DNA from: Candidatus Fermentibacterota bacterium
GTDB lineage: Bacteria > JAFGKV01
Length of the DNA stretch: 64,000 nt
Assembly: GCA_016928395.1 (NCBI GenBank)
Contig: JAFGKV010000134.1
Location: 3,583 to 67,582 of the forward strand
Direction of reading: 5' to 3'
The notes beneath the pieces were generated by a model. It worked only from the letters and a program-made list of their open reading frames with translations. It made no database searches and had not been told where the DNA came from. Below are positions 1-64,000 of this stretch, piece by piece. Position 1 is the stretch's first letter, and each line of letters opens with the position of its first letter. The position numbers were made by a program, and so were the translations under genes.

Positions 1-1170
1 AGACGCATCTGGAAGAGTGGTCCACGTGAGAACAAGCTGATCGTTGTCGAGAGCACCGGAAAGAGAGATGTCGCTCACGCCCCGCGCATACTTGACGGCG
101 TGGTTCGTCATATCGCCGTATGCGATATGGGGTAGACCGGAGCCGTCCAGAGCCAGAGAGGTAGTATACCCCATGCTTCCATCCCAGTCCACCGTGTGGA
201 CATGCCACTCCGATGCGTCGCGGTATGCATACTTCAGATCCCAGTTCGTCGGGTCGAAGTAGCTGATATGCGGAAACCCCGATGCATCCAAGGCCAGCGA
301 AGTGAATTGGCCCACATTCCCTGTCGAATCCACTACCTCGATGGTCCACGCCGAAAAGCCACGATACGCGTATTTCAGATCTTGGTTTGTGGCATCCCGG
401 TAGCTGATGCGCGGCCTGCCCAAGTTGTCAAGGGCGAGTGACGAATGTGCACCCACTTCCCCCGCTTCGTCTACTGTCTCGATCTGCCACCCCGATCCAT
501 CTCGATACGCGTACCTCAGGTCACTTGACGCATAGTGGCGATAACTGATGCGGGGTTGGCCAAACGCGTTCAGGGCGATGGAGGTAGATGCGCCCGAAGC
601 GCTCGTATAGTCTACGATCTCAGCATGCCACCCCGATTCATCACGATATGCGTATTTCAGACAGTGAACCTGGTCCTCATCATAGACTCCCTGATAACTG
701 ATGTGGGGGTGCGCTGAAGCATCCAGTACCAACGATGTATAGGAGTCCACTTCTCCTACGGAGTCTACGATCTCGTCATGCCAACCCGTGGCGTTCCGGT
801 AGGTGTACTTAAGATCGTCATTCGTAGCGTCGTGGTGGCTTATGCGGGGTCTGCCCAAGGTATCCAGAACAAGAGACGGAGCGTGCCCCAATGATCCAGA
901 TCCAATCGAGTCCGCCGTTTCGAAATGCCACCCCGATGCGTCACGGTACGCATACTTCAGTTGGCCCAGATGTCGGTAGCAGATTCGGGGTCCGCCGAAC
1001 TCGCTCAAGGCCAGCGAGAGACCCCCAGTCGTAAACCCACCGGAAACAACGGTTTCAAAGCTCCATCCACCCGGTTGGGAGGGCGCGAGGTTGGGGCAGA
1101 CTGCCACCGCAAAGGCCGCTATGAGACTGACTGTGCGACCCCTGCTGGGATGGGAGACAGTGTGACACAT
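1..1170 (-). CDS. Secreted KYAYRD-repeat protein, N-terminal part (runs off left edge)
   Basis: The reading frame is open from an ATG at 1170 to the window edge, giving 390 residues without a stop. A strong Shine-Dalgarno (AGGAGGTC, about 1175-1182) precedes the start. The first 30 residues form a signal peptide with a hydrophobic core LIAAFAVAV. After it come about 50-residue repeats containing LKYAYRDASGWHFET, a VDS/ADSxG turn, a SLVLDxxGxPRI strand and an SYxDxTN motif. This is the same repeat as in the full-length protein at 18879-21281, so the two are paralogues. The repeats probably build a beta-propeller-like or solenoid exported structure. Function is unknown; the C-terminus lies outside the window. 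Confidence 0.85.
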   Translation of the reverse strand, partial: MCHTVSHPSRGRTVSLIAAFAVAVCPNLAPSQPGGWSFETVVSGGFTTGGLSLALSEFGGPRICYRHLGQLKYAYRDASGWHFETADSIGSGSLGHAPSLVLDTLGRPRISHHDATNDDLKYTYRNATGWHDEIVDSVGEVDSYTSLVLDASAHPHISYQGVYDEDQVHCLKYAYRDESGWHAEIVDYTSASGASTSIALNAFGQPRISYRHYASSDLRYAYRDGSGWQIETVDEAGEVGAHSSLALDNLGRPRISYRDATNQDLKYAYRGFSAWTIEVVDSTGNVGQFTSLALDASGFPHISYFDPTNWDLKYAYRDASEWHVHTVDWDGSMGYTTSLALDGSGLPHIAYGDMTNHAVKYARGVSDISLSGALDNDQLVLTWTTLPDAS

Positions 1171-1780
1171 CTTTGACCTCCTGGCCGAAGAGATCCTCGG
1201 GGCGGCTGAGGGAAATGTCAAAAGCACGGCTCAGCATCTCCACGGTGAGATGTACATAGTCCCTTTGCGCTTTGGGCGCAAGACCAAAACAGCATCCAGG
1301 CTCTGTTCGGGGTCGATAACCGGAGGAAGGGTAGGGTAAAGACAGGATGCGAGCCCGCAGTGTCCCAAGTCCGGTGTTGGCTACCGAAAGGCAGCGACGG
1401 CTTGGCAGGCACTCGGGGACTGAATCTACCTTAGAGACCTCGGGCATCGACCGACGTTCCACTGGTCAGGTCATGGCCGCGGAGAACGTGATCTGGTGGA
1501 GAGCGGTGTGGGCAAATCCCTAGTCTGCAATCTTCGATCGCTCTCACGGCCCCGCGCCCATGGCGTAACGGTGGCGAGGCAGTCAGGGGTGTTCATTCGC
1601 GCACCGAAATCAACCCGCCTGGCGAACACGCGATCCGAGGGCGGTCTGTGGCCTCGCCGAGATGGTGGAGGCTGACAGGCATCCACATATCGGAACGGGG
1701 CCACCAGGCTGCATGCCGGCCTCCATGCGATGCACACCCGTGCAGGTCTCACGCGACCGGGTTCGGGGACGCCGACCGGC
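1171..1780. other. Intergenic region, no supported gene
   Basis: About 610 bases separate two minus-strand genes. Only the ribosome-binding site of the left gene (near 1175-1182) is recognisable. Short open frames here have no plausible start signal or protein-like composition. It should hold the promoter of the repeat protein and the 3' end of the propeller gene, but no clear hairpin or promoter was seen. Confidence 0.5.
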
Positions 1781-3586
1781 TCAGGGGACGGGCAGCTCCC
1801 AGTCGAAGTCGATGCAGTGCAGCGGCGGCATGGAGGCGATCTCCAAAATCGCGCGCCGGAGTTCGCCCGGATGGCTCTGCATGGACTGCGCGTAGTAGAT
1901 GGGCGGGTTGTCGTGATCGTACAGAACATTGGGCTCATTGCCTATGGCAGCCACGTTGACGCGGGTCCAGGGGACGCCACCGAGGATCGCGATGTTCGTG
2001 AGATCGATGGCATGTTTGCACGGGTACCACACGGGATTGTAATCGAATCCGGGCCACTGTGCATTGGGCGGCTGTGCGTGATCCCACTGGGCTTGGAGCC
2101 GCAGGTAGCGGCATCGCAGCCCCGCGATGAAGCTCGCTGCCTCGCGCTCGGCCCACCAGGCGGCATTCTCGGGCGATGGATCTCGAACGAGGCTCCAATG
2201 GCCGAAGAGGTCGTAGGCCTGCAGGTAGCGGTCATTGGAGGGGTCTTCGTCTAGTGACCAGGGCTCCATACTGGTAACGAAGTTGTCCGAAGGCCCTTCG
2301 ACGTCGATGAGGTAGGCGACCTGAAGCTCAGGATATCTGCCCAGGCAGCCGGCGCCCATGGTGATGCCATAACTGCTGGTCACGACACCTACATTGTCGT
2401 CACGCACATTGGGCAGGCCGTGGACGAACTCCATGACGGCCTCAAGGTCATCCTGGTGCGCAACGCCGTTGTGATCCTCCTCGCCGTCACTGGGATGCTG
2501 CACCCCTCGCCCCTCGGCATTGAAGTGCACCTCGACAAAGCCCGATGCGGCCACCTGGAGGTTGCCGTTCTCACCTGCGCCAAGCCCGCCGGGAACATTG
2601 ACGACCGCGGGGAATAGCTCGCCGGGATAGAGGGCGGGATTCGGCTGGATGATCTTGGTCCACAGAGCACTGCCGCTGGGCGCGATGACGAAATACCCCT
2701 CAACCACTGTGGTGGCATAGGTGATCGGATACTCCCAGATGACCGCGCCAGCCGTGTCGACTTCCCGGATGGAAGCGTCCACCGAGTACAGAGTTGTCTG
2801 TCCCTCGAGACGGTCGGCGTCGTAGGTCAGTCCGCCGGTGGGATGCTCCCACACGACTGAACCATCGGGCGCAACCTCCAGAATCCGCTCGTGGTTGGAG
2901 TCGACGATGATGGTGTGACCATTCGCGAGACGGTCGGCATCCCGCGGCCAGTCCAGGCCGGCTGCATAGGTCCAAACGATAGCGCCTCCCGCGGTCACCT
3001 CGATGATGCGATTGTTGTTGGAGTCTGCGATGATGGTGTTGCCGCCCGAGAGACGGTCGGCGTTGTGGGGACCGTTGAGCCGATTGGGTCCGCCTCCCGC
3101 GACCCCGGTCACGCCGAATTGCCAGACGATGGTCCCGCCACCGTCGATCTCAATGACCCGATGGTTGTCTCGATCCGTGATGAGCAGGTGACCTCCGGCC
3201 AGAACATTGGCGTCGTTGGGATAGTGCAGGGTGGATCCGTCGCTCAACGAGATATCGTCACTGCTCCACAGCACGCCTCCAGCTCTGTGCACGATGATGA
3301 CGCGGTCATTCCCCGTATCGGAGATGACGATGGTCGAGTCGGTGACAATGTCTGCATTGTGAGGCCAGGAGAGCCCTGTGTCCAGCGACCACAGGATGCT
3401 GCCGCTGCGGTCCATCTCTACGACCGCACCGCCGCTCATGTTCAGGGGGCCTCCGTCGGTAACCAGGAGGCTGTCCCCCCCCACGAGATCAACATCGTGC
3501 ACGCGGATGGGATAATAGGCATCTGTGAGAGCCGGCGGAGGACCAAGCAATACCATCGCAAGAAGTACGGTGAGACGAGACTGCAT
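1781..3586 (-). CDS. Secreted beta-propeller protein with C-terminal hydrolase-like region
   Basis: 601 residues with an N-terminal signal peptide (about 1-22) and a GAGGAG ribosome-binding site. Residues about 25-310 hold six to seven blades with the alternating motifs WPxxADRLxxGxTIIxDSNNxRIxEV and GxIVWxY. This is the arylsulfotransferase/NHL-type propeller seen in many secreted proteins of candidate phyla. The C-terminal half (about 330-601) is different. GVVTSSYGITMGAG resembles the nucleophile elbow of an alpha/beta hydrolase, with an upstream VEVHFNAEGRG segment and later HAID, suggesting an esterase or peptidase-like domain. The elbow is not a perfect GxSxG. The propeller assignment is secure; catalysis is inference. 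Confidence 0.75.
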   Translation of the reverse strand: MQSRLTVLLAMVLLGPPPALTDAYYPIRVHDVDLVGGDSLLVTDGGPLNMSGGAVVEMDRSGSILWSLDTGLSWPHNADIVTDSTIVISDTGNDRVIIVHRAGGVLWSSDDISLSDGSTLHYPNDANVLAGGHLLITDRDNHRVIEIDGGGTIVWQFGVTGVAGGGPNRLNGPHNADRLSGGNTIIADSNNNRIIEVTAGGAIVWTYAAGLDWPRDADRLANGHTIIVDSNHERILEVAPDGSVVWEHPTGGLTYDADRLEGQTTLYSVDASIREVDTAGAVIWEYPITYATTVVEGYFVIAPSGSALWTKIIQPNPALYPGELFPAVVNVPGGLGAGENGNLQVAASGFVEVHFNAEGRGVQHPSDGEEDHNGVAHQDDLEAVMEFVHGLPNVRDDNVGVVTSSYGITMGAGCLGRYPELQVAYLIDVEGPSDNFVTSMEPWSLDEDPSNDRYLQAYDLFGHWSLVRDPSPENAAWWAEREAASFIAGLRCRYLRLQAQWDHAQPPNAQWPGFDYNPVWYPCKHAIDLTNIAILGGVPWTRVNVAAIGNEPNVLYDHDNPPIYYAQSMQSHPGELRRAILEIASMPPLHCIDFDWELPVP

Positions 3587-3892
3587 TGTGACGCTCCTCT
3601 GTAGCGGTACGTGTACGAGACAGGCCTCTGCATCGCAGGATGAATCCTTTCGGTACTCCTTGGACGGCGCGGGCCATGGGTGGTTTATCTCGGGAGTGCG
3701 TGTGGAATCGGTGCTCCATTCCTATCTTCTCTCCTTCTCAGGCTCCCACGTCTCGCGACGCGGGAACACAACACCCGGATCACGCAGGAGAGACAATCCG
3801 TCCATGGCACGTAGATTGCAGCGGTGTGAGTCTGAGATAGAGGAGCAGCACATCACTGCCCGATCAGTACCCAATCAGGAGGGAGACTCTCA
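3587..3892. other. Divergent intergenic region
   Basis: About 306 bases lie between the divergently transcribed propeller gene and the FMN reductase gene, and should contain both promoters. Ribosome-binding sites are visible at each end (GAGGAG on the minus strand, AGGAGGGAG near 3880 on the plus strand). No operator or RNA gene was recognised. Confidence 0.4.
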
Positions 3893-4453
3893 ATGATCAA
3901 GATCGGCATACTCATAGGCAGCACCCGTCCCGGTCGCAACGGGGAAGCGGTTGGTCATTGGGTCTTCGAGATTGCGCAAAAGCGCAGCGACGCCGAATTC
4001 GAACTGGTAGACATCAAGGATTTCAACCTTCCTTTGCTCGACGAGGAGATTCCGCCGTCTGCGGGCGAGTACGAGCATGCGCACACGAAGGCCTGGGCAG
4101 CCAAGATCGCGTCGTTCGACGGCTTCGTGTTCGTGACGCCCGAGTACAACCATGGGACCTCCGGTGCACTGAAGAACGCCATAGACTTCGTGTATCAGGA
4201 ATGGAACAACAAGGCTGCCGGATTCGTGAGCTACGGGAGCGCCGGCGGAGCACGGGCGGTCGAGCAATTGCGGCTCGTCATGGCCGAGTTGCAGGTGGCG
4301 GATGTGCGCGCCCAGGTGATGCTCTCGATGTTCACCGACTTCAAGGATTGGAGTATACTCACTCCTGCCTCCTATCAGGAGGGGTCCGTGACGGCCATGC
4401 TCGATCAGCTTATCGCCTGGAGCAAGGCCATGAAAGCTGTTCGCGAGCACTGA
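3893..4453 (+). CDS. NADPH-dependent FMN reductase family protein
   Basis: 186 residues, the usual length for the flavodoxin-like FMN_red family (chromate/quinone/azo reductase type), soluble and probably an FMN-binding dimer. The phosphate-binding loop LIGSTRPGRNGEAV is at residues 6-19. The flavin-ring motif PEYNHGTSGALKNAID follows near residue 83, and a GSAGGARA loop lies near 118. The start has a strong AGGAGGGAG site 7 bases upstream. It reduces FMN, quinones or metals with NAD(P)H; the physiological substrate cannot be read from the sequence. It stands alone, with no partner gene. Confidence 0.92.
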   Translation: MIKIGILIGSTRPGRNGEAVGHWVFEIAQKRSDAEFELVDIKDFNLPLLDEEIPPSAGEYEHAHTKAWAAKIASFDGFVFVTPEYNHGTSGALKNAIDFVYQEWNNKAAGFVSYGSAGGARAVEQLRLVMAELQVADVRAQVMLSMFTDFKDWSILTPASYQEGSVTAMLDQLIAWSKAMKAVREH

Positions 4454-4692
4454 GCGACGATCCACCCCCGGGCGTGATAGTGGACGGAATGAGGGTCGGG
4501 CGGGCGAATCCACACAGTACTGATCATTAATCGCAGAGTGAGTCGTCAGGCGACTGCGGTCTGAGCGAGTGTGAAGTCAGCAATTGGCCGCTGCACGGCA
4601 CTGCCGACGCGAAAGGCCCGGCATCAGAAACAGAGCCCTCAGCTCTGCATGTCTGCCGGCTTGCAGGACCACCGGATAGTGGAGGTTCAAAA

Positions 4693-5190
4693 GTGAAGCT
4701 CGACTCGATGAAGGGGAGACTCCTCGGTCTCGTGGCGTGGCTGGCAGTAAGCTTTACCGCTGCCGCCTTCGGCGGCATGGCATCCGCCCGCGCCGGAGAC
4801 TTCTATCTGCTGCTTGTCCGTCCGCCATGGGCTCCCCCTGCGTGGGTCTTTGCTCCAGCCTGGACCCTGCTGTACTTTCTCATGGGCGTGGCCGCATGGC
4901 TGGTATGGCGGGAAGGCGGCTTCCGCGGGGCTCGAACGGGTCTCTCACTGTTTCTGATCCAACTGGCTGTCAACGCACTATGGACATGGCTGTTCTTCGT
5001 GTGGCGTGTGGGAGCGGTGGCCTTCGGTGAGATTCTCATACTCTGGGTGCTGATTCTCTGCACGATCGTCGCATTCTGGCGGGTGCGCCCCATGGCCGGA
5101 GTCTTGCTCCTCCCCTATCTGGCCTGGGTAAGCTTCGCGTCTGCGCTCACCTATGCAGTCTGGCAGGGCAATCCCGGGCTGCTGTCCTGA
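4693..5190 (+). CDS. TspO/MBR family tryptophan-rich sensory protein
   Basis: 165 residues, five predicted membrane helices, typical TspO/peripheral benzodiazepine receptor size. Diagnostic motifs are visible: RPPWAPPAWVFAPAWTLLYFLMG after helix 1, then LNALWTWLFF-type (NALWTWLFFVWR) and the terminal LPYLAWVSFASALTYAVW. The GTG start at 4693 is preceded by GGAGG at 4681. Bacterial TspO proteins bind porphyrins and related ligands in the membrane and modulate stress or tetrapyrrole responses. No tetrapyrrole genes lie nearby, so the ligand here is unknown. A later in-frame ATG (4708) is possible but has no better ribosome-binding site. Confidence 0.93.
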   Translation: MKLDSMKGRLLGLVAWLAVSFTAAAFGGMASARAGDFYLLLVRPPWAPPAWVFAPAWTLLYFLMGVAAWLVWREGGFRGARTGLSLFLIQLAVNALWTWLFFVWRVGAVAFGEILILWVLILCTIVAFWRVRPMAGVLLLPYLAWVSFASALTYAVWQGNPGLLS

Positions 5191-5523
5191 CCTCAGACCC
5201 TGCGGCGAGGGGTCACGGCCCGCCGGGGGGCACCCCACAAGTAACCCGCGGCAGCGATGATTCTTCACAATGCGGAAGGCCGGCAAGGAGGCCAAGAAAA
5301 TCCAGTCGCGACCCGGGTTGCCCGTGCTTGACCAGGCGAAGCCGGCCGGGTTCTTTCTCCCCGTGCCGTTCCGACTGCCTCGTATGACTCAAGGAAGTGA
5401 AGCCGCACGAGGGGATGACCACCATGGCGCCGGGGGCAGATTCAAAGGGATGATCCACTCGGCCGCGTCACAAGCGCAGCGCCGTACGACCATTGCAGCT
5501 ATCACACCCAAAGGGAGTATGAG
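5191..5523. other. Intergenic region, no supported gene
   Basis: About 330 bases between tspO and the next membrane-protein gene. A short plus-strand open frame near 5270-5530 overlaps the next start and has low-complexity basic composition, so it is not called. No hairpin with a T-tract was seen. Confidence 0.4.
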
Positions 5524-6177
5524 ATGGTGAAATCGGTCATCATCGCTGGCGCCCTCTTCGGCGTCTTGTCGCTGGCCTTCCTGGTCACGGGCATCGCGGC
5601 CGCGAAGCGTCGGCACTTCAGCGGAGTTCCTGCAAACCTGCTCCTCTCGGTGCTTCTGATCGGGCAACTTGCGCTGTGCGCCCTCATCGTGGTTGGGACC
5701 CAGGGCTATCGAGCGTTGACACAGGAACACGCCGCAGCCACCATCGAGACCTATCCTATCGGCCCCGGCTCCTTTCGAGCTGTCTTCGCTTTTCCCGATG
5801 GATCCGACACGTCCTTCGTGATCGCCGGTGACCAGGTGTACGTGGATGCGCATATCCTGAAGTGGACGTCTCTGGGAACGATCCTGGGCCTAGACACGGC
5901 CTACGAGCTCGACCGGGTGTCCGGGAGATACTTCCGCCTGGAAGATGAGCAAGCAAAGCCACGAACCGTCTATTCGCTGGCCCGCAAGAAACGTGTTGAC
6001 ATGTTTAGCGTGCGCCGCCGCTATCAGTTCCTCGATCCGTTGGTGGATGCTGAATACGGATCCGCCACATTCATCGCCGCCGACCGGCCAGCCCGGTTCG
6101 AACTCCGCGTATCGCTGACCGGCCTGCTCATCAGGGAGACGGCGGTATCGCCTCGCACTCGAATACCCGCGACGTGA
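5524..6177 (+). CDS. Conserved two-helix membrane protein, function unknown
   Basis: 217 residues with two N-terminal membrane helices (about 4-26 and 38-62), then a soluble domain of about 150 residues. Motifs include DQVYVDAHILKWTSLGTILGLDTAYELDRVSGRY and LDPLVDAEYGSATFIAAD. The pattern of a beta-rich domain carrying YELDRxSGRY and VDAxYGSAT resembles a conserved proteobacterial family often loosely labelled cation/multidrug efflux pump, but nothing in the sequence indicates transport. GGGAG lies a few bases before the ATG. It appears to be transcribed alone. Confidence 0.75.
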   Translation: MVKSVIIAGALFGVLSLAFLVTGIAAAKRRHFSGVPANLLLSVLLIGQLALCALIVVGTQGYRALTQEHAAATIETYPIGPGSFRAVFAFPDGSDTSFVIAGDQVYVDAHILKWTSLGTILGLDTAYELDRVSGRYFRLEDEQAKPRTVYSLARKKRVDMFSVRRRYQFLDPLVDAEYGSATFIAADRPARFELRVSLTGLLIRETAVSPRTRIPAT

Positions 6178-6664
6178 CATACTGAGGGTGCCGGCCCATC
6201 ACGGATCGAAGAAACGCCGGTCGTGAGCCGAGTCTGTGGGGTGGGCTCCGGCCCGTGAGCATGAAAGTCCAACGGCCGCAGCGCCTTCGGCGCCACGCCT
6301 CGCCTCAGTCCATCTGCGGGGTGCGGAGCGGGTGAGCCCCCGGAGCCGCCGCCCGGCGAACGGACGCCTTTTCCCCGGGCCTGGACAATAGGTTGTCGAA
6401 TCAGAACGAACGGCATTCATTGCCGCGGTGCCCGCAGTCCTGGCGTCTCCATTACGCCTTCCCGCGCCGCATCATGTCGATCACCCATGGGATGCAAGGC
6501 TCCCATGGCGTGGTCACCCACTGAACCTGCCGCGGAACTGCAGAATGGTGAACCTGGATCGTCACGTATGCATGAGTTCGTTGAGAACTGATCCCATGCC
6601 TCTTTACCTCAGCCGTTCCGGCACGCGACGTATCGTGTGCGGGGCCGGGCAAAGGAGCATCCCC
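6178..6664. other. Intergenic region / leader of the protease gene
   Basis: About 490 bases between the membrane protein and the chosen GTG start of the protease. The protease frame is open upstream to 6428, but that extension (rich in Pro, His, Arg) is not protein-like and would bury the signal peptide. I read this stretch as untranslated leader and promoter region. No RNA structure was recognised with confidence. Confidence 0.4.
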
Positions 6665-8914
6665 GTGTCATTCCAGATGTGTGTGTGCCTGACCGTACTG
6701 TGCCTCGCTGCCGTGCCTCCCTGGGTTGGCGGTGCCGACGCCACGCAGCCGGGTGCGGCTCCCCTCATCTATCTCAAGTACGCAGCCTTCGATCCGATTG
6801 CCGGGGAGCCGGCCGTGCCGCCGATGCTCCAGGCCCGTCCCGAGAATACCGTGCGCCTGGTGCATGTGGGCCGCCCGCTCCAGAACGATGAGATCGCCAC
6901 GCTGGAAGCCGCCGGAGCCCAGGTTTTGAGCTATGTGCCCGAATTCACCTATCTAGTGAACCTTCAGGAGAGTGACCGAGCCCGCGTGGCCGGGCTTCCT
7001 CTTACCCGATGGATCGGCGAGTTCCATCCGGCATACAAGATCCAAGCCGGGCTTCTTGGCTCGGATGAGGGCGACCTGGAGCTGAATGTCATGTACTTCC
7101 GGGAAGTAACCTCGAACGGGCGCCCGGACCGCCTCATGGAGATCGTGGCGCGGTGCGGGGGGATCGTCACCGAGGACGACGGCCTCTTCCCTCTGCTCAG
7201 GATCCGGTGTGCGCCTCGATGGATCCAGACCCTGGCCTCGCTTCCCGAGGTCAGATGGATCGACAGGTATGACCCTCCGGTGCGGGCCATGAACTACACA
7301 CGAGTTGCTGTGGGCGCGGGCACTGCCGCCGCCGGTGGTTTCACCGGGTCGGGCATCGTGGGTGAAGTCAAGGACGACGGCATCGATCAGACTCACCAGG
7401 ACTTCGGGAATCTCATCGGCACCTACGGATCGCCTGCAGTAGACTCGCATGGCACCTGCACGTTCGGCATCGTGTTCGGTGACGGGACCGGGTCGGCCAA
7501 TGCGACGGGCATGATGCCCTCCGGGAGCGGCGTGTTCGCCAACTGGAGCACGAGTCGTTCGGCATCGATCCAGAACCTGAAGAACACCTGGGGCGGCGTG
7601 TTCCAGACGAACAGCTGGATTCAGGGAAACCTGGATGGCGACTACAGCTCCTACTCGAACCAGAATGATGACGCCGTCGTCCTCCACGACGTGCTCATGC
7701 TCTACTCCGCGGGCAACAGCAACTATGGGGTCGGGTCACAGACAGTCTCCCAGGATGCCGTCGGGAAGAATGTCATCGCGGTGGGCGCGGTGTGCCACTT
7801 CAACACCGTGGATCTAAGCGATGACCGCTGGCAGAACGGAGGCTCGGGCAACACGCCGTCGCAGGGTCCGGCGGCAGACAGCAGGATCAAGCCCGATCTC
7901 TGCGCATTCTTCGATTATATCTACACCACCGATCGCCCCGGCGCGGCCGGATACGCAAACGGAGACTACTTCACGTATTTCGGCGGCACCAGCGCGGCGG
8001 CACCCATCGTGGCCGGGTCGGCAGGCCTGGTCTACGAGATGTACGGGGCAGACCACTTTGGCACCGGGGCGCTTCGCACCACTCCCCATGCGGCAACGGT
8101 GAAGGCGATCCTCATCGCCAATGCCCATCAGTACAGCCTGACCGCGGCGAACCGCTACAGACAGGGGTGGGGCCTACCGGATGTCGGTCGTATCCATGAG
8201 GTGGGACCGAATCAACTCATCATTGACGGGGGGAATCCTCTGTGTACCGGTCAGACATGGTCCACGAACGTGACCCGCTTCAGCGGTGAGGAGCCTTTGA
8301 AGCTCTCGTTGGTCTGGAGCGACAAGCCGGGCGAGGCCTCATCATCCCGGGCGCTGATCAATGACCTTGACCTGAAGGTCACAGACCCCAATGGCGATGT
8401 CTACCGGGGCAACTGCGATCTCGTCTCCTCACTCTGGTCTAGCCCGGGAGGCTCGTTCGACCGCTACAACAACGTGGAAAACGTGTTCATTCAATCACCG
8501 ATCGCCGGCGCCTACCTGGTCGAAGTAGTCGCGTTCAACGTTGCACAGGACAATGATCCCGCCGCAGGCGTGAATCAGGACTTCTCCCTCGTGGCCACCA
8601 TGACGGGCGGGTCAGCGCTGGCTCCCATGGGCCTGTCCATACAGCAGATCGATGCGACCACCGCCCGGCTGTCGTGGTCTGCCGTCACCGGAGCAACGCA
8701 CTACTGCCTCTACCGGAGCCAGTCGCCTTACTTCAGCGCCTCGGCATTGGCCTGGCAAACCGTGGCAGCTCCTACGCTGCAGTACGATTTCACAGCAGGC
8801 GTAGGCGATCCGAGCACGAGCTACTACTTCCGCGGAGTCGCCCGAAACGCCACCGAGAGTTCACCGGAGTCGAATATCGTCGGCGAGATGGACTATGACA
8901 CCGACATCCCCTGA
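6665..8914 (+). CDS. Secreted subtilisin-like (S8) serine protease
   Basis: 749 residues from a GTG at 6665, chosen because AAAGGAG (6651-6657) sits 7 bases upstream and the result begins with a clean signal peptide (CVCLTVLCLAAVPPWVGGADA). Residues about 30-210 form a propeptide-like region. The catalytic triad is visible: Asp237 in VKDDGID, His262 in DSHGTCTFG and Ser443 in YFGGTSAAAPIVAG. A jelly-roll/P-like domain follows (SLVWSDKP ... LINDLDLKVTDPNGD), then a fibronectin III-like domain. The protein ends SNIVGEMDYDTDIP, a tail shared in form with the repeat protein at 18879-21281. It is an exported endopeptidase; the substrate is unknown. Confidence 0.93.
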   Translation: MSFQMCVCLTVLCLAAVPPWVGGADATQPGAAPLIYLKYAAFDPIAGEPAVPPMLQARPENTVRLVHVGRPLQNDEIATLEAAGAQVLSYVPEFTYLVNLQESDRARVAGLPLTRWIGEFHPAYKIQAGLLGSDEGDLELNVMYFREVTSNGRPDRLMEIVARCGGIVTEDDGLFPLLRIRCAPRWIQTLASLPEVRWIDRYDPPVRAMNYTRVAVGAGTAAAGGFTGSGIVGEVKDDGIDQTHQDFGNLIGTYGSPAVDSHGTCTFGIVFGDGTGSANATGMMPSGSGVFANWSTSRSASIQNLKNTWGGVFQTNSWIQGNLDGDYSSYSNQNDDAVVLHDVLMLYSAGNSNYGVGSQTVSQDAVGKNVIAVGAVCHFNTVDLSDDRWQNGGSGNTPSQGPAADSRIKPDLCAFFDYIYTTDRPGAAGYANGDYFTYFGGTSAAAPIVAGSAGLVYEMYGADHFGTGALRTTPHAATVKAILIANAHQYSLTAANRYRQGWGLPDVGRIHEVGPNQLIIDGGNPLCTGQTWSTNVTRFSGEEPLKLSLVWSDKPGEASSSRALINDLDLKVTDPNGDVYRGNCDLVSSLWSSPGGSFDRYNNVENVFIQSPIAGAYLVEVVAFNVAQDNDPAAGVNQDFSLVATMTGGSALAPMGLSIQQIDATTARLSWSAVTGATHYCLYRSQSPYFSASALAWQTVAAPTLQYDFTAGVGDPSTSYYFRGVARNATESSPESNIVGEMDYDTDIP

Positions 8915-9242
8915 CTTCGGATTTCGGTGCCGCGCATTGGGACCCTGTCAGCAGACCCACGCTGAGAGAGGCGGGTTCGCTGTGAGACACCTCGTGCGAT
9001 CGTCTTTCGCGGCCGCTACTCGCGCGGCATCTCCTCACGCCGGGTTGCCAAGACCAAGGCGGGTCACGCTCGGATAATGGCCCACGACGGATTCATCTGT
9101 GCGTAGAGACGGGTCACTTAGCAGAGGAGTTGGTGCTGGCGGGCAGCCGATCCGGCGGAGGTCTCTCGCTCCATAGGTCGCGATCCTCGGCGACTCTGCG
9201 CACTGCATGTGACTGGCGTGCACCGGCCCTTGGTTCACACCG
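8915..9242. other. Intergenic region, no supported gene
   Basis: About 330 bases between the protease and the iron-sulfur gene remnant. The missing N-terminal part of that remnant would be expected here, but neither strand shows recognisable similarity to it. No terminator hairpin was identified after the protease. Confidence 0.4.
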
Positions 9243-9677
9243 GGCGTGGGATGGATCGGCAAGAGCTGCCTCTTGGTGGCGCCCGAGGCCGGGCCTCGGG
9301 TTCGCTGGGAAACGTTTCTCACCGATGCGCCCGTGCAGGTGACCGGGGAGCCGATCGAGGACCGTTGCGGCAGTTGCAGTCAATGTGTGGAAGTCTGTCC
9401 TGTGCAGGCCTTCACCGGAGAACCCTTCCGAGTATCTGAGCCCCGGGAGAAACGATATGACGCCCGCAAATGCGATAGCTACTTCGCCACGATGAAGGCG
9501 GCGGATGCCGAACGTGGGGTATGCGGCTTGTGTCTGTATGTCTGTCCGTAGGGGAGGAGACGCGACGCAGAGCGTCCGAGTCTGCACGATGACACGACAC
9601 CCCTACCCCATGGGGGCGCCCCTGCCCTGCGCGTCGCCGAGAGTCAGCGCCACGGCCGTTGGGGCCCCGAGTCCTGA
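9243..9677 (+). pseudogene. Remnant of a QueG-like 4Fe-4S double-cluster protein
   Basis: Homology to the C-terminal part of epoxyqueuosine-reductase-like ferredoxin-domain proteins starts abruptly at [19 protein letters not shown]. It continues through two cluster motifs, [18 protein letters not shown] and CGLCLYVCP. Upstream the frame has a TGA at 9210 and no family similarity, so the N-terminal two thirds are missing. A TAG at 9549 interrupts the usual CPYGRR-type ending: reading through it gives GRRRDAER. The extended frame ends with TGA at 9675, two bases before the next gene's GTG, as expected of a once intact operon. It is most likely a pseudogene truncated at the 5' side with one nonsense mutation. 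Confidence 0.75.
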
Positions 9678-9678
9678 A

Positions 9679-10227
9679 GTGTCAGAGGCCAGGAATGTCG
9701 AAGTGAAGGCATGGGCGTTCGATTTCGAGGCTCAAACGCGAGTCGCCGCGAGCATGGCAGGCGAGCCTCCCGTCGTGGTCAAGCAGGAAGACACGTTCTT
9801 TCACGCGGCGAACGGGAGACTGAAGCTGAGAGAGTTCGGAGACGGCACCGGTGAGCTCATCCACTATCACCGCCCAGACTCCAAGGGTCCGAAGCGGTCA
9901 ACCTATGTCCGGTCACACACGACTGATCCGTGCCGTCTCAAAGAGACCCTTGCCCGCGCCCTTGGCATTCGTGCCATCGTGAAGAAGACGCGCAGAGTCG
10001 TGCTGACCGGGCAGACAAGAATCCATCTAGATGAGGTGGCGGGTTTGGGAGATTTCATCGAGATAGAGGTTGTGCTCCGGCCGGAACAGACCGTCTCGGA
10101 AGGTGTCATCATCGCGGAGAAGCTCATGGCGGAGCTGGGTATCGAGCGACGCCATCTCGTGCCCGGCTCCTACGTTGATCTCCTGGCAGAGGAAAAGCCC
10201 AACACCAGCGTGGAACCGCCGGCCTGA
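9679..10227 (+). CDS. CYTH-domain protein (class IV adenylate cyclase / triphosphatase-like)
   Basis: About 182 residues from a GTG at 9679. The frame is open further upstream, but that part overlaps the iron-sulfur remnant and is not conserved. The N-terminal ARNVEVKAW corresponds to the CYTH signature ExExK, with Asn at the first Glu position. Later come QEDTFFHAANGRLKLREFGDGTGELIHYHRPD, KKTRRVV, IHLDEVAGLGDFIEIEV and the ending PGSYVDLL. These charged strands line the triphosphate tunnel in the family (class IV adenylyl cyclases, thiamine triphosphatases). The enzyme probably acts on a nucleoside or organic triphosphate with Mg or Mn; which one cannot be decided. The start is uncertain because the ribosome-binding site is weak. 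Confidence 0.85.
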   Translation: MSEARNVEVKAWAFDFEAQTRVAASMAGEPPVVVKQEDTFFHAANGRLKLREFGDGTGELIHYHRPDSKGPKRSTYVRSHTTDPCRLKETLARALGIRAIVKKTRRVVLTGQTRIHLDEVAGLGDFIEIEVVLRPEQTVSEGVIIAEKLMAELGIERRHLVPGSYVDLLAEEKPNTSVEPPA

Positions 10228-10331
10228 CGGTGTGACCACACACCCGCGATGGCGCGTGTGCCCGTGGATCGTAGTGCCCGGTGATCCCCCGATGAGATGG
10301 AGTTGTTCGACGTGCCGCAAGGACAGAGAAG

Positions 10332-11648
10332 ATGAGTAGTCTGAGGCAGCTTTTGTGGACCGTGCGCGCCCTGCATCACCGCAACTTCCGCCTGTTCTAC
10401 ATGGGCCAGAGTATCTCTCTCATCGGCACGTGGATGCAGCGAATCGCCCTGGGCTGGCTGGTTTATCGGCTGACAGATTCGGTCTTCTTGCTGGGACTTG
10501 TGGGATTCGTCGGCCAGATACCAGGCTTCCTTCTGGCGCCTCTTGCCGGGGTGCTGGCCGATCGATGGGATCGCCACCGCATGCTTCTCGTGACCCAGGC
10601 CATCGCCATGGCGCAGGCGCTTGTCCTGGCTATCCTCGTCCTGACGAACGCAGTCACGATCTGGCACATCCTCGCGCTGAGCCTCGTCTTGGGCATAATC
10701 AATTCGTTTGACATACCTACCCGTCAGTCTTTCACCGTCGAGATGCTCGAAGACAAGCGAGATCTGGCGAATGCGATTGCGCTCAATTCCTCCATGGTGA
10801 ATGGCGCTCGCCTGCTTGGGCCTTCAGTCGCAGGTGTGCTCATCGCCGCGGTGGGTGAAGGCGTCTGTTTCCTGCTCAACGGACTCAGCTACCTGGCCGT
10901 CCTCGCATCGCTCCTGCTCATGCAACTCGGGCAACGAAAGCTGCCGCCCCGTAGATCGGGAGTATGGCACGAGCTTGGGGAAGGCTTTCGCTATGCATTC
11001 CGGTTCCCTCCTATCCGGGATCTCCTGCTGATGGTCGCGATGATCAGTTTGATGGGTATGCCCTACGCAGTACTCATGCCGGCGTTCGTCCGGGATGTTC
11101 TCAGTGCCGGCCCGGGAGCATTGGGGTTTTTGATGGGGGCAGTGGGCGCGGGCGCTTTGATGGGAGCCCTGTATCTCGCCTCACGCCGAGACGTTCTGGG
11201 ACTCGATCGGTTGATTCCCCTCGCTGCCGCCGCTCTCGGCTGTGGGCTCATGGCATTCTCCTTCTCCCCTGTCCTGTGGCTTTCCCTGCCGCTGATGCTG
11301 GTGGTGGGCATCGGCCAGATGCTCCAGATGGCGTCGAGCAATACGCTGCTGCAGACCATGGTCGACGACGACAAACGGGGAAGAATCATGAGTTTCTATG
11401 TCATGGCGTTCATGGGCATGGCCCCTGTCGGGAGCCTCATCGCCGGGTCCGTTGCAAGCAAGATAGGCGCTCCCTGGACTGTGTTCCTGGCCGGGGCGGG
11501 CTGCACGGTTGCGGCGGCAGTCTTTGCCAAGAGACTCCCCGCGCTGAGAGATCTGGTCCGGCCCGTCTACGTGGCCAAGGAAATCCTACCGGAGACCGCC
11601 CAGGGCACTCGGCCCGGGCGGGAGAGGGAGAGAGAGGTGCGCAGGTGA
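10332..11648 (+). CDS. MFS transporter, MFS_3/EntS-like exporter
   Basis: 438 residues and about 12 membrane helices. The N-terminus (ALHHRNFRLFYMGQSISLIGTWMQRIALGWLVYRLT) and the loop GVLADRWDRHRMLL between helices 2 and 3 are typical of the MFS_3/EntS branch, as are NSFDIPTRQSFTVEML and the C-terminal half with VGIGQMLQMASSNTLLQTMVDDDKRGRIMSFY. Members export siderophores, drugs or metabolites using the proton gradient; the substrate is not predictable here. It lies 104 bases after the CYTH gene in the same direction. The last 20 residues are charged and cytoplasmic. Confidence 0.92.
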   Translation: MSSLRQLLWTVRALHHRNFRLFYMGQSISLIGTWMQRIALGWLVYRLTDSVFLLGLVGFVGQIPGFLLAPLAGVLADRWDRHRMLLVTQAIAMAQALVLAILVLTNAVTIWHILALSLVLGIINSFDIPTRQSFTVEMLEDKRDLANAIALNSSMVNGARLLGPSVAGVLIAAVGEGVCFLLNGLSYLAVLASLLLMQLGQRKLPPRRSGVWHELGEGFRYAFRFPPIRDLLLMVAMISLMGMPYAVLMPAFVRDVLSAGPGALGFLMGAVGAGALMGALYLASRRDVLGLDRLIPLAAAALGCGLMAFSFSPVLWLSLPLMLVVGIGQMLQMASSNTLLQTMVDDDKRGRIMSFYVMAFMGMAPVGSLIAGSVASKIGAPWTVFLAGAGCTVAAAVFAKRLPALRDLVRPVYVAKEILPETAQGTRPGREREREVRR

Positions 11649-12046
11649 GGTGAGAGGAGGGCGAAACCGGGACGGTGAGCTGCAAGCGGGGTAAGCCCTC
11701 GGGCGGCGCGCCGGTTCCATTCTGCGGAGTGCTGCGAGCCCGCGCACCTGAGCCGCGCCTCGATTGGGACACGAAGCGGTCGCTCTGGGCCGGTTGGGGC
11801 CCTCGTCACTATGGTCGACAGGCCTCTCCACGTCTTTGGACAGGGCCAGAGGAACTAGAATCCACTGTTCTCGGCGATCATGATCCGGTCGCGCCGCATC
11901 GAATAGGCTGTCCCCATAGTGCTCGACAGCAACCCCGGGGCGCTCTACATTCCATCATTCGACGGCAAGAAGGAGCTTCGACGCCTGCGCGCAGATGCGT
12001 CGACAGACGCGGTGCTCCTCTCGAAGTCTCTCGGAAGGAGTCATCG
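11649..12046. other. Intergenic region / leader
   Basis: About 400 bases before the sorting-domain protein. The downstream frame is open back to 11675, but the extension has no signal peptide and no good ribosome-binding site, so it is treated as noncoding. It presumably holds the promoter of the 12047-14494 gene pair; no clear element was seen. Confidence 0.4.
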
Positions 12047-12601
12047 ATGGTCTGTGCTCGCCTGCCGACCTATCTCCTCGGTGTCCTCTGCGCTGTGCTG
12101 CCTGCCGGCGCGCAGATAGTCTCCTGGGATGTCATCGCCGCAGGAGGGACGCACACGTCTGCTTCTGAGTGTCACGGCATGGCGTCCACGGTGGGGCAAG
12201 CCTTGGCCGGGATGCAAGTGGGGCCAACGCACTGGGTATGGGCAGGATTCTGGAACCCCGCGGTTCGGGGGCCTCTGGGGACCGGAAACGCGGCGAGTCT
12301 TCTCCCCACATCCTTCCGGTTGGGCACAAACTGCCCGAACCCGTTCACGGACAGGACAACGGTCTTCTACGCGATACCTATGCAATGCCGGATCACGCTT
12401 CAGATCTATGACCTCCAGGGCCGCCTGATCCGACACGTGGTGGACGCCCAGACCAGCGCCGGATTTCACGCATGTCCCTGGGACGGCAGAGATTTCCTGG
12501 GTCGTACGCTGGGGAGTGGCGCCTACGTGGCACGACTGAATGCGCGGTCGCTCGATCATGAGCTGTGTGCGTTGAATCACACGATGATTCTCGTCCGATG
12601 A
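12047..12601 (+). CDS. Small secreted protein with FlgD-Ig/type-A sorting-like C-terminus
   Basis: 184 residues from an ATG at 12047, preceded by GGAAGGAG (12032-12039). A signal peptide (LPTYLLGVLCAVLPAGAQ) is followed by a short Gly-rich region with paired cysteines, then a domain of about 85 residues. That domain has LGTNCPNPFTDRTTVFYAIP, ITLQIYDLQGRLIRHV, WDGRDFLGRTLGSGAYVARL and the ending HTMILVR. The PNPF...YDLxGR...WDGxDxxGxxxxSGxYxxRL pattern is the FlgD Ig-like / type-A secretion sorting domain common in FCB bacteria. It is probably a surface or secreted protein, co-transcribed with the next gene 15 bases downstream. Confidence 0.85.
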   Translation: MVCARLPTYLLGVLCAVLPAGAQIVSWDVIAAGGTHTSASECHGMASTVGQALAGMQVGPTHWVWAGFWNPAVRGPLGTGNAASLLPTSFRLGTNCPNPFTDRTTVFYAIPMQCRITLQIYDLQGRLIRHVVDAQTSAGFHACPWDGRDFLGRTLGSGAYVARLNARSLDHELCALNHTMILVR

Positions 12602-12616
12602 GAGGAAGATGAACCC

Positions 12617-14494
12617 ATGAACACCATCCCAATCGTCGCATTCCTCACGCTGGCCGTCTTATGCACGGCCGGGCTGGGGGAGGTTCCTTTGGCCATCTCG
12701 TACCAGGGCTATCTGACCGATGACTCCGGATCAGCGGTTGACGATGGCGCGTATGAGCTTACGTTCCGGATCTACCAAACCGAGACTGGCGGCACACCGG
12801 TGTGGACGGAGAGGCACTCCTCGGTACCAGTGTTCAGCGGGCTCTTCAAAGTCATTCTGGGCGATCTCACACCCCTCACCATCGACTTTAGTCCACCCCG
12901 ATTCATCGAGGTGCAGGTTGGCCCAAATGCGCCGCAGGCCCCACGGATCTTCCTCACGTCGGTCCCCTACTGCTTCAGTGCATCCGGCGCTGATGCGGTG
13001 GATGGGTTCCATGCCGCCCCTGAGCCCATGCCCCACACCCTTCTCGCCCTGGATGGCGCCGGCAGGTTCCCCGTTGAGGCCATCCCGGCCAGCCCTCCGG
13101 GCGGGCCCGCCGGGGGAGACTTGGCGGGAGCCTACCCCAACCCATCGGTCGCGGTCGATGCCATCACCGGCGCAAAGATACAGGATGGAGCGGTCACCAG
13201 CGCTGATCTGGCTACCGGAGCGGTAACCTCAGCCAAGATTCTCGACGGCGCGGTACACACGCAGGACCTGGCCGATGATGGGGTCACTGCAGCCAAGCTC
13301 CTTCCCGATGTAGTCTCAAGCATTTGCGGCGTGTCCAACGATGCCGGCAACATCGATTTGGTCGCGGGATCCAACGTCACCATAACACCCAACAACGAGG
13401 CGAACACTATCACTATCGCCTCGTCCGGCGGCGGCGCCGCGGGAGACATCACGGCGGTATGGGCCGGCGATGGCCTCTGGGGCGGAGGCGACCAGGGCGA
13501 TGTCACCCTCGGCGTGAATAGCCCTCTCCAGTTGACCGGATCATCGGATGGGGTCATCCGGGGCCTCAACACCAACGGCCACACCGGCTATCTGGGCGGT
13601 TCCTCCTCTGCGGTCGTGGGGGAGACATCCACCGGAGTGGGTGTGAGCGGATCGGGAGGCAACTCGGGAGTCGTGGGGTATAGCGGCAGCGCATTCGGGG
13701 TGGTAGGCACCAGTGACGGAGCGGCAGGGACCTATGGCCAGGGAACCGGCATCGAGGGCGTGGGCGGCTACCACACTAGCAGCGGCTGTTCGGGGGCCTT
13801 GGGCACCGTGTTGGACGGCGCCTACGGTGTCAGCGGCACGGGAGGCGCATGGGGATCCCTCGGAAGGTACAACTACGGCGTCTATGGCAACATGCCAAAC
13901 GTGGTCACCGACTGGGCTGGCTGGTTTGACGGCGATGTCAACGTTACCGGGGTGCTCGCCAAAGGGTCTGGTTCGTTCGTCATCGACCATCCCCTCGATC
14001 CAGAGAACAAGCTCCTTCGTCACAACTTCGTGGAGTCACCGGAGAACCTGCTCATCTACCGCGGCACGACGATCCTGAACTCATCGGGAGAGGCTGTGGT
14101 CGATCTCCCGTCATACTTCACTGCACTCACGAAGGAGGATGGCGCCTCCATCCACCTGACACCAGTCGGGAGGCCATTCCCCGTGGGGGCAGAATGGAAC
14201 TCAGGATCGGCCAACTTCACCGTGTATGGCGACCCAGAGCGTTCCGTGTTCTGGGAAGTACTGGCAGACCGGGACGACCCGGTGATCCATCAGCTCGGGA
14301 GGCCGGTCGAAGAAGACAAGGGCCCGGCCGGCAAGCTCTGCCCGCGCGGCAAGCTCCTCTATCCGGAGGCCTACGGGTATCCTTCGTCTGATGGTGTCAA
14401 CCACGAGCAGCGCAAGGCACAGGCCGCGCAAGAACAGCAAAGGGCGGAAGTTTATGGCGAGCTGCGGACCGCCATCCAACATCATCATCGGTGA
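12617..14494 (+). CDS. Secreted stalk-like surface protein with pentapeptide-type repeats
   Basis: 625 residues with a signal peptide (about 1-20). An N-terminal beta domain has AISYQGYLTDDSGSAVDDGAYELTFRIYQ and VFSGLFKVILGD, typical of large secreted proteins of candidate phyla. Residues about 165-240 hold a short-period repeat (ITGAKIQDGAVTSADLATGA and so on), resembling trimeric fibre or stalk segments. A Gly/Ser-rich region follows (VVGETSTGVGVSGSGGN, GVVGYSGSAFGVVGTS). The C-terminal domain starts DHPLDPENKLLRHNFVESPE and includes LTPVGRPFPV; this tail is widespread in fibre-like proteins. The last 80 residues are charged and Gln-rich. Probably a cell-surface appendage or adhesin-like protein; no catalytic motif is visible. 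Confidence 0.82.
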   Translation: MNTIPIVAFLTLAVLCTAGLGEVPLAISYQGYLTDDSGSAVDDGAYELTFRIYQTETGGTPVWTERHSSVPVFSGLFKVILGDLTPLTIDFSPPRFIEVQVGPNAPQAPRIFLTSVPYCFSASGADAVDGFHAAPEPMPHTLLALDGAGRFPVEAIPASPPGGPAGGDLAGAYPNPSVAVDAITGAKIQDGAVTSADLATGAVTSAKILDGAVHTQDLADDGVTAAKLLPDVVSSICGVSNDAGNIDLVAGSNVTITPNNEANTITIASSGGGAAGDITAVWAGDGLWGGGDQGDVTLGVNSPLQLTGSSDGVIRGLNTNGHTGYLGGSSSAVVGETSTGVGVSGSGGNSGVVGYSGSAFGVVGTSDGAAGTYGQGTGIEGVGGYHTSSGCSGALGTVLDGAYGVSGTGGAWGSLGRYNYGVYGNMPNVVTDWAGWFDGDVNVTGVLAKGSGSFVIDHPLDPENKLLRHNFVESPENLLIYRGTTILNSSGEAVVDLPSYFTALTKEDGASIHLTPVGRPFPVGAEWNSGSANFTVYGDPERSVFWEVLADRDDPVIHQLGRPVEEDKGPAGKLCPRGKLLYPEAYGYPSSDGVNHEQRKAQAAQEQQRAEVYGELRTAIQHHHR

Positions 14495-14913
14495 GGATGC
14501 GGGGAGCATCGCGGCACACGCAGAAGACTCAGGGCACCGCTGACCTGCGAGCGGTTGCCAGTCGTGGGCCCTGGGGGATCCGGCGTTGGAAGAGGGGGCC
14601 CGCCATGGCAGAGGGGGGCCACAGCGCTCACACCCCCGGCATGCGGCGCGGCGGGGATTGATGGCTTCACACCTGGGCTCGTAGACACAAAGCCAAGAAC
14701 GAATGCCTTCCGAGAGCCCATCCCACAGCCGGTCCCTCCGCCGTGAACCTTCCGCTCCCTTGTCGCGCTAGAGGGGGTGACTGCTTCAAGAGCAGACGCA
14801 CAGCGGGCTCCGCGCGAAGAGCTTTCCGTGAAGGACGGGCCGTGAGGAACTTACCCCCGGTGCGGAGTGTGCTCACAGATGACATGCAGGCACGCTCGAA
14901 GGAGGCGCACACA
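14495..14913. other. Intergenic region, G-rich, no supported gene
   Basis: About 420 bases before the VIT/VWA gene, with G-rich runs around 14568-14640. The downstream frame is open back to 14743, but the chosen start at 14914 has both a ribosome-binding site and a signal peptide. No RNA gene or terminator could be supported. Confidence 0.4.
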
Positions 14914-17208
14914 ATGACCAGGTTCTCTCGTTTCACCGTTGCGGCTATGGTAGTGCTGGTGGCTTCGATTGCCGGGGCCGATGGCATGATCATAATCCCC
15001 CATCCACCCATGCCGCCGTATCCTCCTCGCCCACCCCACCCGTGGCCCATGCCGCCGCCGCATTATGAGTTCGCACCCCTGGAGGTGAAGTACCATCATG
15101 TGACGGCCCGCATCGATGACCAGATCGCCGTGACGGAGATTGACCAGGTCTTCTACAACCCCAACCACCAGACCCTGGAGGGGGAGTATCTCTTCCCGGT
15201 TCCCAAGGGTGCCCGCATCGACAAGTTTTCCATGGATATCAATGGTAAGGAGGCCGAGGCCGAGCTGCTGGATGCGGACAAGGCGCGCAGGATCTACGAG
15301 GATATCGTACGCCGCATGAAGGACCCGGCGCTCTTGGAGTATGCCGGGCAGGCCCTGTTCAAGGTGCGCGTCTACCCCATCGAGCCCCACAGCGAAAAGA
15401 GGATCAGACTCTCGTATTCGGAGCTCTTGCGACGCGATGCAGGCATGGTTTCCTACGTCTATCCGCTGAACACAGAGAAGTTCTCGGCAAAGCCGTTGAA
15501 GAGCGTGTCGGTCAAGGTTGAGCTGTCATGCGCCAAGGGCATCAAGTCGGTGTTCTGCCCGTCTCACACGGTGGAAATAACCCACCGCGGCCCCTCCGAA
15601 GCCACGGTCGGGTTTGAGGCCAAAGACCTGCGACCTGATACCGACTTCCAGCTCTTCTTCGCCCCTGAGGCGCCTTCTGATGTGGGGATCGATGTCTTGA
15701 CCTACCGGGAGAAGGCCGATGCCGACGGCGGCTTCTTCCTTCTCTTGGCCTCTCCGGCCGTGGGTCTGGAAGGAGCTCGGGTCGTGGAGAAGGATGTGGT
15801 CTTCGTGCTGGACACCTCGGGCTCCATGGCCGAACGGGGCAAGATCGATCAGGCGAAGCGGGCGTTGAGCTTCTGCCTGAAAAACCTGAACCGGGGGGAC
15901 CGGTTCGAAGTGGTCAGGTTCTCCACCGAAGCCGAAGCGCTCTTCGGGCGCGTGGTGGCTGCCGGTTCCGAGAACCTCGCCAAGGCCGAATCCTTCGTGC
16001 AGGGCCTCAAGCCCATCGGAGGGACGGCCATCCGGGATGCGCTTGTCGTGGCCCTTGGCCCGGCCACGGAGACCCGAAACAAGGGCCGCCCCTACATGAT
16101 CGTGTTTCTGACAGACGGTAGGCCGACCATCGGCCCCACGGCCGCTGACGAGATCATGGCCGCCGCCATGAAGGAGATGGGCGATCGAACCATTCGCATC
16201 TTCTGTTTCGGCATCGGCACCGACGTGAACACCCACCTGCTGGATCTGCTCACGGAGTCGACCCGCGCAGCCAGCCAGTATGTGCTGCCCGACGAGGATA
16301 TCGAGATCAAGGTTTCAAACTTCTACGCCAAGATCAGTGACCCGGTGCTCACTGACCTGCAGCTAGAGATGACTGGGGGCATCCGGCCCTCCAAGATGAC
16401 GCCGTCGCGCCTGCCCGACCTGTTCAAAGGCGAGCAACTGGTGGTACTCGGCAGGTACGCGGGCGACGGAGACGCAGCCGTAACCCTCAAGGGCATGGTT
16501 GATGGGAAGCCCCGCACCTTTACCCATGAACTGAAGTTTCCCGCCTCCGCCACGGACCATGTGTTCATCCCGCGCCTCTGGGCCACGCGCCGGGTAGGCT
16601 TCCTGCTGGATCAGATCCGCCTCAATGGTGAGAACGCGGAGCTCCGTGACGAGGTCGTCGACCTGGCCCGGAAGTATGGCATCGTCACCCCCTATACCGC
16701 CTATCTCATCGTGGAAGATGAGGACCGCCGCGGGCTGGCCCAGACGCAACGCAGCCTCCCGCAGTTTGACGCGGAACTCCACGAAACCACCGGCCGCATG
16801 TATAACGAACTCCCGACCAGCGTGGCCGGCGATGGTGCAGTTGGAGGCGCCCAGAGTCTCGATGCATTGAAGCGCGCCAAGGGAATGTCGGCTCCGAGCA
16901 TCGCCAATGCACCCATGATGCGGGGCGGTCGCGCGACGATGGCGTCACCCTTGGCCGACAGAATGGAGCAGGCCGTCTCCGGGCAGCAGAACCGATATGT
17001 GGCGGGACGAACGTTCTACCAGAACGGCGCGCAGTGGATCGATGCCAGTGTCCAGACCACGGCAGATGCCCGCCGCATCCAGGTCAGGATTGGCTCCGAC
17101 GAGTACTTCACCCTGCTGAAGAAGCATCCGAACGCCGCCCAGTGGCTCTCGGTGGGCCGCAATGTCCAGGTGCTGCTGGATGACACGGTATACGAAGTGA
17201 TTGAGTGA
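14914..17208 (+). CDS. VIT and von Willebrand A domain protein, exported
   Basis: 764 residues from an ATG at 14914, preceded by GAAGGAGG (14899-14905). A signal peptide (FTVAAMVVLVASIAGADG) is followed by a Pro/His-rich linker (PPMPPYPPRPPHPWPMPPPH). A VIT domain occupies about 45-170 (VTARIDDQIAVTEIDQVFYN, EGEYLFPVPKGA, IYEDIVRRMKDPALLEY). A VWA domain spans about 290-460 with an intact MIDAS, DTSGSMAERG near residue 300, and FLTDGRPT. The C-terminal half has IHC-like strands ending ARKYGIVTPYTAYLIVED and a tail with low-complexity Gly/Met/Ala. This architecture matches inter-alpha-trypsin-inhibitor-like and sortase-target-like surface proteins, which bind partners through a divalent metal. 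Ligand unknown. Another VWA gene follows. Confidence 0.92.
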   Translation: MTRFSRFTVAAMVVLVASIAGADGMIIIPHPPMPPYPPRPPHPWPMPPPHYEFAPLEVKYHHVTARIDDQIAVTEIDQVFYNPNHQTLEGEYLFPVPKGARIDKFSMDINGKEAEAELLDADKARRIYEDIVRRMKDPALLEYAGQALFKVRVYPIEPHSEKRIRLSYSELLRRDAGMVSYVYPLNTEKFSAKPLKSVSVKVELSCAKGIKSVFCPSHTVEITHRGPSEATVGFEAKDLRPDTDFQLFFAPEAPSDVGIDVLTYREKADADGGFFLLLASPAVGLEGARVVEKDVVFVLDTSGSMAERGKIDQAKRALSFCLKNLNRGDRFEVVRFSTEAEALFGRVVAAGSENLAKAESFVQGLKPIGGTAIRDALVVALGPATETRNKGRPYMIVFLTDGRPTIGPTAADEIMAAAMKEMGDRTIRIFCFGIGTDVNTHLLDLLTESTRAASQYVLPDEDIEIKVSNFYAKISDPVLTDLQLEMTGGIRPSKMTPSRLPDLFKGEQLVVLGRYAGDGDAAVTLKGMVDGKPRTFTHELKFPASATDHVFIPRLWATRRVGFLLDQIRLNGENAELRDEVVDLARKYGIVTPYTAYLIVEDEDRRGLAQTQRSLPQFDAELHETTGRMYNELPTSVAGDGAVGGAQSLDALKRAKGMSAPSIANAPMMRGGRATMASPLADRMEQAVSGQQNRYVAGRTFYQNGAQWIDASVQTTADARRIQVRIGSDEYFTLLKKHPNAAQWLSVGRNVQVLLDDTVYEVIE

Positions 17209-17468
17209 TGGATGGATGGAATGATGGACAAGCGGGCGGGGCCTGTGAACTGGAGTGCCCGGCTCGCCGATTACGATAGCGATAGCGACCCGCAGGCCCG
17301 GCCGACCTACGAGGCAACGGCGCCGTGGGCGGCTCCGTAGGGGAGGGACCTGTGCCCTCCCGCTCAGTGCGCCGTACTCTCAACCCTCGAGAAATCTGAG
17401 TGCCTCCACACTCAGAGGCCGGACTGAACCCTGAACCCTGCAACCTCAATGGAGAAAGAGAGAGACCA
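17209..17468. repeat. Composite intergenic repeat-like element
   Basis: 260 bases between two VWA genes, with an unusual patchwork. A TGGATG-type tandem run immediately follows the stop codon (17207-17229). A GATAGCGATAGCGAC stretch lies near 17276-17289. A perfect 7-bp inverted repeat has arms 17341-17347 and 17355-17361. CTGAACCCTGAACCCTG repeats occur around 17425-17441. A similar pair (TGGATGG run, then CCCTGAAACC repeats) occurs at 24612-24740. It looks like a dispersed noncoding element; the terminal GGAGAAAGAGAGA (17451-17463) serves as ribosome-binding site for the next gene. Confidence 0.45.
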
Positions 17469-18611
17469 ATGATTCGAATCGCACCCCTCCTGCTTGCCGC
17501 CATCTCTACCGTGACGGTGTTGGCGACGACCGCCGAGGCTGAGCAACCGCCTCGCATCGAGGTCTGTTTCGTTTTGGATACGACCGGCTCCATGGGCGGG
17601 CTCATCGAGGGCGCCAAGGCCAAGATATGGTCTATCGCGAATCAGATGATCGAGGCAAAGCCGACGCCCAGGCTCAGCATTGCGCTGGTCGGCTACCGGG
17701 ATCGCGGCGACGACTACATCACCACGGTCTTCGACCTTACCGAGGACATCGATGCCGTGTATGCCAATCTCCATGGCTTTCAGGCCGACGGAGGTGGGGA
17801 CACTCCGGAATCCGTCAACCAGGCACTACATGAGGCAGTCACCGATATCTCCTGGAGCCAGGACCGCGACATCCTCAAGATCATCTTCCTTGTGGGCGAC
17901 TGCCCTCCCCACATGGACTACTCCGACGATGTGAAATATCCCGAAACCTGCCAGGCGGCGGTGCGCAAGGACCTCATCATCAACACGGTTCAGTGCGGGT
18001 CCCATGAGCCGACCGTACCGATCTGGCAGGAGATCGCCCGCCTGGCCGAAGGCTCCTATGTCGCCATCGGGCAAACCGGCGACATGCAGGTCATCACCAC
18101 GCCCTTTGACAGCCGTCTATCCGAGCTGAACGCCTCGCTGGGAACCACGGTCGTCGCCTACGGCCGCGATGAAGTCAAACGTTCCGTTCGGGCCAAGCAG
18201 ATGGCGGCCGAGGCGGCCCCCGCACCGACCATGGCCGACCGTCTCGTGTACAATGCCAAGACCGGCATGGTGGTGCAGGGCGGCGGCGATCTGGTCAAAG
18301 ACCTGGATGACGGCACGGTGAAGTTGGAGGAGTTGGCCGAAGACGAGCTTCCTGATGAATTGCGGGAACTGGGCGCCGCCGAACGGGAACAGGTAATCAA
18401 GGAGAAGGCGGCCCAGCGCCAGCAGATTCAGACGGAGATCAACGACCTGCTGAAAAAACGGCAAGGTTTCATCGATGCCGAAACGGCCCGGCTCGCCCGG
18501 GAAGGCAAAGGACTCGCCTTCGATGTCAAAGTCAATGAAATGCTCCGGGAACAGGCCCTCCGCAAGGGCCTGACCTACGAGAGCGAGAGCTCCTCGGGCG
18601 GAACGGAATAG
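17469..18611 (+). CDS. Exported von Willebrand A protein with helical C-terminal tail
   Basis: 380 residues from an ATG at 17469, with a signal peptide (LLLAAISTVTVLATTAEA). The VWA domain (about 28-230) starts VCFVLDTTGSMGGLIEGAK, a MIDAS-like motif with Thr at the third position. It also contains VGYRDRGDDYITTVFDLTED, GGGDTPESVNQAL and IFLVGDCPPHMDY. This subtype (VGYRDRGD, GGxxPE) is common in periplasmic VWA proteins of diderms. The C-terminal 150 residues are highly charged and helical, probably a coiled coil (EREQVIKEKAAQRQQIQTEI). It follows the VIT/VWA gene in the same direction, so a shared surface-binding role is likely; ligand unknown. Confidence 0.88.
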   Translation: MIRIAPLLLAAISTVTVLATTAEAEQPPRIEVCFVLDTTGSMGGLIEGAKAKIWSIANQMIEAKPTPRLSIALVGYRDRGDDYITTVFDLTEDIDAVYANLHGFQADGGGDTPESVNQALHEAVTDISWSQDRDILKIIFLVGDCPPHMDYSDDVKYPETCQAAVRKDLIINTVQCGSHEPTVPIWQEIARLAEGSYVAIGQTGDMQVITTPFDSRLSELNASLGTTVVAYGRDEVKRSVRAKQMAAEAAPAPTMADRLVYNAKTGMVVQGGGDLVKDLDDGTVKLEELAEDELPDELRELGAAEREQVIKEKAAQRQQIQTEINDLLKKRQGFIDAETARLAREGKGLAFDVKVNEMLREQALRKGLTYESESSSGGTE

Positions 18612-18772
18612 CGGCCCTGAACTCACTGGTCACGCGGCTTCCGGGGAGCGTGGCCGGGGCGCTCCGGCGCGGAACCTCGTAGCAAGACGAAACAGGGACT
18701 TCTTCGCCCCCGCAGCCCGTTCAGCTTGCGCGTGAGGCCGAACTGGCGTACGTTGCATGTGGCTTCTGACTG

Positions 18773-18814
18773 CTGACTGGCCCACGCATGGCGCTGACTG
18801 GCCCACGCATGGCG
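18773..18814. repeat. Perfect 21-bp tandem duplication
   Basis: Two identical adjacent 21-base copies (18773-18793 and 18794-18814), each starting CTGACTGG and ending CATGGCG, lie 65 bases upstream of the start of the repeat-protein gene. No coding role. It could be a slippage product or paired regulatory sites. Confidence 0.8.
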
Positions 18815-18878
18815 GGGAACGCCCCCCATCCTGAGACCGCTGGGCGCACCCTCCGTGCATTCCCATGGAGTGTGGGGC

Positions 18879-21281
18879 ATGCAGATCTCCTCCCTCGCGT
18901 CGTGTGTGCTTCTCATCTCGTTCATCGCATCAGTCGTTCCGCAGGCGTCCGCCCAGGAGTGGAGCGTTGAGCATGTCGACTTCCCCCGCTGGTTCGAGCA
19001 TCTGACCGACCGCTACGTCAGGGTCGATGCATCGGGAGCCCGGCATCTCGTGTATGGAGCCTTCGGTTTGTTCTACCTGAGGGTCGACGGCCTGGCCCTG
19101 CAAGAAGAGCTAGTCGACCCATCGCCCCACGTCGGGAGTCATGCGTCGCTGGCTCTGAACTCGGAGGCCCGGCCCCACGCGGCCTACGCCGATGGACTGA
19201 ACGGCTTCCTTCGCTACGCCTGGAAGAGCCCCTCGGGGTGGGTCGTCGAGGTGGCAGACGGCCAGGGATCCGGTGGGCTCTACACCTCCGTGGCCCTGGA
19301 TCCGTCGGACGCACCATGCATCGCCTACTATGACAGCGCAGGACAGAATCTACGCTACGCCCACAGAACGGGATCGGGGTGGGTGGTCCAGGTCGTGGAC
19401 AGCCTCGGATCGGTCGGCGAGTACGCATCAATGGCCCTTGATGCTTCCGGAGCCGGGCATATCGCCTATTTCGAGCGCACGGAAGGCGTGTCGGGCATGC
19501 TGAAGCATGCGCGATGGGATGGCTCCCAGTGGGTGATCGACAGCATCGTGCCGGCCAAGGCCGCCGGCCTGTCCATCGACCTCGACAGCGCCTCCCGCGA
19601 GCACATCACCTACGTCAGCGCCTCCAACAACCGGGCTCATGCCTTCTGGAACGGCTCTTCATGGGAGACCACCGAAGTGCACGGCATCGGCGGCTTCTCC
19701 TCGCAGGAGGCCTCGCTGGTGGTGGATGCCGCCGACGGAATTCACCTCGCATTCAGATACCATGACGCCGATCCGTATGACGCGGTGTACTCGGTGATCT
19801 ATGCATACAATGGCGGATCGGGGTGGTCGTTCAACACGGTCATCGTGTCCTACACCTACGAGACCTGGGGGTATGGCGCCGTATCGCTGGCCGTAGGCGA
19901 CGACGGGACGCGCCACATCGGCATCATCGACATCGGCCCTCCCGACGCGCTCAAACTGGCCATCTCGCAGCCTGGCGGCACGTGGGGAGTGCCCAACATC
20001 TCGCGGGAGAATGAGTGCGACTGGTGCAGCCTGGAACTCACCGGCGACGCAAGCCCCAGGGTGACCTATCGCAAGACCGAGGGCCTTGACTCCAACTTCC
20101 CCCTGTGCTACGCGCAGAAGACGGAATCAGGATGGAGCATCGAGACGTTGGACCTGACGGGGTCCGGCGTATCGAAGCCTTCGCTGGATCTGGATAGCCT
20201 CGACCAGCCTCACATCGGATACTACTACTCCACGACCCCTCACCTTCGTCACGCCCTGAGAGACGACACCGGATGGCATCGGCAGATCGTGGATGCGGGA
20301 GCCCAGATCGGCCAGCACGCCTCCTTGGCGCTGGATTCCCTTGGCTTTGCCCATATAAGCTACTATGCCGGCGGAGCCGCTGATCTGAAGTATGCGTATG
20401 AGGATGACTCCGGATGGCACCTGCAGACGGTTGACTCGCAGGGCTCCGTGGGAACCCACACCTCGCTGGCTTTGGACAATGGCGACTTCCCCCACATCTG
20501 CTACTACGACGCGACAAACACGGCGCTCAAGTATTCCTTCCTGGATGGCGCCGGCTGGCATGTCGAGACGGTGGATGCGCCGGGGTCAGTCGGGACCTAC
20601 GGCTCACTCGCCTTGGACGGATCGGGCTGTGCCCACATCAGCTACCGCGACGCCACCAATCTTGACCTCAAGTACGCCTACCGAGCCACAGCCGGGTGGG
20701 TCGTTATTGCCGTGGACATGGTCGGCAATGTGGGTGAGTTCACTTCACTCGCGGTGGATCGATTCGGGAAGCCGCATATCAGCTACCACGATCATAGCAA
20801 TGGCAGGCTGAAGTATGCGTATGAAGACTGGGCGGGCTGGCACGTGCTGACCCTGCCCGGCATGGGGCATGGAGGCCACTACACCTCCCTCGTGGTCGAT
20901 CAGTTCCGACACGCCCATATCTGCTACGTTGACAACAATGCGGTGGCCTACGCGACGGCGGCCCTCCCACCTGCCACCAACCTCGTCGGCAGCCTGAGCA
21001 ATGGGCAGTTCATCCTCATGTGGGCACCGGTGCCAGAGGCCGATGCATACTGGATCTATGGGTCCGCCGATGGGCCGTGGTTCACCCCGGGGTTTGGGCC
21101 GGGGTATGCGCATCGCCTGGCCGTGGTGCCGCAAGGCACGACCACATGGCAGAGTGAGAACTCGGCCGGCAATCCCGCCCAGAACTGGGCCTATCTTATT
21201 CTTGCGGTCGACCCGGCGGAACTGGAGCTCTGCCGTTCGAACCGCGTGGGCGAGTTCGACTTCGAGGCGTCGGTTCCATAG
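18879..21281 (+). CDS. Secreted KYAYRD-repeat protein with C-terminal Fn3-like domain
   Basis: 800 residues from an ATG at 18879, with GGAG (18867-18870) at 8 bases; a GTG at 18855 is the alternative. The signal peptide is SSLASCVLLISFIASVVPQASAQ. About a dozen repeats of roughly 50 residues follow, each with LKYAYxxxxGWxxExVD, a GSVGxYxSLALDxxGxPHISY strand pair and a YxDxTN turn. Residues about 690-800 form a fibronectin III-like domain (TNLVGSLSNGQFILMWAPVP) ending SNRVGEFDFEASVP. This tail resembles that of the protease at 6665-8914. The protein is paralogous to the gene cut at the left edge. It is probably a surface or secreted structural or binding protein; no enzyme motif was seen. Confidence 0.9.
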   Translation: MQISSLASCVLLISFIASVVPQASAQEWSVEHVDFPRWFEHLTDRYVRVDASGARHLVYGAFGLFYLRVDGLALQEELVDPSPHVGSHASLALNSEARPHAAYADGLNGFLRYAWKSPSGWVVEVADGQGSGGLYTSVALDPSDAPCIAYYDSAGQNLRYAHRTGSGWVVQVVDSLGSVGEYASMALDASGAGHIAYFERTEGVSGMLKHARWDGSQWVIDSIVPAKAAGLSIDLDSASREHITYVSASNNRAHAFWNGSSWETTEVHGIGGFSSQEASLVVDAADGIHLAFRYHDADPYDAVYSVIYAYNGGSGWSFNTVIVSYTYETWGYGAVSLAVGDDGTRHIGIIDIGPPDALKLAISQPGGTWGVPNISRENECDWCSLELTGDASPRVTYRKTEGLDSNFPLCYAQKTESGWSIETLDLTGSGVSKPSLDLDSLDQPHIGYYYSTTPHLRHALRDDTGWHRQIVDAGAQIGQHASLALDSLGFAHISYYAGGAADLKYAYEDDSGWHLQTVDSQGSVGTHTSLALDNGDFPHICYYDATNTALKYSFLDGAGWHVETVDAPGSVGTYGSLALDGSGCAHISYRDATNLDLKYAYRATAGWVVIAVDMVGNVGEFTSLAVDRFGKPHISYHDHSNGRLKYAYEDWAGWHVLTLPGMGHGGHYTSLVVDQFRHAHICYVDNNAVAYATAALPPATNLVGSLSNGQFILMWAPVPEADAYWIYGSADGPWFTPGFGPGYAHRLAVVPQGTTTWQSENSAGNPAQNWAYLILAVDPAELELCRSNRVGEFDFEASVP

Positions 21282-21335
21282 GCTGGATCGGGGAGGCTGC
21301 TCCGAGGGGCCTGGTGGGAACAAAGAACCGGGCGC

Positions 21336-21360
21336 CCCAGGCGGCAGAGCGGCGCCTGGG
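21336..21360. terminator. Hairpin between convergent genes
   Basis: An 8-bp perfect inverted repeat, CCCAGGCG (21336-21343) and CGCCTGGG (21353-21360), with a 9-base loop lies in the 142-base gap between the convergent genes ending at 21281 and 21424. The position suits a bidirectional terminator, but there is no clear T-tract on either side. Confidence 0.45.
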
Positions 21361-21423
21361 CAATCACCCGCGGAGCATGGGTCAGGACCACAAGGGGATC
21401 AGACACATCCTGTCGCCGAGAAA

Positions 21424-23496
21424 CTAGCGCACGATCAGGAACTTGCCGGTGTGTTCGGCTGAGGCCGCCTTGATGCGATAGAGATAGATCCCACCCGCGA
21501 CCTCTCGGCCATCTGCGTTCTTCAGGTCCCACGCTTCCCACGACAGGCCGCTGGTGTGGCGTAGTTCTCGGATGAAGTCGCCCGCCAAGGTGTAGATCTG
21601 AATCGTGCAGACAGGGGGGAGCACGCGGAACTCCACCAGCCTGCCCGGCTGCCCGATCTCCAGCCGCGATGATCCCCGGTAGGGATTGGGCACGACGACA
21701 ATCGCGCTCAGATCCCCGTCTGATATGGCACCCTCGGCGGGGATTGCCAGCTGCGCAGCGTCCCGGCTCGACTCCAGCACGCCGATGAGACCACGACGCT
21801 GCGTCCAGGCTGCATTGTGGATGCCATCGCCATTGTTGCCGTCATCGAAGGCCGTCACTACGTAGCGCAACCGGGCGCCATTCATCAGCCCCCGGTCGAG
21901 ATACTCGTAGGCATACCCCGAATCTGCGCCGGCCGGCGACGGCCAGCCCATGTTCAGACCGATGGTATCGGGAAGATCATAGGTTGCCACCAGAGTCCAC
22001 TCCTCACCGTCAACGGTGCGCCAAATGTTGTAGCCCTGGAAATCGGCATACCCGACGGCGCGCTCAAACGAGCCCTCCGCCTCATCATCCCACACGACGA
22101 GCACAGATCGGTGATGGGGCTCAGCGAGGAAACGTGGGGCGTGCGGCGGTGTCGGGCCGGCGAAGTCGGGATCGAGCATCTGTTCGGCGGTGATGCCCCC
22201 ATACCAAAGATGCTGGTCGTCGAAGCCGTTCACGATGGCGATGGCCGCCGTCATGACCTCCCCGGGCCCCAGATCTCCCAGTGGCCCGACGGCCAAGACC
22301 ATCCTCCAGTCACCGATGTTCCGCCGCTCATCCGCATCACGGACACCGGAAACCATGAGGGAGTAGAGGGCATAGTCATCGATGGGATCTCCTCCGGTCA
22401 GGCGGTTGAGGTTCTTGTAGGTGAATGGTGGGTCGGGAATGGGTGTTTCCACAAACCGAACTCCGAAGGCCCGGGATGAAAGCAGCCCCTCGTCACCATC
22501 ATTGTCTGCCCCGACGGCCATGCGAATGTCGTCGAAAAAGTAGGTGATGTCGTCTTCCGATCGATCCCACGCTTCTTGGGACAGGTGGCCGACATCGAAA
22601 TCGAAGAACGTGGCCAGGCACACATCCTCGAGGAGATACCCGCCGATATTGGCAATGGAATACCGTATGAGAAGGATATCATCGGCATAGGCTGCAGACC
22701 ACTGAAAGGAGTGCTGCACCACCTTGATGCCCAGTGGCCAGTGATCATCGCCGGGATTCTCGACGCAGGCGGCGCAGGTGTCGACCATCACCGTCACCAG
22801 CTCCTGGGTTGTCCATGCCGCATCATCCTCGTCTATGAGCCCATCACCGTCGTCATCGCAGCTCCCCGGCACACGATCCCCATCAAGATCCGGATCGTCG
22901 GCATCGATGAGCCCGTCGCCGTCATTGTCGATGAAGTCAGCCGAAATGTCCCCCGCCGGGTCCTCGTCGATGCGGCCATCGCCATCATCATCGATCCCCA
23001 TGATGCCAACCCCCAGGTAGCGCCCCTCCAACTTCGCCCGCTGCCTCGCCTCCGAGTCGGCAACGGGGCGCCGCTCGAGCCAGCTCACGCTGTGGACCGC
23101 GGAATCAGCGCGATCAGCGGGGGTCGCAAGCTCCAGGGCGCCAAACTCATTGGTCCCGTTGTTGCTGTCGGTACAGGTCGAGACGTGGGGCTGGCCGTCT
23201 ACGGTGGCGCCGACCCACAGCCCTCCGGAGAAGAGGAACACCGTCCCGCTTTCGCCGGGATACTCCAGCTCGGGAACCCAGAGGGTATCTCCGCCGGGAT
23301 TTCCGAACTCCCCATCATTGCTCATGCCGAGCCACTGCAGGCCGCCGTGGTGCACCGCGTATCGTCGCTCCGCCACGATGGGAGCCGAGGTCGGCTGACA
23401 CCAGGCCAATCCAGCGAGGTCAAGGCAGAAAAATGACCCATGCACCAGAGCAACCGTGCTGGCCAGAATCGCGATGAATCGAGGGTGATCACGCAT
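21424..23496 (-). CDS. Large secreted protein with type-A sorting-like C-terminal domain
   Basis: 690 residues from an ATG at 23496, chosen for the signal peptide (FIAILASTVALVHGSFFCLDLAG) and an upstream GAGG; the frame is open to 23559. Residues about 170-245 are acidic repeats (DDDGDGRIDEDPAGD, IDNDGDGLIDADDPDLDGD), matching calcium-binding thrombospondin type 3 repeats. A beta-rich middle region contains WRMVLAVGPLGDLGPGEV and an Fn3-like segment (AVGYADFQGYNIWRTVDGEEW). The C-terminal 85 residues carry VVVPNPYRGSSRLE, IQIYTLAGDFIREL, WDLKNADGREVAGGIYLYRI and the ending KFLIVR, a FlgD-Ig/T9SS type-A-like sorting domain. It is an exported, probably surface-attached protein of unknown role. 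Confidence 0.9.
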   Translation of the reverse strand: MRDHPRFIAILASTVALVHGSFFCLDLAGLAWCQPTSAPIVAERRYAVHHGGLQWLGMSNDGEFGNPGGDTLWVPELEYPGESGTVFLFSGGLWVGATVDGQPHVSTCTDSNNGTNEFGALELATPADRADSAVHSVSWLERRPVADSEARQRAKLEGRYLGVGIMGIDDDGDGRIDEDPAGDISADFIDNDGDGLIDADDPDLDGDRVPGSCDDDGDGLIDEDDAAWTTQELVTVMVDTCAACVENPGDDHWPLGIKVVQHSFQWSAAYADDILLIRYSIANIGGYLLEDVCLATFFDFDVGHLSQEAWDRSEDDITYFFDDIRMAVGADNDGDEGLLSSRAFGVRFVETPIPDPPFTYKNLNRLTGGDPIDDYALYSLMVSGVRDADERRNIGDWRMVLAVGPLGDLGPGEVMTAAIAIVNGFDDQHLWYGGITAEQMLDPDFAGPTPPHAPRFLAEPHHRSVLVVWDDEAEGSFERAVGYADFQGYNIWRTVDGEEWTLVATYDLPDTIGLNMGWPSPAGADSGYAYEYLDRGLMNGARLRYVVTAFDDGNNGDGIHNAAWTQRRGLIGVLESSRDAAQLAIPAEGAISDGDLSAIVVVPNPYRGSSRLEIGQPGRLVEFRVLPPVCTIQIYTLAGDFIRELRHTSGLSWEAWDLKNADGREVAGGIYLYRIKAASAEHTGKFLIVR

Positions 23497-23772
23497 GGTA
23501 CGCCTCATCGTTGCCATGGTTCGGCAGCCGGCGCGGTATCGAGAATGCCCCAGAGGCACTCAACGGCGGCTATTTGCACCTGTCGACAAAGAATCTACTT
23601 CCGGGGGCCCTACAGGTCAAATTGGCTCCGGTGTGCTCTGGGCTTTGGGACAAGCCCACCCCGCGGCTGGGGGCAGGTCTGGGTTGCCACAGCCCGTGAG
23701 TCTCGCCCTCCGACGGAAGCGAGCCTTTGGGCTCGCCGGGTGCGGAACCGCCCGCTTTGGTGGGAGAACGGC

Positions 23773-24420
23773 CTACAGCCGGAGCCAGACGGTGGACCCA
23801 AGCACGAACTGGAAGTTGGAGCTCTGCATGAAGAGGTGCTCCACGCCGCGCCAGCCTTTGGTGGGTACGGCGTTGAGCTGCCAGCGTATGTCGGCGGAGA
23901 GGGCCGCAAACCGAGTCAGGAAGTAGTCCATGCCGAACGCAAGGTCCATGACGAACGAGGTCTTCACGCTGACGTCGAAGCCCGGAGTCTCGGCCTCCAG
24001 GGAGTCGAGATAGGCGGTCTTTTCGAAATCGTTGAGGCTGATCCCGAAACCAAGGCCCCCGTGCGTAGCCAGGCCGGCCTGACCGCGGACTTTGCGGAAG
24101 GTGAATCCCAGAAGCACCGGCGTCATGCGGAGCGTGCCGGCGACCTCCCCGTCCAGCTCCAGCTCAAGCTCGTACTTCCGGGCGGACAAATCGACACCTA
24201 CGAAGGTCGGATCCCGAAACATGAAGGTCAGCGTGCCTCCCATGAGCGTGGAGGCATCGCCGAACTTCGTATCCACGAACTCCACGGTATTGGACGACAC
24301 GGCGTACTTCGCGTGGGTGACCGGCAGGCCTCCGAAGAGGGAAAGCCCCCAGGTATCGGCCCAGGCGCCCGACGCGACTGCCGCCAGGATGATGAGAATG
24401 GCCCAAGGTCTTCGCCGCAT
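23773..24420 (-). CDS. Small outer-membrane beta-barrel-like protein
   Basis: 215 residues with a signal peptide (AILIILAAVASGAWA) and a GGGG-containing ribosome-binding site. The mature part alternates amphipathic beta strands and turns (TLTFMFRDPTFVGVDLSARKYELELEL, VLLGFTFRKVRGQAG, LATHGGLGFGISL, FVMDLAFGMDYFLTRFAALSADIRWQL) and ends on an aromatic/hydrophobic strand, FQFVLGSTVWLRL. This fits an 8-stranded barrel of the OmpA/OmpW-like size class. No ligand or partner is evident. It lies downstream of the BMP transporter genes in the same direction but is separated by 345 bases. Confidence 0.75.
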   Translation of the reverse strand: MRRRPWAILIILAAVASGAWADTWGLSLFGGLPVTHAKYAVSSNTVEFVDTKFGDASTLMGGTLTFMFRDPTFVGVDLSARKYELELELDGEVAGTLRMTPVLLGFTFRKVRGQAGLATHGGLGFGISLNDFEKTAYLDSLEAETPGFDVSVKTSFVMDLAFGMDYFLTRFAALSADIRWQLNAVPTKGWRGVEHLFMQSSNFQFVLGSTVWLRL

Positions 24421-24765
24421 GTTCCTACCCCTTCTTGGGAGTCGTGAATCATCCCCTCACACATCGAGGGCCGCAAAGTGGGATGTTTCGCCGTCTCGCG
24501 CAACCGTCAAAGGGTCGCAACCTTCGCGCAGCGGGAGACTGCGAGCACCCCGGATGCTTCTGTTGTGAGCGATGCGGTGGAGTGCGAGGCGCGGAAGGAA
24601 GGAGGGAGGGTGGGTGGATGGATGGAGCGAACAAAGAAATCCCCCGCGACTTCGCTCAGGGCCAACGACCGCTTCGGGAATGGGAGGGGTCAAGTGATCA
24701 AGAAGGCCGACCCAAACCCTGAAACCTGAGCCCTGAAACCTGCTCGCCGCTCGCCGCGCGAGCCG
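24421..24765. other. Intergenic region with TGGATGG and CCCTGAAACC repeats
   Basis: 345 bases between minus-strand genes. On the plus strand there is a GGGTGGGTGGATGGATGG run (about 24608-24625). About 90 bases further on lie repeats of the type ACCCTGAAACCTGAGCCCTG (about 24715-24740). The same two ingredients occur in 17209-17468. No gene is supported; the OMP promoter should be at the left end. Confidence 0.45.
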
Positions 24766-25707
24766 CTAGCTTCTCTCCTCCCGCCGGAAGGGAATGGTGA
24801 GGGCTGCGGGGGTGTCCGCGTCGCGGTGGAGACGGGCCCGCCAGGCGATGAGCACCAAAGCCACGATGGTGGTGACATACGGCAGGGTCTGCAATAGCGG
24901 GGCTGAGACCCTGGAGCCCAGCGCCTGCATGCGGAAACTGGCCGCACCCACCACACCGAACAGGTAGGCGCCGATCAGCGCACGCCCGGGTCGCCAGAGG
25001 GAGAAGATCACCACGGCCAGGGCTATCCAGCCTCGGCCCGCCACCATGCGCTCGATCCACATACGATTGTAGGCCAGCGAGAGATGCGCTCCTGCCAGCC
25101 CCGCCATGAACCCGGCGAAGGCTGTTGCCAGCATCCGTACCCTGATGACGGGCACCCCCTGTACGTCTGCAGCCTCGGGATTCTCTCCCACGGCGCGCAC
25201 GGCCAGGCCCCACGTAGTGCGCATCAGAAAATACCTGATCACCGGCACCAGGAGCACGGCGGCGTAAACCAGGGGATCGTGCCGGAACAGGGCCGGACCG
25301 ACCAGCGGGATATCTGCCAGCAGCGGCACAGCTACCGGGGCGATACCCGGCGCGGTCTGCCCGATGAAGCATTGCCCAAAGAACCCCGAGATTCCTGTCC
25401 CCAGTATCATGAGAGCAAGCCCGGCCACCACCTGGCTGGCGCCGAGCATCACTGTGAAGACCCCGTGGAGGAGGCCCATGAGCATGCCCGCGCATGCGGC
25501 CGCGCCCAGGGCAAGGGCGGGATTGCCTGTGGCGTGGCTTGCGGCAAAACCCGTCAGAGCTCCCACCAGCATGATTCCCTCGATGCCCAGGTTCAGCACC
25601 CCTGAGCGCTCCAGTACCAGCTCTCCCAGTGCGGCAAGAAGCACGGCCGTCCCGCCCTGCATACCGGCGGCTACGAGACCGGCGCCCATGCCCATCAGAT
25701 CAATCAT
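24766..25707 (-). CDS. BMP-family (nucleoside) ABC transporter permease 2
   Basis: 313 residues from an ATG at 25707, which overlaps the upstream permease stop by 8 bases (translational coupling); the frame opens earlier but overlaps that gene. About eight to nine membrane helices are predicted. Typical family motifs: LGELVLERSGVLNLGIEGIMLVGAL near the N-terminus, GASQVVAGLALMILGTGISGF, and the EAA-like loop RAVGENPEAADVQGVPVIRVR. It matches the smaller permease (YufQ/NupQ/RbsC-like) of guanosine or purine-nucleoside importers with BMP binding proteins. Partner genes are the permease, ATPase and lipoprotein directly upstream. Confidence 0.93.
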   Translation of the reverse strand: MIDLMGMGAGLVAAGMQGGTAVLLAALGELVLERSGVLNLGIEGIMLVGALTGFAASHATGNPALALGAAACAGMLMGLLHGVFTVMLGASQVVAGLALMILGTGISGFFGQCFIGQTAPGIAPVAVPLLADIPLVGPALFRHDPLVYAAVLLVPVIRYFLMRTTWGLAVRAVGENPEAADVQGVPVIRVRMLATAFAGFMAGLAGAHLSLAYNRMWIERMVAGRGWIALAVVIFSLWRPGRALIGAYLFGVVGAASFRMQALGSRVSAPLLQTLPYVTTIVALVLIAWRARLHRDADTPAALTIPFRREERS

Positions 25708-26791
25708 GGACGACGCCCTCACTGAGCGCGGAGCCCTGGTGAACAACCCAGGCCATTCGCCAGTTCGCCGCCGCGTCCGCAGCCAGCACCGAGAGCAAGA
25801 TGAGACCCTGGAGCACATCCACGAGAGACGAAGAAATGCCCATGACCTGAAGTTGTTCACCGCCGGTGAGCAAAACCCCGAACAGGAAGGCTACCAGGGG
25901 CACCGCGAGGGGATGGAGCCGGGCCAGCCACGCCACCAGAATGGCCGTATAGCCGTAGCCCGGGGAGAAACGAGGCTGCAAGCGATGGAGTACCCCCGAT
26001 AGTTCGACTCCGCCGGCCATACCGGCCAGGGTGCCCGAGAGGATCATCACCACCACTGCATCACGCTTCACCCGATAGCCCGCATACTCGGCGGCGCGGA
26101 CATTGCTGCCGGCAACCCGTACTTGAAACCCCCATTTCGTCCGCCACAGAAGCGCCCAGAGCGCCAGGGAGCATAGCACTCCAACGAAAAGCCCGACATG
26201 AAGACGGGTGCCCGCAAAGGCCGGCAGCGCAGCGTCATCGGGAAAGCGATCCGACATGGGGAAGCCGAAGGTGGTCTTCCCTTTCCACGGGCCGTAACAG
26301 AGATGGTCTGCCACCAGAATGGCCACGTAGTTGCCCATGAGGGTGACCAGGATCTCGCTCACACCGAGCGTCGCTCTGAGGACGCCGGGCACCGCGGCCC
26401 AAACCGCGCCGGCAGCGCACGCCGCGACGAGCATGAGCGGCGCCCGGGGAAGGCCGAAGTCCGGCGTGAACAGGGCCACGTAGGTAGCGGCCAGCGCCCC
26501 GGCATAGAGCTGGCCCTCGGCGCCGATGTTCCACAGGCGCATCCGGAAGGCCACGGCCACGGCCAGGCCCGTCAGGATAAGGGGGATGGCTTTCACGAGG
26601 GTCTCAAAGAATCCGTAGGAGGTGCCCAAGGGATCCACCAGAAGGGCTCGATACGCCCCTGCGGCGTCGATGCCGGAGGCTTCAAGGAAGAGATATCCGG
26701 CCAGGAGCGCGACGCCGATGGAACCGGCGATGGTGAGGCTGTCGTGAAGCGCGGAGCGACCATGTCGCCGGTGAAAGATGAGGCGTCTCAC
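25700..26791 (-). CDS. BMP-family (nucleoside) ABC transporter permease 1
   Basis: 363 residues, about nine membrane helices, of the larger permease type (YufP/NupP-like). Motifs: LVKAIPLILTGLAVAVAFRMRLWNIGAEGQLYAGALAA, PGVLRATLGVSEILVTLMGNYVA and the coupling loop QVRVAGSNVRAAEYAGYRVKR. The start codon overlaps the ATPase stop by 4 bases (26788-26791), so the two are translationally coupled. Together with the second permease it forms the membrane channel of a nucleoside-type importer. Confidence 0.93.
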   Translation of the reverse strand: MRRLIFHRRHGRSALHDSLTIAGSIGVALLAGYLFLEASGIDAAGAYRALLVDPLGTSYGFFETLVKAIPLILTGLAVAVAFRMRLWNIGAEGQLYAGALAATYVALFTPDFGLPRAPLMLVAACAAGAVWAAVPGVLRATLGVSEILVTLMGNYVAILVADHLCYGPWKGKTTFGFPMSDRFPDDAALPAFAGTRLHVGLFVGVLCSLALWALLWRTKWGFQVRVAGSNVRAAEYAGYRVKRDAVVVMILSGTLAGMAGGVELSGVLHRLQPRFSPGYGYTAILVAWLARLHPLAVPLVAFLFGVLLTGGEQLQVMGISSSLVDVLQGLILLSVLAADAAANWRMAWVVHQGSALSEGVVHD

Positions 26792-28350
26792 GGGGTCGAT
26801 CTCGGGCCCAGCATATCCAGGCCGAGTTGCAGGGGCGTCGTGGCCTCGGGGCGACGCTGGGCCACGATTCTCCCGCGAAACAGCACGACGATTCGCTGGC
26901 TGAGCGACAGGAGCTGATCAAAATCCTCGCTGATCAAGACAATGGCTGTGCCTGAGGATGCCAGTGCCCGAAGTCTGGCCTCGACGAAGCCTGTCGCCTG
27001 CACATCAAGCCCGTGAAGAGGGTACTCGGCGATCAACATGACGGGGCACTGCAAGGTCTCCCGGCCGACGATGAGCTTCTGGATAGTGCCGCCCGACAGG
27101 AGACGAACCAGCCTGCCCGGATCGCCCGGTTCGATCCCCTCCGACCGCGCAAGATCCGCGCCCATACGCCACACGGCGCCCCGGGAAAGCCAGTGTCCCC
27201 GGCCAAGACGCGGATGGTGAAGCCACGTGAGCGCCGCATTTTCCGCCAATGAGAGATCCTGGGCCACGCCACGACCCCGCCGGTCTCCCGGCACATACCG
27301 CACGCCCCGCATGCGGAACCTGTGTGCAGACATCCCGGTCATGTCGTCTCCGTCGACCAGAATCGAGCCAGCCGAAGGCGCTCGAAGTCCCGCCAGCACT
27401 TCGGCAAGAGCCGATTGACCCGCGCCGGCCACCCCGGCGACTCCGAGGATCTCTCCCGCACGAACCTCGAGGCTAACATCAGTCAGTGACTGAACCCCAT
27501 GGAGACCGTCGGCCTGAACATGCTGGAGTTTAAGGACCACTCGGCCCGGGGCGGGAGCCGGCGATGAGTACTCCGAGCGCGCCGCAGGGGAACCCATCAT
27601 GTGTGCGACCAGATCGCCCGGGGCACAGGCGACTGCCGGGGCGCTATGCACCACTCGTCCCTGGCGTAACACGGTGATGCGATCGGCGAGGTGCAGGACC
27701 TCGTCCAGTCTGTGGCTGATGAACACCACCGATGCGCCGTCTCTGATCAAGGTGCGCATCGTGGCGAACAGCCCTGCCGTCTCCTGCGGTGTCAGCACCG
27801 CGGTGGGCTCGTCAAGGATGAGGACGACGACCTCCCGAGCCAGATTCCGCAAGATGTCCGCCTGCTGGCGTTCCGCCACCGAAAGCTCGGCCACCCGCCT
27901 CTGGGGATCGAGGGGAAACCCCAGTCGTTCCGCCATGGCTGACGCTCGAGCGAGGAGTTCTCGCCGCCGGACTATCCGGGGCATCGAACGATCTCCCACC
28001 GCCATGTTTTCCGCCACGGTCATGCGGGAGAGTAGCATGCTGTGCTGATAGACCATGCCTATGCCCGCCTTCAACGCGTCGGCGGGTGAACGGAAGCATG
28101 TCGACCTGCCACGCACGCGGATCGTACCGGCGTCCATGCTGTATGATCCGGCCAGGATACTCATGAGCGTGCTCTTGCCGGCGCCGTTGGCGCCCAGCAG
28201 GGCATGGATCTCGCCCGGCCAGAGGTCGAGATCGATGTGATCGTTGGCTTTGACTGGTCCGAAGGACTTGGTGATGCCGCGCAGTTCTACGACCGGATCC
28301 AGCGTGACCTCACGGGAGAGTTGGGGCGCGGGATGGAATGATTGACGCAT
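26788..28350 (-). CDS. Nucleoside-type ABC transporter, duplicated ATPase
   Basis: 520 residues with two ABC domains fused, as in sugar (RbsA) and BMP nucleoside (YufO/NupO) importers. The first domain is intact: Walker A GANGAGKST (53-61), signature LSVAERQQADILR, Walker B VLILDEPTAVL and H-loop FISHRLDE. The second is degenerate, as usual: GVAGVAGAGQSALAEVL in place of Walker A, LLSGGTIQKLIVGRE, and LIAEYPLHGLD in place of Walker B. It energises uptake through the two downstream permeases, with which it overlaps by 4 bases. The N-terminal 20 residues are less conserved, so a later start is possible. Confidence 0.94.
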   Translation of the reverse strand: MRQSFHPAPQLSREVTLDPVVELRGITKSFGPVKANDHIDLDLWPGEIHALLGANGAGKSTLMSILAGSYSMDAGTIRVRGRSTCFRSPADALKAGIGMVYQHSMLLSRMTVAENMAVGDRSMPRIVRRRELLARASAMAERLGFPLDPQRRVAELSVAERQQADILRNLAREVVVLILDEPTAVLTPQETAGLFATMRTLIRDGASVVFISHRLDEVLHLADRITVLRQGRVVHSAPAVACAPGDLVAHMMGSPAARSEYSSPAPAPGRVVLKLQHVQADGLHGVQSLTDVSLEVRAGEILGVAGVAGAGQSALAEVLAGLRAPSAGSILVDGDDMTGMSAHRFRMRGVRYVPGDRRGRGVAQDLSLAENAALTWLHHPRLGRGHWLSRGAVWRMGADLARSEGIEPGDPGRLVRLLSGGTIQKLIVGRETLQCPVMLIAEYPLHGLDVQATGFVEARLRALASSGTAIVLISEDFDQLLSLSQRIVVLFRGRIVAQRRPEATTPLQLGLDMLGPRSTP

Positions 28351-28377
28351 GGATTGATGGGAGCATCGTACGTCCGA

Positions 28378-28417
28378 TCATCCACCCATCCAGTCATCCA
28401 ATCATCCAATCATCCAG
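28378..28417. repeat. Five tandem 8-bp units (TCATCCAN type)
   Basis: Five consecutive 8-base units (TCATCCAC, CCATCCAG, TCATCCAA, TCATCCAA, TCATCCAG) occupy the 84-base gap between the binding-lipoprotein stop and the ATPase start. On the coding (minus) strand they read TGGATGA-like. Similar TGGATGG runs occur at 17207 and 24612. It could tune transcript stability between lipoprotein and ATPase, or simply reflect slippage. Confidence 0.75.
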
Positions 28418-28434
28418 ATTTCCAGGGCACACTG

Positions 28435-29547
28435 CTACTTCGGCACTGTCCCCACCACACCCTGGACGAAGTAGGTCATGCCGAGGAGTTCCACGTCGGT
28501 GGCGCGGGTATCCGCTGGTATCGCCCGTGTTCCGTCCTGACGGAAAACCGGGCCGTCAAAGACATCAAAGCGGCCGTCCACGATGTCCTGCTGGCGGGAA
28601 GCAACAAGCTGGCGCACATCCTCGGGTACGGCCGGGCCCCAGTCAGCCAGCGTGGTGAGGCCGGTTTCCATGCCCCACCAGTAATCCTCGCTCTTCCACA
28701 CCCCGGCAAGCACCTCCTCCACGATGCGGGAATAGAGAACGCCCCAGTCCCAGATGGCCGCCGTGACGTATTTGGTGGGCGCGAAGGCCCGGGAATCGGA
28801 GTTATAGCCTATGGCGAAGATGCCACGTTCCTCCGCGGCCTGGATCGGCGCCGGGGAATCGCCCTCGCTCATGATCACGTCGCAGCCGGCATCCATTAGA
28901 CTTCTGGCGGCATCCTTCTCGGCCGCCGGATCATACCAGGCATTGGTCCACACGACATGCACGGTGCATGAGGGGTTCGCCTCCCGGGCGCCCAGGGTGA
29001 ATGCGTTGACATGGCGGATTACCTCTGGGATCGGCACGGGTGCGACATAGCCGATCTTGCCCGACGTCGTCAGCGCGCCCCCCGCCAGCCCCGCGAGGCA
29101 GATGGTCTGATACGCGCGGCCGAAGTAGGTGCCAACATTGGCGGCGCGCTTGAACCCCGTGGCGTGCATGAACACGGTGGCAGGGAACCTCTCGGCTGCG
29201 GCAAGCACGGCATCCATGTACCCGAAACTGGTGGCGAAGACGAGCGTGCAGCCCTCCTGGGCGAGTTTGCTCAAGACTCGCTCGGCGTCAGCTCCTTCCT
29301 TGACATTCTCCACACACATGGTCTGAAGGCCGGGAAAACGCGATTCCAGCGCCTTGCGGCCCTGGTCGTGGGCAAAGGTCCACCCTGCGTCACCGATGGG
29401 GCCGACATAGATGAACCCGACCTTACGATCCACCTTCGTGGGGTTACCGGCCTCGTCACCCTTGTCTTCCTTGTGCGAAGCCTGGTCACCGCACGCGGAG
29501 AGGAGCACAACGCTCAGCAGGACCACAGTCATCCGAGTGAGTAGCAT
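28435..29547 (-). CDS. BMP-family substrate-binding lipoprotein of nucleoside ABC importer
   Basis: 370 residues with a lipoprotein signal (VVLLSVVLLSAC, lipidated Cys19) and AAGGAGG upstream. The BMP (PnrA-like) fold motifs are visible: KVGFIYVGPIGDAGWTFAHDQGRKALE near 42, AERVLSKLAQEGCTLVFATSFGYMD, VGTYFGRAYQTICLAGLAGGALT, GKIGYVAPVPIPEVIRHVNAF and GYNSDSRAFAPTKYVTAAIWDWG. Such proteins bind purine or other nucleosides at the outer face of the inner membrane. It is the first gene of a four-gene operon (lipoprotein, ATPase, permease 1, permease 2) encoding a complete importer. Confidence 0.95.
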   Translation of the reverse strand: MLLTRMTVVLLSVVLLSACGDQASHKEDKGDEAGNPTKVDRKVGFIYVGPIGDAGWTFAHDQGRKALESRFPGLQTMCVENVKEGADAERVLSKLAQEGCTLVFATSFGYMDAVLAAAERFPATVFMHATGFKRAANVGTYFGRAYQTICLAGLAGGALTTSGKIGYVAPVPIPEVIRHVNAFTLGAREANPSCTVHVVWTNAWYDPAAEKDAARSLMDAGCDVIMSEGDSPAPIQAAEERGIFAIGYNSDSRAFAPTKYVTAAIWDWGVLYSRIVEEVLAGVWKSEDYWWGMETGLTTLADWGPAVPEDVRQLVASRQQDIVDGRFDVFDGPVFRQDGTRAIPADTRATDVELLGMTYFVQGVVGTVPK

Positions 29548-29660
29548 AACTATCCTCCTTGCGGAAATGCCCGTCGTGAAGTAATGAGGAGCGCGGTCTT
29601 TGTCTACCCCTGATGCAGAGACGGTGAACCTTGTGCACTGCGGCCGTCGTGCGCGGAGTA

Positions 29661-29670
29661 GCGAATTCGC
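29661..29670. promoter_or_regulatory. Palindrome in divergent promoter region
   Basis: GCGAATTCGC is a perfect 10-base palindrome in the 283-base region between the divergent BMP lipoprotein and inositol-phosphate synthase genes. The location suits an operator, but such palindromes arise by chance and no regulator is known. Confidence 0.2.
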
Positions 29671-29830
29671 GAGCCCCGGAGCGGTTCATTTCTCTTGTTG
29701 CGGCAGTGCCGAGAATCACGTAGTCTTCCGGTTGCGCATGGTGTGTTACTGCGCTAAGTTGAATGGAATGGACAAGTGCTGGGCTCTGCGTTGAACCTGT
29801 CAGCGCTGGACGGCGCCAGGAGGAAGCTGG

Positions 29831-31144
29831 ATGGATCGACCGAAGATGATTGCGCCTGCCGAGGGGAAGCTGGGTGTGCTGCTTCCCGGCATGGGCGCCG
29901 TTGCGACAACCTTCATTGCCGGGGTCGAGGCAGTCCGCAAGGGCGGGGGGCTCCCCATCGGCTCCGTGACACAGATGGGCACGATCAGACTGGGCAAGCG
30001 AACCGAGGGAAGATCTCCCCATATCAAGGATTTCATACCTCTGGCCTCGTTAAACCAGCTTGTGTTTGCCGGCTGGGACATTTTCACGGACAATGTCCAT
30101 GACGCGGCAATTCGAGCGGGAGTCTTGCGGCCTGAACTCCTGGCGCGGCTTCGCCCCGAGTTGGAGGCCATCTCGCCGATGCCTGCCGTGTTCGACCGTC
30201 ACTACGTGAAGCGGCTCGACGGCCCGAACGTCAAGAAGGGTGCCAACTGGCGGGAACTGGCGGATCAGCTTGGCGACGATATCGCCTCGTTCAAGCATCG
30301 TGGTGGATGCGACCGCCTGGTGATGATCTGGTGCGGCAGCACCGAGATCCACATGGTTCCCTCGGAAGTGCACCAGACCCTGGAACGCTTTGAACGCGGG
30401 TTGGCCGAGAGGGATCCGGCTATCTCCCCCAGCATGGTCTACGCATACGCGGCCATCAAGGCCGGTATTCCCTACGCCAATGGCGCGCCTAACCTCTCCG
30501 CGGATATCCCCGCCCTCATGGACTTTGCCCACGACCGCGGAGTACCGCTGGTCGGGAAAGACTTCAAGACGGGCCAGACCCTCATGAAGACCATACTGGC
30601 TCCGGGCCTGAAGGCACGCATGCTCGGAATCCAAGGGTGGTTCTCTACCAATATCCTGGGTAACCGTGACGGCGAGGTGCTCGACGATCCGGAAAGCTTC
30701 AAGACCAAGGAGGAAAGCAAACTCAGCGTTCTCGAGCACATACTGCAACCCGAGGTCTATCCCGATCTGTATGACGGGCTGTATCACAAGGTTCGCATCA
30801 ACTACTACCCGCCCCGAGGCGACAACAAAGAAGGGTGGGACAATATCGATATCTTCGGGTGGCTGGGCTATCCCATGCAGATCAAGATCGACTTCCTCTG
30901 CAGAGACAGCATCCTGGCTGCGCCTTTGGTGCTCGATATTGCACTATTCCTTGACCTCGCGGCCAGATCGGGATGGCGAGGCATTCAGGAATGGATGTCT
31001 TTCTTCTTCAAGAGCCCCATGCATGCCCCGGGGCTCTATCCGGAACACGATCTCTTCATCCAACTCATGAAGCTGAAGAATACGCTCCGGTTCTTGATGG
31101 GCGAAGAGTGTATTACGCATTTGGGGAACGAGTACTACGACTGA
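29831..31144 (+). CDS. ino1: Myo-inositol-1-phosphate synthase
   Basis: 437 residues of the inositol-3-phosphate synthase family, soluble and NAD-dependent, converting glucose 6-phosphate to inositol 1-phosphate. Motifs: the Rossmann loop VLLPGMGAVATTFIAGVEA near residue 15, YAAIKAGIPYANGAPNLSAD, GKDFKTGQTLMKT with the conserved lysines, GWFSTNILGNRDG and FLCRDSILAAPLVLDIALFLDLA. CAGGAGGAAG lies 6 bases before the ATG. In bacteria this enzyme feeds phosphatidylinositol, dialkyl-ether inositol lipids or compatible solutes. The next genes do not belong to an inositol pathway, so the product's fate is unclear. Confidence 0.95.
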   Translation: MDRPKMIAPAEGKLGVLLPGMGAVATTFIAGVEAVRKGGGLPIGSVTQMGTIRLGKRTEGRSPHIKDFIPLASLNQLVFAGWDIFTDNVHDAAIRAGVLRPELLARLRPELEAISPMPAVFDRHYVKRLDGPNVKKGANWRELADQLGDDIASFKHRGGCDRLVMIWCGSTEIHMVPSEVHQTLERFERGLAERDPAISPSMVYAYAAIKAGIPYANGAPNLSADIPALMDFAHDRGVPLVGKDFKTGQTLMKTILAPGLKARMLGIQGWFSTNILGNRDGEVLDDPESFKTKEESKLSVLEHILQPEVYPDLYDGLYHKVRINYYPPRGDNKEGWDNIDIFGWLGYPMQIKIDFLCRDSILAAPLVLDIALFLDLAARSGWRGIQEWMSFFFKSPMHAPGLYPEHDLFIQLMKLKNTLRFLMGEECITHLGNEYYD

Positions 31145-31169
31145 AGGACGACAGCCCAGGGGAGTGCGC

Positions 31170-31715
31170 GTGATAATTGGTCAAGCCCCACCTCCGAAGG
31201 CGGCTGCGGAGCGATTGCCCCAGCCCAAACGCCCCGGACCGATGGAACCCAAAGTGTTCACACGGTTTCTGAAGCCGGATGCCTACATACCCAACCTCGT
31301 TGCGACGGAAAAGGCCGAGATTCTCCAGGAATTGGTCTCGGTGTTGAAGCATCCCGGCCTCGAGAACGAATGCCGTTGCGTCCATGAACTCCTGCTTGCT
31401 CGTGAGCAGGTAGGCACCACTGCATTGGGCAAGGGGTTAGCTGTACCCCACGCCCGTACCGCCTTTGTCACGGGCTTGAGCGTGGTGATCGGACGGTCCA
31501 TACCGGGAGTGAGCTACGGTGCTCCCGACCGCAAGCCCGTGCACATTTTCTTTCTCGTGCTGGGCCCCAATGAGGATCCCAGCCAGCTCTACCTCTCGTT
31601 TCTGAGCACCATCGTGAAGGTGTTCAAGACCCGAGCCATGAAGCGCCGGCTCTTGAGTGCGGCGAGCTTCGAGGAAATGGTCGGCATGCTGGAGGATGCA
31701 CTGGCAAGTGAATAA
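31170..31715 (+). CDS. PTS IIA domain protein (PtsN/fructose-type)
   Basis: 181 residues from a GTG at 31170 with GGGGAG upstream; an ATG at 31242 would give the canonical IIA-domain N-terminus. The IIA(Fru/Ntr) fold is clear: FLKPDAYIPNLVATEKAEILQELVSVL, LLAREQVGTTALGKGLAVPHARTA with the phosphorylatable His in VPHAR, and VHIFFLVLGPNEDPSQLYLSFLSTIVKVF. The protein accepts phosphate from HPr or NPr and usually acts as a regulator when, as here, no IIB or IIC gene is adjacent. Its last 8 bases overlap the next gene. Confidence 0.9.
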   Translation: MIIGQAPPPKAAAERLPQPKRPGPMEPKVFTRFLKPDAYIPNLVATEKAEILQELVSVLKHPGLENECRCVHELLLAREQVGTTALGKGLAVPHARTAFVTGLSVVIGRSIPGVSYGAPDRKPVHIFFLVLGPNEDPSQLYLSFLSTIVKVFKTRAMKRRLLSAASFEEMVGMLEDALASE

Positions 31716-32058
31716 GGACATACCGCTTTTGGTCTCGCTGCAGGATATCGACAACCTCCTGGAGGACGCCAGCGATCAGGGCGATGCCCATGAGCTCAAG
31801 TCACTGGGATTCGTCCTGGGAAGCCTCGAAGAGCTCAAGGCGGCCAGAGTTCGCGTGCGGGCCACGATTGATCAGGCCCTACTGCGCGCGTATGACCGGC
31901 TTGCCTCCGTCTATCGCCGCAGAGCTGTGGTTCCCATCGTCCACGGTACGTGCTCGGGCTGCTTTGGCACCCTGCCTACTGCGAGGCTCCAGGAGGCAAA
32001 GACCGGCGACAAAGTGCTCTGCTGCGAGAACTGCGGCCGCATCCTGTTCTGGATGTAG
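31708..32058 (+). CDS. Short C4-type zinc-ribbon protein
   Basis: 116 residues from a GTG at 31708 overlapping the upstream stop. The C-terminal zinc ribbon has two Cys pairs, HGTCSGCFGTLP and VLCCENCGRILFW, the signature of the DUF164/zf-RING_7 family. Typical members have about 240 residues with a long N-terminal coiled coil. This one keeps only a short helical part (LEELKAARVRVRATIDQALLRAYDRLASVYRRR), so it is a minimal version. These proteins may bind nucleic acid; function is not established. Confidence 0.85.
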   Translation: MNKDIPLLVSLQDIDNLLEDASDQGDAHELKSLGFVLGSLEELKAARVRVRATIDQALLRAYDRLASVYRRRAVVPIVHGTCSGCFGTLPTARLQEAKTGDKVLCCENCGRILFWM

Positions 32059-32097
32059 CCGCACCAGCTTTGGCCTGCGGGGGCGATCGGAGGTAGC

Positions 32098-32775
32098 ATG
32101 GCCCTTCAAACCGTAACACAGGAAGGGCGGATTCACGCGCGGACACTCAACTGCGCCTTTGAGGGCACAGTAGTGATGCCCGGAGCCACGCGTCTCAGGG
32201 AATTTCTAAACCGCCCGAACCCAACCATAAGCTTGACCGACGTCACGGTCACCACGGCCCCCCCGGGCGTATCGCGCTCCCCCGAGGAGGTCGCGGCTCT
32301 GACGGTCTACAAGAGCCAGATTCTCTATGCCACACTTGTTGAAGAGATCCGCCGGGCCCGGGCCAATGTATATGAACGTGACGTGCTGGCTGCCCACCTG
32401 AAGAAGGCGCTCTTCACGTTTCAACTGGATGGGGGCATCATTGTGACCGGCGAAGTGGTGGGCGGCGAGCACGCGGTGGCCTTTCCCAAGGGTGCATTCC
32501 TGGCCATTGCCAATCCGACCCTCACCAACCTCCGGGGGATCGATCTGCTGGGCGCATTGACCTTCGTGCTGATCAATATGAACCGGATGGAGTACTACAA
32601 GTCTGTAGGCGCCGAGCCAGGCCCTCCTGTCGAACGAGCAGAGGCTGAAGAGCCAGTGCAGGAAGTGCAGGCGGAAGCGCCGGTGAAGAGTCCTCCTGAC
32701 CCTGAGATGGATTTCTCTGATTTCGAAGCGCAATTCGTCCGTATCGGCCCGACTGACATCAAGACTCCTTCCTGA
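32098..32775 (+). CDS. Conserved hypothetical protein, function unknown
   Basis: 225 residues, soluble, no signal peptide or membrane helix. The N-terminal motif GTVVMPGATRLREFLNRPNPTISLTDVTV and the central strand region FQLDGGIIVTGEVVGGEHAVAFPKGAFLAIANP suggest two small beta domains. The C-terminal 60 residues are acidic and Pro-rich (ERAEAEEPVQEVQAEAPVKSPP), probably disordered. It lies 39 bases after the zinc-ribbon gene, and its stop overlaps the lexA start (TGATG), so it is translated with LexA. I do not recognise a function. Confidence 0.75.
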   Translation: MALQTVTQEGRIHARTLNCAFEGTVVMPGATRLREFLNRPNPTISLTDVTVTTAPPGVSRSPEEVAALTVYKSQILYATLVEEIRRARANVYERDVLAAHLKKALFTFQLDGGIIVTGEVVGGEHAVAFPKGAFLAIANPTLTNLRGIDLLGALTFVLINMNRMEYYKSVGAEPGPPVERAEAEEPVQEVQAEAPVKSPPDPEMDFSDFEAQFVRIGPTDIKTPS

Positions 32776-33392
32776 TGCGTGAGCCCGGCCTGTTTCCCCG
32801 TCAGAGAGCCCTACTCCGGGAAGTACGGCGTCTCACGAAGGAGCAAGGCTATCCTCCCACGATCCGTGAGCTGGCCCAGGCCCTCGGTGTTCGCTCGCCC
32901 AACGGCGTCCGACAACAGCTCCTCTCCCTGGAACGAAAGGGGTGCCTCAGACGCGAGCCGGGTAAGCCCCGGGGAATCGTCTTGGCAGACTCCGCGGAGG
33001 AGGAATCCATTCCCATCCTTGGGCTCGTCGCCGCCGGATCTCCAATCGATGCGGCCGAGATGCACCGCGGACGACTGGCGCTTGGCCCTTCACTGGGCGT
33101 GGCGACCGACAGATGCTTTGCGGTGGAGGTCGAAGGCGAGAGCATGATTGGAGAGCACATCGTGCAAGGTGATTTCGTCGTGCTCGATCCGGGAGTGGAA
33201 CCGCGCAATGGCCATATCGTAGGAGTCACGGTCGACGGGGCCGTGACCCTGAAGACGTATCATTCCGACTACGACGGCGTGGAACTCCGCCCCGCCAACC
33301 CCCGCATGCGTGCCATTCAGATCCGCTCGGGAACGGTGCATGACGCCCGGGTCATGGGAGTGGCCGTGGCCGTGGTCCGTCGCTTGGGATGA
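32775..33392 (+). CDS. lexA: LexA-type SOS repressor
   Basis: 205 residues. The N-terminal winged helix reads PTIRELAQALGVRSPNGVRQQLLSLERKGCLRR. A linker follows, then the S24 self-cleavage domain. The scissile Ala87-Gly88 bond is in LVAAGSP, the nucleophile Ser123 in VEVEGESMIGEHI and the general base Lys160 in GAVTLKTYH. All required residues are present, so RecA-stimulated autocleavage is expected. The ATG overlaps the preceding stop by one base, and its own stop overlaps the next gene by 4 bases, an unusual setting for a repressor at the head of an envelope gene run. No SOS box was identified by eye. Confidence 0.94.
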   Translation: MREPGLFPRQRALLREVRRLTKEQGYPPTIRELAQALGVRSPNGVRQQLLSLERKGCLRREPGKPRGIVLADSAEEESIPILGLVAAGSPIDAAEMHRGRLALGPSLGVATDRCFAVEVEGESMIGEHIVQGDFVVLDPGVEPRNGHIVGVTVDGAVTLKTYHSDYDGVELRPANPRMRAIQIRSGTVHDARVMGVAVAVVRRLG

Positions 33393-35308
33393 GCATAGTG
33401 CGCCGTCTCTGGCTGCTGCTTTTGCTGCCCTGCGCCGCAATGGCCGACTGGGGCGGTGTGGCCGGTGCCTACCTTCGTTTCGGGGCCTCGGCCCGCACCC
33501 TGGGTATGGGAGGATTGGATCTAGTGCTGGGACGCGGTGACGCCGCAGCCTACGGGAATCCAGCCCTGATCGGCCTGTTGGACGCCCGTGAGCTGTCATT
33601 CACCCATGTGGCCCTGTATGAGGGGTCATCCTATTCCGTAGCCACGGCGGCCCTTCCCGGCCAACGATGGGGCGGCCTGGGCCTGGCGGTGGTCAGTCTG
33701 CGATGCGACGGCTTCGAGAAACGAGGCGAATTCGACAATCGATACTCTATCAAAGGGGAGGAGTTCGGCAGCGCCCAGACCGCACTCCTTGCCGGAGGGG
33801 GCAGGGATCTCAGTTCGTGGGCCACGGGAACCTCCCTGGGTGGTCGGATCATCATTGCCGGGCACTCGATGCTGGATCAGCGGGCATTCGGCTTCGGCGC
33901 GGATTTCGGCATCGAACACCGGATGGTACTCCCCTATGTCCATCGACGTCTCGCTCCTCTGACCGTGGCCGTGACGGTTTCGAACGTACTCCAGCCTCGC
34001 GTTCGAATGGAGAGAGATGTGGAGCGTTTTGCCCGCCGCGTCGACGTGGCAGCAAGCTATGCCGTGCATCCTTGGGGCGCACTGGGATTGCAGGCCTGCG
34101 TGGCCGGCGATGCGAGCCGGCGGTTCATAGCCGGCATCGAGGCTATGCCGCGTTCCGACCTGGCGCTTCGGCTTGGTGGCAATGCCTCCGAGCTGACTGC
34201 AGGAGTGGGCCTTGCCTGGAAGGGGCTTGGCATAGACTACGGCGTGGCCTGGCATGACGAGTTCTCGCTCAGCCACAGGCTGAGCCTCGTCGTGGCCCGT
34301 CCTCGGCGGCCCGCGACGGAACCCTCCTCCCTGCCGCTCTGGGATGCCTCCCGGTGGGTGGTGCAACATTACCGTGACCCGAAGGCAGCGGATGCGGCCC
34401 ATCGGCTGGCACAGGCGTTCGGCGGGAGAAGGGCGTCCCGACTCTACCGGTACGTTGTCGGTCAGCACCCCGCCACGATCTGGGCCGCCCATGGATGGCG
34501 ATGGTTCGGCGATCGGTCCTACGAGGACCGCAACTGGAAGAAAGCCGAAACCAACTTGGTGCGGCTTCTGGGCCATCCCCACAGGGATGATGTGGCGGTG
34601 CCCGCCACCTGGTTCAGGCTTGGGGATGCGTCCGAGCATCTGGGTCATTGGCGGACGGCGGTGGAGGGCTACGAGCTGGTGATGCGAGCATCGGGCGAGC
34701 CCGAAGACAAGGCGGAATCGTTCTTCCGAGCGGGGGCGATCCATTTCCTGCATTTGACCGACTATGCGGCGACCGTCCGCGTGTATGAAGAGGCCGTTAC
34801 CCGGTATCCGACCCGTGATCTGTCTGATGCCTTCTTCCGGCTCGGCAGGTCGTATGCGGAGCTTGCACGGTGGCAAAGCTGCATCGACAGGATGGATGTG
34901 TTCCTGGCCAGGTATCAGACCGATTCCAGGGTTCCGGCCGCCCTCTTTTGGAGCGGGCGTGCCTACTACGAGCTCGGGTTGCCTGAGGAGGCGCTGCTCC
35001 GGCTGGAACGAGTGGTCGAGGGCTATCCTCAGGATGAGATAGCAGACGACGCAGTCTTGTACAAGGGGCACTGCCGTCGGCTCACTGGAGAACTGGCGCT
35101 GGCCCGGATCGAGTATGCGCGGGTGGTGAAGGATTTCCCGATGGGAGACACCGCGCCTCTGGCCCAGCTTTCCTTGGGCATTGTGCTGCAGGACGAGGGC
35201 TCGCATGACATGGCGATTCGCGAATTCCAGCGATTCATTGTGAACTATCCCACTCATCCCGGCCGGAAAGAAGCAGAGGCTCGCCTCGGCACGTTGCGCC
35301 GTGAATGA
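33389..35308 (+). CDS. PorV/PorQ-like barrel fused to TPR domain, outer membrane
   Basis: 639 residues with a signal peptide (RLWLLLLLPCAAMA). Residues 20-310 resemble the PorV/UPF0164 outer-membrane barrel: YLRFGASARTLGMGGLDLVLGRGDAAAYGNPALIGLL is the diagnostic N-terminus (RxxGMGGA...NPAxL), followed by alternating strands. From about 330 it changes to helical TPR repeats (WFRLGDASEHLGHWRTAVEGYE, FFRLGRSYAELARWQSCIDRMD, LFWSGRAYYELGLPEEALLRLE) that run to the end. The fusion puts a periplasmic TPR scaffold onto an outer-membrane barrel. It starts within the lexA stop (4-base overlap) and precedes exbB, exbD and tonB by 49 bases, implying one machine. Confidence 0.88.
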   Translation: MSIVRRLWLLLLLPCAAMADWGGVAGAYLRFGASARTLGMGGLDLVLGRGDAAAYGNPALIGLLDARELSFTHVALYEGSSYSVATAALPGQRWGGLGLAVVSLRCDGFEKRGEFDNRYSIKGEEFGSAQTALLAGGGRDLSSWATGTSLGGRIIIAGHSMLDQRAFGFGADFGIEHRMVLPYVHRRLAPLTVAVTVSNVLQPRVRMERDVERFARRVDVAASYAVHPWGALGLQACVAGDASRRFIAGIEAMPRSDLALRLGGNASELTAGVGLAWKGLGIDYGVAWHDEFSLSHRLSLVVARPRRPATEPSSLPLWDASRWVVQHYRDPKAADAAHRLAQAFGGRRASRLYRYVVGQHPATIWAAHGWRWFGDRSYEDRNWKKAETNLVRLLGHPHRDDVAVPATWFRLGDASEHLGHWRTAVEGYELVMRASGEPEDKAESFFRAGAIHFLHLTDYAATVRVYEEAVTRYPTRDLSDAFFRLGRSYAELARWQSCIDRMDVFLARYQTDSRVPAALFWSGRAYYELGLPEEALLRLERVVEGYPQDEIADDAVLYKGHCRRLTGELALARIEYARVVKDFPMGDTAPLAQLSLGIVLQDEGSHDMAIREFQRFIVNYPTHPGRKEAEARLGTLRRE

Positions 35309-35357
35309 TGGTGGGTGGGCGTAGGGATTCTTCGTCTTCTGGGTGAAGGGAGATGGC

Positions 35358-36167
35358 ATGAGACTAGCCGTGGGAAGCGCGGTGTTCATCGTGGCGCTCG
35401 GCGCCATGACGATCGCCGGCGCGCAGCCCCCCCAAGATCCGGCGGGGCTGGAGGGTGAGAGCGAGGCACTGGGTCTGCCCGTGGTTGACACCGTGACGCT
35501 GGAGCCTGTCCGTGAAGAAGGCCACATCATGGTGAAGCGGGGCTTCATTCAGGATTTGTGGCGCAAGGGCGGCCCGGTGATGTGGGTTCTACTGGCCAAC
35601 TCGGTGTTCGGCATTTCCTTGGTTGTGGAGCGGCTGCTTGCCCTACGACGATCCAAAGTGCTGCCGACATCGTTTCTCAGGAATGTCCGTACCCGATGGC
35701 TTTCCGGCGATGTGAAGGGTGCCTTTGACCTGTGCAGCGAGACCGACATCCCCATCGCCCGGGTGCTCAAGGCGGGTCTCGCCAAGCACGGCAGGGGCGT
35801 GGCGGAGATCGAGCGCGCCATCGAGGCTTCGGGTGGCCATGAGATTCAATCTCTGTCCAAACACCTGCGCACCTTGGGCGCTCTGGCGAGTATCGCTCCT
35901 CTCCTGGGCATTCTGGGTACCGTCACGGGAATGATCAAGGCGTTCAACACCATTGCCGTGAGCGGGTCGCGCCGGCCCGACCTCATCGCCTCGGGTATTT
36001 CGGAGGCTCTCATTACCACGGCCACCGGGCTCTCCATCGGCATTCCGCTGTTCGTGCTGTACCATTACCTCATGGGCAGGGCCGAGCTTCGTACCTGGGA
36101 GATGGAGGAGGTCGCCATCGACATCGTCGAGAATCTCTCACTCCGGAGCGAGGGCATTGAGGTTTAG
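35358..36167 (+). CDS. exbB: ExbB/TolQ/MotA-type proton channel
   Basis: 269 residues from an ATG at 35358 with GAAGGGAG upstream (a GTG at 35343 is possible). An N-terminal signal-like helix is followed by a periplasmic stretch of about 60 residues, then the three-helix MotA/TolQ/ExbB core. The conserved pore helices are GALASIAPLLGILGTVTGMIKAF and ISEALITTATGLSIGIPLFVLYHYL, with the invariant Thr/Gly residues. With ExbD it forms the proton channel that powers TonB. An ExbB with an extra signal peptide and extended N-terminal region is known in FCB and some proteobacterial variants. It overlaps exbD by 11 bases. Confidence 0.93.
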   Translation: MRLAVGSAVFIVALGAMTIAGAQPPQDPAGLEGESEALGLPVVDTVTLEPVREEGHIMVKRGFIQDLWRKGGPVMWVLLANSVFGISLVVERLLALRRSKVLPTSFLRNVRTRWLSGDVKGAFDLCSETDIPIARVLKAGLAKHGRGVAEIERAIEASGGHEIQSLSKHLRTLGALASIAPLLGILGTVTGMIKAFNTIAVSGSRRPDLIASGISEALITTATGLSIGIPLFVLYHYLMGRAELRTWEMEEVAIDIVENLSLRSEGIEV

Positions 36168-36579
36168 AAAGCGCACCCCGGAGGGGATCGAACTGCAAAT
36201 CGTGTCGCTTATCGACGTGGTCTTCCTCCTGTTGATCTTCTTCCTCATGGGTACGACCTTCGTCGACCTCCTGGACAAGCTGGACATCCGCCTGCCGGAA
36301 AGCACGGCGACCACCCGGCAGCAACGCCGCAACCACCTCATCGAGCTGAGCGTAGACGGCCGGATGTTCCTGGACGGGGTCACGGTCACCATGGAGGATC
36401 TGCCTCTCCGGCTGGAACAGGTCTCTTGGGACCCGGGTATGGGAGGAAGAGTCGCTATCATCAAGGCGGACAAGCGAGTCACCCACGGCGACGTCGTCAG
36501 GGTGATGGGCATCTGCAAGAAGGCGGGAGTGCTCCAGGTCGGTATTGCAGCACTGCTGGAAATAGAAGAGGAAGTCTGA
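36157..36579 (+). CDS. exbD: ExbD/TolR biopolymer transport protein
   Basis: 140 residues from a TTG at 36157 inside the end of exbB, the only start that preserves the conserved N-terminus RFRKRTPEGIELQ. One membrane helix carries the essential aspartate in IVSLIDVVFLLLIFFLMGTTF, and a periplasmic alpha/beta domain follows (RNHLIELSVDGRMFLDGVTV, VAIIKADKRVTHGDVVRVMGICKKAG). It is the stator partner of ExbB; the Asp is the proton-conducting residue. Overlap and order show exbB-exbD-tonB is one operon. Confidence 0.93.
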   Translation: MRFRKRTPEGIELQIVSLIDVVFLLLIFFLMGTTFVDLLDKLDIRLPESTATTRQQRRNHLIELSVDGRMFLDGVTVTMEDLPLRLEQVSWDPGMGGRVAIIKADKRVTHGDVVRVMGICKKAGVLQVGIAALLEIEEEV

Positions 36580-36612
36580 GGCGCGGCCGAACGCCGGGCG
36601 TGGAGAGATAGG

Positions 36613-37557
36613 ATGCCAGCAGAAGCCATGGTGTTCCGGAAAGATTCCTTCTGGTCTTCAGGAGTGATAGTATCCCTCCTGGCCCATGTCGTCGTGCTGG
36701 TAAGCCTGAACCAGCTTCCCACGGCCCGGGTCCGCCTTCAGCCCCGGGAACTGATAATGGAGGTTGACCTCATGGAGCCTCCGCCCACGCCCGAACCTCC
36801 GCCTGAATCACCGCCTCAGGAGCGGGGCGAACTTGCCCAGCCTCCCCAGCCAAACCTGCTGGACATGAGCGCCGCGGCGCTGCCCGAGCCAGGGCAGGAC
36901 CTGTTCCGGGATTTGCCTGTGCCCGACCTCGATTTGAGTTACGAATCGCCCCTTGATCTGCAGCAGCCGACCCTCGATCTGACTGAGAGGGATGTACTGC
37001 GATCAGATGCCAAGCAATCGGCCCTTTCGCTGGATGGGGAGTTCCTACCGACTCTGCCGGGCGACAGGCTGGATGTGGGAGGCCGTAGAGACGCCATGGT
37101 GGTTGGGGAAGCCAGCCGCGACGGCCTGGCGCCGGCACCGGTAGGCCCCGGCCATACGCCGCGAACCGTGGGCTATCCCACCGCCAGGCCCACGGAGCGC
37201 ACCAGCGGCCTGGAGAGCTCTCCAGTTCGACCCGCTGGAGCCTCTCGGTCCTTGGGCGTACCCGATAAGCCAACCGTGGGCGCTCCCGGCGAGGTGATGC
37301 CTGGTTCACGGACTCGGAAACGTCTTCGCCTTGTGGAGCCTACCGTGCCCGCGTGGGTCGAGGACCAGGGCATCGAAGCCTATGCGAAAGTACGTTTTCA
37401 GATTCTGGAAGACGGGAGGATCGGCACCATCGAGCTGACCATGTCCTCAGGCTATCGTGAGCTGGACAATCTCGCCATCGGCGCGGTGAAACAGTGGCTG
37501 TATGAACCGGGGCTGGTTGAGTACCGGTCCGTCAGGGTGAACTTCAAGCTACGGTAG
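36613..37557 (+). CDS. tonB: TonB energy transducer
   Basis: 314 residues. A single N-terminal membrane anchor, SGVIVSLLAHVVVLVSL, includes the His typically needed for coupling to ExbB. A Pro-rich stretch (EPPPTPEPPPESPPQERG type, about 55-75) and a long low-complexity linker span the periplasm. The C-terminal TonB domain (about 245-314) has VRFQILEDGRIGTIELTMSSGYRELDNLAIGAVKQWLYEP. It begins 33 bases after exbD. It probably couples the proton gradient to an outer-membrane component; a TPR/barrel protein lies upstream, and a TonB receptor is encoded far away at 59110-61419. Confidence 0.92.
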   Translation: MPAEAMVFRKDSFWSSGVIVSLLAHVVVLVSLNQLPTARVRLQPRELIMEVDLMEPPPTPEPPPESPPQERGELAQPPQPNLLDMSAAALPEPGQDLFRDLPVPDLDLSYESPLDLQQPTLDLTERDVLRSDAKQSALSLDGEFLPTLPGDRLDVGGRRDAMVVGEASRDGLAPAPVGPGHTPRTVGYPTARPTERTSGLESSPVRPAGASRSLGVPDKPTVGAPGEVMPGSRTRKRLRLVEPTVPAWVEDQGIEAYAKVRFQILEDGRIGTIELTMSSGYRELDNLAIGAVKQWLYEPGLVEYRSVRVNFKLR

Positions 37558-37674
37558 TGGGCAGTTCGACAACCACAGCACGAGTGACTGACTGACATGC
37601 GTCCCCTTGCCCCCAGACAACCGGTCTGGGGTGGCGGCTGTGCCCACCCTCCTGCCGTGAGTCTTGAGGCGTCC

Positions 37675-40600
37675 ATGTATCTCCAAGTGCTCACCCTCAA
37701 CGCCCTGTGGATTCGCTGGCGGAAGACCTTCCTGGTCTGGCTCGCTGTCCTCGGCATTGTCGTACCTGCCGTGCCGGCACAGAATGCCGATGCCATTGGG
37801 GCATTCCGGTATGCGGCAGGTCTCTTCGATATGGGCGAGTATGAGCTGGCTGCCGCGGAATTCGACCATGTTCTCTCGTCATTCCCCGGCGACTCCCTGG
37901 CGCCCTCAGCGGCCTACTGGCTGGGAGAGAGCCTCTTCCAGCTGGAGCGATTTGGCGACGCGGCCAACGCGTTCTCCAGGGCGGTACGGCCGAGCGCCGA
38001 CCTGGGATTGCAGGAGGATGCCCGTATGCGCAGGGCCGAGGCATTGTGGGCTGCGGGCGATACGCCGGGAGCGATCCTGGCCTACGAAGCCGTGCTGTCG
38101 GCCCACCCTGTAGGGAAGTATCGGGGCAAGGCGAGCTATTGGCTCGGCAGAGCCTATGTCTCCGCTGGACGAAAAGTGGATGCCGCACGGGTTCTGAGAA
38201 ACGCTGCGGCGTGGGGGGAGGACGCTCTGCAGCGGGCGGAAGCCGCCTACCTCGCAGGTGACATCCTTCGGGAGCTGTCGCGATGCGATGAAGCCGGGGA
38301 GCACTACCGGGATGTGCTGCGGCTTACTCCCCACGGCGCGCACGCTCCCGCGGCCTTGGAGGGTCTGGCCCGATGCGCCATAGACGCTGGAGCATGGGAG
38401 TCGGCGGCCGAGGCGCTCCGCACGCTTACGGAGACATTCCCCACGTCACCGCAGGCCAGCGACGGCAGGTTTCATCTCGCAGAATGCCTCTCAACACTGC
38501 ACCGGCCCACCGAGGCGCTGGCTGCCTACAAGGCCGTCTTGAGAGACGGGGCAGCTCATGCGCTCTGGGACAAGGCCCTGTACGGGGAGGCATGGGCCTA
38601 TGCCGCCGCTGGTGACACAGTGGCCGCATTGGCCTCCTTTGCCCAGTTGGCGACCGATTTCCCCACCAGTGCCCTGGCATCGGAAGCAGCGTTCCGGGAG
38701 GCGCAACTGGCGTACGCCGCCGGTGAACACGCCCGCGCCATCCGGTCCTTCGGTCGCATCATGGCCGACTGGCCAACGTCGGCGTTCGTCTCCTCGGCGC
38801 TGTACTGGAGGGGATGGGCACATCAGAAGCTGGGCGGCCTGCCCCAGGCCGAGCGTGATTTCCTGAACTACGCGGCTTCCTATCCCGATTCACAGTATGC
38901 AGCCAATGCCTTGCTGCTCGCCGGCCTGGCTGCAGTGGACCAGGGCTCATTGTCCAGAGGCGCCGAGGCATTGGAGCGGGCGCGAAAGCAGTACCCGGGT
39001 TCCTCGGTCATGCCCCAGGTGCTGACGGCACTGGCCTCCGCCTATTCAAAGCTGGGTGAGCCCGCCCGAGCCGATGGTGCGCGTTCCCAGCTGGCCGTGA
39101 ACCACCCCGAAACTGAAGAGGGGAGGGCCGCGCTCCTGCAGAAGGGATTCTCTGATCTCGAAGAGGGGCGGGAGTCCGCAGCCTTGGCGAGTCTCTCCAC
39201 TCTCCTCTCGCGCCCCGATATCGGTGAAGATCAGAAGGCCAAGGCGGTCTACTACCTGGCCGAAGCCCACTACCGGCTACACGACTGGGCAGAAGCTGAA
39301 TCGCTGTACGCACGGTCCGAGCTGATGAATGCCGAGGGCGACTTGGAGGATGACAGCGTCTATGGGCGGGCCTGGTCGGCCCTGAAGGCAGGGAAGACCG
39401 AGGAGGCCGGCAGGGTGTTCCAGCGTCTTGCCGTGATGCATCCAGACAGTCCCTTCGCGGCTGAAGCAGCCTTCAGGTACGCCCAGACACTCTATGATCG
39501 AGGGGCATACGAGGATGCGGCTGCAGCCTATGGCGGTCTGGTGAATCGACACGGGGGTAGCGAGTACGCCGACGATGCGGTCTATGCAGGCGCCTGGTCT
39601 TTGGTGAAGAACGGCGCCATAGCCGAGGCGGCGGCCCAGTTTTTGCGGCTGGTGGAGATCTACCCCGCCAGTCCGCTGATTCCCGATGCCTTGTATGATC
39701 TGGGATCCTGCTATAGCCAACTCGATCGCCCCGCAGCCACCGCACGCACTCTGCAACAACTGCTGGAGCAGTATCCACACCACGTCAAGGCTCCAGAAGC
39801 CGCCACCGCTTTGGCCTATGCCTACGACGCGTTGGGACAGCCCGCCCGACGAGACAGCGTCCTATCACAGATGGAGTCTCAGGGCAGCAGCGCCTCGGCT
39901 GCCGCCGCGATGTTGGCATTTGCGGGCGGGAAGATGGAAGGCGATCCCGACGAAGCCCGCGCACTGCTATCCCGCATTATTGCCCGCCACCCGGATTCTC
40001 CCGAGGCAAAGGAGGCCAGGTTGCGGCTCGCGAACTTTCTCACCCAGGAGGGACGCTTCGCCGAGGCCTATGACATGGTTGCGGCCCTGTGTAGTGATGA
40101 CGACGCCCAAATTCTGGGGCGCGCATGTGTGCGTGCGGGTGAGACCCAGTTCGAGATGGCCGAGTACGAAGAGGCCGCCCGTTTCTACCGGATGGCGCTG
40201 GATGAGGGCACCGGGATTGACCGGGGCATTGCATGGTACGGCATCGCGTGGTCGAACCTGGAGTTGGGCCGGCGCGATGCAGCCATCGAAGCCCTGCTGA
40301 GGCTCTTCCGGGAACATCGGCAGAGCCCGGTGTGGACGGATGGCTCCTATCGGCTAGGACAGCTCCTTGCCGATGCCGACCGCAAGAAGGAAGCCGCCGA
40401 TGTGTATGCGGCGTTGGGTGACGATGTGGAGTTAGGCTCCCTGGCCCTGGATGCGACGTATCGCCGTGCCATTCTCCTTCGCGAGCGCAAGGCATATACC
40501 CAGGCAGCAACCCTGCTGCGAAAGGTTGCTGCAGGCAGCGACAGCACTCTCGCGCTGCAGGCCATGCTGGAATTGGGGCGAACCCTCCACGAACAGGGCC

Positions 40601-41148
40601 GCCTGACAGAAGCAACGGACGTATTCATCCAGCTGGCCGGCAGAACCCCTGATGAACGTGCCGCACAACAGGCCATGTACTCCGCCGGCGTGTGTCAAAC
40701 TTCGATGAAGCGGTGGAAGAAGGCCGCCGAATACTTCGGCAAGGCATCTGCCATGCCCGGTCCGAACCGCTCGGACGCACTTCTGGGCGAAGGCTGGGCC
40801 AGAGCCGCGGCGGGAGAGCACCAGAAGGCGTCCCAGCTCTTCGTCACAATCCTGCAGGAAACACCCGACTATGCCAAAGGCGCCGAGGTGGCCTTCAGGC
40901 TTGCCCAGAGCTTGCAGGAATTGGGGCACTATACCCAGGTCGACAGCATTTGCACCGAGCTGGTTGGCCGCCAAGACTGGCCATATCCCGACCGTGCGCT
41001 GTACCTTGGCGCCACCGCCAAGGAGAAGCTGGGAGACACCGAGGGGGCGATTGCCGCCTATCGGGGCTTGATCGAGGAGTATCCTTCCAGCAGTCTTGTG
41101 CCCTATGCAAAGGCGCATGCCGATGCGCTGGCAGGAGAAAAAGGTTGA
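37675..41148 (+). CDS. Very large secreted TPR protein A
   Basis: 1157 residues from an ATG at 37675 with GAGG upstream; the open frame to 37597 lacks a ribosome-binding site. An N-terminal hydrophobic signal (FLVWLAVLGIVVPAVPAQ) is followed by about 30 TPR/Sel1-like helical repeats with the BamD-like consensus YxxGxxxFxxGxYxxAAxxFxxVxxxYPxSxxAxxAxYxxG, for example AIGAFRYAAGLFDMGEYELAAAEFDHVL. TPR arrays of this length form superhelical scaffolds for protein binding, here presumably in the periplasm. It lies 117 bases after tonB and 2 bases before a second TPR protein. Confidence 0.88.
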   Translation: MYLQVLTLNALWIRWRKTFLVWLAVLGIVVPAVPAQNADAIGAFRYAAGLFDMGEYELAAAEFDHVLSSFPGDSLAPSAAYWLGESLFQLERFGDAANAFSRAVRPSADLGLQEDARMRRAEALWAAGDTPGAILAYEAVLSAHPVGKYRGKASYWLGRAYVSAGRKVDAARVLRNAAAWGEDALQRAEAAYLAGDILRELSRCDEAGEHYRDVLRLTPHGAHAPAALEGLARCAIDAGAWESAAEALRTLTETFPTSPQASDGRFHLAECLSTLHRPTEALAAYKAVLRDGAAHALWDKALYGEAWAYAAAGDTVAALASFAQLATDFPTSALASEAAFREAQLAYAAGEHARAIRSFGRIMADWPTSAFVSSALYWRGWAHQKLGGLPQAERDFLNYAASYPDSQYAANALLLAGLAAVDQGSLSRGAEALERARKQYPGSSVMPQVLTALASAYSKLGEPARADGARSQLAVNHPETEEGRAALLQKGFSDLEEGRESAALASLSTLLSRPDIGEDQKAKAVYYLAEAHYRLHDWAEAESLYARSELMNAEGDLEDDSVYGRAWSALKAGKTEEAGRVFQRLAVMHPDSPFAAEAAFRYAQTLYDRGAYEDAAAAYGGLVNRHGGSEYADDAVYAGAWSLVKNGAIAEAAAQFLRLVEIYPASPLIPDALYDLGSCYSQLDRPAATARTLQQLLEQYPHHVKAPEAATALAYAYDALGQPARRDSVLSQMESQGSSASAAAAMLAFAGGKMEGDPDEARALLSRIIARHPDSPEAKEARLRLANFLTQEGRFAEAYDMVAALCSDDDAQILGRACVRAGETQFEMAEYEEAARFYRMALDEGTGIDRGIAWYGIAWSNLELGRRDAAIEALLRLFREHRQSPVWTDGSYRLGQLLADADRKKEAADVYAALGDDVELGSLALDATYRRAILLRERKAYTQAATLLRKVAAGSDSTLALQAMLELGRTLHEQGRLTEATDVFIQLAGRTPDERAAQQAMYSAGVCQTSMKRWKKAAEYFGKASAMPGPNRSDALLGEGWARAAAGEHQKASQLFVTILQETPDYAKGAEVAFRLAQSLQELGHYTQVDSICTELVGRQDWPYPDRALYLGATAKEKLGDTEGAIAAYRGLIEEYPSSSLVPYAKAHADALAGEKG

Positions 41149-41150
41149 CC

Positions 41151-43673
41151 ATGCTTCATTTACTCGCGCTGTGCCTACTATTGATCGGCGGCGGAGAGAC
41201 CCTCGCACCCGACCAGGAACTCTATCTTCAGGGGGCCCAAGCGTTTGACCGTGACGACTTCGGCGTTGCCATGACCAGCTTTGAAGCTCTCCTTCACCGG
41301 CACTCCTCTAGCTCGCTGGCCTGTCCGGCGCACTATGCGCTGGCTGAGACCTACTACAGCCTTCAGCAGTATCAGAAGGCCCTGGCTGAGCTTGATGCGG
41401 TAGACTCTCCGTGTGAGACCCGGGTAGGTCGCGGCCGGGTTCAATGGCGGAGAGCCTGGGTACTGTACCATCTCGGGCGGCTTCCGGCCGCGGGAGAAGC
41501 CTTTCAGCAGGCAAGCACGAGCCCCGACCTCTCCGCCAATGATCAAACCGCAGCCATGGTAATGGTCGGTGACGTCGCGATGGAACAGGGCAGGGCTGCC
41601 GATGCGCTGTCCGCCTACCGGCGCGTCGTCCAGCGCAACATGCCGTCGCCGCTTCTGTGCCAGATTCACTACAAGATCGGGCGAGCAGCACTGACGGAAG
41701 GGGCCTTTACCGAGGCCCAGACTGCGTTCGCCACCGTGGTGCAACTTGACTCCCGTTCCGAATTCGCCGACGATGCCGTCTATGGCCGCGCGTGGGCACT
41801 GCGGAAGCAGAAGAAGCATGAAGGCGCTCGCGCCGCATGGCATCAGCTCATCGTGACCTATGCGCAATCGCCGCTGGCTCTGGAAGCACGATTCCGGATG
41901 GGCGAGGAGTACTATAGCTTAGGGAAGTATCAGGAAGCCATCATGGCGTTCGATACAGTACCCGCCGCCAGCGATTTTGCCGACCATGCCATGTACTGGA
42001 AGGCGTGGGCCGAATACCGGCTGGACCAGTTCTCGAAGGCCGCATACACGTTCAGCCTCATCCGGACCAGTTTTCCCAGATCCCGGCTGGCCACCGATTC
42101 CCAGTTCCGCGCGGCGGATGCCCATCGGGAGGCTGGCCAGTATGAACTGGCCTTGCGAGGGTATCGCGTACTGGTGGAAATGAAACCCAGCGAAGAGTAT
42201 CTCGTCGAGTCGCTCTATGGCATGGCGCAATCCGCGGCCTTCAGCGGCGACCTTTCCGCGGCCGAGAACTATCGCACGCAGCTCTTGTCCACGGGAAAGG
42301 CCGGCGACTTCGCCCCGCGGGCATTCTTCGACCTGGGCGTCGCCGCCTACAACCGCAAGCAGTACGGGCGTGCCATCCGGGAGTTCTCCACGCTCCTCTC
42401 CCAGTACCCCGCCCACAGCCTGGCGAACGAAACCTGGTACCACTTGGGGTTGAGCCACTTGCGCGATGAGCGTTATGGCGAGGCCAGAAACGCGTTCCAG
42501 CGCACCATCAAGGCTGCGCCCAACAGCGAGACCGCCTCTCTGGCGGCCTATCAGTTGGGCTGGGCGTACTTCCGTGATGGCGAGTTTGACCGCGCCGCCG
42601 AGCAGTTCAATGAGGTGAGCAGACGGGGCGGCCCCCGGGCCACAGACGCCCTGTATCGCTCTGGCGACGCTCTGTACAACGCCGGCCGATACACAGACGC
42701 CATCGCAGTGTATCAACAAGTCATCGACATGGCCCCGGGCTCTGAGCTGGCTGCCACGGCCCAGAACTCCATCGGGTGGTGTTATGAACGGCTGAGCCGG
42801 CCGGCCGAGGCCATTGGCGCCTTCCATGTGGTCGTCGATCGCTACCCCCAGAGCCTTGTGTGGGACGACTCTGCCTACAAGATTGCCGAATACTACCACG
42901 GTGCCGGAGACTACACGCTGTCGATTCCTATCCTCGAGGCGTTGCGCAGCGCCCCGGGTTCGCCTTTCTGGGAGAGCAGCCTGCTGATGCTGGGCAGCGA
43001 TCTCTGGAAGACTGGCCGTAAGCGTGAGGCTCGAAGCGTGATCGAGTCTCTCCTGTCCAGGAGAGACTCGCCTCTCAGGCCCGACGGTCTGCTACTGCTC
43101 GCCGACGCCAGTTGGGATGATCGTGACTGGGACCAGGCTCAGGCCCGCTATGCGCAATTCGCCGAGGAGTACCCTTCCAGTGAATCAGCCGCCCTGGCGT
43201 TCCTGCGTGTGGCGGAATCCTATGCTGCACAAGAACTCTGGGACAAGGCAGCCGAGGCGTTCACCCGCGCTTCCGTGGCCGGAGCGCCTCGCGCCTCCTG
43301 CCTCGCGGGCACCTGCAAGGCAGCGGCCAACGTAGGCCGATGCGCCGAGGCCGAGAACGCCGCGCGAACAATGGAGACAGACTTCCCCACCGACGCCCGA
43401 ACCGCCGACGCCCAGTTCTGGGCCGGGAACTGCTATGTAGGCACGGGAGACGATGAAACGGCCGCGCGCCTCCTACTTAAGGTGCCCATCTTGTATCCTG
43501 ACAGTGACCAGGCTGACGACGCCCTGCTGCTGGCAGCCCGTGCACGGTTGAGGCAGGGCCGCGGCGACCAGGCAGAGCGGCATCTTCGGCTCCTTCTCGA
43601 GAAGTACCCTGCCTCGGAGCTGCGAGGACAGGCTGAAAGGCTCCTGGCATCCATGGAAGGGGGGACACGATGA
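41151..43673 (+). CDS. Very large secreted TPR protein B
   Basis: 840 residues from an ATG at 41151, two bases after the stop of protein A; the open frame extending back into protein A is a shadow. A short signal peptide (LHLLALCLLLIGGGETLA) and more than 20 TPR units follow, each like AFFDLGVAAYNRKQYGRAIREFSTLLSQYPAHSLANETWYHLG. The repeats share the YPxSxxAxxAxxxLG spacing of YbgF/CpoB and BamD proteins, which work with Tol/Ton systems. Its stop overlaps the next gene by 4 bases. It is probably a periplasmic scaffold partner of protein A. Confidence 0.88.
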   Translation: MLHLLALCLLLIGGGETLAPDQELYLQGAQAFDRDDFGVAMTSFEALLHRHSSSSLACPAHYALAETYYSLQQYQKALAELDAVDSPCETRVGRGRVQWRRAWVLYHLGRLPAAGEAFQQASTSPDLSANDQTAAMVMVGDVAMEQGRAADALSAYRRVVQRNMPSPLLCQIHYKIGRAALTEGAFTEAQTAFATVVQLDSRSEFADDAVYGRAWALRKQKKHEGARAAWHQLIVTYAQSPLALEARFRMGEEYYSLGKYQEAIMAFDTVPAASDFADHAMYWKAWAEYRLDQFSKAAYTFSLIRTSFPRSRLATDSQFRAADAHREAGQYELALRGYRVLVEMKPSEEYLVESLYGMAQSAAFSGDLSAAENYRTQLLSTGKAGDFAPRAFFDLGVAAYNRKQYGRAIREFSTLLSQYPAHSLANETWYHLGLSHLRDERYGEARNAFQRTIKAAPNSETASLAAYQLGWAYFRDGEFDRAAEQFNEVSRRGGPRATDALYRSGDALYNAGRYTDAIAVYQQVIDMAPGSELAATAQNSIGWCYERLSRPAEAIGAFHVVVDRYPQSLVWDDSAYKIAEYYHGAGDYTLSIPILEALRSAPGSPFWESSLLMLGSDLWKTGRKREARSVIESLLSRRDSPLRPDGLLLLADASWDDRDWDQAQARYAQFAEEYPSSESAALAFLRVAESYAAQELWDKAAEAFTRASVAGAPRASCLAGTCKAAANVGRCAEAENAARTMETDFPTDARTADAQFWAGNCYVGTGDDETAARLLLKVPILYPDSDQADDALLLAARARLRQGRGDQAERHLRLLLEKYPASELRGQAERLLASMEGGTR

Positions 43674-44986
43674 GACGGTGGCTGATCCCCCTTGTCTTCG
43701 CGGGGGCGCTCCACGCACAGACACCGTCGGTGGCGCAACCGGGAAAGATCGAGCCGCCTGAGGAAGAGATAACGGTCTTCGGCGAGCAGAAGCAACGCCT
43801 CCAGATGCGTCGCGATGCCCGCGAACTGGCCCTTCTTGAGGAGTCTCTGCGAACTCGATTCGGGCTCAATCGTCCAAGTGCGTCTCCCGATCGACTTCTC
43901 GACCGTGGGGTCGTTCTCCTGAATTGCGCGGGACTGGAAGCCCAGTCACGGCCCGGAGGAGCGGAGGTCTTCATTGACGGCAGCATAGCCGGCGAGACTC
44001 CAGTGTCAGCGAGCGGTCTTCCCAGCGGCCGTCATATCGTGGCCATGCGGCACCGCGGGTACGAACTGTGGACCGCCCCGGTGCTTTTCCCGCCTTGGGG
44101 TACCGCACGAGTCACCGCCAGCTTGGACCGGAGAATCTCCTACGAACTCAGCGCCGTGTGGCGAACCGAAGACGCCCAGGATCGGCCCAGTGGTCTGGCT
44201 GTGCTTCGACCGGGAGAGGTGTTTGTATCGGGTGGCGGCACGGTGAAGCTGTGGGCGCGAGGCAAACCTCAACGAGATCTTCGCGCCGACGGGATGGTTG
44301 AGCCAAGGGGTATGGCCCTCTCACCCTCGAAACAGCATTTGTACGTAGCGGATCCTGGATGCCATACCGTCTGGTGTATCGATGCCGCGACCGGCCGCCT
44401 CATACGGCGCCTTACCGAAGGAAGCGGTCAACCCCTCCATCAGCCCACCGATGTTGCCGTGGCGGAAGACGGACGTGTCCTGGTGTGCGATTCGGGCAAT
44501 CACCGATTGGTCTGGTTCAACGCCGACGGCCAATGGGTGGAGACGTGGGGAAAACGGGGGGATGACCAGGGGATGTTTCGGCATCCCGAGGGCGCCGCCA
44601 TCGATGAGAACGGCGCGGTGTACGTTGCCGACTGGGGAAACAACCGTATTCAAGTACTGGCACCCAAGGGGGCAGTGCTGCGTGTGTTTGGCCAGCAGGG
44701 CATGGCACCGGGGCAACTCCAGGGACCGACAGAAGTATGCCTTGAGGAAGGGGGCTACCTGCTGGTCGTAGATTCGTTCAACGATCGGGTGCAGCGGTTC
44801 AGGCGTGACGGCACTATTGTCAGCGTGCTTCCGGAGGCTCGCGGCCTCGGCACCTTCACCAAACCATTCAGCGCCGCATTGGATCCCTCGGGGCTCGTCT
44901 ATGTCACCCAACGCGACCGTCACGGCATTTTGGTGCTGCGACAAGTGTGGGAGCAGGGGTACATGAGCGCCGTGCTCAGGCCCTGA
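43670..44986 (+). CDS. Secreted PEGA plus NHL beta-propeller protein
   Basis: 438 residues with a signal peptide (WLIPLVFAGALHAQ). Residues about 95-150 form a PEGA domain (SRPGGAEVFIDGSIAGETPVSASGLPSGRHIVAMR). From about 165 an NHL six-bladed propeller follows with repeats such as LHQPTDVAVAEDGRVLVCDSGNHRLVWFNADGQ and FRHPEGAAIDENGAVYVADWGNNRIQVL. Both domains are extracytoplasmic binding modules, PEGA often linked to the cell surface or peptidoglycan. The start overlaps TPR protein B by 4 bases, making it the last member of the barrel/ExbBD/TonB/TPR run. Function unknown. Confidence 0.88.
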   Translation: MRRWLIPLVFAGALHAQTPSVAQPGKIEPPEEEITVFGEQKQRLQMRRDARELALLEESLRTRFGLNRPSASPDRLLDRGVVLLNCAGLEAQSRPGGAEVFIDGSIAGETPVSASGLPSGRHIVAMRHRGYELWTAPVLFPPWGTARVTASLDRRISYELSAVWRTEDAQDRPSGLAVLRPGEVFVSGGGTVKLWARGKPQRDLRADGMVEPRGMALSPSKQHLYVADPGCHTVWCIDAATGRLIRRLTEGSGQPLHQPTDVAVAEDGRVLVCDSGNHRLVWFNADGQWVETWGKRGDDQGMFRHPEGAAIDENGAVYVADWGNNRIQVLAPKGAVLRVFGQQGMAPGQLQGPTEVCLEEGGYLLVVDSFNDRVQRFRRDGTIVSVLPEARGLGTFTKPFSAALDPSGLVYVTQRDRHGILVLRQVWEQGYMSAVLRP

Positions 44987-44996
44987 AGCATCTCGA

Positions 44997-45491
44997 ATGC
45001 GGATCGCGGCGTGTGTTCTCCTGCTTGCTGCCTGTGGGGGCTGTTATTCCTTTTCTGCCCGAACCTCGACCCGCATACGCTCCGTGGCCGTTCCCTTTTT
45101 CGAGAACCACAGCGGGCGCTTTGGGCTGGAGGGATTAGTCACCGAAGCGGTTGCCAAGGGGTTCCTTGATGATGGTGATCTTCGAGTCGTGGATGAGCGG
45201 TCCGCTGACTCAGTGCTACGGGGTATCATCACGGGGTACGACCACAAGGCTGCCGTGTATGACCAGAGTGAGCAGGTCAGCACCATGCGCGTCACCATCA
45301 CGGTCGACGTCATCTACCGTGATCTCACCAAAGGCACCGTGGTCTGGGAGCAGAAGGGGCTGTCCGCATGGGGGCAGTACCGTCTTGTGACGTCGGCGGA
45401 AGGACCGGCGCAGACCGAGGAGGACGGCCAGGTTGAGGCGATACGCCGCCTGGTTCAGGAGATCTTGGCTCGCTCCATCGAGACATGGTGA
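44997..45491 (+). CDS. lptE: LptE-like LPS-assembly lipoprotein
   Basis: 164 residues. A lipoprotein signal (CVLLLAAC, lipidated Cys13) is followed by the LptE pattern RIRSVAVPFFENHSGRFGLEGLVTEAVAKGFLDDGDLRVVD and RGIITGYDHKAAVYDQSEQVSTMRVTITVDVIYRDLTKGTVVWEQ. LptE plugs the LptD barrel and helps place lipopolysaccharide in the outer leaflet. The gene overlaps a lipid A acyltransferase by 7 bases, which supports this. The family is weakly conserved, so the identification rests on pattern and context. Confidence 0.85.
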   Translation: MRIAACVLLLAACGGCYSFSARTSTRIRSVAVPFFENHSGRFGLEGLVTEAVAKGFLDDGDLRVVDERSADSVLRGIITGYDHKAAVYDQSEQVSTMRVTITVDVIYRDLTKGTVVWEQKGLSAWGQYRLVTSAEGPAQTEEDGQVEAIRRLVQEILARSIETW

Positions 45492-46456
45492 AGCCAAAAC
45501 GGTGGCGCCATCGGGGAGAATGGTGGTTGCTTCGGGGAACCCTTGCCGCCACGAGGCATCTCCCTCGGCGCGTGTATCCCACCGTGGCAAGATGCCTGGG
45601 GGCAGCGGCCTTCGACGTGTTTCGCCTCAGACGCCGCGTGGTGGAGCACAACCTGACACGGGCATTCGGCGGTGAAATGCAGTCGCCTCAGCGCCGACGC
45701 GTCGGCAGGAAATGCTACCAGGAATTGGCTCTGGGAGCGCTGGAGATGGCGGCACTGCACCACAAGGGAGCCGCTCATGTGCTAGAGACCTGTCGGATCC
45801 GGGGGGGGCGCGAGCATCTGGATCAGGTGCGCTCCGGCAAATCGGGGTGCATCCTCGTGACAGGCCACTTCGGCAACTGGGAGTACCTCGCAGGAGCCCT
45901 GGCCGTATGGGGCGTGCCGGTCAGCGCGGTGGGCGCACCGATGAGGAACCCACTGGTAGACCGCTGGCTCACGTCGCTGCGCACCGGGCTAGGAATCGAG
46001 ATACTGCGTACGGGCCGCGGGTCGGGCCGGGCCGCGCTTCGTGCTCTGCGGGCCGGCCGAGCCGTGCTCCTGCTGATAGATCAAGACGCCCGCAACCACG
46101 GCATGTTTGTGGATTTCTTCGGCATCCCCGCCAGCACCCACGTTGGGGCTGCCGTTTTGGCTCACCACACCGGTGCCCCAGTATTTCCTTGCAGGATAGA
46201 CCGCGATGGCCTGCGTCACGTTGTGTCCGTCTATCCCCCCTTGACGCTTTCCCATGCGGGCGGCAAGTCCGCCATTCTCGACACCACACAGGCAATCACG
46301 ACCATGCTGGAATCGTGGATACGAGAGCGCCCCGCATCGTGGTTTTGGCCCCACCGGAGGTTCAAGACCCAACCGCCCTCTCCGTGCACTCCCCTGCCCT
46401 TCACCGCTGGAAAAGGAGCCCAATGTGGAGCGAACCTTGCTCATCATCAAACCTGA
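45485..46456 (+). CDS. Lipid A lysophospholipid acyltransferase (LpxL/HtrB family)
   Basis: 323 residues. The acyltransferase motif HFGNWEYLAG (HxxxxE active site) lies at about 127-136. RALRAGRAVLLLIDQDARNHGMFVDFFG follows near 190, and WFWPHRRFK near the end, all typical of Kdo2-lipid A late acyltransferases. These inner-membrane enzymes add secondary acyl chains to lipid A, so the organism probably makes LPS. The C-terminus after residue 293 is low-complexity, because the frame continues 32 bases into ndk. It overlaps lptE. Confidence 0.9.
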   Translation: MVKPKRWRHRGEWWLLRGTLAATRHLPRRVYPTVARCLGAAAFDVFRLRRRVVEHNLTRAFGGEMQSPQRRRVGRKCYQELALGALEMAALHHKGAAHVLETCRIRGGREHLDQVRSGKSGCILVTGHFGNWEYLAGALAVWGVPVSAVGAPMRNPLVDRWLTSLRTGLGIEILRTGRGSGRAALRALRAGRAVLLLIDQDARNHGMFVDFFGIPASTHVGAAVLAHHTGAPVFPCRIDRDGLRHVVSVYPPLTLSHAGGKSAILDTTQAITTMLESWIRERPASWFWPHRRFKTQPPSPCTPLPFTAGKGAQCGANLAHHQT

Positions 46457-46856
46457 TGCTGTGGCCGCCGGGCGAATCGCCGATGTCCTCTCAATGGTGA
46501 GCGACGCCGGGCTCCGACTGGTGGCATTGGAGATGCGCTGTCTGGCCGAGGCCGAAGTCCGGGGATTCTATGCCTTACACCAGGGTAAGGACTTCTTTGA
46601 GCCCCTTGTGCGCTTCATGACTTCCGGACCGGTGGTGCTCTGCGCAGTGGCGGGCGAGGATGCCGTGTCGTCTTTGCGTGCATTGGTGGGCGTGACGGAT
46701 CCCACAGAGGCCGCGGCAGGCACGGTTCGAGCCTCATTCGGTACCACCATCCAGAGAAATGCGGTGCATGCATCTGACAGCACGGAGACCGGTATGACGG
46801 AAACCGCCTTCTTCTTTCCCGAGGCCAGGCTCCTTCTCGGTGGTTTCACGGCTTGA
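46425..46856 (+). CDS. ndk: Nucleoside diphosphate kinase
   Basis: 143 residues from a GTG at 46425, chosen because AAGGAG (46413-46418) lies 6 bases upstream and the family N-terminus ERTLLIIKPDAV follows at once. Active-site His115 is in RNAVHASDS, and the helix EVRGFYALHQGKDFFEPLVRFMTSGPVV is canonical. It exchanges gamma-phosphates between NTPs and NDPs in the cytosol. The start lies inside the end of the acyltransferase gene (32-base overlap). Confidence 0.96.
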   Translation: MERTLLIIKPDAVAAGRIADVLSMVSDAGLRLVALEMRCLAEAEVRGFYALHQGKDFFEPLVRFMTSGPVVLCAVAGEDAVSSLRALVGVTDPTEAAAGTVRASFGTTIQRNAVHASDSTETGMTETAFFFPEARLLLGGFTA

Positions 46857-46880
46857 CAGGAATCGGAGAGACAAGGTAAC

Positions 46881-47462
46881 ATGAGCCCTCTCGAGTTGGA
46901 TATACCGGGTGCGACCACGGTTGCCTTCACGACGGTGCTGCCCGTCGACGGCGCGCTGCTTGAGCTGGAGGGGGCGGGCGTTTCGTTCTCAGCTGCCGGT
47001 CGTGTCACCGTTGAGGTCGCGCCTGTCAATGAAGGATTCCTGGTGACGGGGATACTGGAAATTCCCGTGGAACTGGCGTGCAGCAGATGCCTTGCCCCCG
47101 CTGAACATCGTATCCTTGAGCACTTTCGGATCGTCTTGAGTAGAGACTCGTCCGCTGGCGATGCCGATGATGAATGGGTGTTCTTCGCCCACGATGAGCG
47201 CACATTCGACTTGGCGCCATTGGTTCGTGACCTCATCATCGTCGCATTGCCGGCCAAACCACTGTGTGACGATCGCTGTCTTGGCCTGTGCCCCGTCTGC
47301 GGGAGCGACCGGAACCAGACGCGTTGCCACTGCATCAACTCTACCATTGACCCTCGTTGGGCGGGACTCCTGCCGCTGGCGGTCAATGGGGACGTATCGC
47401 CCGATAAGGAGGAGGCCAGTCATGGCACTACCGAAGAGGAAGATATCCAAGACCAGGCGTGA
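46881..47462 (+). CDS. yceD: YceD/DUF177 family protein
   Basis: 193 residues. The N-terminal beta part contains LVTGILEIPVELACSRCLAPAEH, and the C-terminal metal-binding motif is CDDRCLGLCPVCGSDRNQTRCHC. Members sit directly upstream of rpmF across bacteria, as here, and are linked to 23S rRNA accumulation. The C-terminal tail (EEASHGTTEEEDIQDQA) overlaps rpmF by 41 bases. Role in the cluster: the usual start of the rpmF-plsX-fab operon. Confidence 0.93.
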   Translation: MSPLELDIPGATTVAFTTVLPVDGALLELEGAGVSFSAAGRVTVEVAPVNEGFLVTGILEIPVELACSRCLAPAEHRILEHFRIVLSRDSSAGDADDEWVFFAHDERTFDLAPLVRDLIIVALPAKPLCDDRCLGLCPVCGSDRNQTRCHCINSTIDPRWAGLLPLAVNGDVSPDKEEASHGTTEEEDIQDQA

Positions 47463-47604
47463 CAAGCGCCGAACTCATTGGGTGCTCGATGCCCCGACGA
47501 CGAACGCATGTCCCAAGTGCCACCAGCCACGGCATCCCCACCGGGTATGCCCTCATTGTGGTTACTATAAGGGAAGCCAGATCCTGGAGATCAAGGAGAC
47601 CTGA
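47422..47604 (+). CDS. rpmF: 50S ribosomal protein L32
   Basis: 60 residues beginning ALPKRKISKTRRDKRRTHW, the standard L32 N-terminus. Two Cys pairs (ACPKCHQPRHPHRVCPHCGYY) form a zinc ribbon, so this is the zinc-binding C+ form of L32. AAGGAGG precedes the ATG. It overlaps yceD and is followed 26 bases later by plsX in the conserved order. Confidence 0.97.
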   Translation: MALPKRKISKTRRDKRRTHWVLDAPTTNACPKCHQPRHPHRVCPHCGYYKGSQILEIKET

Positions 47605-47630
47605 CCCGGGTGCGTCCCGGTGAGGTTCCC

Positions 47631-48680
47631 GTGCAGACCGTGACCGTCGGTGTAGACGCCATGGGGGGTGACTTGGGTCCCCGCCCCGTGGTCGAAGGAA
47701 CGGTCCGCGCCATCCGGGAATTGGGCGACGAGATCCGTGTGGCCCTCGTCGGCAACCAGGATGCGGTATGGTCGGAACTAGCCCGTTTGCATGCAGAGGA
47801 TCTTCCCCTGACCGTGATCCACGCCACTGACAGGGTGTCCATGGACGAGGACCCGGTACGAGCACTGAGGCGCAAGAAGGATTCCTCCCTCCATATACTG
47901 GCGCGGATGCATGCCGGGGGAGAAATCCACGCCATGATCAGCCCGGGCTCCACAGGGGCCGTGGTCGCGTGCGCGCAGCTGGCCCTGGGAAAACTGGCAG
48001 GAGTGAGCAAGCCTGCCATCGCAAGCTTTCTTCCTACGATGCGGGGAAACTCAGTAGTGGTTGACGTCGGTGCGTCTCCTGACTGTCGCCCGCACAACCT
48101 CCTTCAGTTCGCCATCATGGGCTCCCTGTATGCCAGTCTAGTGCTGCGCCTGCCGCGACCCAGGGTTGGGCTGCTGTCCATAGGCGAGGAGCGGGAAAAG
48201 GGCAATGAGCTCTCTCGGGCGGCGCACCGTTTGCTGGAACGATCGGGATTGAACTTCGTTGGAAATCTCGAGGGGCGGGATGTCTTGCAGGGCAAGGCCG
48301 ACGTCTTGGTGTGCGACGGATTCGTCGGGAATGTGGTGCTCAAGCTGACGGAAGGCGCCTTGACCTTCTTCGCCAACCGGATCCGCCGGGAGATGATGGG
48401 TAGCATTGCCGCGCGGTTCGGCTCCTGGTTACTCAAACCGTCGCTCCTTCGGCTGCGCCGCAGCCTCGATCCCGAGGAGCTAGGAGGAGCGCCTCTTCTT
48501 GGCCTGAACGGTATCTGCATCGTTGCCCATGGCCACTCCGGCTCGCTGGCCATAATGAATGCTATCCGCATGGCCGTCAGATGTGTGAGACAGGGGGTTA
48601 ACGAGCACATTCGGGTTCAGCTTGCGGCTATACCACAAGGATCATGGGTTGATGGCATTGAGGTTGCTCCGTGCAACTAA
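47631..48680 (+). CDS. plsX: Phosphate acyltransferase PlsX
   Basis: 349 residues from a GTG at 47631, which gives the canonical N-terminus TVGVDAMGGDLGPRPVVEGTV; a GTG at 47610 with AAGGAG upstream is the alternative. Other PlsX motifs: ISPGSTGAVVACAQLALGKLAGVSKPAIA, VVDVGASPDCRPHNLLQFAIMG, RVGLLSIGEEREKGNELSRAAHRLL and DVLVCDGFVGNVVLKLTEGA. It converts acyl-ACP to acyl-phosphate for phosphatidic acid synthesis. It overlaps fabD by 10 bases; fabH, often found between the two, is absent. Confidence 0.96.
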   Translation: MQTVTVGVDAMGGDLGPRPVVEGTVRAIRELGDEIRVALVGNQDAVWSELARLHAEDLPLTVIHATDRVSMDEDPVRALRRKKDSSLHILARMHAGGEIHAMISPGSTGAVVACAQLALGKLAGVSKPAIASFLPTMRGNSVVVDVGASPDCRPHNLLQFAIMGSLYASLVLRLPRPRVGLLSIGEEREKGNELSRAAHRLLERSGLNFVGNLEGRDVLQGKADVLVCDGFVGNVVLKLTEGALTFFANRIRREMMGSIAARFGSWLLKPSLLRLRRSLDPEELGGAPLLGLNGICIVAHGHSGSLAIMNAIRMAVRCVRQGVNEHIRVQLAAIPQGSWVDGIEVAPCN

Positions 48681-49666
48681 TCGATGGGTTCCTGTTCCCC
48701 GGCCAGGGGTCGCAGCATGTCGGCATGGGCCGGGAACTGGCGTCGCGGTGCGCCTCGGCCAAGGCGGTCTTCGAGATGGCCGACGACATCATGGCGACCC
48801 CCCTTACGCGCATCATGTGGGAGGGTCCCGAGGCTGCCTTGAGGGAGACGGTCTTCACCCAACCGGCCATTCTCGCCCATAGCCTGGCGTTGCTCGCGAC
48901 AATCCACGAGATCTACGGCGAAGTGATTCCCGCTGTGGTCGCAGGTCATAGCCTTGGCGAATACTCCGCTCTAGTGGCGGCAGGAGTACTGACGCCCTGT
49001 GCCGCGCTTCGCATTGTGAAGCGGCGCGGGGAACTCATGCATCGGGCCGGCGAGACCCGGCAAGGGGCCATGGCCGCGGTGCTGGGGTTGGACACGCCAG
49101 GAGTCCTCCATGTTCTCGAGGCGGCCCAAGGAGCAGGAATCGTAGTGGCCGCCAATCTGAACGCGCCCGATCAAACCGTGATATCGGGCGTTCCAGTCGC
49201 CGTCGACGAGGCCATGAAGTTGGCCTTCGAGGCCGGCGCTGCCCGGGTCGTGCCCCTGGCGGTCAGCGGGGCGTTTCATTCGCCGTTGATGGCGGGAGTG
49301 GCCAGCGAGCTGGCTTCCGTGGTACATTCGGTCGAGTTCGCTGAGCCCGCGTGCCCGGTCGTGCCCAATGTCACTGGCGCATTGACCACCAGCCCAGCGG
49401 AGCTCCGACGATGCCTGCTCCTGCAAATCGAGAGCCCGGTACGATGGTGCGACTCCATGAGGGCCATGGCGGGCAGTGGTACGCGGACATTCCTGGAGTT
49501 GGGCCCCGGCCGGGTACTGGCCGGACTCGCAAAGCGGATCGACCGAAGCGTGTCGGTGCGATCAGTCTCCGATCTAGACGCCCTGACCACATGGGACGGA
49601 TTCAGGGAATCTCCTCGACAAGAAGGCTTGACCATAGAAGGAAAGGAAAAGCGCAGAGATGCTTGA
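48671..49666 (+). CDS. fabD: Malonyl-CoA:ACP transacylase
   Basis: 331 residues from a GTG inside the end of plsX. FLFPGQGSQHVGMG is the canonical N-terminus, and the nucleophile Ser94 is in AGHSLGEYSALVAAG. The rest of the fold (AVSGAFHSPLM with the catalytic His, CPVVPNVTGAL, FLELGPGRVLAGL) is intact. It loads malonyl groups onto ACP for fatty-acid elongation. It overlaps fabG by 8 bases. Confidence 0.97.
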   Translation: MQLIDGFLFPGQGSQHVGMGRELASRCASAKAVFEMADDIMATPLTRIMWEGPEAALRETVFTQPAILAHSLALLATIHEIYGEVIPAVVAGHSLGEYSALVAAGVLTPCAALRIVKRRGELMHRAGETRQGAMAAVLGLDTPGVLHVLEAAQGAGIVVAANLNAPDQTVISGVPVAVDEAMKLAFEAGAARVVPLAVSGAFHSPLMAGVASELASVVHSVEFAEPACPVVPNVTGALTTSPAELRRCLLLQIESPVRWCDSMRAMAGSGTRTFLELGPGRVLAGLAKRIDRSVSVRSVSDLDALTTWDGFRESPRQEGLTIEGKEKRRDA

Positions 49667-50396
49667 CGGACACGGACAGACCGCAGTGGTCACCGGCGCC
49701 GCGCGGGGGATCGGGAGGAGCATAGCCGTTGCACTGGCGGGAACCGGCATGACTGTGGTGGGTGTCGACATGGCCTCCATGGAAGACACTCAGGAGGCGG
49801 CCGAAGCCACCGGCAGCTCCTTCCACTCCCGGATCATGAATGTGACCGACCCGGCCCAAGTTCAGGATCTGTCATTGTGGTGCACCCAGACTTTGGGCGG
49901 TGCGTCGGTACTGGTGAATAATGCGGGGATCACCCGCGACAATCTGCTCATCCGTATGAAGCAGGAGGAATGGGACGCCGTCCTCTCGGTCAACCTGAAG
50001 GCTGCATTTCTTCTGACCCAGGCATTCGCCCGGTCGATGATGAAGGCGCGATTCGGCCGAATCGTAAACATCGCCTCAATCATCGGACTGATTGGCAATG
50101 CAGGCCAGGCAAACTATGCGGCTGCCAAGGCCGGTTTGATTGCATTGACCAAGAGCGCTGCCAAGGAACTAGCGCCGCGGAATGTAACCGTGAATGCCGT
50201 GGCCCCGGGGTTCATCGAGACCGCCATGACCGCCGCTCTTTCGCAGGAGATTCGGGAGAAATACCTGCGTAGCATTCCTTTGGGGCGGTTCGGGACCCCC
50301 GAGGACATCGCGAATGTGGTGCTCTTTCTGTGCTCGCCCAATGCCGCCTATGTGACCGGACACGTCATCACCGTTGACGGCGGCGTGGTGATGTGA
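49659..50396 (+). CDS. fabG: 3-oxoacyl-ACP reductase
   Basis: 245 residues, short-chain dehydrogenase. The NADPH loop is TGAARGIGRSIAVAL, with NNAG at 87-90. The catalytic Ser140, Tyr153 and Lys157 are in IASIIGLIGNAGQANYAAAKAG. C-terminal YVTGHVITVDGGVVM is typical of FabG. It reduces beta-ketoacyl-ACP in the elongation cycle. The ATG overlaps fabD by 8 bases; acpP follows 82 bases later. Confidence 0.97.
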   Translation: MLDGHGQTAVVTGAARGIGRSIAVALAGTGMTVVGVDMASMEDTQEAAEATGSSFHSRIMNVTDPAQVQDLSLWCTQTLGGASVLVNNAGITRDNLLIRMKQEEWDAVLSVNLKAAFLLTQAFARSMMKARFGRIVNIASIIGLIGNAGQANYAAAKAGLIALTKSAAKELAPRNVTVNAVAPGFIETAMTAALSQEIREKYLRSIPLGRFGTPEDIANVVLFLCSPNAAYVTGHVITVDGGVVM

Positions 50397-50478
50397 GAGT
50401 TTGGTTCCCTGATCTAGACGGTGGCTCTCCATCGAGCCGTGTCTCACACCCTCACCTCACGAAGGAGGTGACCTTTAT

Positions 50479-50730
50479 ATGTCAGCGTCTATCGAAAAAA
50501 GAGTGATCGAGATCATCATGGAGCAACTCGGCGTCGAAGAGGAGGAAGTCAAGCGCGAGGCATCGTTTATCGAGGACCTCGGGGCAGACTCCTTGGATAC
50601 AGTCGAGCTGGTCATGGCGCTGGAAGAAGCATTTGACATGGAGATAGCCGACGAAGAGGCGGAGAAGATCGACACCGTCGGCAAGGCAATTGACTATATC
50701 AAGGCCAATTTCAGCGAGGAATCCGCCTAG
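50479..50730 (+). CDS. acpP: Acyl carrier protein
   Basis: 83 residues, strongly acidic. The phosphopantetheine attachment site is Ser38 in [32 protein letters not shown] (about 50460-50470) provides a strong ribosome-binding site. It carries the growing acyl chain for FabD, FabG and FabF encoded on either side. The intergenic regions around it (82 and about 200 bases) are longer than elsewhere in the cluster, and the downstream one is highly structured. Confidence 0.98.
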
Positions 50731-50780
50731 CGGATCACACCGACCGAAGCCGGAGCCCGGCCATGCCTTCCGGCTCAGCC

Positions 50781-50856
50781 ACGCCGGACTCCCGGCGTGC
50801 GTAGTCGTACATCGCCAGAGGCGAGGCGTTCATGTGCCCGCCCCTGGCGATGTATG
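50781..50856 (+). promoter_or_regulatory. Two consecutive hairpins between acpP and fabF
   Basis: Hairpin 1 has perfect 7-base arms ACGCCGG (50781-50787) and CCGGCGT (50792-50798) with a 4-base loop. Hairpin 2 has arms ACATCGCCAG (50809-50818) and CTGGCGATGT (50844-50853), extendable by about 3 pairs outward (50806-50856). No T-tract follows. The position suits partial termination or mRNA processing that lets acpP be expressed far above fabF. This role is inference. Confidence 0.55.
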
Positions 50857-50928
50857 TGACGCGCGCGAAATCCATGACACACGAAGGCCGGCGACGGGCT
50901 GGCGTGCGCCAGGGCGCAAGGAGCGGTG

Positions 50929-52167
50929 ATGCCTCACAGAGTCGTCGTCACTGGGATGGGTGCCCTCACCCCCCTTGGGCTCTCCGTTCAGGAGTTGTGG
51001 GACGGAATTCGCCTGGGGAACAACGGCATTACAAGGCTTTCGAGGTTCGATCCATCAGCATTTGACTCACAGATAGCCGGTGAACTGAAGGGATTTGACC
51101 CCGAACCGATCCTCACCAAGAAGGAGGCCCGTCGCATGGACCTCTTTCTTCAGTATGCCGTGGTTGCTGCGGAAGAGGCTGTTCGTGGCGCCAGGATAGC
51201 CGAGACCGGGTTCGTTTCCCCGCGGGCCGGTGTGATCTTCGGTTCAGGCATCGGGGGCATTCAGACGCTCACATCCCAGCATGACGTGCTGCTGAAGGAT
51301 GGCCCCGGAAGGGTAAGCCCATTCTTCGTGCCCATGATGATCGCGGACATGGCGCCTGGCCTCATCTCGATGCGCCACGGCCTCAGAGGCGTGAACTTCG
51401 CGACAGTATCTGCCTGCGCATCGGCGGCCCACGCCGTGGGCGAGGCATTCCGGGCAGTGCAGCACGGGCACGCAGATCTCATGATCGCCGGCGGGAGCGA
51501 AGCCTCTATCTGCCCCTTGAGCTATGCCGGGTTCTGCTCCATGAAGGCCCTCGCTCGCCGGAATCATGACCCGCAAGGAGCGTCGAGGCCCTTTGACAGA
51601 GATCGCGACGGTTTCGTCATGGCGGAAGGCGCCGGCGCGCTGGTGCTGGAACGTCTGGAGCATGCCCTTGCCCGTGGGGTTGAGCCTCTAGCTGAGATCG
51701 CCGGCTACGGCGCTTCGGCCGATGCGTATCATATGACCGCGCCCGATCCCGAAGGTGTGGGTGCGACCCAGGCCATGGCGGAAGCTCTTCACGATGCCGG
51801 GATCTCTCCCGATGCGGTAGACTATATCAATGCTCACGGTACAAGCACCAAGCTCAACGACGTTACCGAGACACTGGCCATTCACCGTGTGTTCGGCCCA
51901 CACGCGACCTCTCTCATGGTGAGCAGCACCAAGTCCATGCTCGGCCACACCTTGGGAGCCTCCGGGGCCATCGAGCTCATCGCCACCATTCTCCAAATCC
52001 GCCACGGCTGGGTTCATCCGACGGCCAATCTTGAAAACCCCGATCCCCAGTGTGACCTTGACTATGTGCCGTTAGTGGGGAGGACGGCCGATATCTCCGT
52101 GGCCCTCTCCAATAGCTTCGGATTTGGAGGTCACAATGCCAGCATCGTCGTTCGGAGGGCGCCTTAG
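50929..52167 (+). CDS. fabF: Beta-ketoacyl-ACP synthase II
   Basis: 412 residues from an ATG at 50929, five bases after AAGGAG (the adjacent GTG at 50926 is too close). HRVVVTGMGALTPLG opens the thiolase fold. The active-site Cys163 is in ATVSACASAAHAVGEAF, the two histidines in INAHGTSTKLND and KSMLGHTLGASGAIE, and the final SNSFGFGGHNASIV is canonical. It condenses malonyl-ACP with acyl-ACP. The gene ends 6 bases before rnc. Confidence 0.97.
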   Translation: MPHRVVVTGMGALTPLGLSVQELWDGIRLGNNGITRLSRFDPSAFDSQIAGELKGFDPEPILTKKEARRMDLFLQYAVVAAEEAVRGARIAETGFVSPRAGVIFGSGIGGIQTLTSQHDVLLKDGPGRVSPFFVPMMIADMAPGLISMRHGLRGVNFATVSACASAAHAVGEAFRAVQHGHADLMIAGGSEASICPLSYAGFCSMKALARRNHDPQGASRPFDRDRDGFVMAEGAGALVLERLEHALARGVEPLAEIAGYGASADAYHMTAPDPEGVGATQAMAEALHDAGISPDAVDYINAHGTSTKLNDVTETLAIHRVFGPHATSLMVSSTKSMLGHTLGASGAIELIATILQIRHGWVHPTANLENPDPQCDLDYVPLVGRTADISVALSNSFGFGGHNASIVVRRAP

Positions 52168-52173
52168 GCGCAC

Positions 52174-52971
52174 ATGCAGGCGGGGAATCCGACCGGGGGT
52201 GCTGACGCCAGTAGCAGTGATGCGAGCCGTCTGACCCCACGGGAAAGGACTGCGGTACAGCACGCCGAAGAGTGCATCGGGTATCGATTCTCCTCGGCAC
52301 CGCTGTTGCGTCGGGCGTTGACCCATCGCTCCTACGCCCACGAGCATAGCGTCGGTGACCATAACGAGCGTCTGGAACTCCTGGGCGATGCTGTCATCGG
52401 GCTAGTGGTGACCGAGGATATCTTCAACCGTTTCGCAGGCATGGGAGAGGGTGAACTCACCCAACTGAAGTCGTTTCTCGTGAGCCGTCGGCTCCAGGCC
52501 CGTGCCGCAAAAGGCATCGGCCTAGACGAGTGTATGCTGGTGGGATCGTCGGAGGAAAGGTCAGGCATCAGGGCCCGCTTGTCCACATTGGCCAATCTCT
52601 TTGAAGCGGCGGTCGGAGCGCTCTATCTCGATGGCGGCCTTGACGCAGCCGCCGCGTTCCTGCAAAGGGTCATCCTGTCCCAAGCCCAGGCCCGAGCGCC
52701 GTCGTCCTTCGACCTGAAGGATCCCAAGACGAGCTTGCAGGAACTGGTTCAAGGCCGCGAGCCCATCCAGCCCGAATACCGGTTGATCGCCGTTTCCGGG
52801 CCGGATCATCTCCCCACGTTCACCGTCGAAGTGAGGATAGGCAAAGAAACACTGGCCCAAGGCAGTGGAGGTTCCAAGAAAGACGCAGAACGGGAAGCCG
52901 CCCGAAATGCTCTCACTCGGTTATCCGCGAACCTGCCGGCCCGGGCGGGGGACGGCGAACCCGATCGATGA
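52174..52971 (+). CDS. rnc: Ribonuclease III
   Basis: 265 residues. The endonuclease domain has HNERLELLGDAVIG with Glu65, Glu68 and Asp72, and LANLFEAAVGALYLDGGLD with Glu144. The position matching E. coli Asp114 is Asn141. A double-stranded-RNA-binding domain follows (DPKTSLQELVQG, GSGGSKKDAEREAARNAL). It cuts structured rRNA and mRNA precursors. The first 20 residues (GNPTGGADASSSDASRL) are a low-complexity extension. Its end overlaps the convergent minus-strand gene by 59 bases. Confidence 0.95.
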   Translation: MQAGNPTGGADASSSDASRLTPRERTAVQHAEECIGYRFSSAPLLRRALTHRSYAHEHSVGDHNERLELLGDAVIGLVVTEDIFNRFAGMGEGELTQLKSFLVSRRLQARAAKGIGLDECMLVGSSEERSGIRARLSTLANLFEAAVGALYLDGGLDAAAAFLQRVILSQAQARAPSSFDLKDPKTSLQELVQGREPIQPEYRLIAVSGPDHLPTFTVEVRIGKETLAQGSGGSKKDAEREAARNALTRLSANLPARAGDGEPDR

Positions 52972-53443
52972 GTTCCCGTACCTCACGGTGAAACTCCTGC
53001 AGGGCGACGACCAGACGCGCCCGTTGGTACACCGAAAGCAACGCGGAGAGCTGATGATCCAGCTCCTCCTGAGCGCTGCAACGCTGGCGGGCAGTTGCAG
53101 TCAGCGCTGTCAGTATCTCCTCTAGTCGTGCCTCGTTGCGACCGTCAGTGCGGAGCGTCACGCGAAGCTGCTCGGTCAGCCGTTCCCGCTGATGCTCCAA
53201 CTCCCGCTCCCGCCGATCGGCCGAACTCAGCAGTGGCAGCAAGCGCGTGGCAACATCCTCCGAGGGATCCAAAGCCTCCAGGATCCGCCACTTCCTCAGC
53301 ATTTCCACCCGCTCTTCGACCTTCCGGATTAGCGCGTCATCTGGAGGAGGAGCTGGTCGGGGTCCTTCCATGGCACCGGAATGCCCCAGCAGTAACAGAC
53401 TCAGGTGCAGCAGAACACATCGCTCCCACGGTATCACGTGCAT
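52913..53443 (-). CDS. Exported helical protein of an ECF sigma operon
   Basis: 176 residues from an ATG at 53443 with AAGGAGGTG upstream. A signal peptide (VLLHLSLLLLGHSGA) is followed by an almost entirely helical, charged region rich in Glu, Arg and Leu (VEERVEMLRKWRILEALDPSEDVATRLLPLL, RERELEHQRERLTEQLRVTLR). Size and layout resemble Spy/CpxP-type or heavy-metal-sensor-like periplasmic helical proteins, though the LTxxQ motif is not evident. It is third in an operon after an ECF sigma factor and its anti-sigma factor, so it may sense or buffer envelope stress. The 3' end overlaps rnc. Confidence 0.78.
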   Translation of the reverse strand: MHVIPWERCVLLHLSLLLLGHSGAMEGPRPAPPPDDALIRKVEERVEMLRKWRILEALDPSEDVATRLLPLLSSADRRERELEHQRERLTEQLRVTLRTDGRNEARLEEILTALTATARQRCSAQEELDHQLSALLSVYQRARLVVALQEFHREVRELIDRVRRPPPGPAGSRITE

Positions 53444-53453
53444 CAACACCTCC

Positions 53454-53984
53454 TTACCCACGACCGTGTTGATCGAGGAGGCCCAAGAGACTCTCCAGTT
53501 CATCGCCCGTCAACTCCGCAAAACGGGACATTGGGGCACTGTGACGCTCGATGAAATGCCCAACGATCTTCAACTCATCCAACGATCCCGCCAGACCCTG
53601 GACAAGCGCGTCATACTCCTCACTACTCAGGTCCTCCTGCCCCACGACCCGCCGGTCCTCAGGCCGATAGCCCGTGTCTCTTGAACGCGGCATGACAACC
53701 AATACGGCGGCGGCGGCCAAAGGAAGCAACGCCCAGCGGAGACGAGAGCGCCGACGAAATCTCATCATGGATGCGATCCGTGCATCGACGACCATCGCAT
53801 TGTGTTCCAGGAGTTCCTTCGACAACGGGGGTTCCTGAACTGACCGAAGCGCCGTCAGGAGGGAGACAGTGCGCTCCACCTCGTGAGAGCAGAGGCGACA
53901 TAGTCCCATGTGGCGCGCTTCGGCAGGGGTAACCGGTTCACCCTCCGCAATGGCCACCACGCGGTCAGGGGAGATGTGCTTCAT
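53454..53984 (-). CDS. Zinc-binding anti-sigma factor, single membrane helix
   Basis: 176 residues from an ATG at 53984 (GGAGG six bases upstream, inside the sigma gene). The N-terminal ZAS-type motif HMGLCRLC (His25, Cys29, Cys32) matches anti-sigma zinc fingers. A membrane helix follows (WALLPLAAAAVLVVM, near 85-100), then a periplasmic acidic helical domain (SSEEYDALVQGLAGSLDELKIVGHFIERH). It should hold the co-encoded sigma factor at the membrane. It overlaps the sigma gene by 20 bases and lies 10 bases before the exported third gene. Confidence 0.88.
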   Translation of the reverse strand: MKHISPDRVVAIAEGEPVTPAEARHMGLCRLCSHEVERTVSLLTALRSVQEPPLSKELLEHNAMVVDARIASMMRFRRRSRLRWALLPLAAAAVLVVMPRSRDTGYRPEDRRVVGQEDLSSEEYDALVQGLAGSLDELKIVGHFIERHSAPMSRFAELTGDELESLLGLLDQHGRG

Positions 53985-54519
53985 CATCCTCCTCCATGAG
54001 CGGAACGAGGTCGGCAAGCGCTTTTCTCAAATTGGCTACCGCTCCGTGAAAGGCCGCTTTGGATGTGCCGACCGCACACCCAAGCAGCGAGGCAATCTCC
54101 TCATGGGTCTTCCCGTCACGCACCCGCAGCAACACCGTGAGACGTTGCCGGGGAGGAAGGCCGGCAATGGCCCTATCAAGACGTTCCATGACGGTTCGTT
54201 CGCGACTCTCCGAAGAGAGAGGTGCCGGTGCCGCCACCCGGGCCACGTCAACATCGGCTTGGGGCCGTTGGGCTCTGAGATGGTTGAGGGCCAGATTGAT
54301 CGCGATTCTGCAGACCCATGTGCCGAAGGACGACGTTCCCTGGAAGGAGTCAAGGCGCTCATACGCCCGTACAAAGGCATCCTGTGTCAAGTCCATAGCA
54401 TCATCCTCGTGTCGAACGAGGCGAAACACGGTTCGCAGCACCATGGGCTGGCATTCCCTGACCAGGACGCCGAAGGCTGCACGATCGCCGCATTTCGCCT
54501 TGGCAACCAGGCCATCCAC
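53965..54519 (-). CDS. ECF-type RNA polymerase sigma factor (RpoE-like)
   Basis: 184 residues. Region 2 reads VFRLVRHEDDAMDLTQDAFVRAYERLDSFQGTSSFGTWVCRIAINLALNHLR. Region 4 has GLPPRQRLTVLLRVRDGKTHEEIASLLGCAVGTSKAAFHGAVANLRKAL. An intervening acidic linker and the small size are typical of group 4 sigma factors. It is the first gene of a three-gene minus-strand operon with its anti-sigma factor. An autoregulated promoter is expected in 54520-54700 but was not identified by eye. Confidence 0.94.
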   Translation of the reverse strand: MDGLVAKAKCGDRAAFGVLVRECQPMVLRTVFRLVRHEDDAMDLTQDAFVRAYERLDSFQGTSSFGTWVCRIAINLALNHLRAQRPQADVDVARVAAPAPLSSESRERTVMERLDRAIAGLPPRQRLTVLLRVRDGKTHEEIASLLGCAVGTSKAAFHGAVANLRKALADLVPLMEEDDEAHLP

Positions 54520-54841
54520 CCTTCATACCTCCCTAAGATTGGACACGCCACACACCGTTTGGTTGAGCAGGACGCGACGGGGCATGGGAGGAAAGTGTAA
54601 TGCCCATCGACACGGGCAGAAGTGTACTATGAAAGCTCTCCACCATCGAGGGAGCGCACCCGGCATCGGGAAACCCGTGTAGAATGGGTCCTTGACGACG
54701 AGGGGATGCGACGTAACATGACACACTCTGCATGCGTGCCGAACACGCTCCAGCATTCGGCATTGTTCATCAATCGGCCGGGACGTCCCCGCCATACAGC
54801 ACCTCATGGTGCGGACCCGTGCCATGGCGGTAGGTGTGCCC
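54520..54841. other. Divergent intergenic region
   Basis: About 320 bases between the sigma factor operon (minus) and the DUF4912 gene (plus). It should hold both promoters. The plus-strand gene's frame is open from 54806. No operator, RNA gene or hairpin was identified with confidence. Confidence 0.4.
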
Positions 54842-55657
54842 ATGGGTGCAAAGCAGATTCCGTGGACGGTACTGAGCACAGGCGATCTCCGCGCCATCGC
54901 GGCGACGGCGAGTATTGCCGGTCGCTCTAGAATGAGGCGTTCCGAACTTCTCCATGCGATCCACGCCAGCGTGCGCAGGAATCCAGGCCTGCGGGAACAC
55001 GCGCACCGCAAGATCAGCGAGCGCCGTGCTACGGGCAAGGGTGACGCCCCCTCCTCTAATTCCAGGGCTCCCTCATCGGGATCATCCCTGGCGACTCCGG
55101 GCGAATTCCTGGGAGTACCCTCGCCGGAACCTGCTCCCCCTTGCTATCACGACCGCGGCCTGCCAATCCCCAAGACCTACGGCGATGATCGGCTACGGGT
55201 CATGATCCGCGACCCGTGTAGTGCCTACACATACTGGGAGCTTGCCGGTGATCGCATGGACCGCCTGCGTCTGGCGTACGGCGATGACCTCCTCATCTCG
55301 GCACCGTGGTGTCTTCGCGTTCACTCCGTGCTGTCCCGCTCCGTTGTGGACATTGAGGTTGAGGTACAGGCATACCGTGCCTATGTGCGGCTTCAGCCCG
55401 GCGAGGTCTACCGTATTGCTCTGGGGTTCTTTGATGCGGAGCAAAGGTTCGTGGATGTGGTATGGGCAGGGCTCGTTCGTACACCCATTGCGGGCCCTTC
55501 TCCAGTAACAGATGATCGGTGGCACCTGGAACCCGGCCATGTTGTGGACCTCACAAAGCCCTTGGATCATGCACGGATGGATGCAATCAGTCCTTCATCC
55601 ATATGGGACAAACGGTTTGGCTCCCGGGGCCCTGACGATGCCGGGGAGATGGAATGA
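54842..55657 (+). CDS. DUF4912 protein with SAP/Rho-N-like N-terminus
   Basis: 271 residues from an ATG at 54842 (starts at 54806 or 54824 are also possible; none has a strong ribosome-binding site). The N-terminal helices TVLSTGDLRAIAATASIAGRSRMRRSELLHAI resemble a SAP or Rho N-terminal nucleic-acid-binding helix pair. After a Ser/Pro-rich linker comes DUF4912: LPKTYGDDRLRVMIRDPCSAYTYWELAG and RLQPGEVYRIALGFFD. DUF4912 proteins are usually encoded next to a GH57 branching enzyme, as here (4-base overlap), suggesting a role in glycogen or alpha-glucan metabolism. Its biochemical role is unknown. Confidence 0.88.
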   Translation: MGAKQIPWTVLSTGDLRAIAATASIAGRSRMRRSELLHAIHASVRRNPGLREHAHRKISERRATGKGDAPSSNSRAPSSGSSLATPGEFLGVPSPEPAPPCYHDRGLPIPKTYGDDRLRVMIRDPCSAYTYWELAGDRMDRLRLAYGDDLLISAPWCLRVHSVLSRSVVDIEVEVQAYRAYVRLQPGEVYRIALGFFDAEQRFVDVVWAGLVRTPIAGPSPVTDDRWHLEPGHVVDLTKPLDHARMDAISPSSIWDKRFGSRGPDDAGEME

Positions 55658-57234
55658 CATCGCCACGAGGCTATCTGCTGCTCGTACTCCATGCGCATCT
55701 TCCCTTTGTGCGCCACCCCGAGCACGAGGAGTTTCTAGAGGAGAACTGGCTGTTCGAGGCCTTGGACGAAACCTACTATCCTCTTCTGGACATGCTCGAC
55801 CGTTTGGCGAATGACCGGATACCCTTCGTAGTCACCATGTCCATGACACCGCCTCTGTGCGAGATGCTAATCGATCCGCTCTTGCGCCAGAGGTATCGCC
55901 GCCGTCTGGACCGGATGGACGGGTTGCTGGCCCTGGAATCGGCAAGGACCGAGGGCTCCGATCTGGAGCCCGTGGTTGCCATGTATGCGGCGCGGTACGC
56001 CGCCATACGGACCATCGCCGACCGCTGGGAGTCACCGGTGGCGGGATTCCGTCATTTCCAGGACCAGGGGCTTCTGGAGATTGTCACGTGCCCGGGGACC
56101 CACCCTGTCCTGCCGTTCTGCGCCACCGATGCCGGACGGCGCGCACACGTACGGGTGGCGGTCCAGAACTACCTGAAACACTTCGGCCGTCGGCCCACCG
56201 GGGTATGGCTGCCCGAGTGCGCCTATGCACCAGGTACCGAGGATATCCTGGCCGAAGTTGGCCTGGACTACTTCTTCCTAGATACCCATGGGGTGCTCTA
56301 TGCCGCCCCGCGTCCCCGGCGGGGTGTGTATGCGCCGGTCTACTGCCCCAACGGGATCGCCGCATTCGCCCGGGACGCGGAAACAAGTCATCAGGTGTGG
56401 TCAGCGGAATCCGGCTACCCGGGCGATCCTGACTACAGGGAGTTCTACCGCGATGTGGGGTTCGATGCCGAGTACGACTATGTTCGACCGTTCCTGATGA
56501 GGGATGGCGTACGGAGAAACATCGGCTTGAAGTATCACCGGGTAACGGGCCGGGTCCCTCTGCATCGAAAGTCAGCATACGATCCGCAGGCTGCCCGGGT
56601 CAAGGCGGCGTTGCATGCACGCGATTTCGTGAGCAAACGCCAGGCTCAGGCCCGACGTCTGGAGGAAGCCGTCGGACGACCGCCTCTGATCGTGGCCCCA
56701 TACGATGCGGAGCTGTTTGGTCACTGGTGGTTCGAAGGGCCACTCTTCATTGAGGCTCTGATGCGCGCCCTGGCCCGGGAACCCGGCGAAGTGAGGACGA
56801 TCACCGCGCCAGACTACTTGGCACAGTTTCCAAAGAATCAGGAAGTGACGCCGCTGCGGTCTTCCTGGGGTGCGGGCGGGTACTTCGACGTGTGGCTCAA
56901 TGATCGCAATGACTGGATCTACCGGCATCTCCACAAGGCAGAAGAACGAATGATCGAACTAGCCCACCTCTTACCCGCGGCGTCTGGTCTGCCGTTGCGG
57001 GCCTTGAACCAAGCGGCCCGGGAGTTGATGCTGGCCCAATCCTCCGACTGGGCCTTCATTATGAATGCAGGAACCATGGTGGAATATGCAGAGAAGCGGA
57101 CCCGCGACCACCTGCACAACTTCAACGGCATCTATCTCCAGCTCAAAGAAGATAGGTTGGAGCCGGCCTGGATCCGGGAGCTGGAAGCCCGGAACTCCAT
57201 CTTCCAGGAGATGGACTACCGGGTCTTCTCGTAG
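55654..57234 (+). CDS. GH57 1,4-alpha-glucan branching enzyme (DUF1957 C-terminal domain)
   Basis: 526 residues, matching GH57 branching enzymes of about 520-530. The N-terminal strand YLLLVLHAHLPFVRHPE carries the HxH signature. Catalytic Glu188 lies in TGVWLPECAYAPG and Asp351 in IVAPYDAELFGHWWFEG. The C-terminal helical DUF1957 domain contains SSWGAGGYFDVWLNDRNDWIYRHLHKAE and SSDWAFIMNAGTMVEYAEKR. It forms alpha-1,6 branches in glycogen. It is coupled to the DUF4912 gene by a 4-base overlap; tyrS follows 35 bases later. Confidence 0.94.
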   Translation: MTSPRGYLLLVLHAHLPFVRHPEHEEFLEENWLFEALDETYYPLLDMLDRLANDRIPFVVTMSMTPPLCEMLIDPLLRQRYRRRLDRMDGLLALESARTEGSDLEPVVAMYAARYAAIRTIADRWESPVAGFRHFQDQGLLEIVTCPGTHPVLPFCATDAGRRAHVRVAVQNYLKHFGRRPTGVWLPECAYAPGTEDILAEVGLDYFFLDTHGVLYAAPRPRRGVYAPVYCPNGIAAFARDAETSHQVWSAESGYPGDPDYREFYRDVGFDAEYDYVRPFLMRDGVRRNIGLKYHRVTGRVPLHRKSAYDPQAARVKAALHARDFVSKRQAQARRLEEAVGRPPLIVAPYDAELFGHWWFEGPLFIEALMRALAREPGEVRTITAPDYLAQFPKNQEVTPLRSSWGAGGYFDVWLNDRNDWIYRHLHKAEERMIELAHLLPAASGLPLRALNQAARELMLAQSSDWAFIMNAGTMVEYAEKRTRDHLHNFNGIYLQLKEDRLEPAWIRELEARNSIFQEMDYRVFS

Positions 57235-57269
57235 ACCCCCGGGCGGCCACACTATCCACGAGGTGCGAC

Positions 57270-58466
57270 ATGAATCCCATTGATGAGCTTCTGACCCGCG
57301 GAGTCACGCAGGCGATTGATAGGTCTCATATAGAGCGGCGATTGCGGGAAGGGGCGCGCCTTCGGATCAAACTGGGAATCGACCCGACCGGGCCTCTGCT
57401 TCATCTCGGCAGGGCGGTACCGTTGCTCAAGCTTCGTGCGTTCCAGGATCTTGGCCATCTGCCGGTGATCGTCATCGGCGACTTCACCGGCCGCATCGGT
57501 GACGCATCAGACAAGGATGCCGAGCGCCGCATGTTAGGCCGGGACGAGGTTGAGGCCAACATGGCGGGATATCTGGGCCAGATCGGCCGCATTCTGGACA
57601 TGGAGCGCGTGGAAATCGCCTACAACTCCGACTGGCTGGGCCCCATGACCTTCGAGGAGGTCGCCCACCTGGCGAACCTCTTCTCCGTGGCCGAGATGCT
57701 GGACAGGGAGAACTTCTTCAAGCGATACAAGGAGGGCAAGCGGATCTCGCTGCGGGAGTTCCTGTACCCGCTCATGCAGGGGTATGACAGCGTGGCCGTT
57801 CGCGCCGACGTGGAGCTGGGCGGCAATGACCAGCTCTTCAACCTGCTTGCGGGCCGTTCAATCCAGCGAGCCCACGCGCAGGAACCCCAGGACATCATGA
57901 CCTTCGGCATGCTGGAGGGAAGCGACGGGCGCAAGATGTCCACGACCTATGGCAACATAATCGCCATCGCCGATCCCCCCGACGAGCAGTTCGGCAAGGT
58001 CATGCGTCTGAAGGATGAGCTCATTCTCGCCTACTTCGAGTTAACGACCCGGGCTCCCCGACAGCGTATCGAGGACCTCCGGCAGTCACTGCGGGGAGGG
58101 CTCAATCCCATGGAGGCGAAACTCCTGCTGGCAGAAGAGATCGTCGGCCTCTACCACTGCCCGGAGGATGCCCGGGCTGCTCGTGAGCGATTCCTGCAGG
58201 TGTTCCGCCAGCGGGAACTGCCCGACGAAATACCGGAGGTAATCCTGCCCGAAGGCCCGATCACCCTCCAGGCCCTGCTGGCCGAGGCGGGGCTTGCCCC
58301 GTCACGCTCCGAGGCGGGCCGGCTCATCCGGGGCGGAGGCGTCCGGCTCAACGGCCAAGTCGTGACCGACGTGTCCCTGGGGATCACCGTCGGCCCCACG
58401 CCCCTCCTTTTGCAGGTGGGCCGCCGCCGCGTTGCCCGCATCGTCTCCCGCCCCGCGCGGCGCTAG
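57270..58466 (+). CDS. tyrS: Tyrosyl-tRNA synthetase
   Basis: 398 residues, class I. The Rossmann core begins RIKLGIDPTGPLLHLGRAVPLLKLRAFQDLGH. The HIGH-type motif is H45-L-G-R48, with Arg in place of the second His. LYPLMQGYDSVAVRADVELGGNDQLFNLLAGR is the tyrosine-binding signature, and the KMSKS loop is KMSTT from Lys222. A C-terminal S4 RNA-binding domain is present (SRSEAGRLIRGGGVRLNGQVV). It is the TyrZ-type form. A terminator-like hairpin with a T-tract lies about 70 bases downstream. Confidence 0.95.
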   Translation: MNPIDELLTRGVTQAIDRSHIERRLREGARLRIKLGIDPTGPLLHLGRAVPLLKLRAFQDLGHLPVIVIGDFTGRIGDASDKDAERRMLGRDEVEANMAGYLGQIGRILDMERVEIAYNSDWLGPMTFEEVAHLANLFSVAEMLDRENFFKRYKEGKRISLREFLYPLMQGYDSVAVRADVELGGNDQLFNLLAGRSIQRAHAQEPQDIMTFGMLEGSDGRKMSTTYGNIIAIADPPDEQFGKVMRLKDELILAYFELTTRAPRQRIEDLRQSLRGGLNPMEAKLLLAEEIVGLYHCPEDARAARERFLQVFRQRELPDEIPEVILPEGPITLQALLAEAGLAPSRSEAGRLIRGGGVRLNGQVVTDVSLGITVGPTPLLLQVGRRRVARIVSRPARR

Positions 58467-58533
58467 ACCCGTCTCCCGCGTCGGGCTGCGGAGCATCCCC
58501 CTTCCGAAGGTCGCCTTTACCCGTGACCTTTAG

Positions 58534-58580
58534 ATACGCCGTCGTTGCCGCTCTATCAGCCCGTACGGCGTATTCTTTTT
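58534..58580 (+). terminator. Rho-independent terminator after tyrS
   Basis: Inverted repeat ATACGCCGT (58534-58542) and ACGGCGTAT (58565-58573), nine perfect pairs with a 22-base loop, is followed directly by TCTTTTT. It lies 68 bases after the tyrS stop. The rest of 58467-58665 shows no gene. Confidence 0.65.
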
Positions 58581-58665
58581 CGCCGGAATGCACTCATCCC
58601 ATGCCCGGCCCTGTGCAAGCCCGAAGGGCAAAGCCTCGGTGTGGCGGCCTCGGGGGCACTGGTCG

Positions 58666-58833
58666 TCAGTGACCATCATGCGGTTGCCACAGTTCAATGC
58701 GATTGCCTTCGGGATCCATAACCCACCCGAACTTGCCGTATTCTGACTCTTCAACCTTCGTATCGACGTCACAGCCCTCGGTGCGTAGTGCTTCGAGCAC
58801 TGCGCGCCGGTCTTTAGCTCCGTAGACTGGCAT
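58666..58833 (-). pseudogene. VOC/glyoxalase family C-terminal fragment
   Basis: A 55-codon frame encodes KDRRAVLEALRTEGCDVDTKVEE followed by YGKFGWVMDPEGNRIELWQP. That is the last strands of a vicinal-oxygen-chelate domain, including the metal-ligand Glu of IELWQP. In-frame residues upstream (ALRSQQVSL) end at a stop near 58863, so the N-terminal part of the domain is gone. It lies just downstream of a decayed GxxExxY gene in the same orientation. It is almost certainly a remnant. Confidence 0.75.
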
Positions 58834-58860
58834 GAGGCTGACCTGCTGGGAGCGAAGTGC

Positions 58861-59090
58861 TCAGACACGCGTGTCATCAACGATCAGGTCCGCCCGGAAC
58901 CCCTTGTCGAACCTGACTCCCTCCTACGGAATCGTCACGGACACCTGCCGGTTGACCTTCAGGCCCGCGATCGCCCAGTTCGCGGGCACGCGATCAAGTA
59001 CACCATCTCCCGGAATCCCGGTCCAAGTTCCCGGTGCACGGCAGCAATCGCCGCTTCGATCACCTGCGGCCCCGCGAATGGCTCTCCCGC
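58861..59090 (-). pseudogene. Frameshifted GxxExxY-family gene remnant
   Basis: Three minus-strand frames together spell a GxxExxY protein (TIGR04256-type, PD-(D/E)XK-like). Frame 1 gives VIEAAIAAVHRELGPGFREMVY, frame 2 gives RELGDRG, and frame 3 gives GLKVNRQVSVTIP, a TAG, then EGVRFDKGFRADLIVDDTRV and a stop. Family members read as HRELGPGLLE...RGLKVxRQVxxxVxYxGxxLDxGFRADLxVDDxVIVE, so two frameshifts and a nonsense codon (at an expected Tyr) disrupt it and the final IVE part is missing. The family occurs in mobile and accessory regions; its function is uncertain. Confidence 0.75.
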
Positions 59091-59100
59091 GGGGCCGCAG
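59064..59100 (-). terminator. Strong hairpin after the TonB-receptor gene
   Basis: Perfect 13-bp inverted repeat: arms 59064-59076 and 59088-59100 (CTGCGGCCCCGCG and its complement) with an 11-base loop. It begins 10 bases after the receptor stop codon at 59110. There is no T-tract, so it is either a structural mRNA end or a non-canonical terminator. It overlaps the start of the GxxExxY remnant. Confidence 0.6.
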
Positions 59101-59109
59101 CGCCTGAGG

Positions 59110-61419
59110 CTAGAAGGAGGTCTCTAGCCCAATGAACATCGTTCTGGGCTGCCAAGGCCCGTAGACGTAGGCGGGATCCCGATCGCGACCGACATCAAGG
59201 TCATCCTGGAAGGCGTCGAAGATGTTCTTCACCCCGGCATTTACCTTGGCATCGAGTCCGTTGTTGAGGGGCAGGCGGAGAGTGGCGCCAATATCGGCGT
59301 GGACATAGCGGTCGCTCTCCGCGAGCAGGAGCAGTGGGTCCTGCCCCTCTTCGGCGCCAACCTCATGGGGTACAAGGGCCTTGCCCAGGTACTGGGCATT
59401 AGCATACACCGTGAGCCGTCTGGTCGCGTCGTACGAAAGCGAGGCGTTTGCCGTGAGATCGGGCGTTCGGAAGAACTTGGTGGTATCGAAGTCCTCATTT
59501 GGCTTATCTAGCTTGCTCTTCGCGTATGTCAGACCACCCCGCAGTTCCACCCCCGTGATGGGTCGAACGCCCAGGTCTAGTTCGAAGCCTCGAACTCTCG
59601 CACCGTCGGAGTTCACCCGTTCCCAGAGTTCGGTGGTGCCCTCCTTCCGGACGAACTCTTCGCTGAAGGTGTCGGACAGCCGGGTGGCGAATCCTGTCAC
59701 GGAGACCATCAAGGGGACGTCGCTGAAGTACCCGGTGTGCTCGATGCCGGCGCTGAACGAGTAGCTTCGCTCCTCCTTGAGATCGGGGGCGTTCCGGATG
59801 ATTCGCTGATCGCCTTCTACTCCGCAGAGATGAAGGTCCTCATCGTAGGTCTGCGGAGGCTTGAACCCCGAGGTGATGGAGGATCGGAAGGTGATGTCCT
59901 CCGCTAGGGCCAGCTTCGCCGTGAGGCGGGGGCTCGCGATCCACTCAGCCAACTCAGAATGCTTGTCAAAACGAACGCCGGCAATGAACTCAAGCTCGCC
60001 GTTACCCCCGAAGTGGAAATTGTCCTGAATGAAGACGCCGGTGTTTCGGTACAGGTCATCGATGTGGTATGCAGTCTCCGCGGCGGTCTCATCGAGCAGC
60101 TTGTCGTGCGAATGCTGAAGTCCGCCTGTGAGCAGGTGTCCGCCCACGCGATAGTTCGCCTGCAATCCGCCTATGTGAAGCGGGTTGTCCGTCCTGCCGT
60201 AGAAGGTCAATGCCTGGAGCTGGTCTTCGGGTGTGTCGCCACCCAGTCCGCCATAATAGGACTCCCGGTTCGTGACGGCGAAGGAGTAGTATGTGCGGTA
60301 GTCGAAGAGCGGACTCGGCCGGTGAGCCCACTGGACTGTGCCGCCGGTTCGCCAATGCTCAATCCACTCAGCGATGTCCGCCTCATGCACTGGAGAGTCG
60401 AACTTGTTCCCGCCTCGCCGCTCCTCGTGGATACGGTGAAACGAGGTAAGCAGCTCCCCGTTGTTGAAGGGTTGATAGTACCACTTGAAGCCGACGGTCT
60501 CATTCTTCAGCTCCCCAAATTCGCTGAAGCCGTCCTCATTGCGGTCGTAGGGATCTCGATTCCGGAACGACCCGTAGACATACGCACCCGAGGTTCCCTT
60601 CTTGGATACCGTCTCCGCGACCGCCCCCACGTGGTGATCCAGCTTTCCTCTTGAGGAGTTCAGTTGCGATTTGATGCGAACTTGGTTGATCAGTGGCCGT
60701 CTGGTGATCAGGTTGACGACACCGGCCACCGCACCTCCGCCGTAGAGTGACGATCCGCCGCCCTTCACAATCTCGATCTGATCGACCATTTCTTCAGGGA
60801 AATGCTCCAGCCCGTACACGCTGGCCAGGCTCCCGACTACTGGCAGCCCATCTATGAGGATCTGGGAGTACTTGCCGTCCATACCCAAGATCCTCACTTG
60901 GCTGAAGTTGCAGTTCTGGCAGTTGTTCTCGACCCGGATGCCGGTGTGAAACGACAGCGCTTCCGCGAAGTTCGAGGCGTGCTTCTGTTCGATGGTCAGT
61001 CGCGGTATGATCTCCGTCCTGACCGGATTGTCCTGCATCACGTGGGGAGTCGCCGTTCCCGTCACGACCACCGCACCCATCTGTAGAACAGTAGGCTTAA
61101 GTTCGAAGTCGTGGGTGATCGTCTGCCCCGCTTCGACCCGAATCGAGGCCCGTAGCGGCGAGTATCCCACCATCGAGGCGGTGAGGTGCCAGGTGCCGAC
61201 CGGCGCATTATGAATTGCATACCGTCCGTGTTCATCTGCGGCTGCCCCGACACTGGTGCGCTCCAGCAATACATTCACGCCAGGCAGGGGCACTCCGCTT
61301 TCACCGTCGGTGACCATGCCCGTGATGAGAGCCGGTCCGGGATCGGCAGCCAGGGGGGCTGAAATGTGGAACACACAGAGGAACGAGAACAGAAACCCTA
61401 AGTGGGGTTGAATCTTCAT
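59110..61419 (-). CDS. TonB-dependent outer-membrane receptor, probable metal uptake
   Basis: 769 residues from an ATG at 61419 with GGAGAGG upstream; the extension to 61539 has no signal peptide. Order of parts: signal peptide (about 1-25), a carboxypeptidase-regulatory-like domain (ITGMVTDGESGVPLPGVNVLLERTS), the plug (about 125-235) and a 22-strand barrel ending GPWQPRTMFIGLETSF. The plug contains ENNCQNCNFSQVRILGMDG (Cys167 and Cys170), a Cys pair known in a subset of FCB receptors, then YSQILIDGLPVVGSL. A His-rich membrane protein is encoded just upstream, which suggests a metal ligand such as zinc or copper (inference). The receptor would need TonB/ExbBD, possibly those at 35358-37557. 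Confidence 0.92.
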   Translation of the reverse strand: MKIQPHLGFLFSFLCVFHISAPLAADPGPALITGMVTDGESGVPLPGVNVLLERTSVGAAADEHGRYAIHNAPVGTWHLTASMVGYSPLRASIRVEAGQTITHDFELKPTVLQMGAVVVTGTATPHVMQDNPVRTEIIPRLTIEQKHASNFAEALSFHTGIRVENNCQNCNFSQVRILGMDGKYSQILIDGLPVVGSLASVYGLEHFPEEMVDQIEIVKGGGSSLYGGGAVAGVVNLITRRPLINQVRIKSQLNSSRGKLDHHVGAVAETVSKKGTSGAYVYGSFRNRDPYDRNEDGFSEFGELKNETVGFKWYYQPFNNGELLTSFHRIHEERRGGNKFDSPVHEADIAEWIEHWRTGGTVQWAHRPSPLFDYRTYYSFAVTNRESYYGGLGGDTPEDQLQALTFYGRTDNPLHIGGLQANYRVGGHLLTGGLQHSHDKLLDETAAETAYHIDDLYRNTGVFIQDNFHFGGNGELEFIAGVRFDKHSELAEWIASPRLTAKLALAEDITFRSSITSGFKPPQTYDEDLHLCGVEGDQRIIRNAPDLKEERSYSFSAGIEHTGYFSDVPLMVSVTGFATRLSDTFSEEFVRKEGTTELWERVNSDGARVRGFELDLGVRPITGVELRGGLTYAKSKLDKPNEDFDTTKFFRTPDLTANASLSYDATRRLTVYANAQYLGKALVPHEVGAEEGQDPLLLLAESDRYVHADIGATLRLPLNNGLDAKVNAGVKNIFDAFQDDLDVGRDRDPAYVYGPWQPRTMFIGLETSF

Positions 61420-61624
61420 GTGACCTCTCCGTTGCACGTTGTCGTACGTGCGCGTAATGACCAACACTTGAACGAAGCGATTCGAAGTGAATCTCCCTCG
61501 TGGCAACAGACACGGCTCGACGTGGCGGCGTTCGGGCATAGCCCTCCCGCCGACGCCACGATTGTCGTGAGGGAATGGTCCGACGGGGGCGTGGCTCGCG
61601 GGTGCAAGCGCACGCGTGTCGGAA

Positions 61625-61999
61625 TCAGCGGGATGTCAGGAGGGGTGGTGCGCGGACGAAGATGGGGGAGAGTTCGTGGCGTACGAGCACCCTCGCGGGT
61701 GCCGCGGGGAGCAGGAGGCGAGATGCCTGGTTGAGCGGATACAACACCCATGCGGCAACTAGAGCGAACAAGAAGAACTTCGCGATGAACCCCGAGAGGG
61801 TCAAGTACTGATGATCGGTATGGCTATGGGTGGGGGCGCCCTCGTCGGACGAGTCGAAGGGATGGGTATGGACGACCATTCTGCCAAAGGGATCGACATG
61901 GTAGTGGAAGTTGAAAAACGCACTGTTGCAAAGCCAAAAGAATCCAATGGCAAGGATCATCGGCCAGAGCGTGTATCGACCAGCCATCATGCGTGGCAT
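61625..61999 (-). CDS. Small His-rich membrane protein, probable metal handling
   Basis: 124 residues with two membrane helices (about 11-29 and 69-88). Between them is a loop with seven histidines (32, 34, 44, 46, 58, 60, 63) in FHYHVDPF, VVHTHPFDSSDE and THSHTDHQY. The loop should face the periplasm and bind transition metals. It is transcribed in the same direction as the TonB receptor 205 bases downstream. In Bacteroidetes-like genomes similar His-rich proteins sit beside receptors for zinc; the link here is by analogy. The C-terminal 30 residues are basic and less typical. Confidence 0.7.
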   Translation of the reverse strand: MPRMMAGRYTLWPMILAIGFFWLCNSAFFNFHYHVDPFGRMVVHTHPFDSSDEGAPTHSHTDHQYLTLSGFIAKFFLFALVAAWVLYPLNQASRLLLPAAPARVLVRHELSPIFVRAPPLLTSR

Positions 62000-62529
62000 C
62001 CGAGGGTTCCCTTTTCTGCGTGAGCACGGGCGCTCGTCGCTTCAGTGACCTCTATGATCTCCGTTCGTTTATTTCGGAATCCCGAAGAAAATGCACCCAG
62101 GCAAAAATCCGTCAAGGAGAAGTGTCGACCTGGCGGCATCCGGGTCTTGGCAGCGAGTCGAGATCCGCACTGCATTCATCGTCGAAATGCGAGACACGTG
62201 CGTGGTTGCGTGCGGGTCTTTCACGCGGGAAGACGGTGCACGTCCGTCACGCATCGACTCCCGGATATCTCAATGCACGATCGCCCGGCTCGCACCGTCC
62301 AGGATCGAGCACAGGTAGCAGGCAGATCGAGGATTCGGGCTTTTCCGGCTTTCGGGGGCCGAGGGAGGCATGCCCCGAACCTGTCTGGAGAACCAGACAG
62401 GGGTGTACGGTGGAGTGCACTCATAGCTGGTGCTGTTTGCGCCAGAGTGCGGTCCTTTCGAACTGCCCGTAGGTCTCGGCTTGCGGTTGGTATCGCCTGA
62501 CGATACTATTCTGAGGGAGGAGGAATCAT
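62000..62529. other. Divergent intergenic region with two inverted repeats
   Basis: About 530 bases between the His-rich gene (minus) and the XRE gene (plus). No HigB-like toxin or other gene is recognisable. A palindrome, TTCGG-AATC-CCGAA (62073-62086), sits about 75 bases upstream of the His-rich gene and could be a metal-regulator site. A hairpin is described separately. On the minus strand a TTGACG hexamer near 62107-62112 may be a -35 box. Confidence 0.4.
62380..62401. promoter_or_regulatory. Perfect 9-bp hairpin / operator-like inverted repeat
   Basis: CCTGTCTGG (62380-62388), a 4-base AGAA spacer and CCAGACAGG (62393-62401) form a perfect dyad about 130 bases upstream of the XRE gene. 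No T-tract follows, so a binding site for the adjacent HTH protein (autoregulation, as in toxin-antitoxin operons) is as likely as a terminator. Confidence 0.45.
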
Positions 62530-63024
62530 ATGACGACATCGAATCCATGTCATCCCGGGAAGATCCTGAAGGAGCGGTTTCTCGATCCGCTTGGTATCAC
62601 GCCATATCGCCTCGCAAAGTGCCTCGGCGTTCCCACTCGCCGGATCTCAGAGCTGGTGAAGGGCAAACGGCGCATCTCAACGGATACGGCCATCAGGCTG
62701 GGGCTGTTCTTCGATGTGCCGTCGGTCTGGTGGCTTGAAATGCAGGCGCGCTTCGACACTGCGAGCATGCCGTGCGTCGATGAGCTCCGTGAGCGCATCC
62801 CGTCGTATGGGGGGCTGGGGGACGTGTTGGTGACACCGACGGGGGTGCGACGTTTCGAGAAACTGCACGTGCCGAGCACAAATGTTGTGCTGGTTCCAGT
62901 CCAGGATGAGCTCCTGAAGCGGCTGAGGGCGAAGACGGTGCGTGAACGCCCCCGAACACCGCGGGAACTGCGCACCATCACCTATCCTGACGGTGCCACT
63001 GCATTGGTGGGAAGCAACCGATGA
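62530..63024 (+). CDS. XRE-family HigA-like regulator with C-terminal extension
   Basis: 164 residues. Residues 1-90 match HigA-type antitoxins: HPGKILKERFLDPLGITPYRLAKCLGVPTRRISELVKGKRRISTDTAIRLGLFFDVPSVWWLEMQARFD, the helix-turn-helix plus the LFFDxxxxWWLxxQ helix. Typical HigA proteins have about 100 residues; this one carries 70 more (GVRRFEKLHVPSTNVVLVPVQDELLKRLRAKTV and onward) that I do not recognise. GGGAGGAGG lies upstream. No HigB is encoded before it; instead a nucleotidyltransferase-fold gene overlaps its stop by 4 bases, so this pair may form a toxin-antitoxin module. Confidence 0.85.
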   Translation: MTTSNPCHPGKILKERFLDPLGITPYRLAKCLGVPTRRISELVKGKRRISTDTAIRLGLFFDVPSVWWLEMQARFDTASMPCVDELRERIPSYGGLGDVLVTPTGVRRFEKLHVPSTNVVLVPVQDELLKRLRAKTVRERPRTPRELRTITYPDGATALVGSNR

Positions 63025-63536
63025 GCTTCGGCCTGGAAGCCTTGGCAGAGGTGGTAGCACCGTCTGTGCTCGTGGATGCGATTGAATCATCACGCCAGCT
63101 TGCTTCTCTGGGGATCCCCCACGCGCTGATTGGTGGCCTGGCCGTTGGTCTTCATGGCCACCCCCGGGCGACGAGGGATGTGGACTTCCTCGTGGGAGAC
63201 GAGGCGTTCGAGCAGATCGCCCCGAGTGCACTATTCCGGAAGGAACTCGTCGAGATTGCGCGAGCCGGGGTGATCGACTTCATGGGTGTGCCGCCACAAC
63301 ACCGAGAACTGAGGAGTGTCCTTGCGGTGCCCAAGGGCGGCGAGATTCCAGTCGTCCCGGTTCCTGCTCTCGTGCTCCTCAAGCTCCTGGCTGGGCGACC
63401 GCAGGACCTCGCGGATGTGCATGCCTTGCTAAAGGCGGGTGCCGATGTCCTCGAGATCCGTACCTACCTGGGTGAACACGCCCCGCAGCTGGTTCCAGAA
63501 CTCGCGAAGCTACTCGATCCGATAGCAGAGGAGTGA
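63021..63536 (+). CDS. Nucleotidyltransferase-fold protein (AbiEii/MNT-like)
   Basis: 171 residues. PHALIGGLAVGLHGHPRATRDVDFLVG (about 34-59) is the minimal nucleotidyltransferase signature: the Gly38-Gly39 loop, then the metal-binding Asp53-x-Asp55. Later come PVPALVLLKLLAGRPQDLADVHALLKAG, the usual helical follow-up (KLLAxRxKDxxDxxxL) of AbiEii and related proteins. Such proteins nucleotidylate RNA or protein, often as toxins. The ATG overlaps the HigA-like stop by 4 bases, so the pair is co-translated. A third catalytic Asp is not obvious; activity is inferred from the motif only. Confidence 0.85.
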   Translation: MSFGLEALAEVVAPSVLVDAIESSRQLASLGIPHALIGGLAVGLHGHPRATRDVDFLVGDEAFEQIAPSALFRKELVEIARAGVIDFMGVPPQHRELRSVLAVPKGGEIPVVPVPALVLLKLLAGRPQDLADVHALLKAGADVLEIRTYLGEHAPQLVPELAKLLDPIAEE

Positions 63537-63636
63537 CCACGCAATTCTGACGGTACCTTCAGTATCAGACGGATCAGGATTTTCAGGGCAATTGTCGCGA
63601 CGTTTCGGGCGGTTGTAGAACCGCGGACTGAACCTG

Positions 63637-63885
63637 ATGCGCAAGTCGGGACCAAGTCAACTCCTTGAAGCAGCAAGGGATTCACGGTCACTCAAGGAGC
63701 TCATGGCCCTCTTCGATCGCTCGAATCGTACCGTGTTCAGGGACCACGTGGTCAATCCCCTACCAGAGGCCGGCTTCCTGGAGATGACCGTACCCGACAG
63801 GCCGCGCAGCCGTCTGCAGAGCTATCGGGTCACTCCCACAAGGCCGCGCTTGGCTGGAACGCCTCCGGAAGGAGAAATTACCTGA
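63637..63885 (+). pseudogene. C-terminal winged-helix fragment (RecG-like/AlbA_2-type protein)
   Basis: 82 residues: LKELMALFDRSNRTVFRDHVVNPLPEAGFLEMTVPDRPRSRLQSYRVT. The RTxFRDxVxxPLxExGxLExTxPDxPxSRLQxYRxT pattern is the terminal winged helix of ATP-binding/AlbA_2 (schlafen-like) and some Fic or restriction-associated proteins, whose main domains are absent. There is no ribosome-binding site before the ATG and only 100 bases separate it from the upstream gene. It is best read as a leftover 3' end of a larger accessory gene. Confidence 0.6.
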
Positions 63886-64000
63886 CCTCGCAACCGATCC
63901 TTTCGTGACTTCACCGCAGAAACTGCTACCAAAGGGTCTGAACGTTGTAACGCTGGATCAAAGGGTCGTCTGTGACGAGGGTTAGTCTTTCCGCCTGGGA

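Follow-up and report, generated by a model that had tools for sequence, protein, structure and literature searches.

A conserved block of Ton motor, giant TPR and propeller genes that probably encodes an undescribed machine pulling on the outer envelope

Background

TonB is known as the energiser of nutrient receptors. In the stretch of DNA analysed here (64,000 nucleotides, referred to as the window), genes for ExbB, ExbD and TonB are embedded in a block that encodes a barrel, two giant TPR proteins and a propeller protein, none of which has a Plug match in a Pfam search. This raises the question of what the motor pulls on.

A tight block of seven genes

Seven genes, all on the plus strand, occupy positions 33389-44986; the spacing between neighbours ranges from -11 to +117 bases. 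Their order is PorV-like barrel-TPR, ExbB, ExbD, TonB, TPR-A, TPR-B and PEGA/NHL propeller. A preliminary description had reported seven colinear genes with short gaps or overlaps; the Pfam search matched the families and confirmed this layout, including the full ExbB/ExbD/TonB motor, the two adjacent secreted giant TPR genes and the PEGA plus NHL propeller protein. The run does not end at 44986, as had been assumed: after 10 bases it is followed by a gene for an LptE-like LPS-assembly lipoprotein (44997-45491, plus strand; LptE E-value 3e-14), which is probably co-transcribed with the block, and then by an overlapping gene for an LpxL-like lipid A acyltransferase (45485-46456, plus strand; named from its sequence character rather than from a family search). 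Both are found at the same place in genome G002. At the other end, the barrel-TPR gene overlaps the end of a LexA-like gene directly upstream by 4 bases.

The barrel-TPR fusion (33389-35308, plus strand; 639 amino acids) consists of a signal peptide, a PorV/FadL-like outer-membrane barrel (about residues 20-310) and a TPR domain (about residues 350-639). PorV-like barrels serve type IX secretion. The TPR domain is supported by a TPR_6 match to the C-terminal half (E-value 4e-21), but the predicted likeness of the barrel half to PorV is only remote, with 37.5 bits (E-value 2e-9) to the NCBIfam family PorV_fam, below the cut-off of 90 bits. Orthologues are 71% and 54% identical, and a second PorV-TPR fusion is encoded beside a giant TPR/ExbB locus in genome G074 (locus L140); a contig scan with the barrel as sole query found no relatives.

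The ExbB/TolQ-like proton channel (35343-36167, plus strand; MotA_ExbB E-value 5e-30) has an N-terminal periplasmic extension and aligns with solved TolQ across the conserved GTV.G and TA.GL helices. The ExbD/TolR-like subunit (36157-36579, plus strand; ExbD E-value 2e-25) has a TTG start that overlaps the ExbB gene and keeps the membrane aspartate (SLIDVVFLLL), which aligns with the Asp of solved ExbD. TonB (36613-37557, plus strand; TonB_C E-value 2e-11, phmmer against solved TonB 2e-5) has an SxxxH membrane helix (SLLAH, read from the sequence), a proline-rich linker and a TonB C-terminal domain. There is no additional gene among these three, and the block has one ExbD.

The secreted protein TPR-A (37675-41148, plus strand; about 1157 amino acids, TPR_6 E-value 9e-67) contains 19 repeats that a custom-built TPR profile scores above 5 bits, and more judged by spacing. 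Its reading frame is open from 37597, the start given in the preliminary description, but the true start is probably around 37675, because the signal peptide begins there. TPR-B (41145-43673, plus strand; about 842 amino acids, TPR_6 E-value 1e-65) is likewise secreted and overlaps TPR-A by 4 bases; its orthologue is 57% identical. This gene, too, was correctly recognised with a wrong start: position 40692 is out of frame and lies inside TPR-A, leaving TTG at 41145 or ATG at 41151.

A conserved TonB-box-like motif in the propeller protein

The last protein of the block (43670-44986, plus strand; 438 amino acids, gene overlapping TPR-B by 4 bases) consists of a signal peptide, a TonB-box-like motif, a helix, a PEGA domain (E-value 5e-10) and a six-bladed NHL propeller (E-value 4e-29). 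In an AlphaFold2 model made from one sequence the propeller has mostly pLDDT values of 80-95, while residues 11-145, the N-terminal third, are low; the best Foldseek matches are NHL domains. Pfam gave no match to TolB_N or PD40.

The TonB-box-like motif, EEEITVFGE (43760-43786, plus strand; residues 31-39), is located just past the signal peptide and is conserved: across three genomes the F/Y exchange in PEEEITV[FY]GEQ is the sole change, while the residues ahead of the motif diverge. In two genera of a second candidate phylum, the secreted protein encoded at the corresponding place of the operon has VITVYGKE downstream of its signal region. With a box matrix built from the phylum's own receptors the short propeller motif scores 9.0, a value reached by 2.2% of open reading frames, and segments of ExbB and TPR-A of the same operon score higher, so the matrix does not single the motif out. 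The motif, a likely point of force application, had been overlooked in the preliminary description.

Conservation of the block and receptors elsewhere in the genome

Within the phylum, three genomes were compared. In a second genus the whole block is present in the same order, from a PTS EIIA gene to PlsX, with most proteins 39-70% identical; an arrangement kept in this way is beyond chance. The genome of the window has a second set of related genes, encoding a giant TPR protein, a protein of 475 amino acids, ExbB, ExbD, TonB and an NHL protein, and also a further ExbB-ExbD-ExbD-TonB-like set. The 475-amino-acid protein carries a motif-like LDLPHLVVKG near its start and was considered as a plugless receptor-type barrel; this was rejected, as the N-terminal motif region is all that is in common.

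The earlier statement that no receptor is present is correct for the operon, but neither for the window nor for the genome: there are 12 Plug receptors, all outside the block, and one TonB-dependent receptor is encoded in the window itself, about 14 kb from the block (59110-61539, minus strand; Plug E-value 8e-20, barrel E-value 5e-33). On contig C259 the genome has an OmpA/Pal-TolQ-TolR-TolA-TolB locus of its own, separate from the block and including a protein with TolB_N and PD40, and therefore the block is not the Tol-Pal system of this lineage; there is no Pal/OmpA in the block, and the OmpA matches of the genome are on contigs C163, C259 and C188, with none on C172, the contig of the window. 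All three genomes of the phylum have an SprA_N-like protein, but the match is partial (positions 368-497 of 510) and on another contig; the type IX core genes PorK/L/M/N were not seen within the block.

Related loci in other phyla

A search for the gene order recovered PorV-like/ExbB/ExbD/TonB/giant TPR in two genera of a second small candidate phylum, followed there by a secreted protein that is not NHL; the box protein of the G031 type is not an NHL propeller. A contig scan with an ExbB alignment, a sample rather than a census, yielded at least 80 named loci, and similar gene sets cluster in other phyla within different surroundings. Giant TPR genes are closely linked to the motor: 35 of 37 such reading frames are found no more than 4 kb from ExbB, on its strand (Fisher 1.6e-11, for about 180 ExbB loci that share ancestry). 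Two observations had been named that would speak against a common system: an order confined to close relatives, and TPR genes frequently separate from TonB genes and beside ordinary receptors. The comparison did not refute the system on these grounds.

Many of the ExbB/giant-TPR loci add a barrel that is built like a TonB-dependent receptor but has no plug, and such a receptor-type barrel is the partner in the ignavibacterial loci; among the matches listed, NHL proteins are near five loci of Ignavibacteria. The barrel of the window was considered as a relative of these plugless barrels and rejected, as comparison revealed no relationship. TonB-box-like motifs of the type [LI]P[DE] are present in 15 of 76 genes inside the systems of other phyla and in 9 of 881 outside, two of the nine belonging to such loci (both regular expressions for the motif were drawn up with examples already in view, and the loci compared have a shared ancestry). 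In two near-complete genomes, G031 and G127, such a locus and TonB_C are present and no Plug or receptor barrel was detected; ordinary receptor-driven uptake can therefore not be the general role. TolB_N was found in 9 of the 32 genomes that had been chosen for carrying such loci.

Discussion

The presence of this gene set in other phyla, even where no Ton receptor was found, makes it probable that the block encodes a machine, so far undescribed, by which the outer envelope is pulled. The earlier proposal that the motor serves something other than nutrient uptake gains from the conserved unit, the order shared across phyla, the linkage between giant TPR and ExbB genes and the receptor-less genomes G031 and G127; that the products form one complex is the part that we infer. 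We see an about even chance that the block is a dedicated proton-driven Ton-type force machine whose outer-membrane partner is something other than a nutrient receptor with a plug. TonB would be driven by ExbB and ExbD and may grip the N-terminus of the propeller in the way TolA grips TolB, where strand augmentation of the TolB N-terminus is established (PMC8928145). Propeller, both giant TPR solenoids and the TPR tail of the PorV-like barrel would sit together in one complex at the outer membrane, which TonB would remodel or release by pulling. The LptE/LpxL neighbours weakly favour a role in outer-membrane assembly, lipid or export.

The block shares motor and transducer with the Ton system, to which loci of other phyla add receptor-type barrels; the TonB-box-like motif is a candidate further likeness. 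It differs by giant TPR proteins, a propeller and the lack of a plugged receptor in the operon, and in two genomes with such loci no receptor is detectable. It could nevertheless be an ordinary energiser for plug receptors with TPR proteins as accessory subunits, a reading in line with the receptors in genome and window and with Vibrio TonB2 (TtpB2, TtpC2, ExbB2, ExbD2, TonB2, TtpD2): there, TonB2-dependent siderophore uptake requires TtpD2, a TPR protein of 425 amino acids whose gene lies beside tonB2, as that of TPR-A lies beside tonB in the block (PMC6957404). The passages on the Vibrio operon mention neither propeller nor barrel, the genome of the window has another ExbB-ExbD-ExbD-TonB-like set, and G031 and G127 keep locus and TonB_C with no receptor to energise detected, and we regard this reading as rather unlikely. 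A Tol-Pal-like stabiliser of the outer membrane, perhaps replacing Tol-Pal where it is missing, is suggested by the motor, the TonB/TolA transducer, the CpoB-like TPR protein and the propeller with a candidate transducer-binding N-terminus, which together echo TolQRA-CpoB-TolB, and by the low number of genomes with TolB_N; we consider it improbable given the separate Tol-Pal locus on C259, the NHL/PEGA propeller in place of TolB_N/PD40, the far larger TPR proteins and the absence of Pal from the block.

For a machine in protein export or surface motility, like PorV/T9SS or Myxococcus gliding, the part list is similar: gliding by the Glt/Agl system draws on outer-membrane proteins, TonB-domain proteins, a motor of TolQR type and TPR proteins, among them one of 4132 amino acids (PMC3169522), Myxococcus Oar is a TonB-dependent transporter able to serve secretion (PMC6434023), and the SprA_N-like protein is present throughout the phylum. 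However, Agl-Glt has paired TolR-like subunits (AglQ/AglS) and the FHA-TonB protein GltG, while the block has a single ExbD and no FHA domain; scores to the GltC, PorV, PorQ and PorW families are far below cut-offs (GltC: 18.6 bits for TPR-A and 31.5 bits for TPR-B, cut-off 450); the resemblance of the barrel to PorV/PorQ of type IX secretion is remote and its fusion to a TPR domain sets it apart; and SprA_N is matched over only about its last quarter, by a protein encoded on another contig. This makes export or motility unlikely. The genes may also form no single machine at all but have separate functions in a housekeeping supra-operon for envelope and lipids, given that the block lies between LexA-like and LptE/LpxL/PlsX and fatty-acid genes and is conserved as a whole; since genes of these kinds are grouped in different surroundings in other phyla, we judge this highly improbable.

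More tentatively, and with a little less than an even chance, the loci of many phyla may represent, next to Ton and Tol, a third kind of trans-envelope force machine driven by protons, in which the Ton motor pulls a giant-TPR complex at the outer membrane via a TonB box. That box would sit on a plugless receptor barrel, on the TPR protein or, in the present block, on a propeller. If true, the Ton motor does further mechanical work at the outer membrane; the basis for this wider role are widespread loci of giant TPR proteins with plugless barrels or propellers carrying TonB-box-like motifs, accompanied by TonB also in genomes in which no receptor is detectable. Locus L176 (labelled Melioribacter roseus) offers testable partners in a cultured lineage. 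No description of this combination of parts was found in the open-access papers searched. The vWA force transducers, proposed as a new transducer class (PMC12204202), likewise occur with motor genes, TolQ and two TolR, that lie next to a TPR gene so far uncharacterised; those transducers end in a vWA domain, whereas the block has a true TonB domain together with propeller and barrel partners.

Gene content of the block and its conservation within the phylum

The ORF map bears out the preliminary description of seven colinear plus-strand genes at 33389-44986, with intergenic distances between -11 and +117 bases: a PorV-like barrel with C-terminal TPR domain, ExbB, ExbD, TonB, two giant TPR proteins (TPR-A and TPR-B) and a PEGA plus NHL propeller protein. 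Inspection of start codons showed that the TPR-B start, earlier placed at 40692, is at 41145 or 41151; TPR-A probably starts at 37675. TPR-A, TPR-B and the propeller open with apparent signal peptides (by eye). The LptE gene begins 10 bases past the propeller gene and is overlapped by an LpxL-like gene. Upstream of the block lies a myo-inositol-1-phosphate synthase gene (29831-31144, plus strand), with more than 80% identity in both relatives.

The phylum is represented by three genomes; the one containing the window is a 4.79 Mb draft of 343 contigs and about 94% complete. A member of another genus in this family retains the block order, with most proteins 39-70% identical, and the conserved order in this second genus is PTS EIIA, LexA-like, barrel-TPR, ExbB, ExbD, TonB, TPR-A, TPR-B, NHL, LptE, LpxL, Ndk, DUF177 and PlsX. 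In the third genome the block is split over contigs: the start of the block is on one contig, TPR-B and the propeller on another.

From its residues the ExbB/ExbD/TonB motor looks competent: the membrane aspartate of ExbD is retained and aligns with that of solved ExbD, ExbB aligns with solved TolQ over both conserved helices, and in TonB the SxxxH helix and the TonB C-terminal domain are both present.

A candidate TonB-binding motif and its recurrence in a second phylum

In the structural model, the propeller protein consists of signal peptide, short motif, helix, PEGA domain and propeller. By analogy with TolA, which binds the TolB N-terminus by strand augmentation (PMC8928145), and given this similar layout, TonB would bind the N-terminal motif of the propeller and would pull a complex of the propeller, the TPR solenoids and the TPR tail of the barrel.

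The closest match outside the phylum is G031, from a phylum with three genomes in the sample: PorV-like, ExbB, ExbD, TonB, a 1016-aa giant TPR and a 422-aa secreted protein, the latter starting with SEQLEMDVITVYGKE past the signal region. Motif and position agree with PEEEITVFGEQ of the window propeller; the 422-aa protein is not an NHL propeller, and no LptE/LpxL neighbourhood was seen at the locus. A second genus of this phylum (G145) has the same order, with EELEMMVITVYGKE as counterpart. In the first set of loci the pattern [DEQ][VI][IV]?T[VI][FYW]G matched only the propeller orthologues and the G031 protein. In further loci its one match was an unrelated site in the middle of a protein, and G145, where the residue before the core differs, was not matched. 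All surveyed loci together contain ~3,900 ORFs of at least 150 aa. With a matrix made from receptors of the phylum, the propeller motif scores 9.0; 2.2% of ORFs reach this value, and parts of ExbB and TPR-A exceed it. By sequence, the motif on its own is thus of modest strength; it carries weight because it is conserved while the lead-in has diverged and because it recurs in a second phylum at the corresponding place in the operon.

We class the block with the Ton/Tol motor systems. Ton and Tol-Pal share some of its parts and, as described, lack the whole set; the same holds, in the accessible portions of the respective accounts, for Vibrio TonB2 with its TPR protein (PMC6957404), Myxococcus Glt (PMC3169522) and TPR-linked vWA transducers (PMC12204202). 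A search of mainly open-access papers found no description of the combination. LptE and LpxL downstream weakly favour a role in outer-membrane assembly or lipids.

Giant TPR proteins beside ExbB in other phyla

A 145-genome sample was searched with the window ExbB and flanking DNA was retrieved for a subset of matches; at least 80 named loci were added by an ExbB search of genome contigs, giving ~180 surveyed loci. These contain 37 giant TPR ORFs (at least 400 aa with at least four TPR matches), 35 of which are on the same strand as ExbB and at most 4 kb away, compared with 308 of all 710 ORFs of at least 400 aa (Fisher 1.6e-11, related genomes not being independent). Named carriers, among the matches listed, include Omnitrophota, Ignavibacteria and Cyclobacteriaceae, as well as a Rokubacteriota, a Lentisphaerae and a Planctomycetales record and one titled Melioribacter roseus. 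Five Ignavibacteria loci (L190, L167, L176, L191, L208) have small NHL proteins ~2.3-2.7 kb past ExbB on the minus strand, opposite to the ignavibacterial TPR/barrel/ExbB/ExbD/TonB sets.

At many of the other-phylum loci a protein of 470-600 aa lies between the giant TPR and ExbB. A Pfam search of six of these returned zero matches; the ignavibacterial alignment matched siderophore receptors over its own last strands (E 5e-7). The ignavibacterial protein is modelled as a barrel with the first 91 residues disordered, for which Foldseek returned BtuB and other TonB-dependent transporters. The ignavibacterial partner is a receptor barrel minus the plug. At its N-terminus stands IELPDFVITG or a similar sequence, in one of the regions where conservation within the family is highest. 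Such a pattern, framed after these examples, is present in 15/76 genes inside the systems versus 9/881 outside, and two of the nine are genes of such loci. At L082, L135 and L148 the giant TPR protein itself carries the motif. The five NHL-containing loci also encode a 546-706 aa protein with an HU-type DNA-binding-like start (by eye) between plugless barrel and ExbB, and at L140 and L098 a cyclic-nucleotide-binding-like protein (158-166 aa, by eye) adjoins the giant TPR gene or ExbB.

Of 32 carrier genomes checked for Plug and TolB_N, 29 have Plug proteins; neither Plug nor receptor barrel was found in G031, G127 and G138 (94%, 96% and 99% complete). Such loci can thus exist without detectable receptors. 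TonB_C is present at the system locus in G031 and G127 and was not detected in G138. TolB_N occurs in 9 of the 32, and such loci therefore occur with or without Tol-Pal.

Other ExbB loci and receptors in the genome of the window

This genome has five ExbB loci. One is OmpA/Pal-TolQ-TolR-TolA-TolB on contig C259, with an OmpA match (5112-5402) immediately before the ExbB/TolQ gene and TolB_N and PD40 domains in the fourth gene; a second is an ExbB-ExbD-ExbD-TonB-like set. A third, on contig C148, is related to the window system and lacks the PorV-TPR fusion. Its products are a TPR protein of 997 aa, a protein of 475 aa that has LDLPHLVVKG close to its N-terminal start, ExbB, ExbD, TonB (TonB_C E 5e-8) and an NHL protein of 307 aa. 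Twelve Plug proteins are encoded. One of them lies inside the window (59110-61539, minus strand), ~14 kb from the Ton block and on the opposite strand; it is a TonB-dependent receptor that combines a carboxypeptidase-regulatory domain with Plug and receptor barrel. Long ORFs of all three phylum genomes contain SprA_N-like matches (contig C299, 67980-68369, and equivalents in the two relatives), and a T9SS-like translocon in this lineage is possible. The window also encodes two adjacent von Willebrand A proteins (14743-18611, plus strand), of which one has a VIT domain, and a Bmp-type ABC importer of binding protein, ATPase and two permeases (24766-29547, minus strand).
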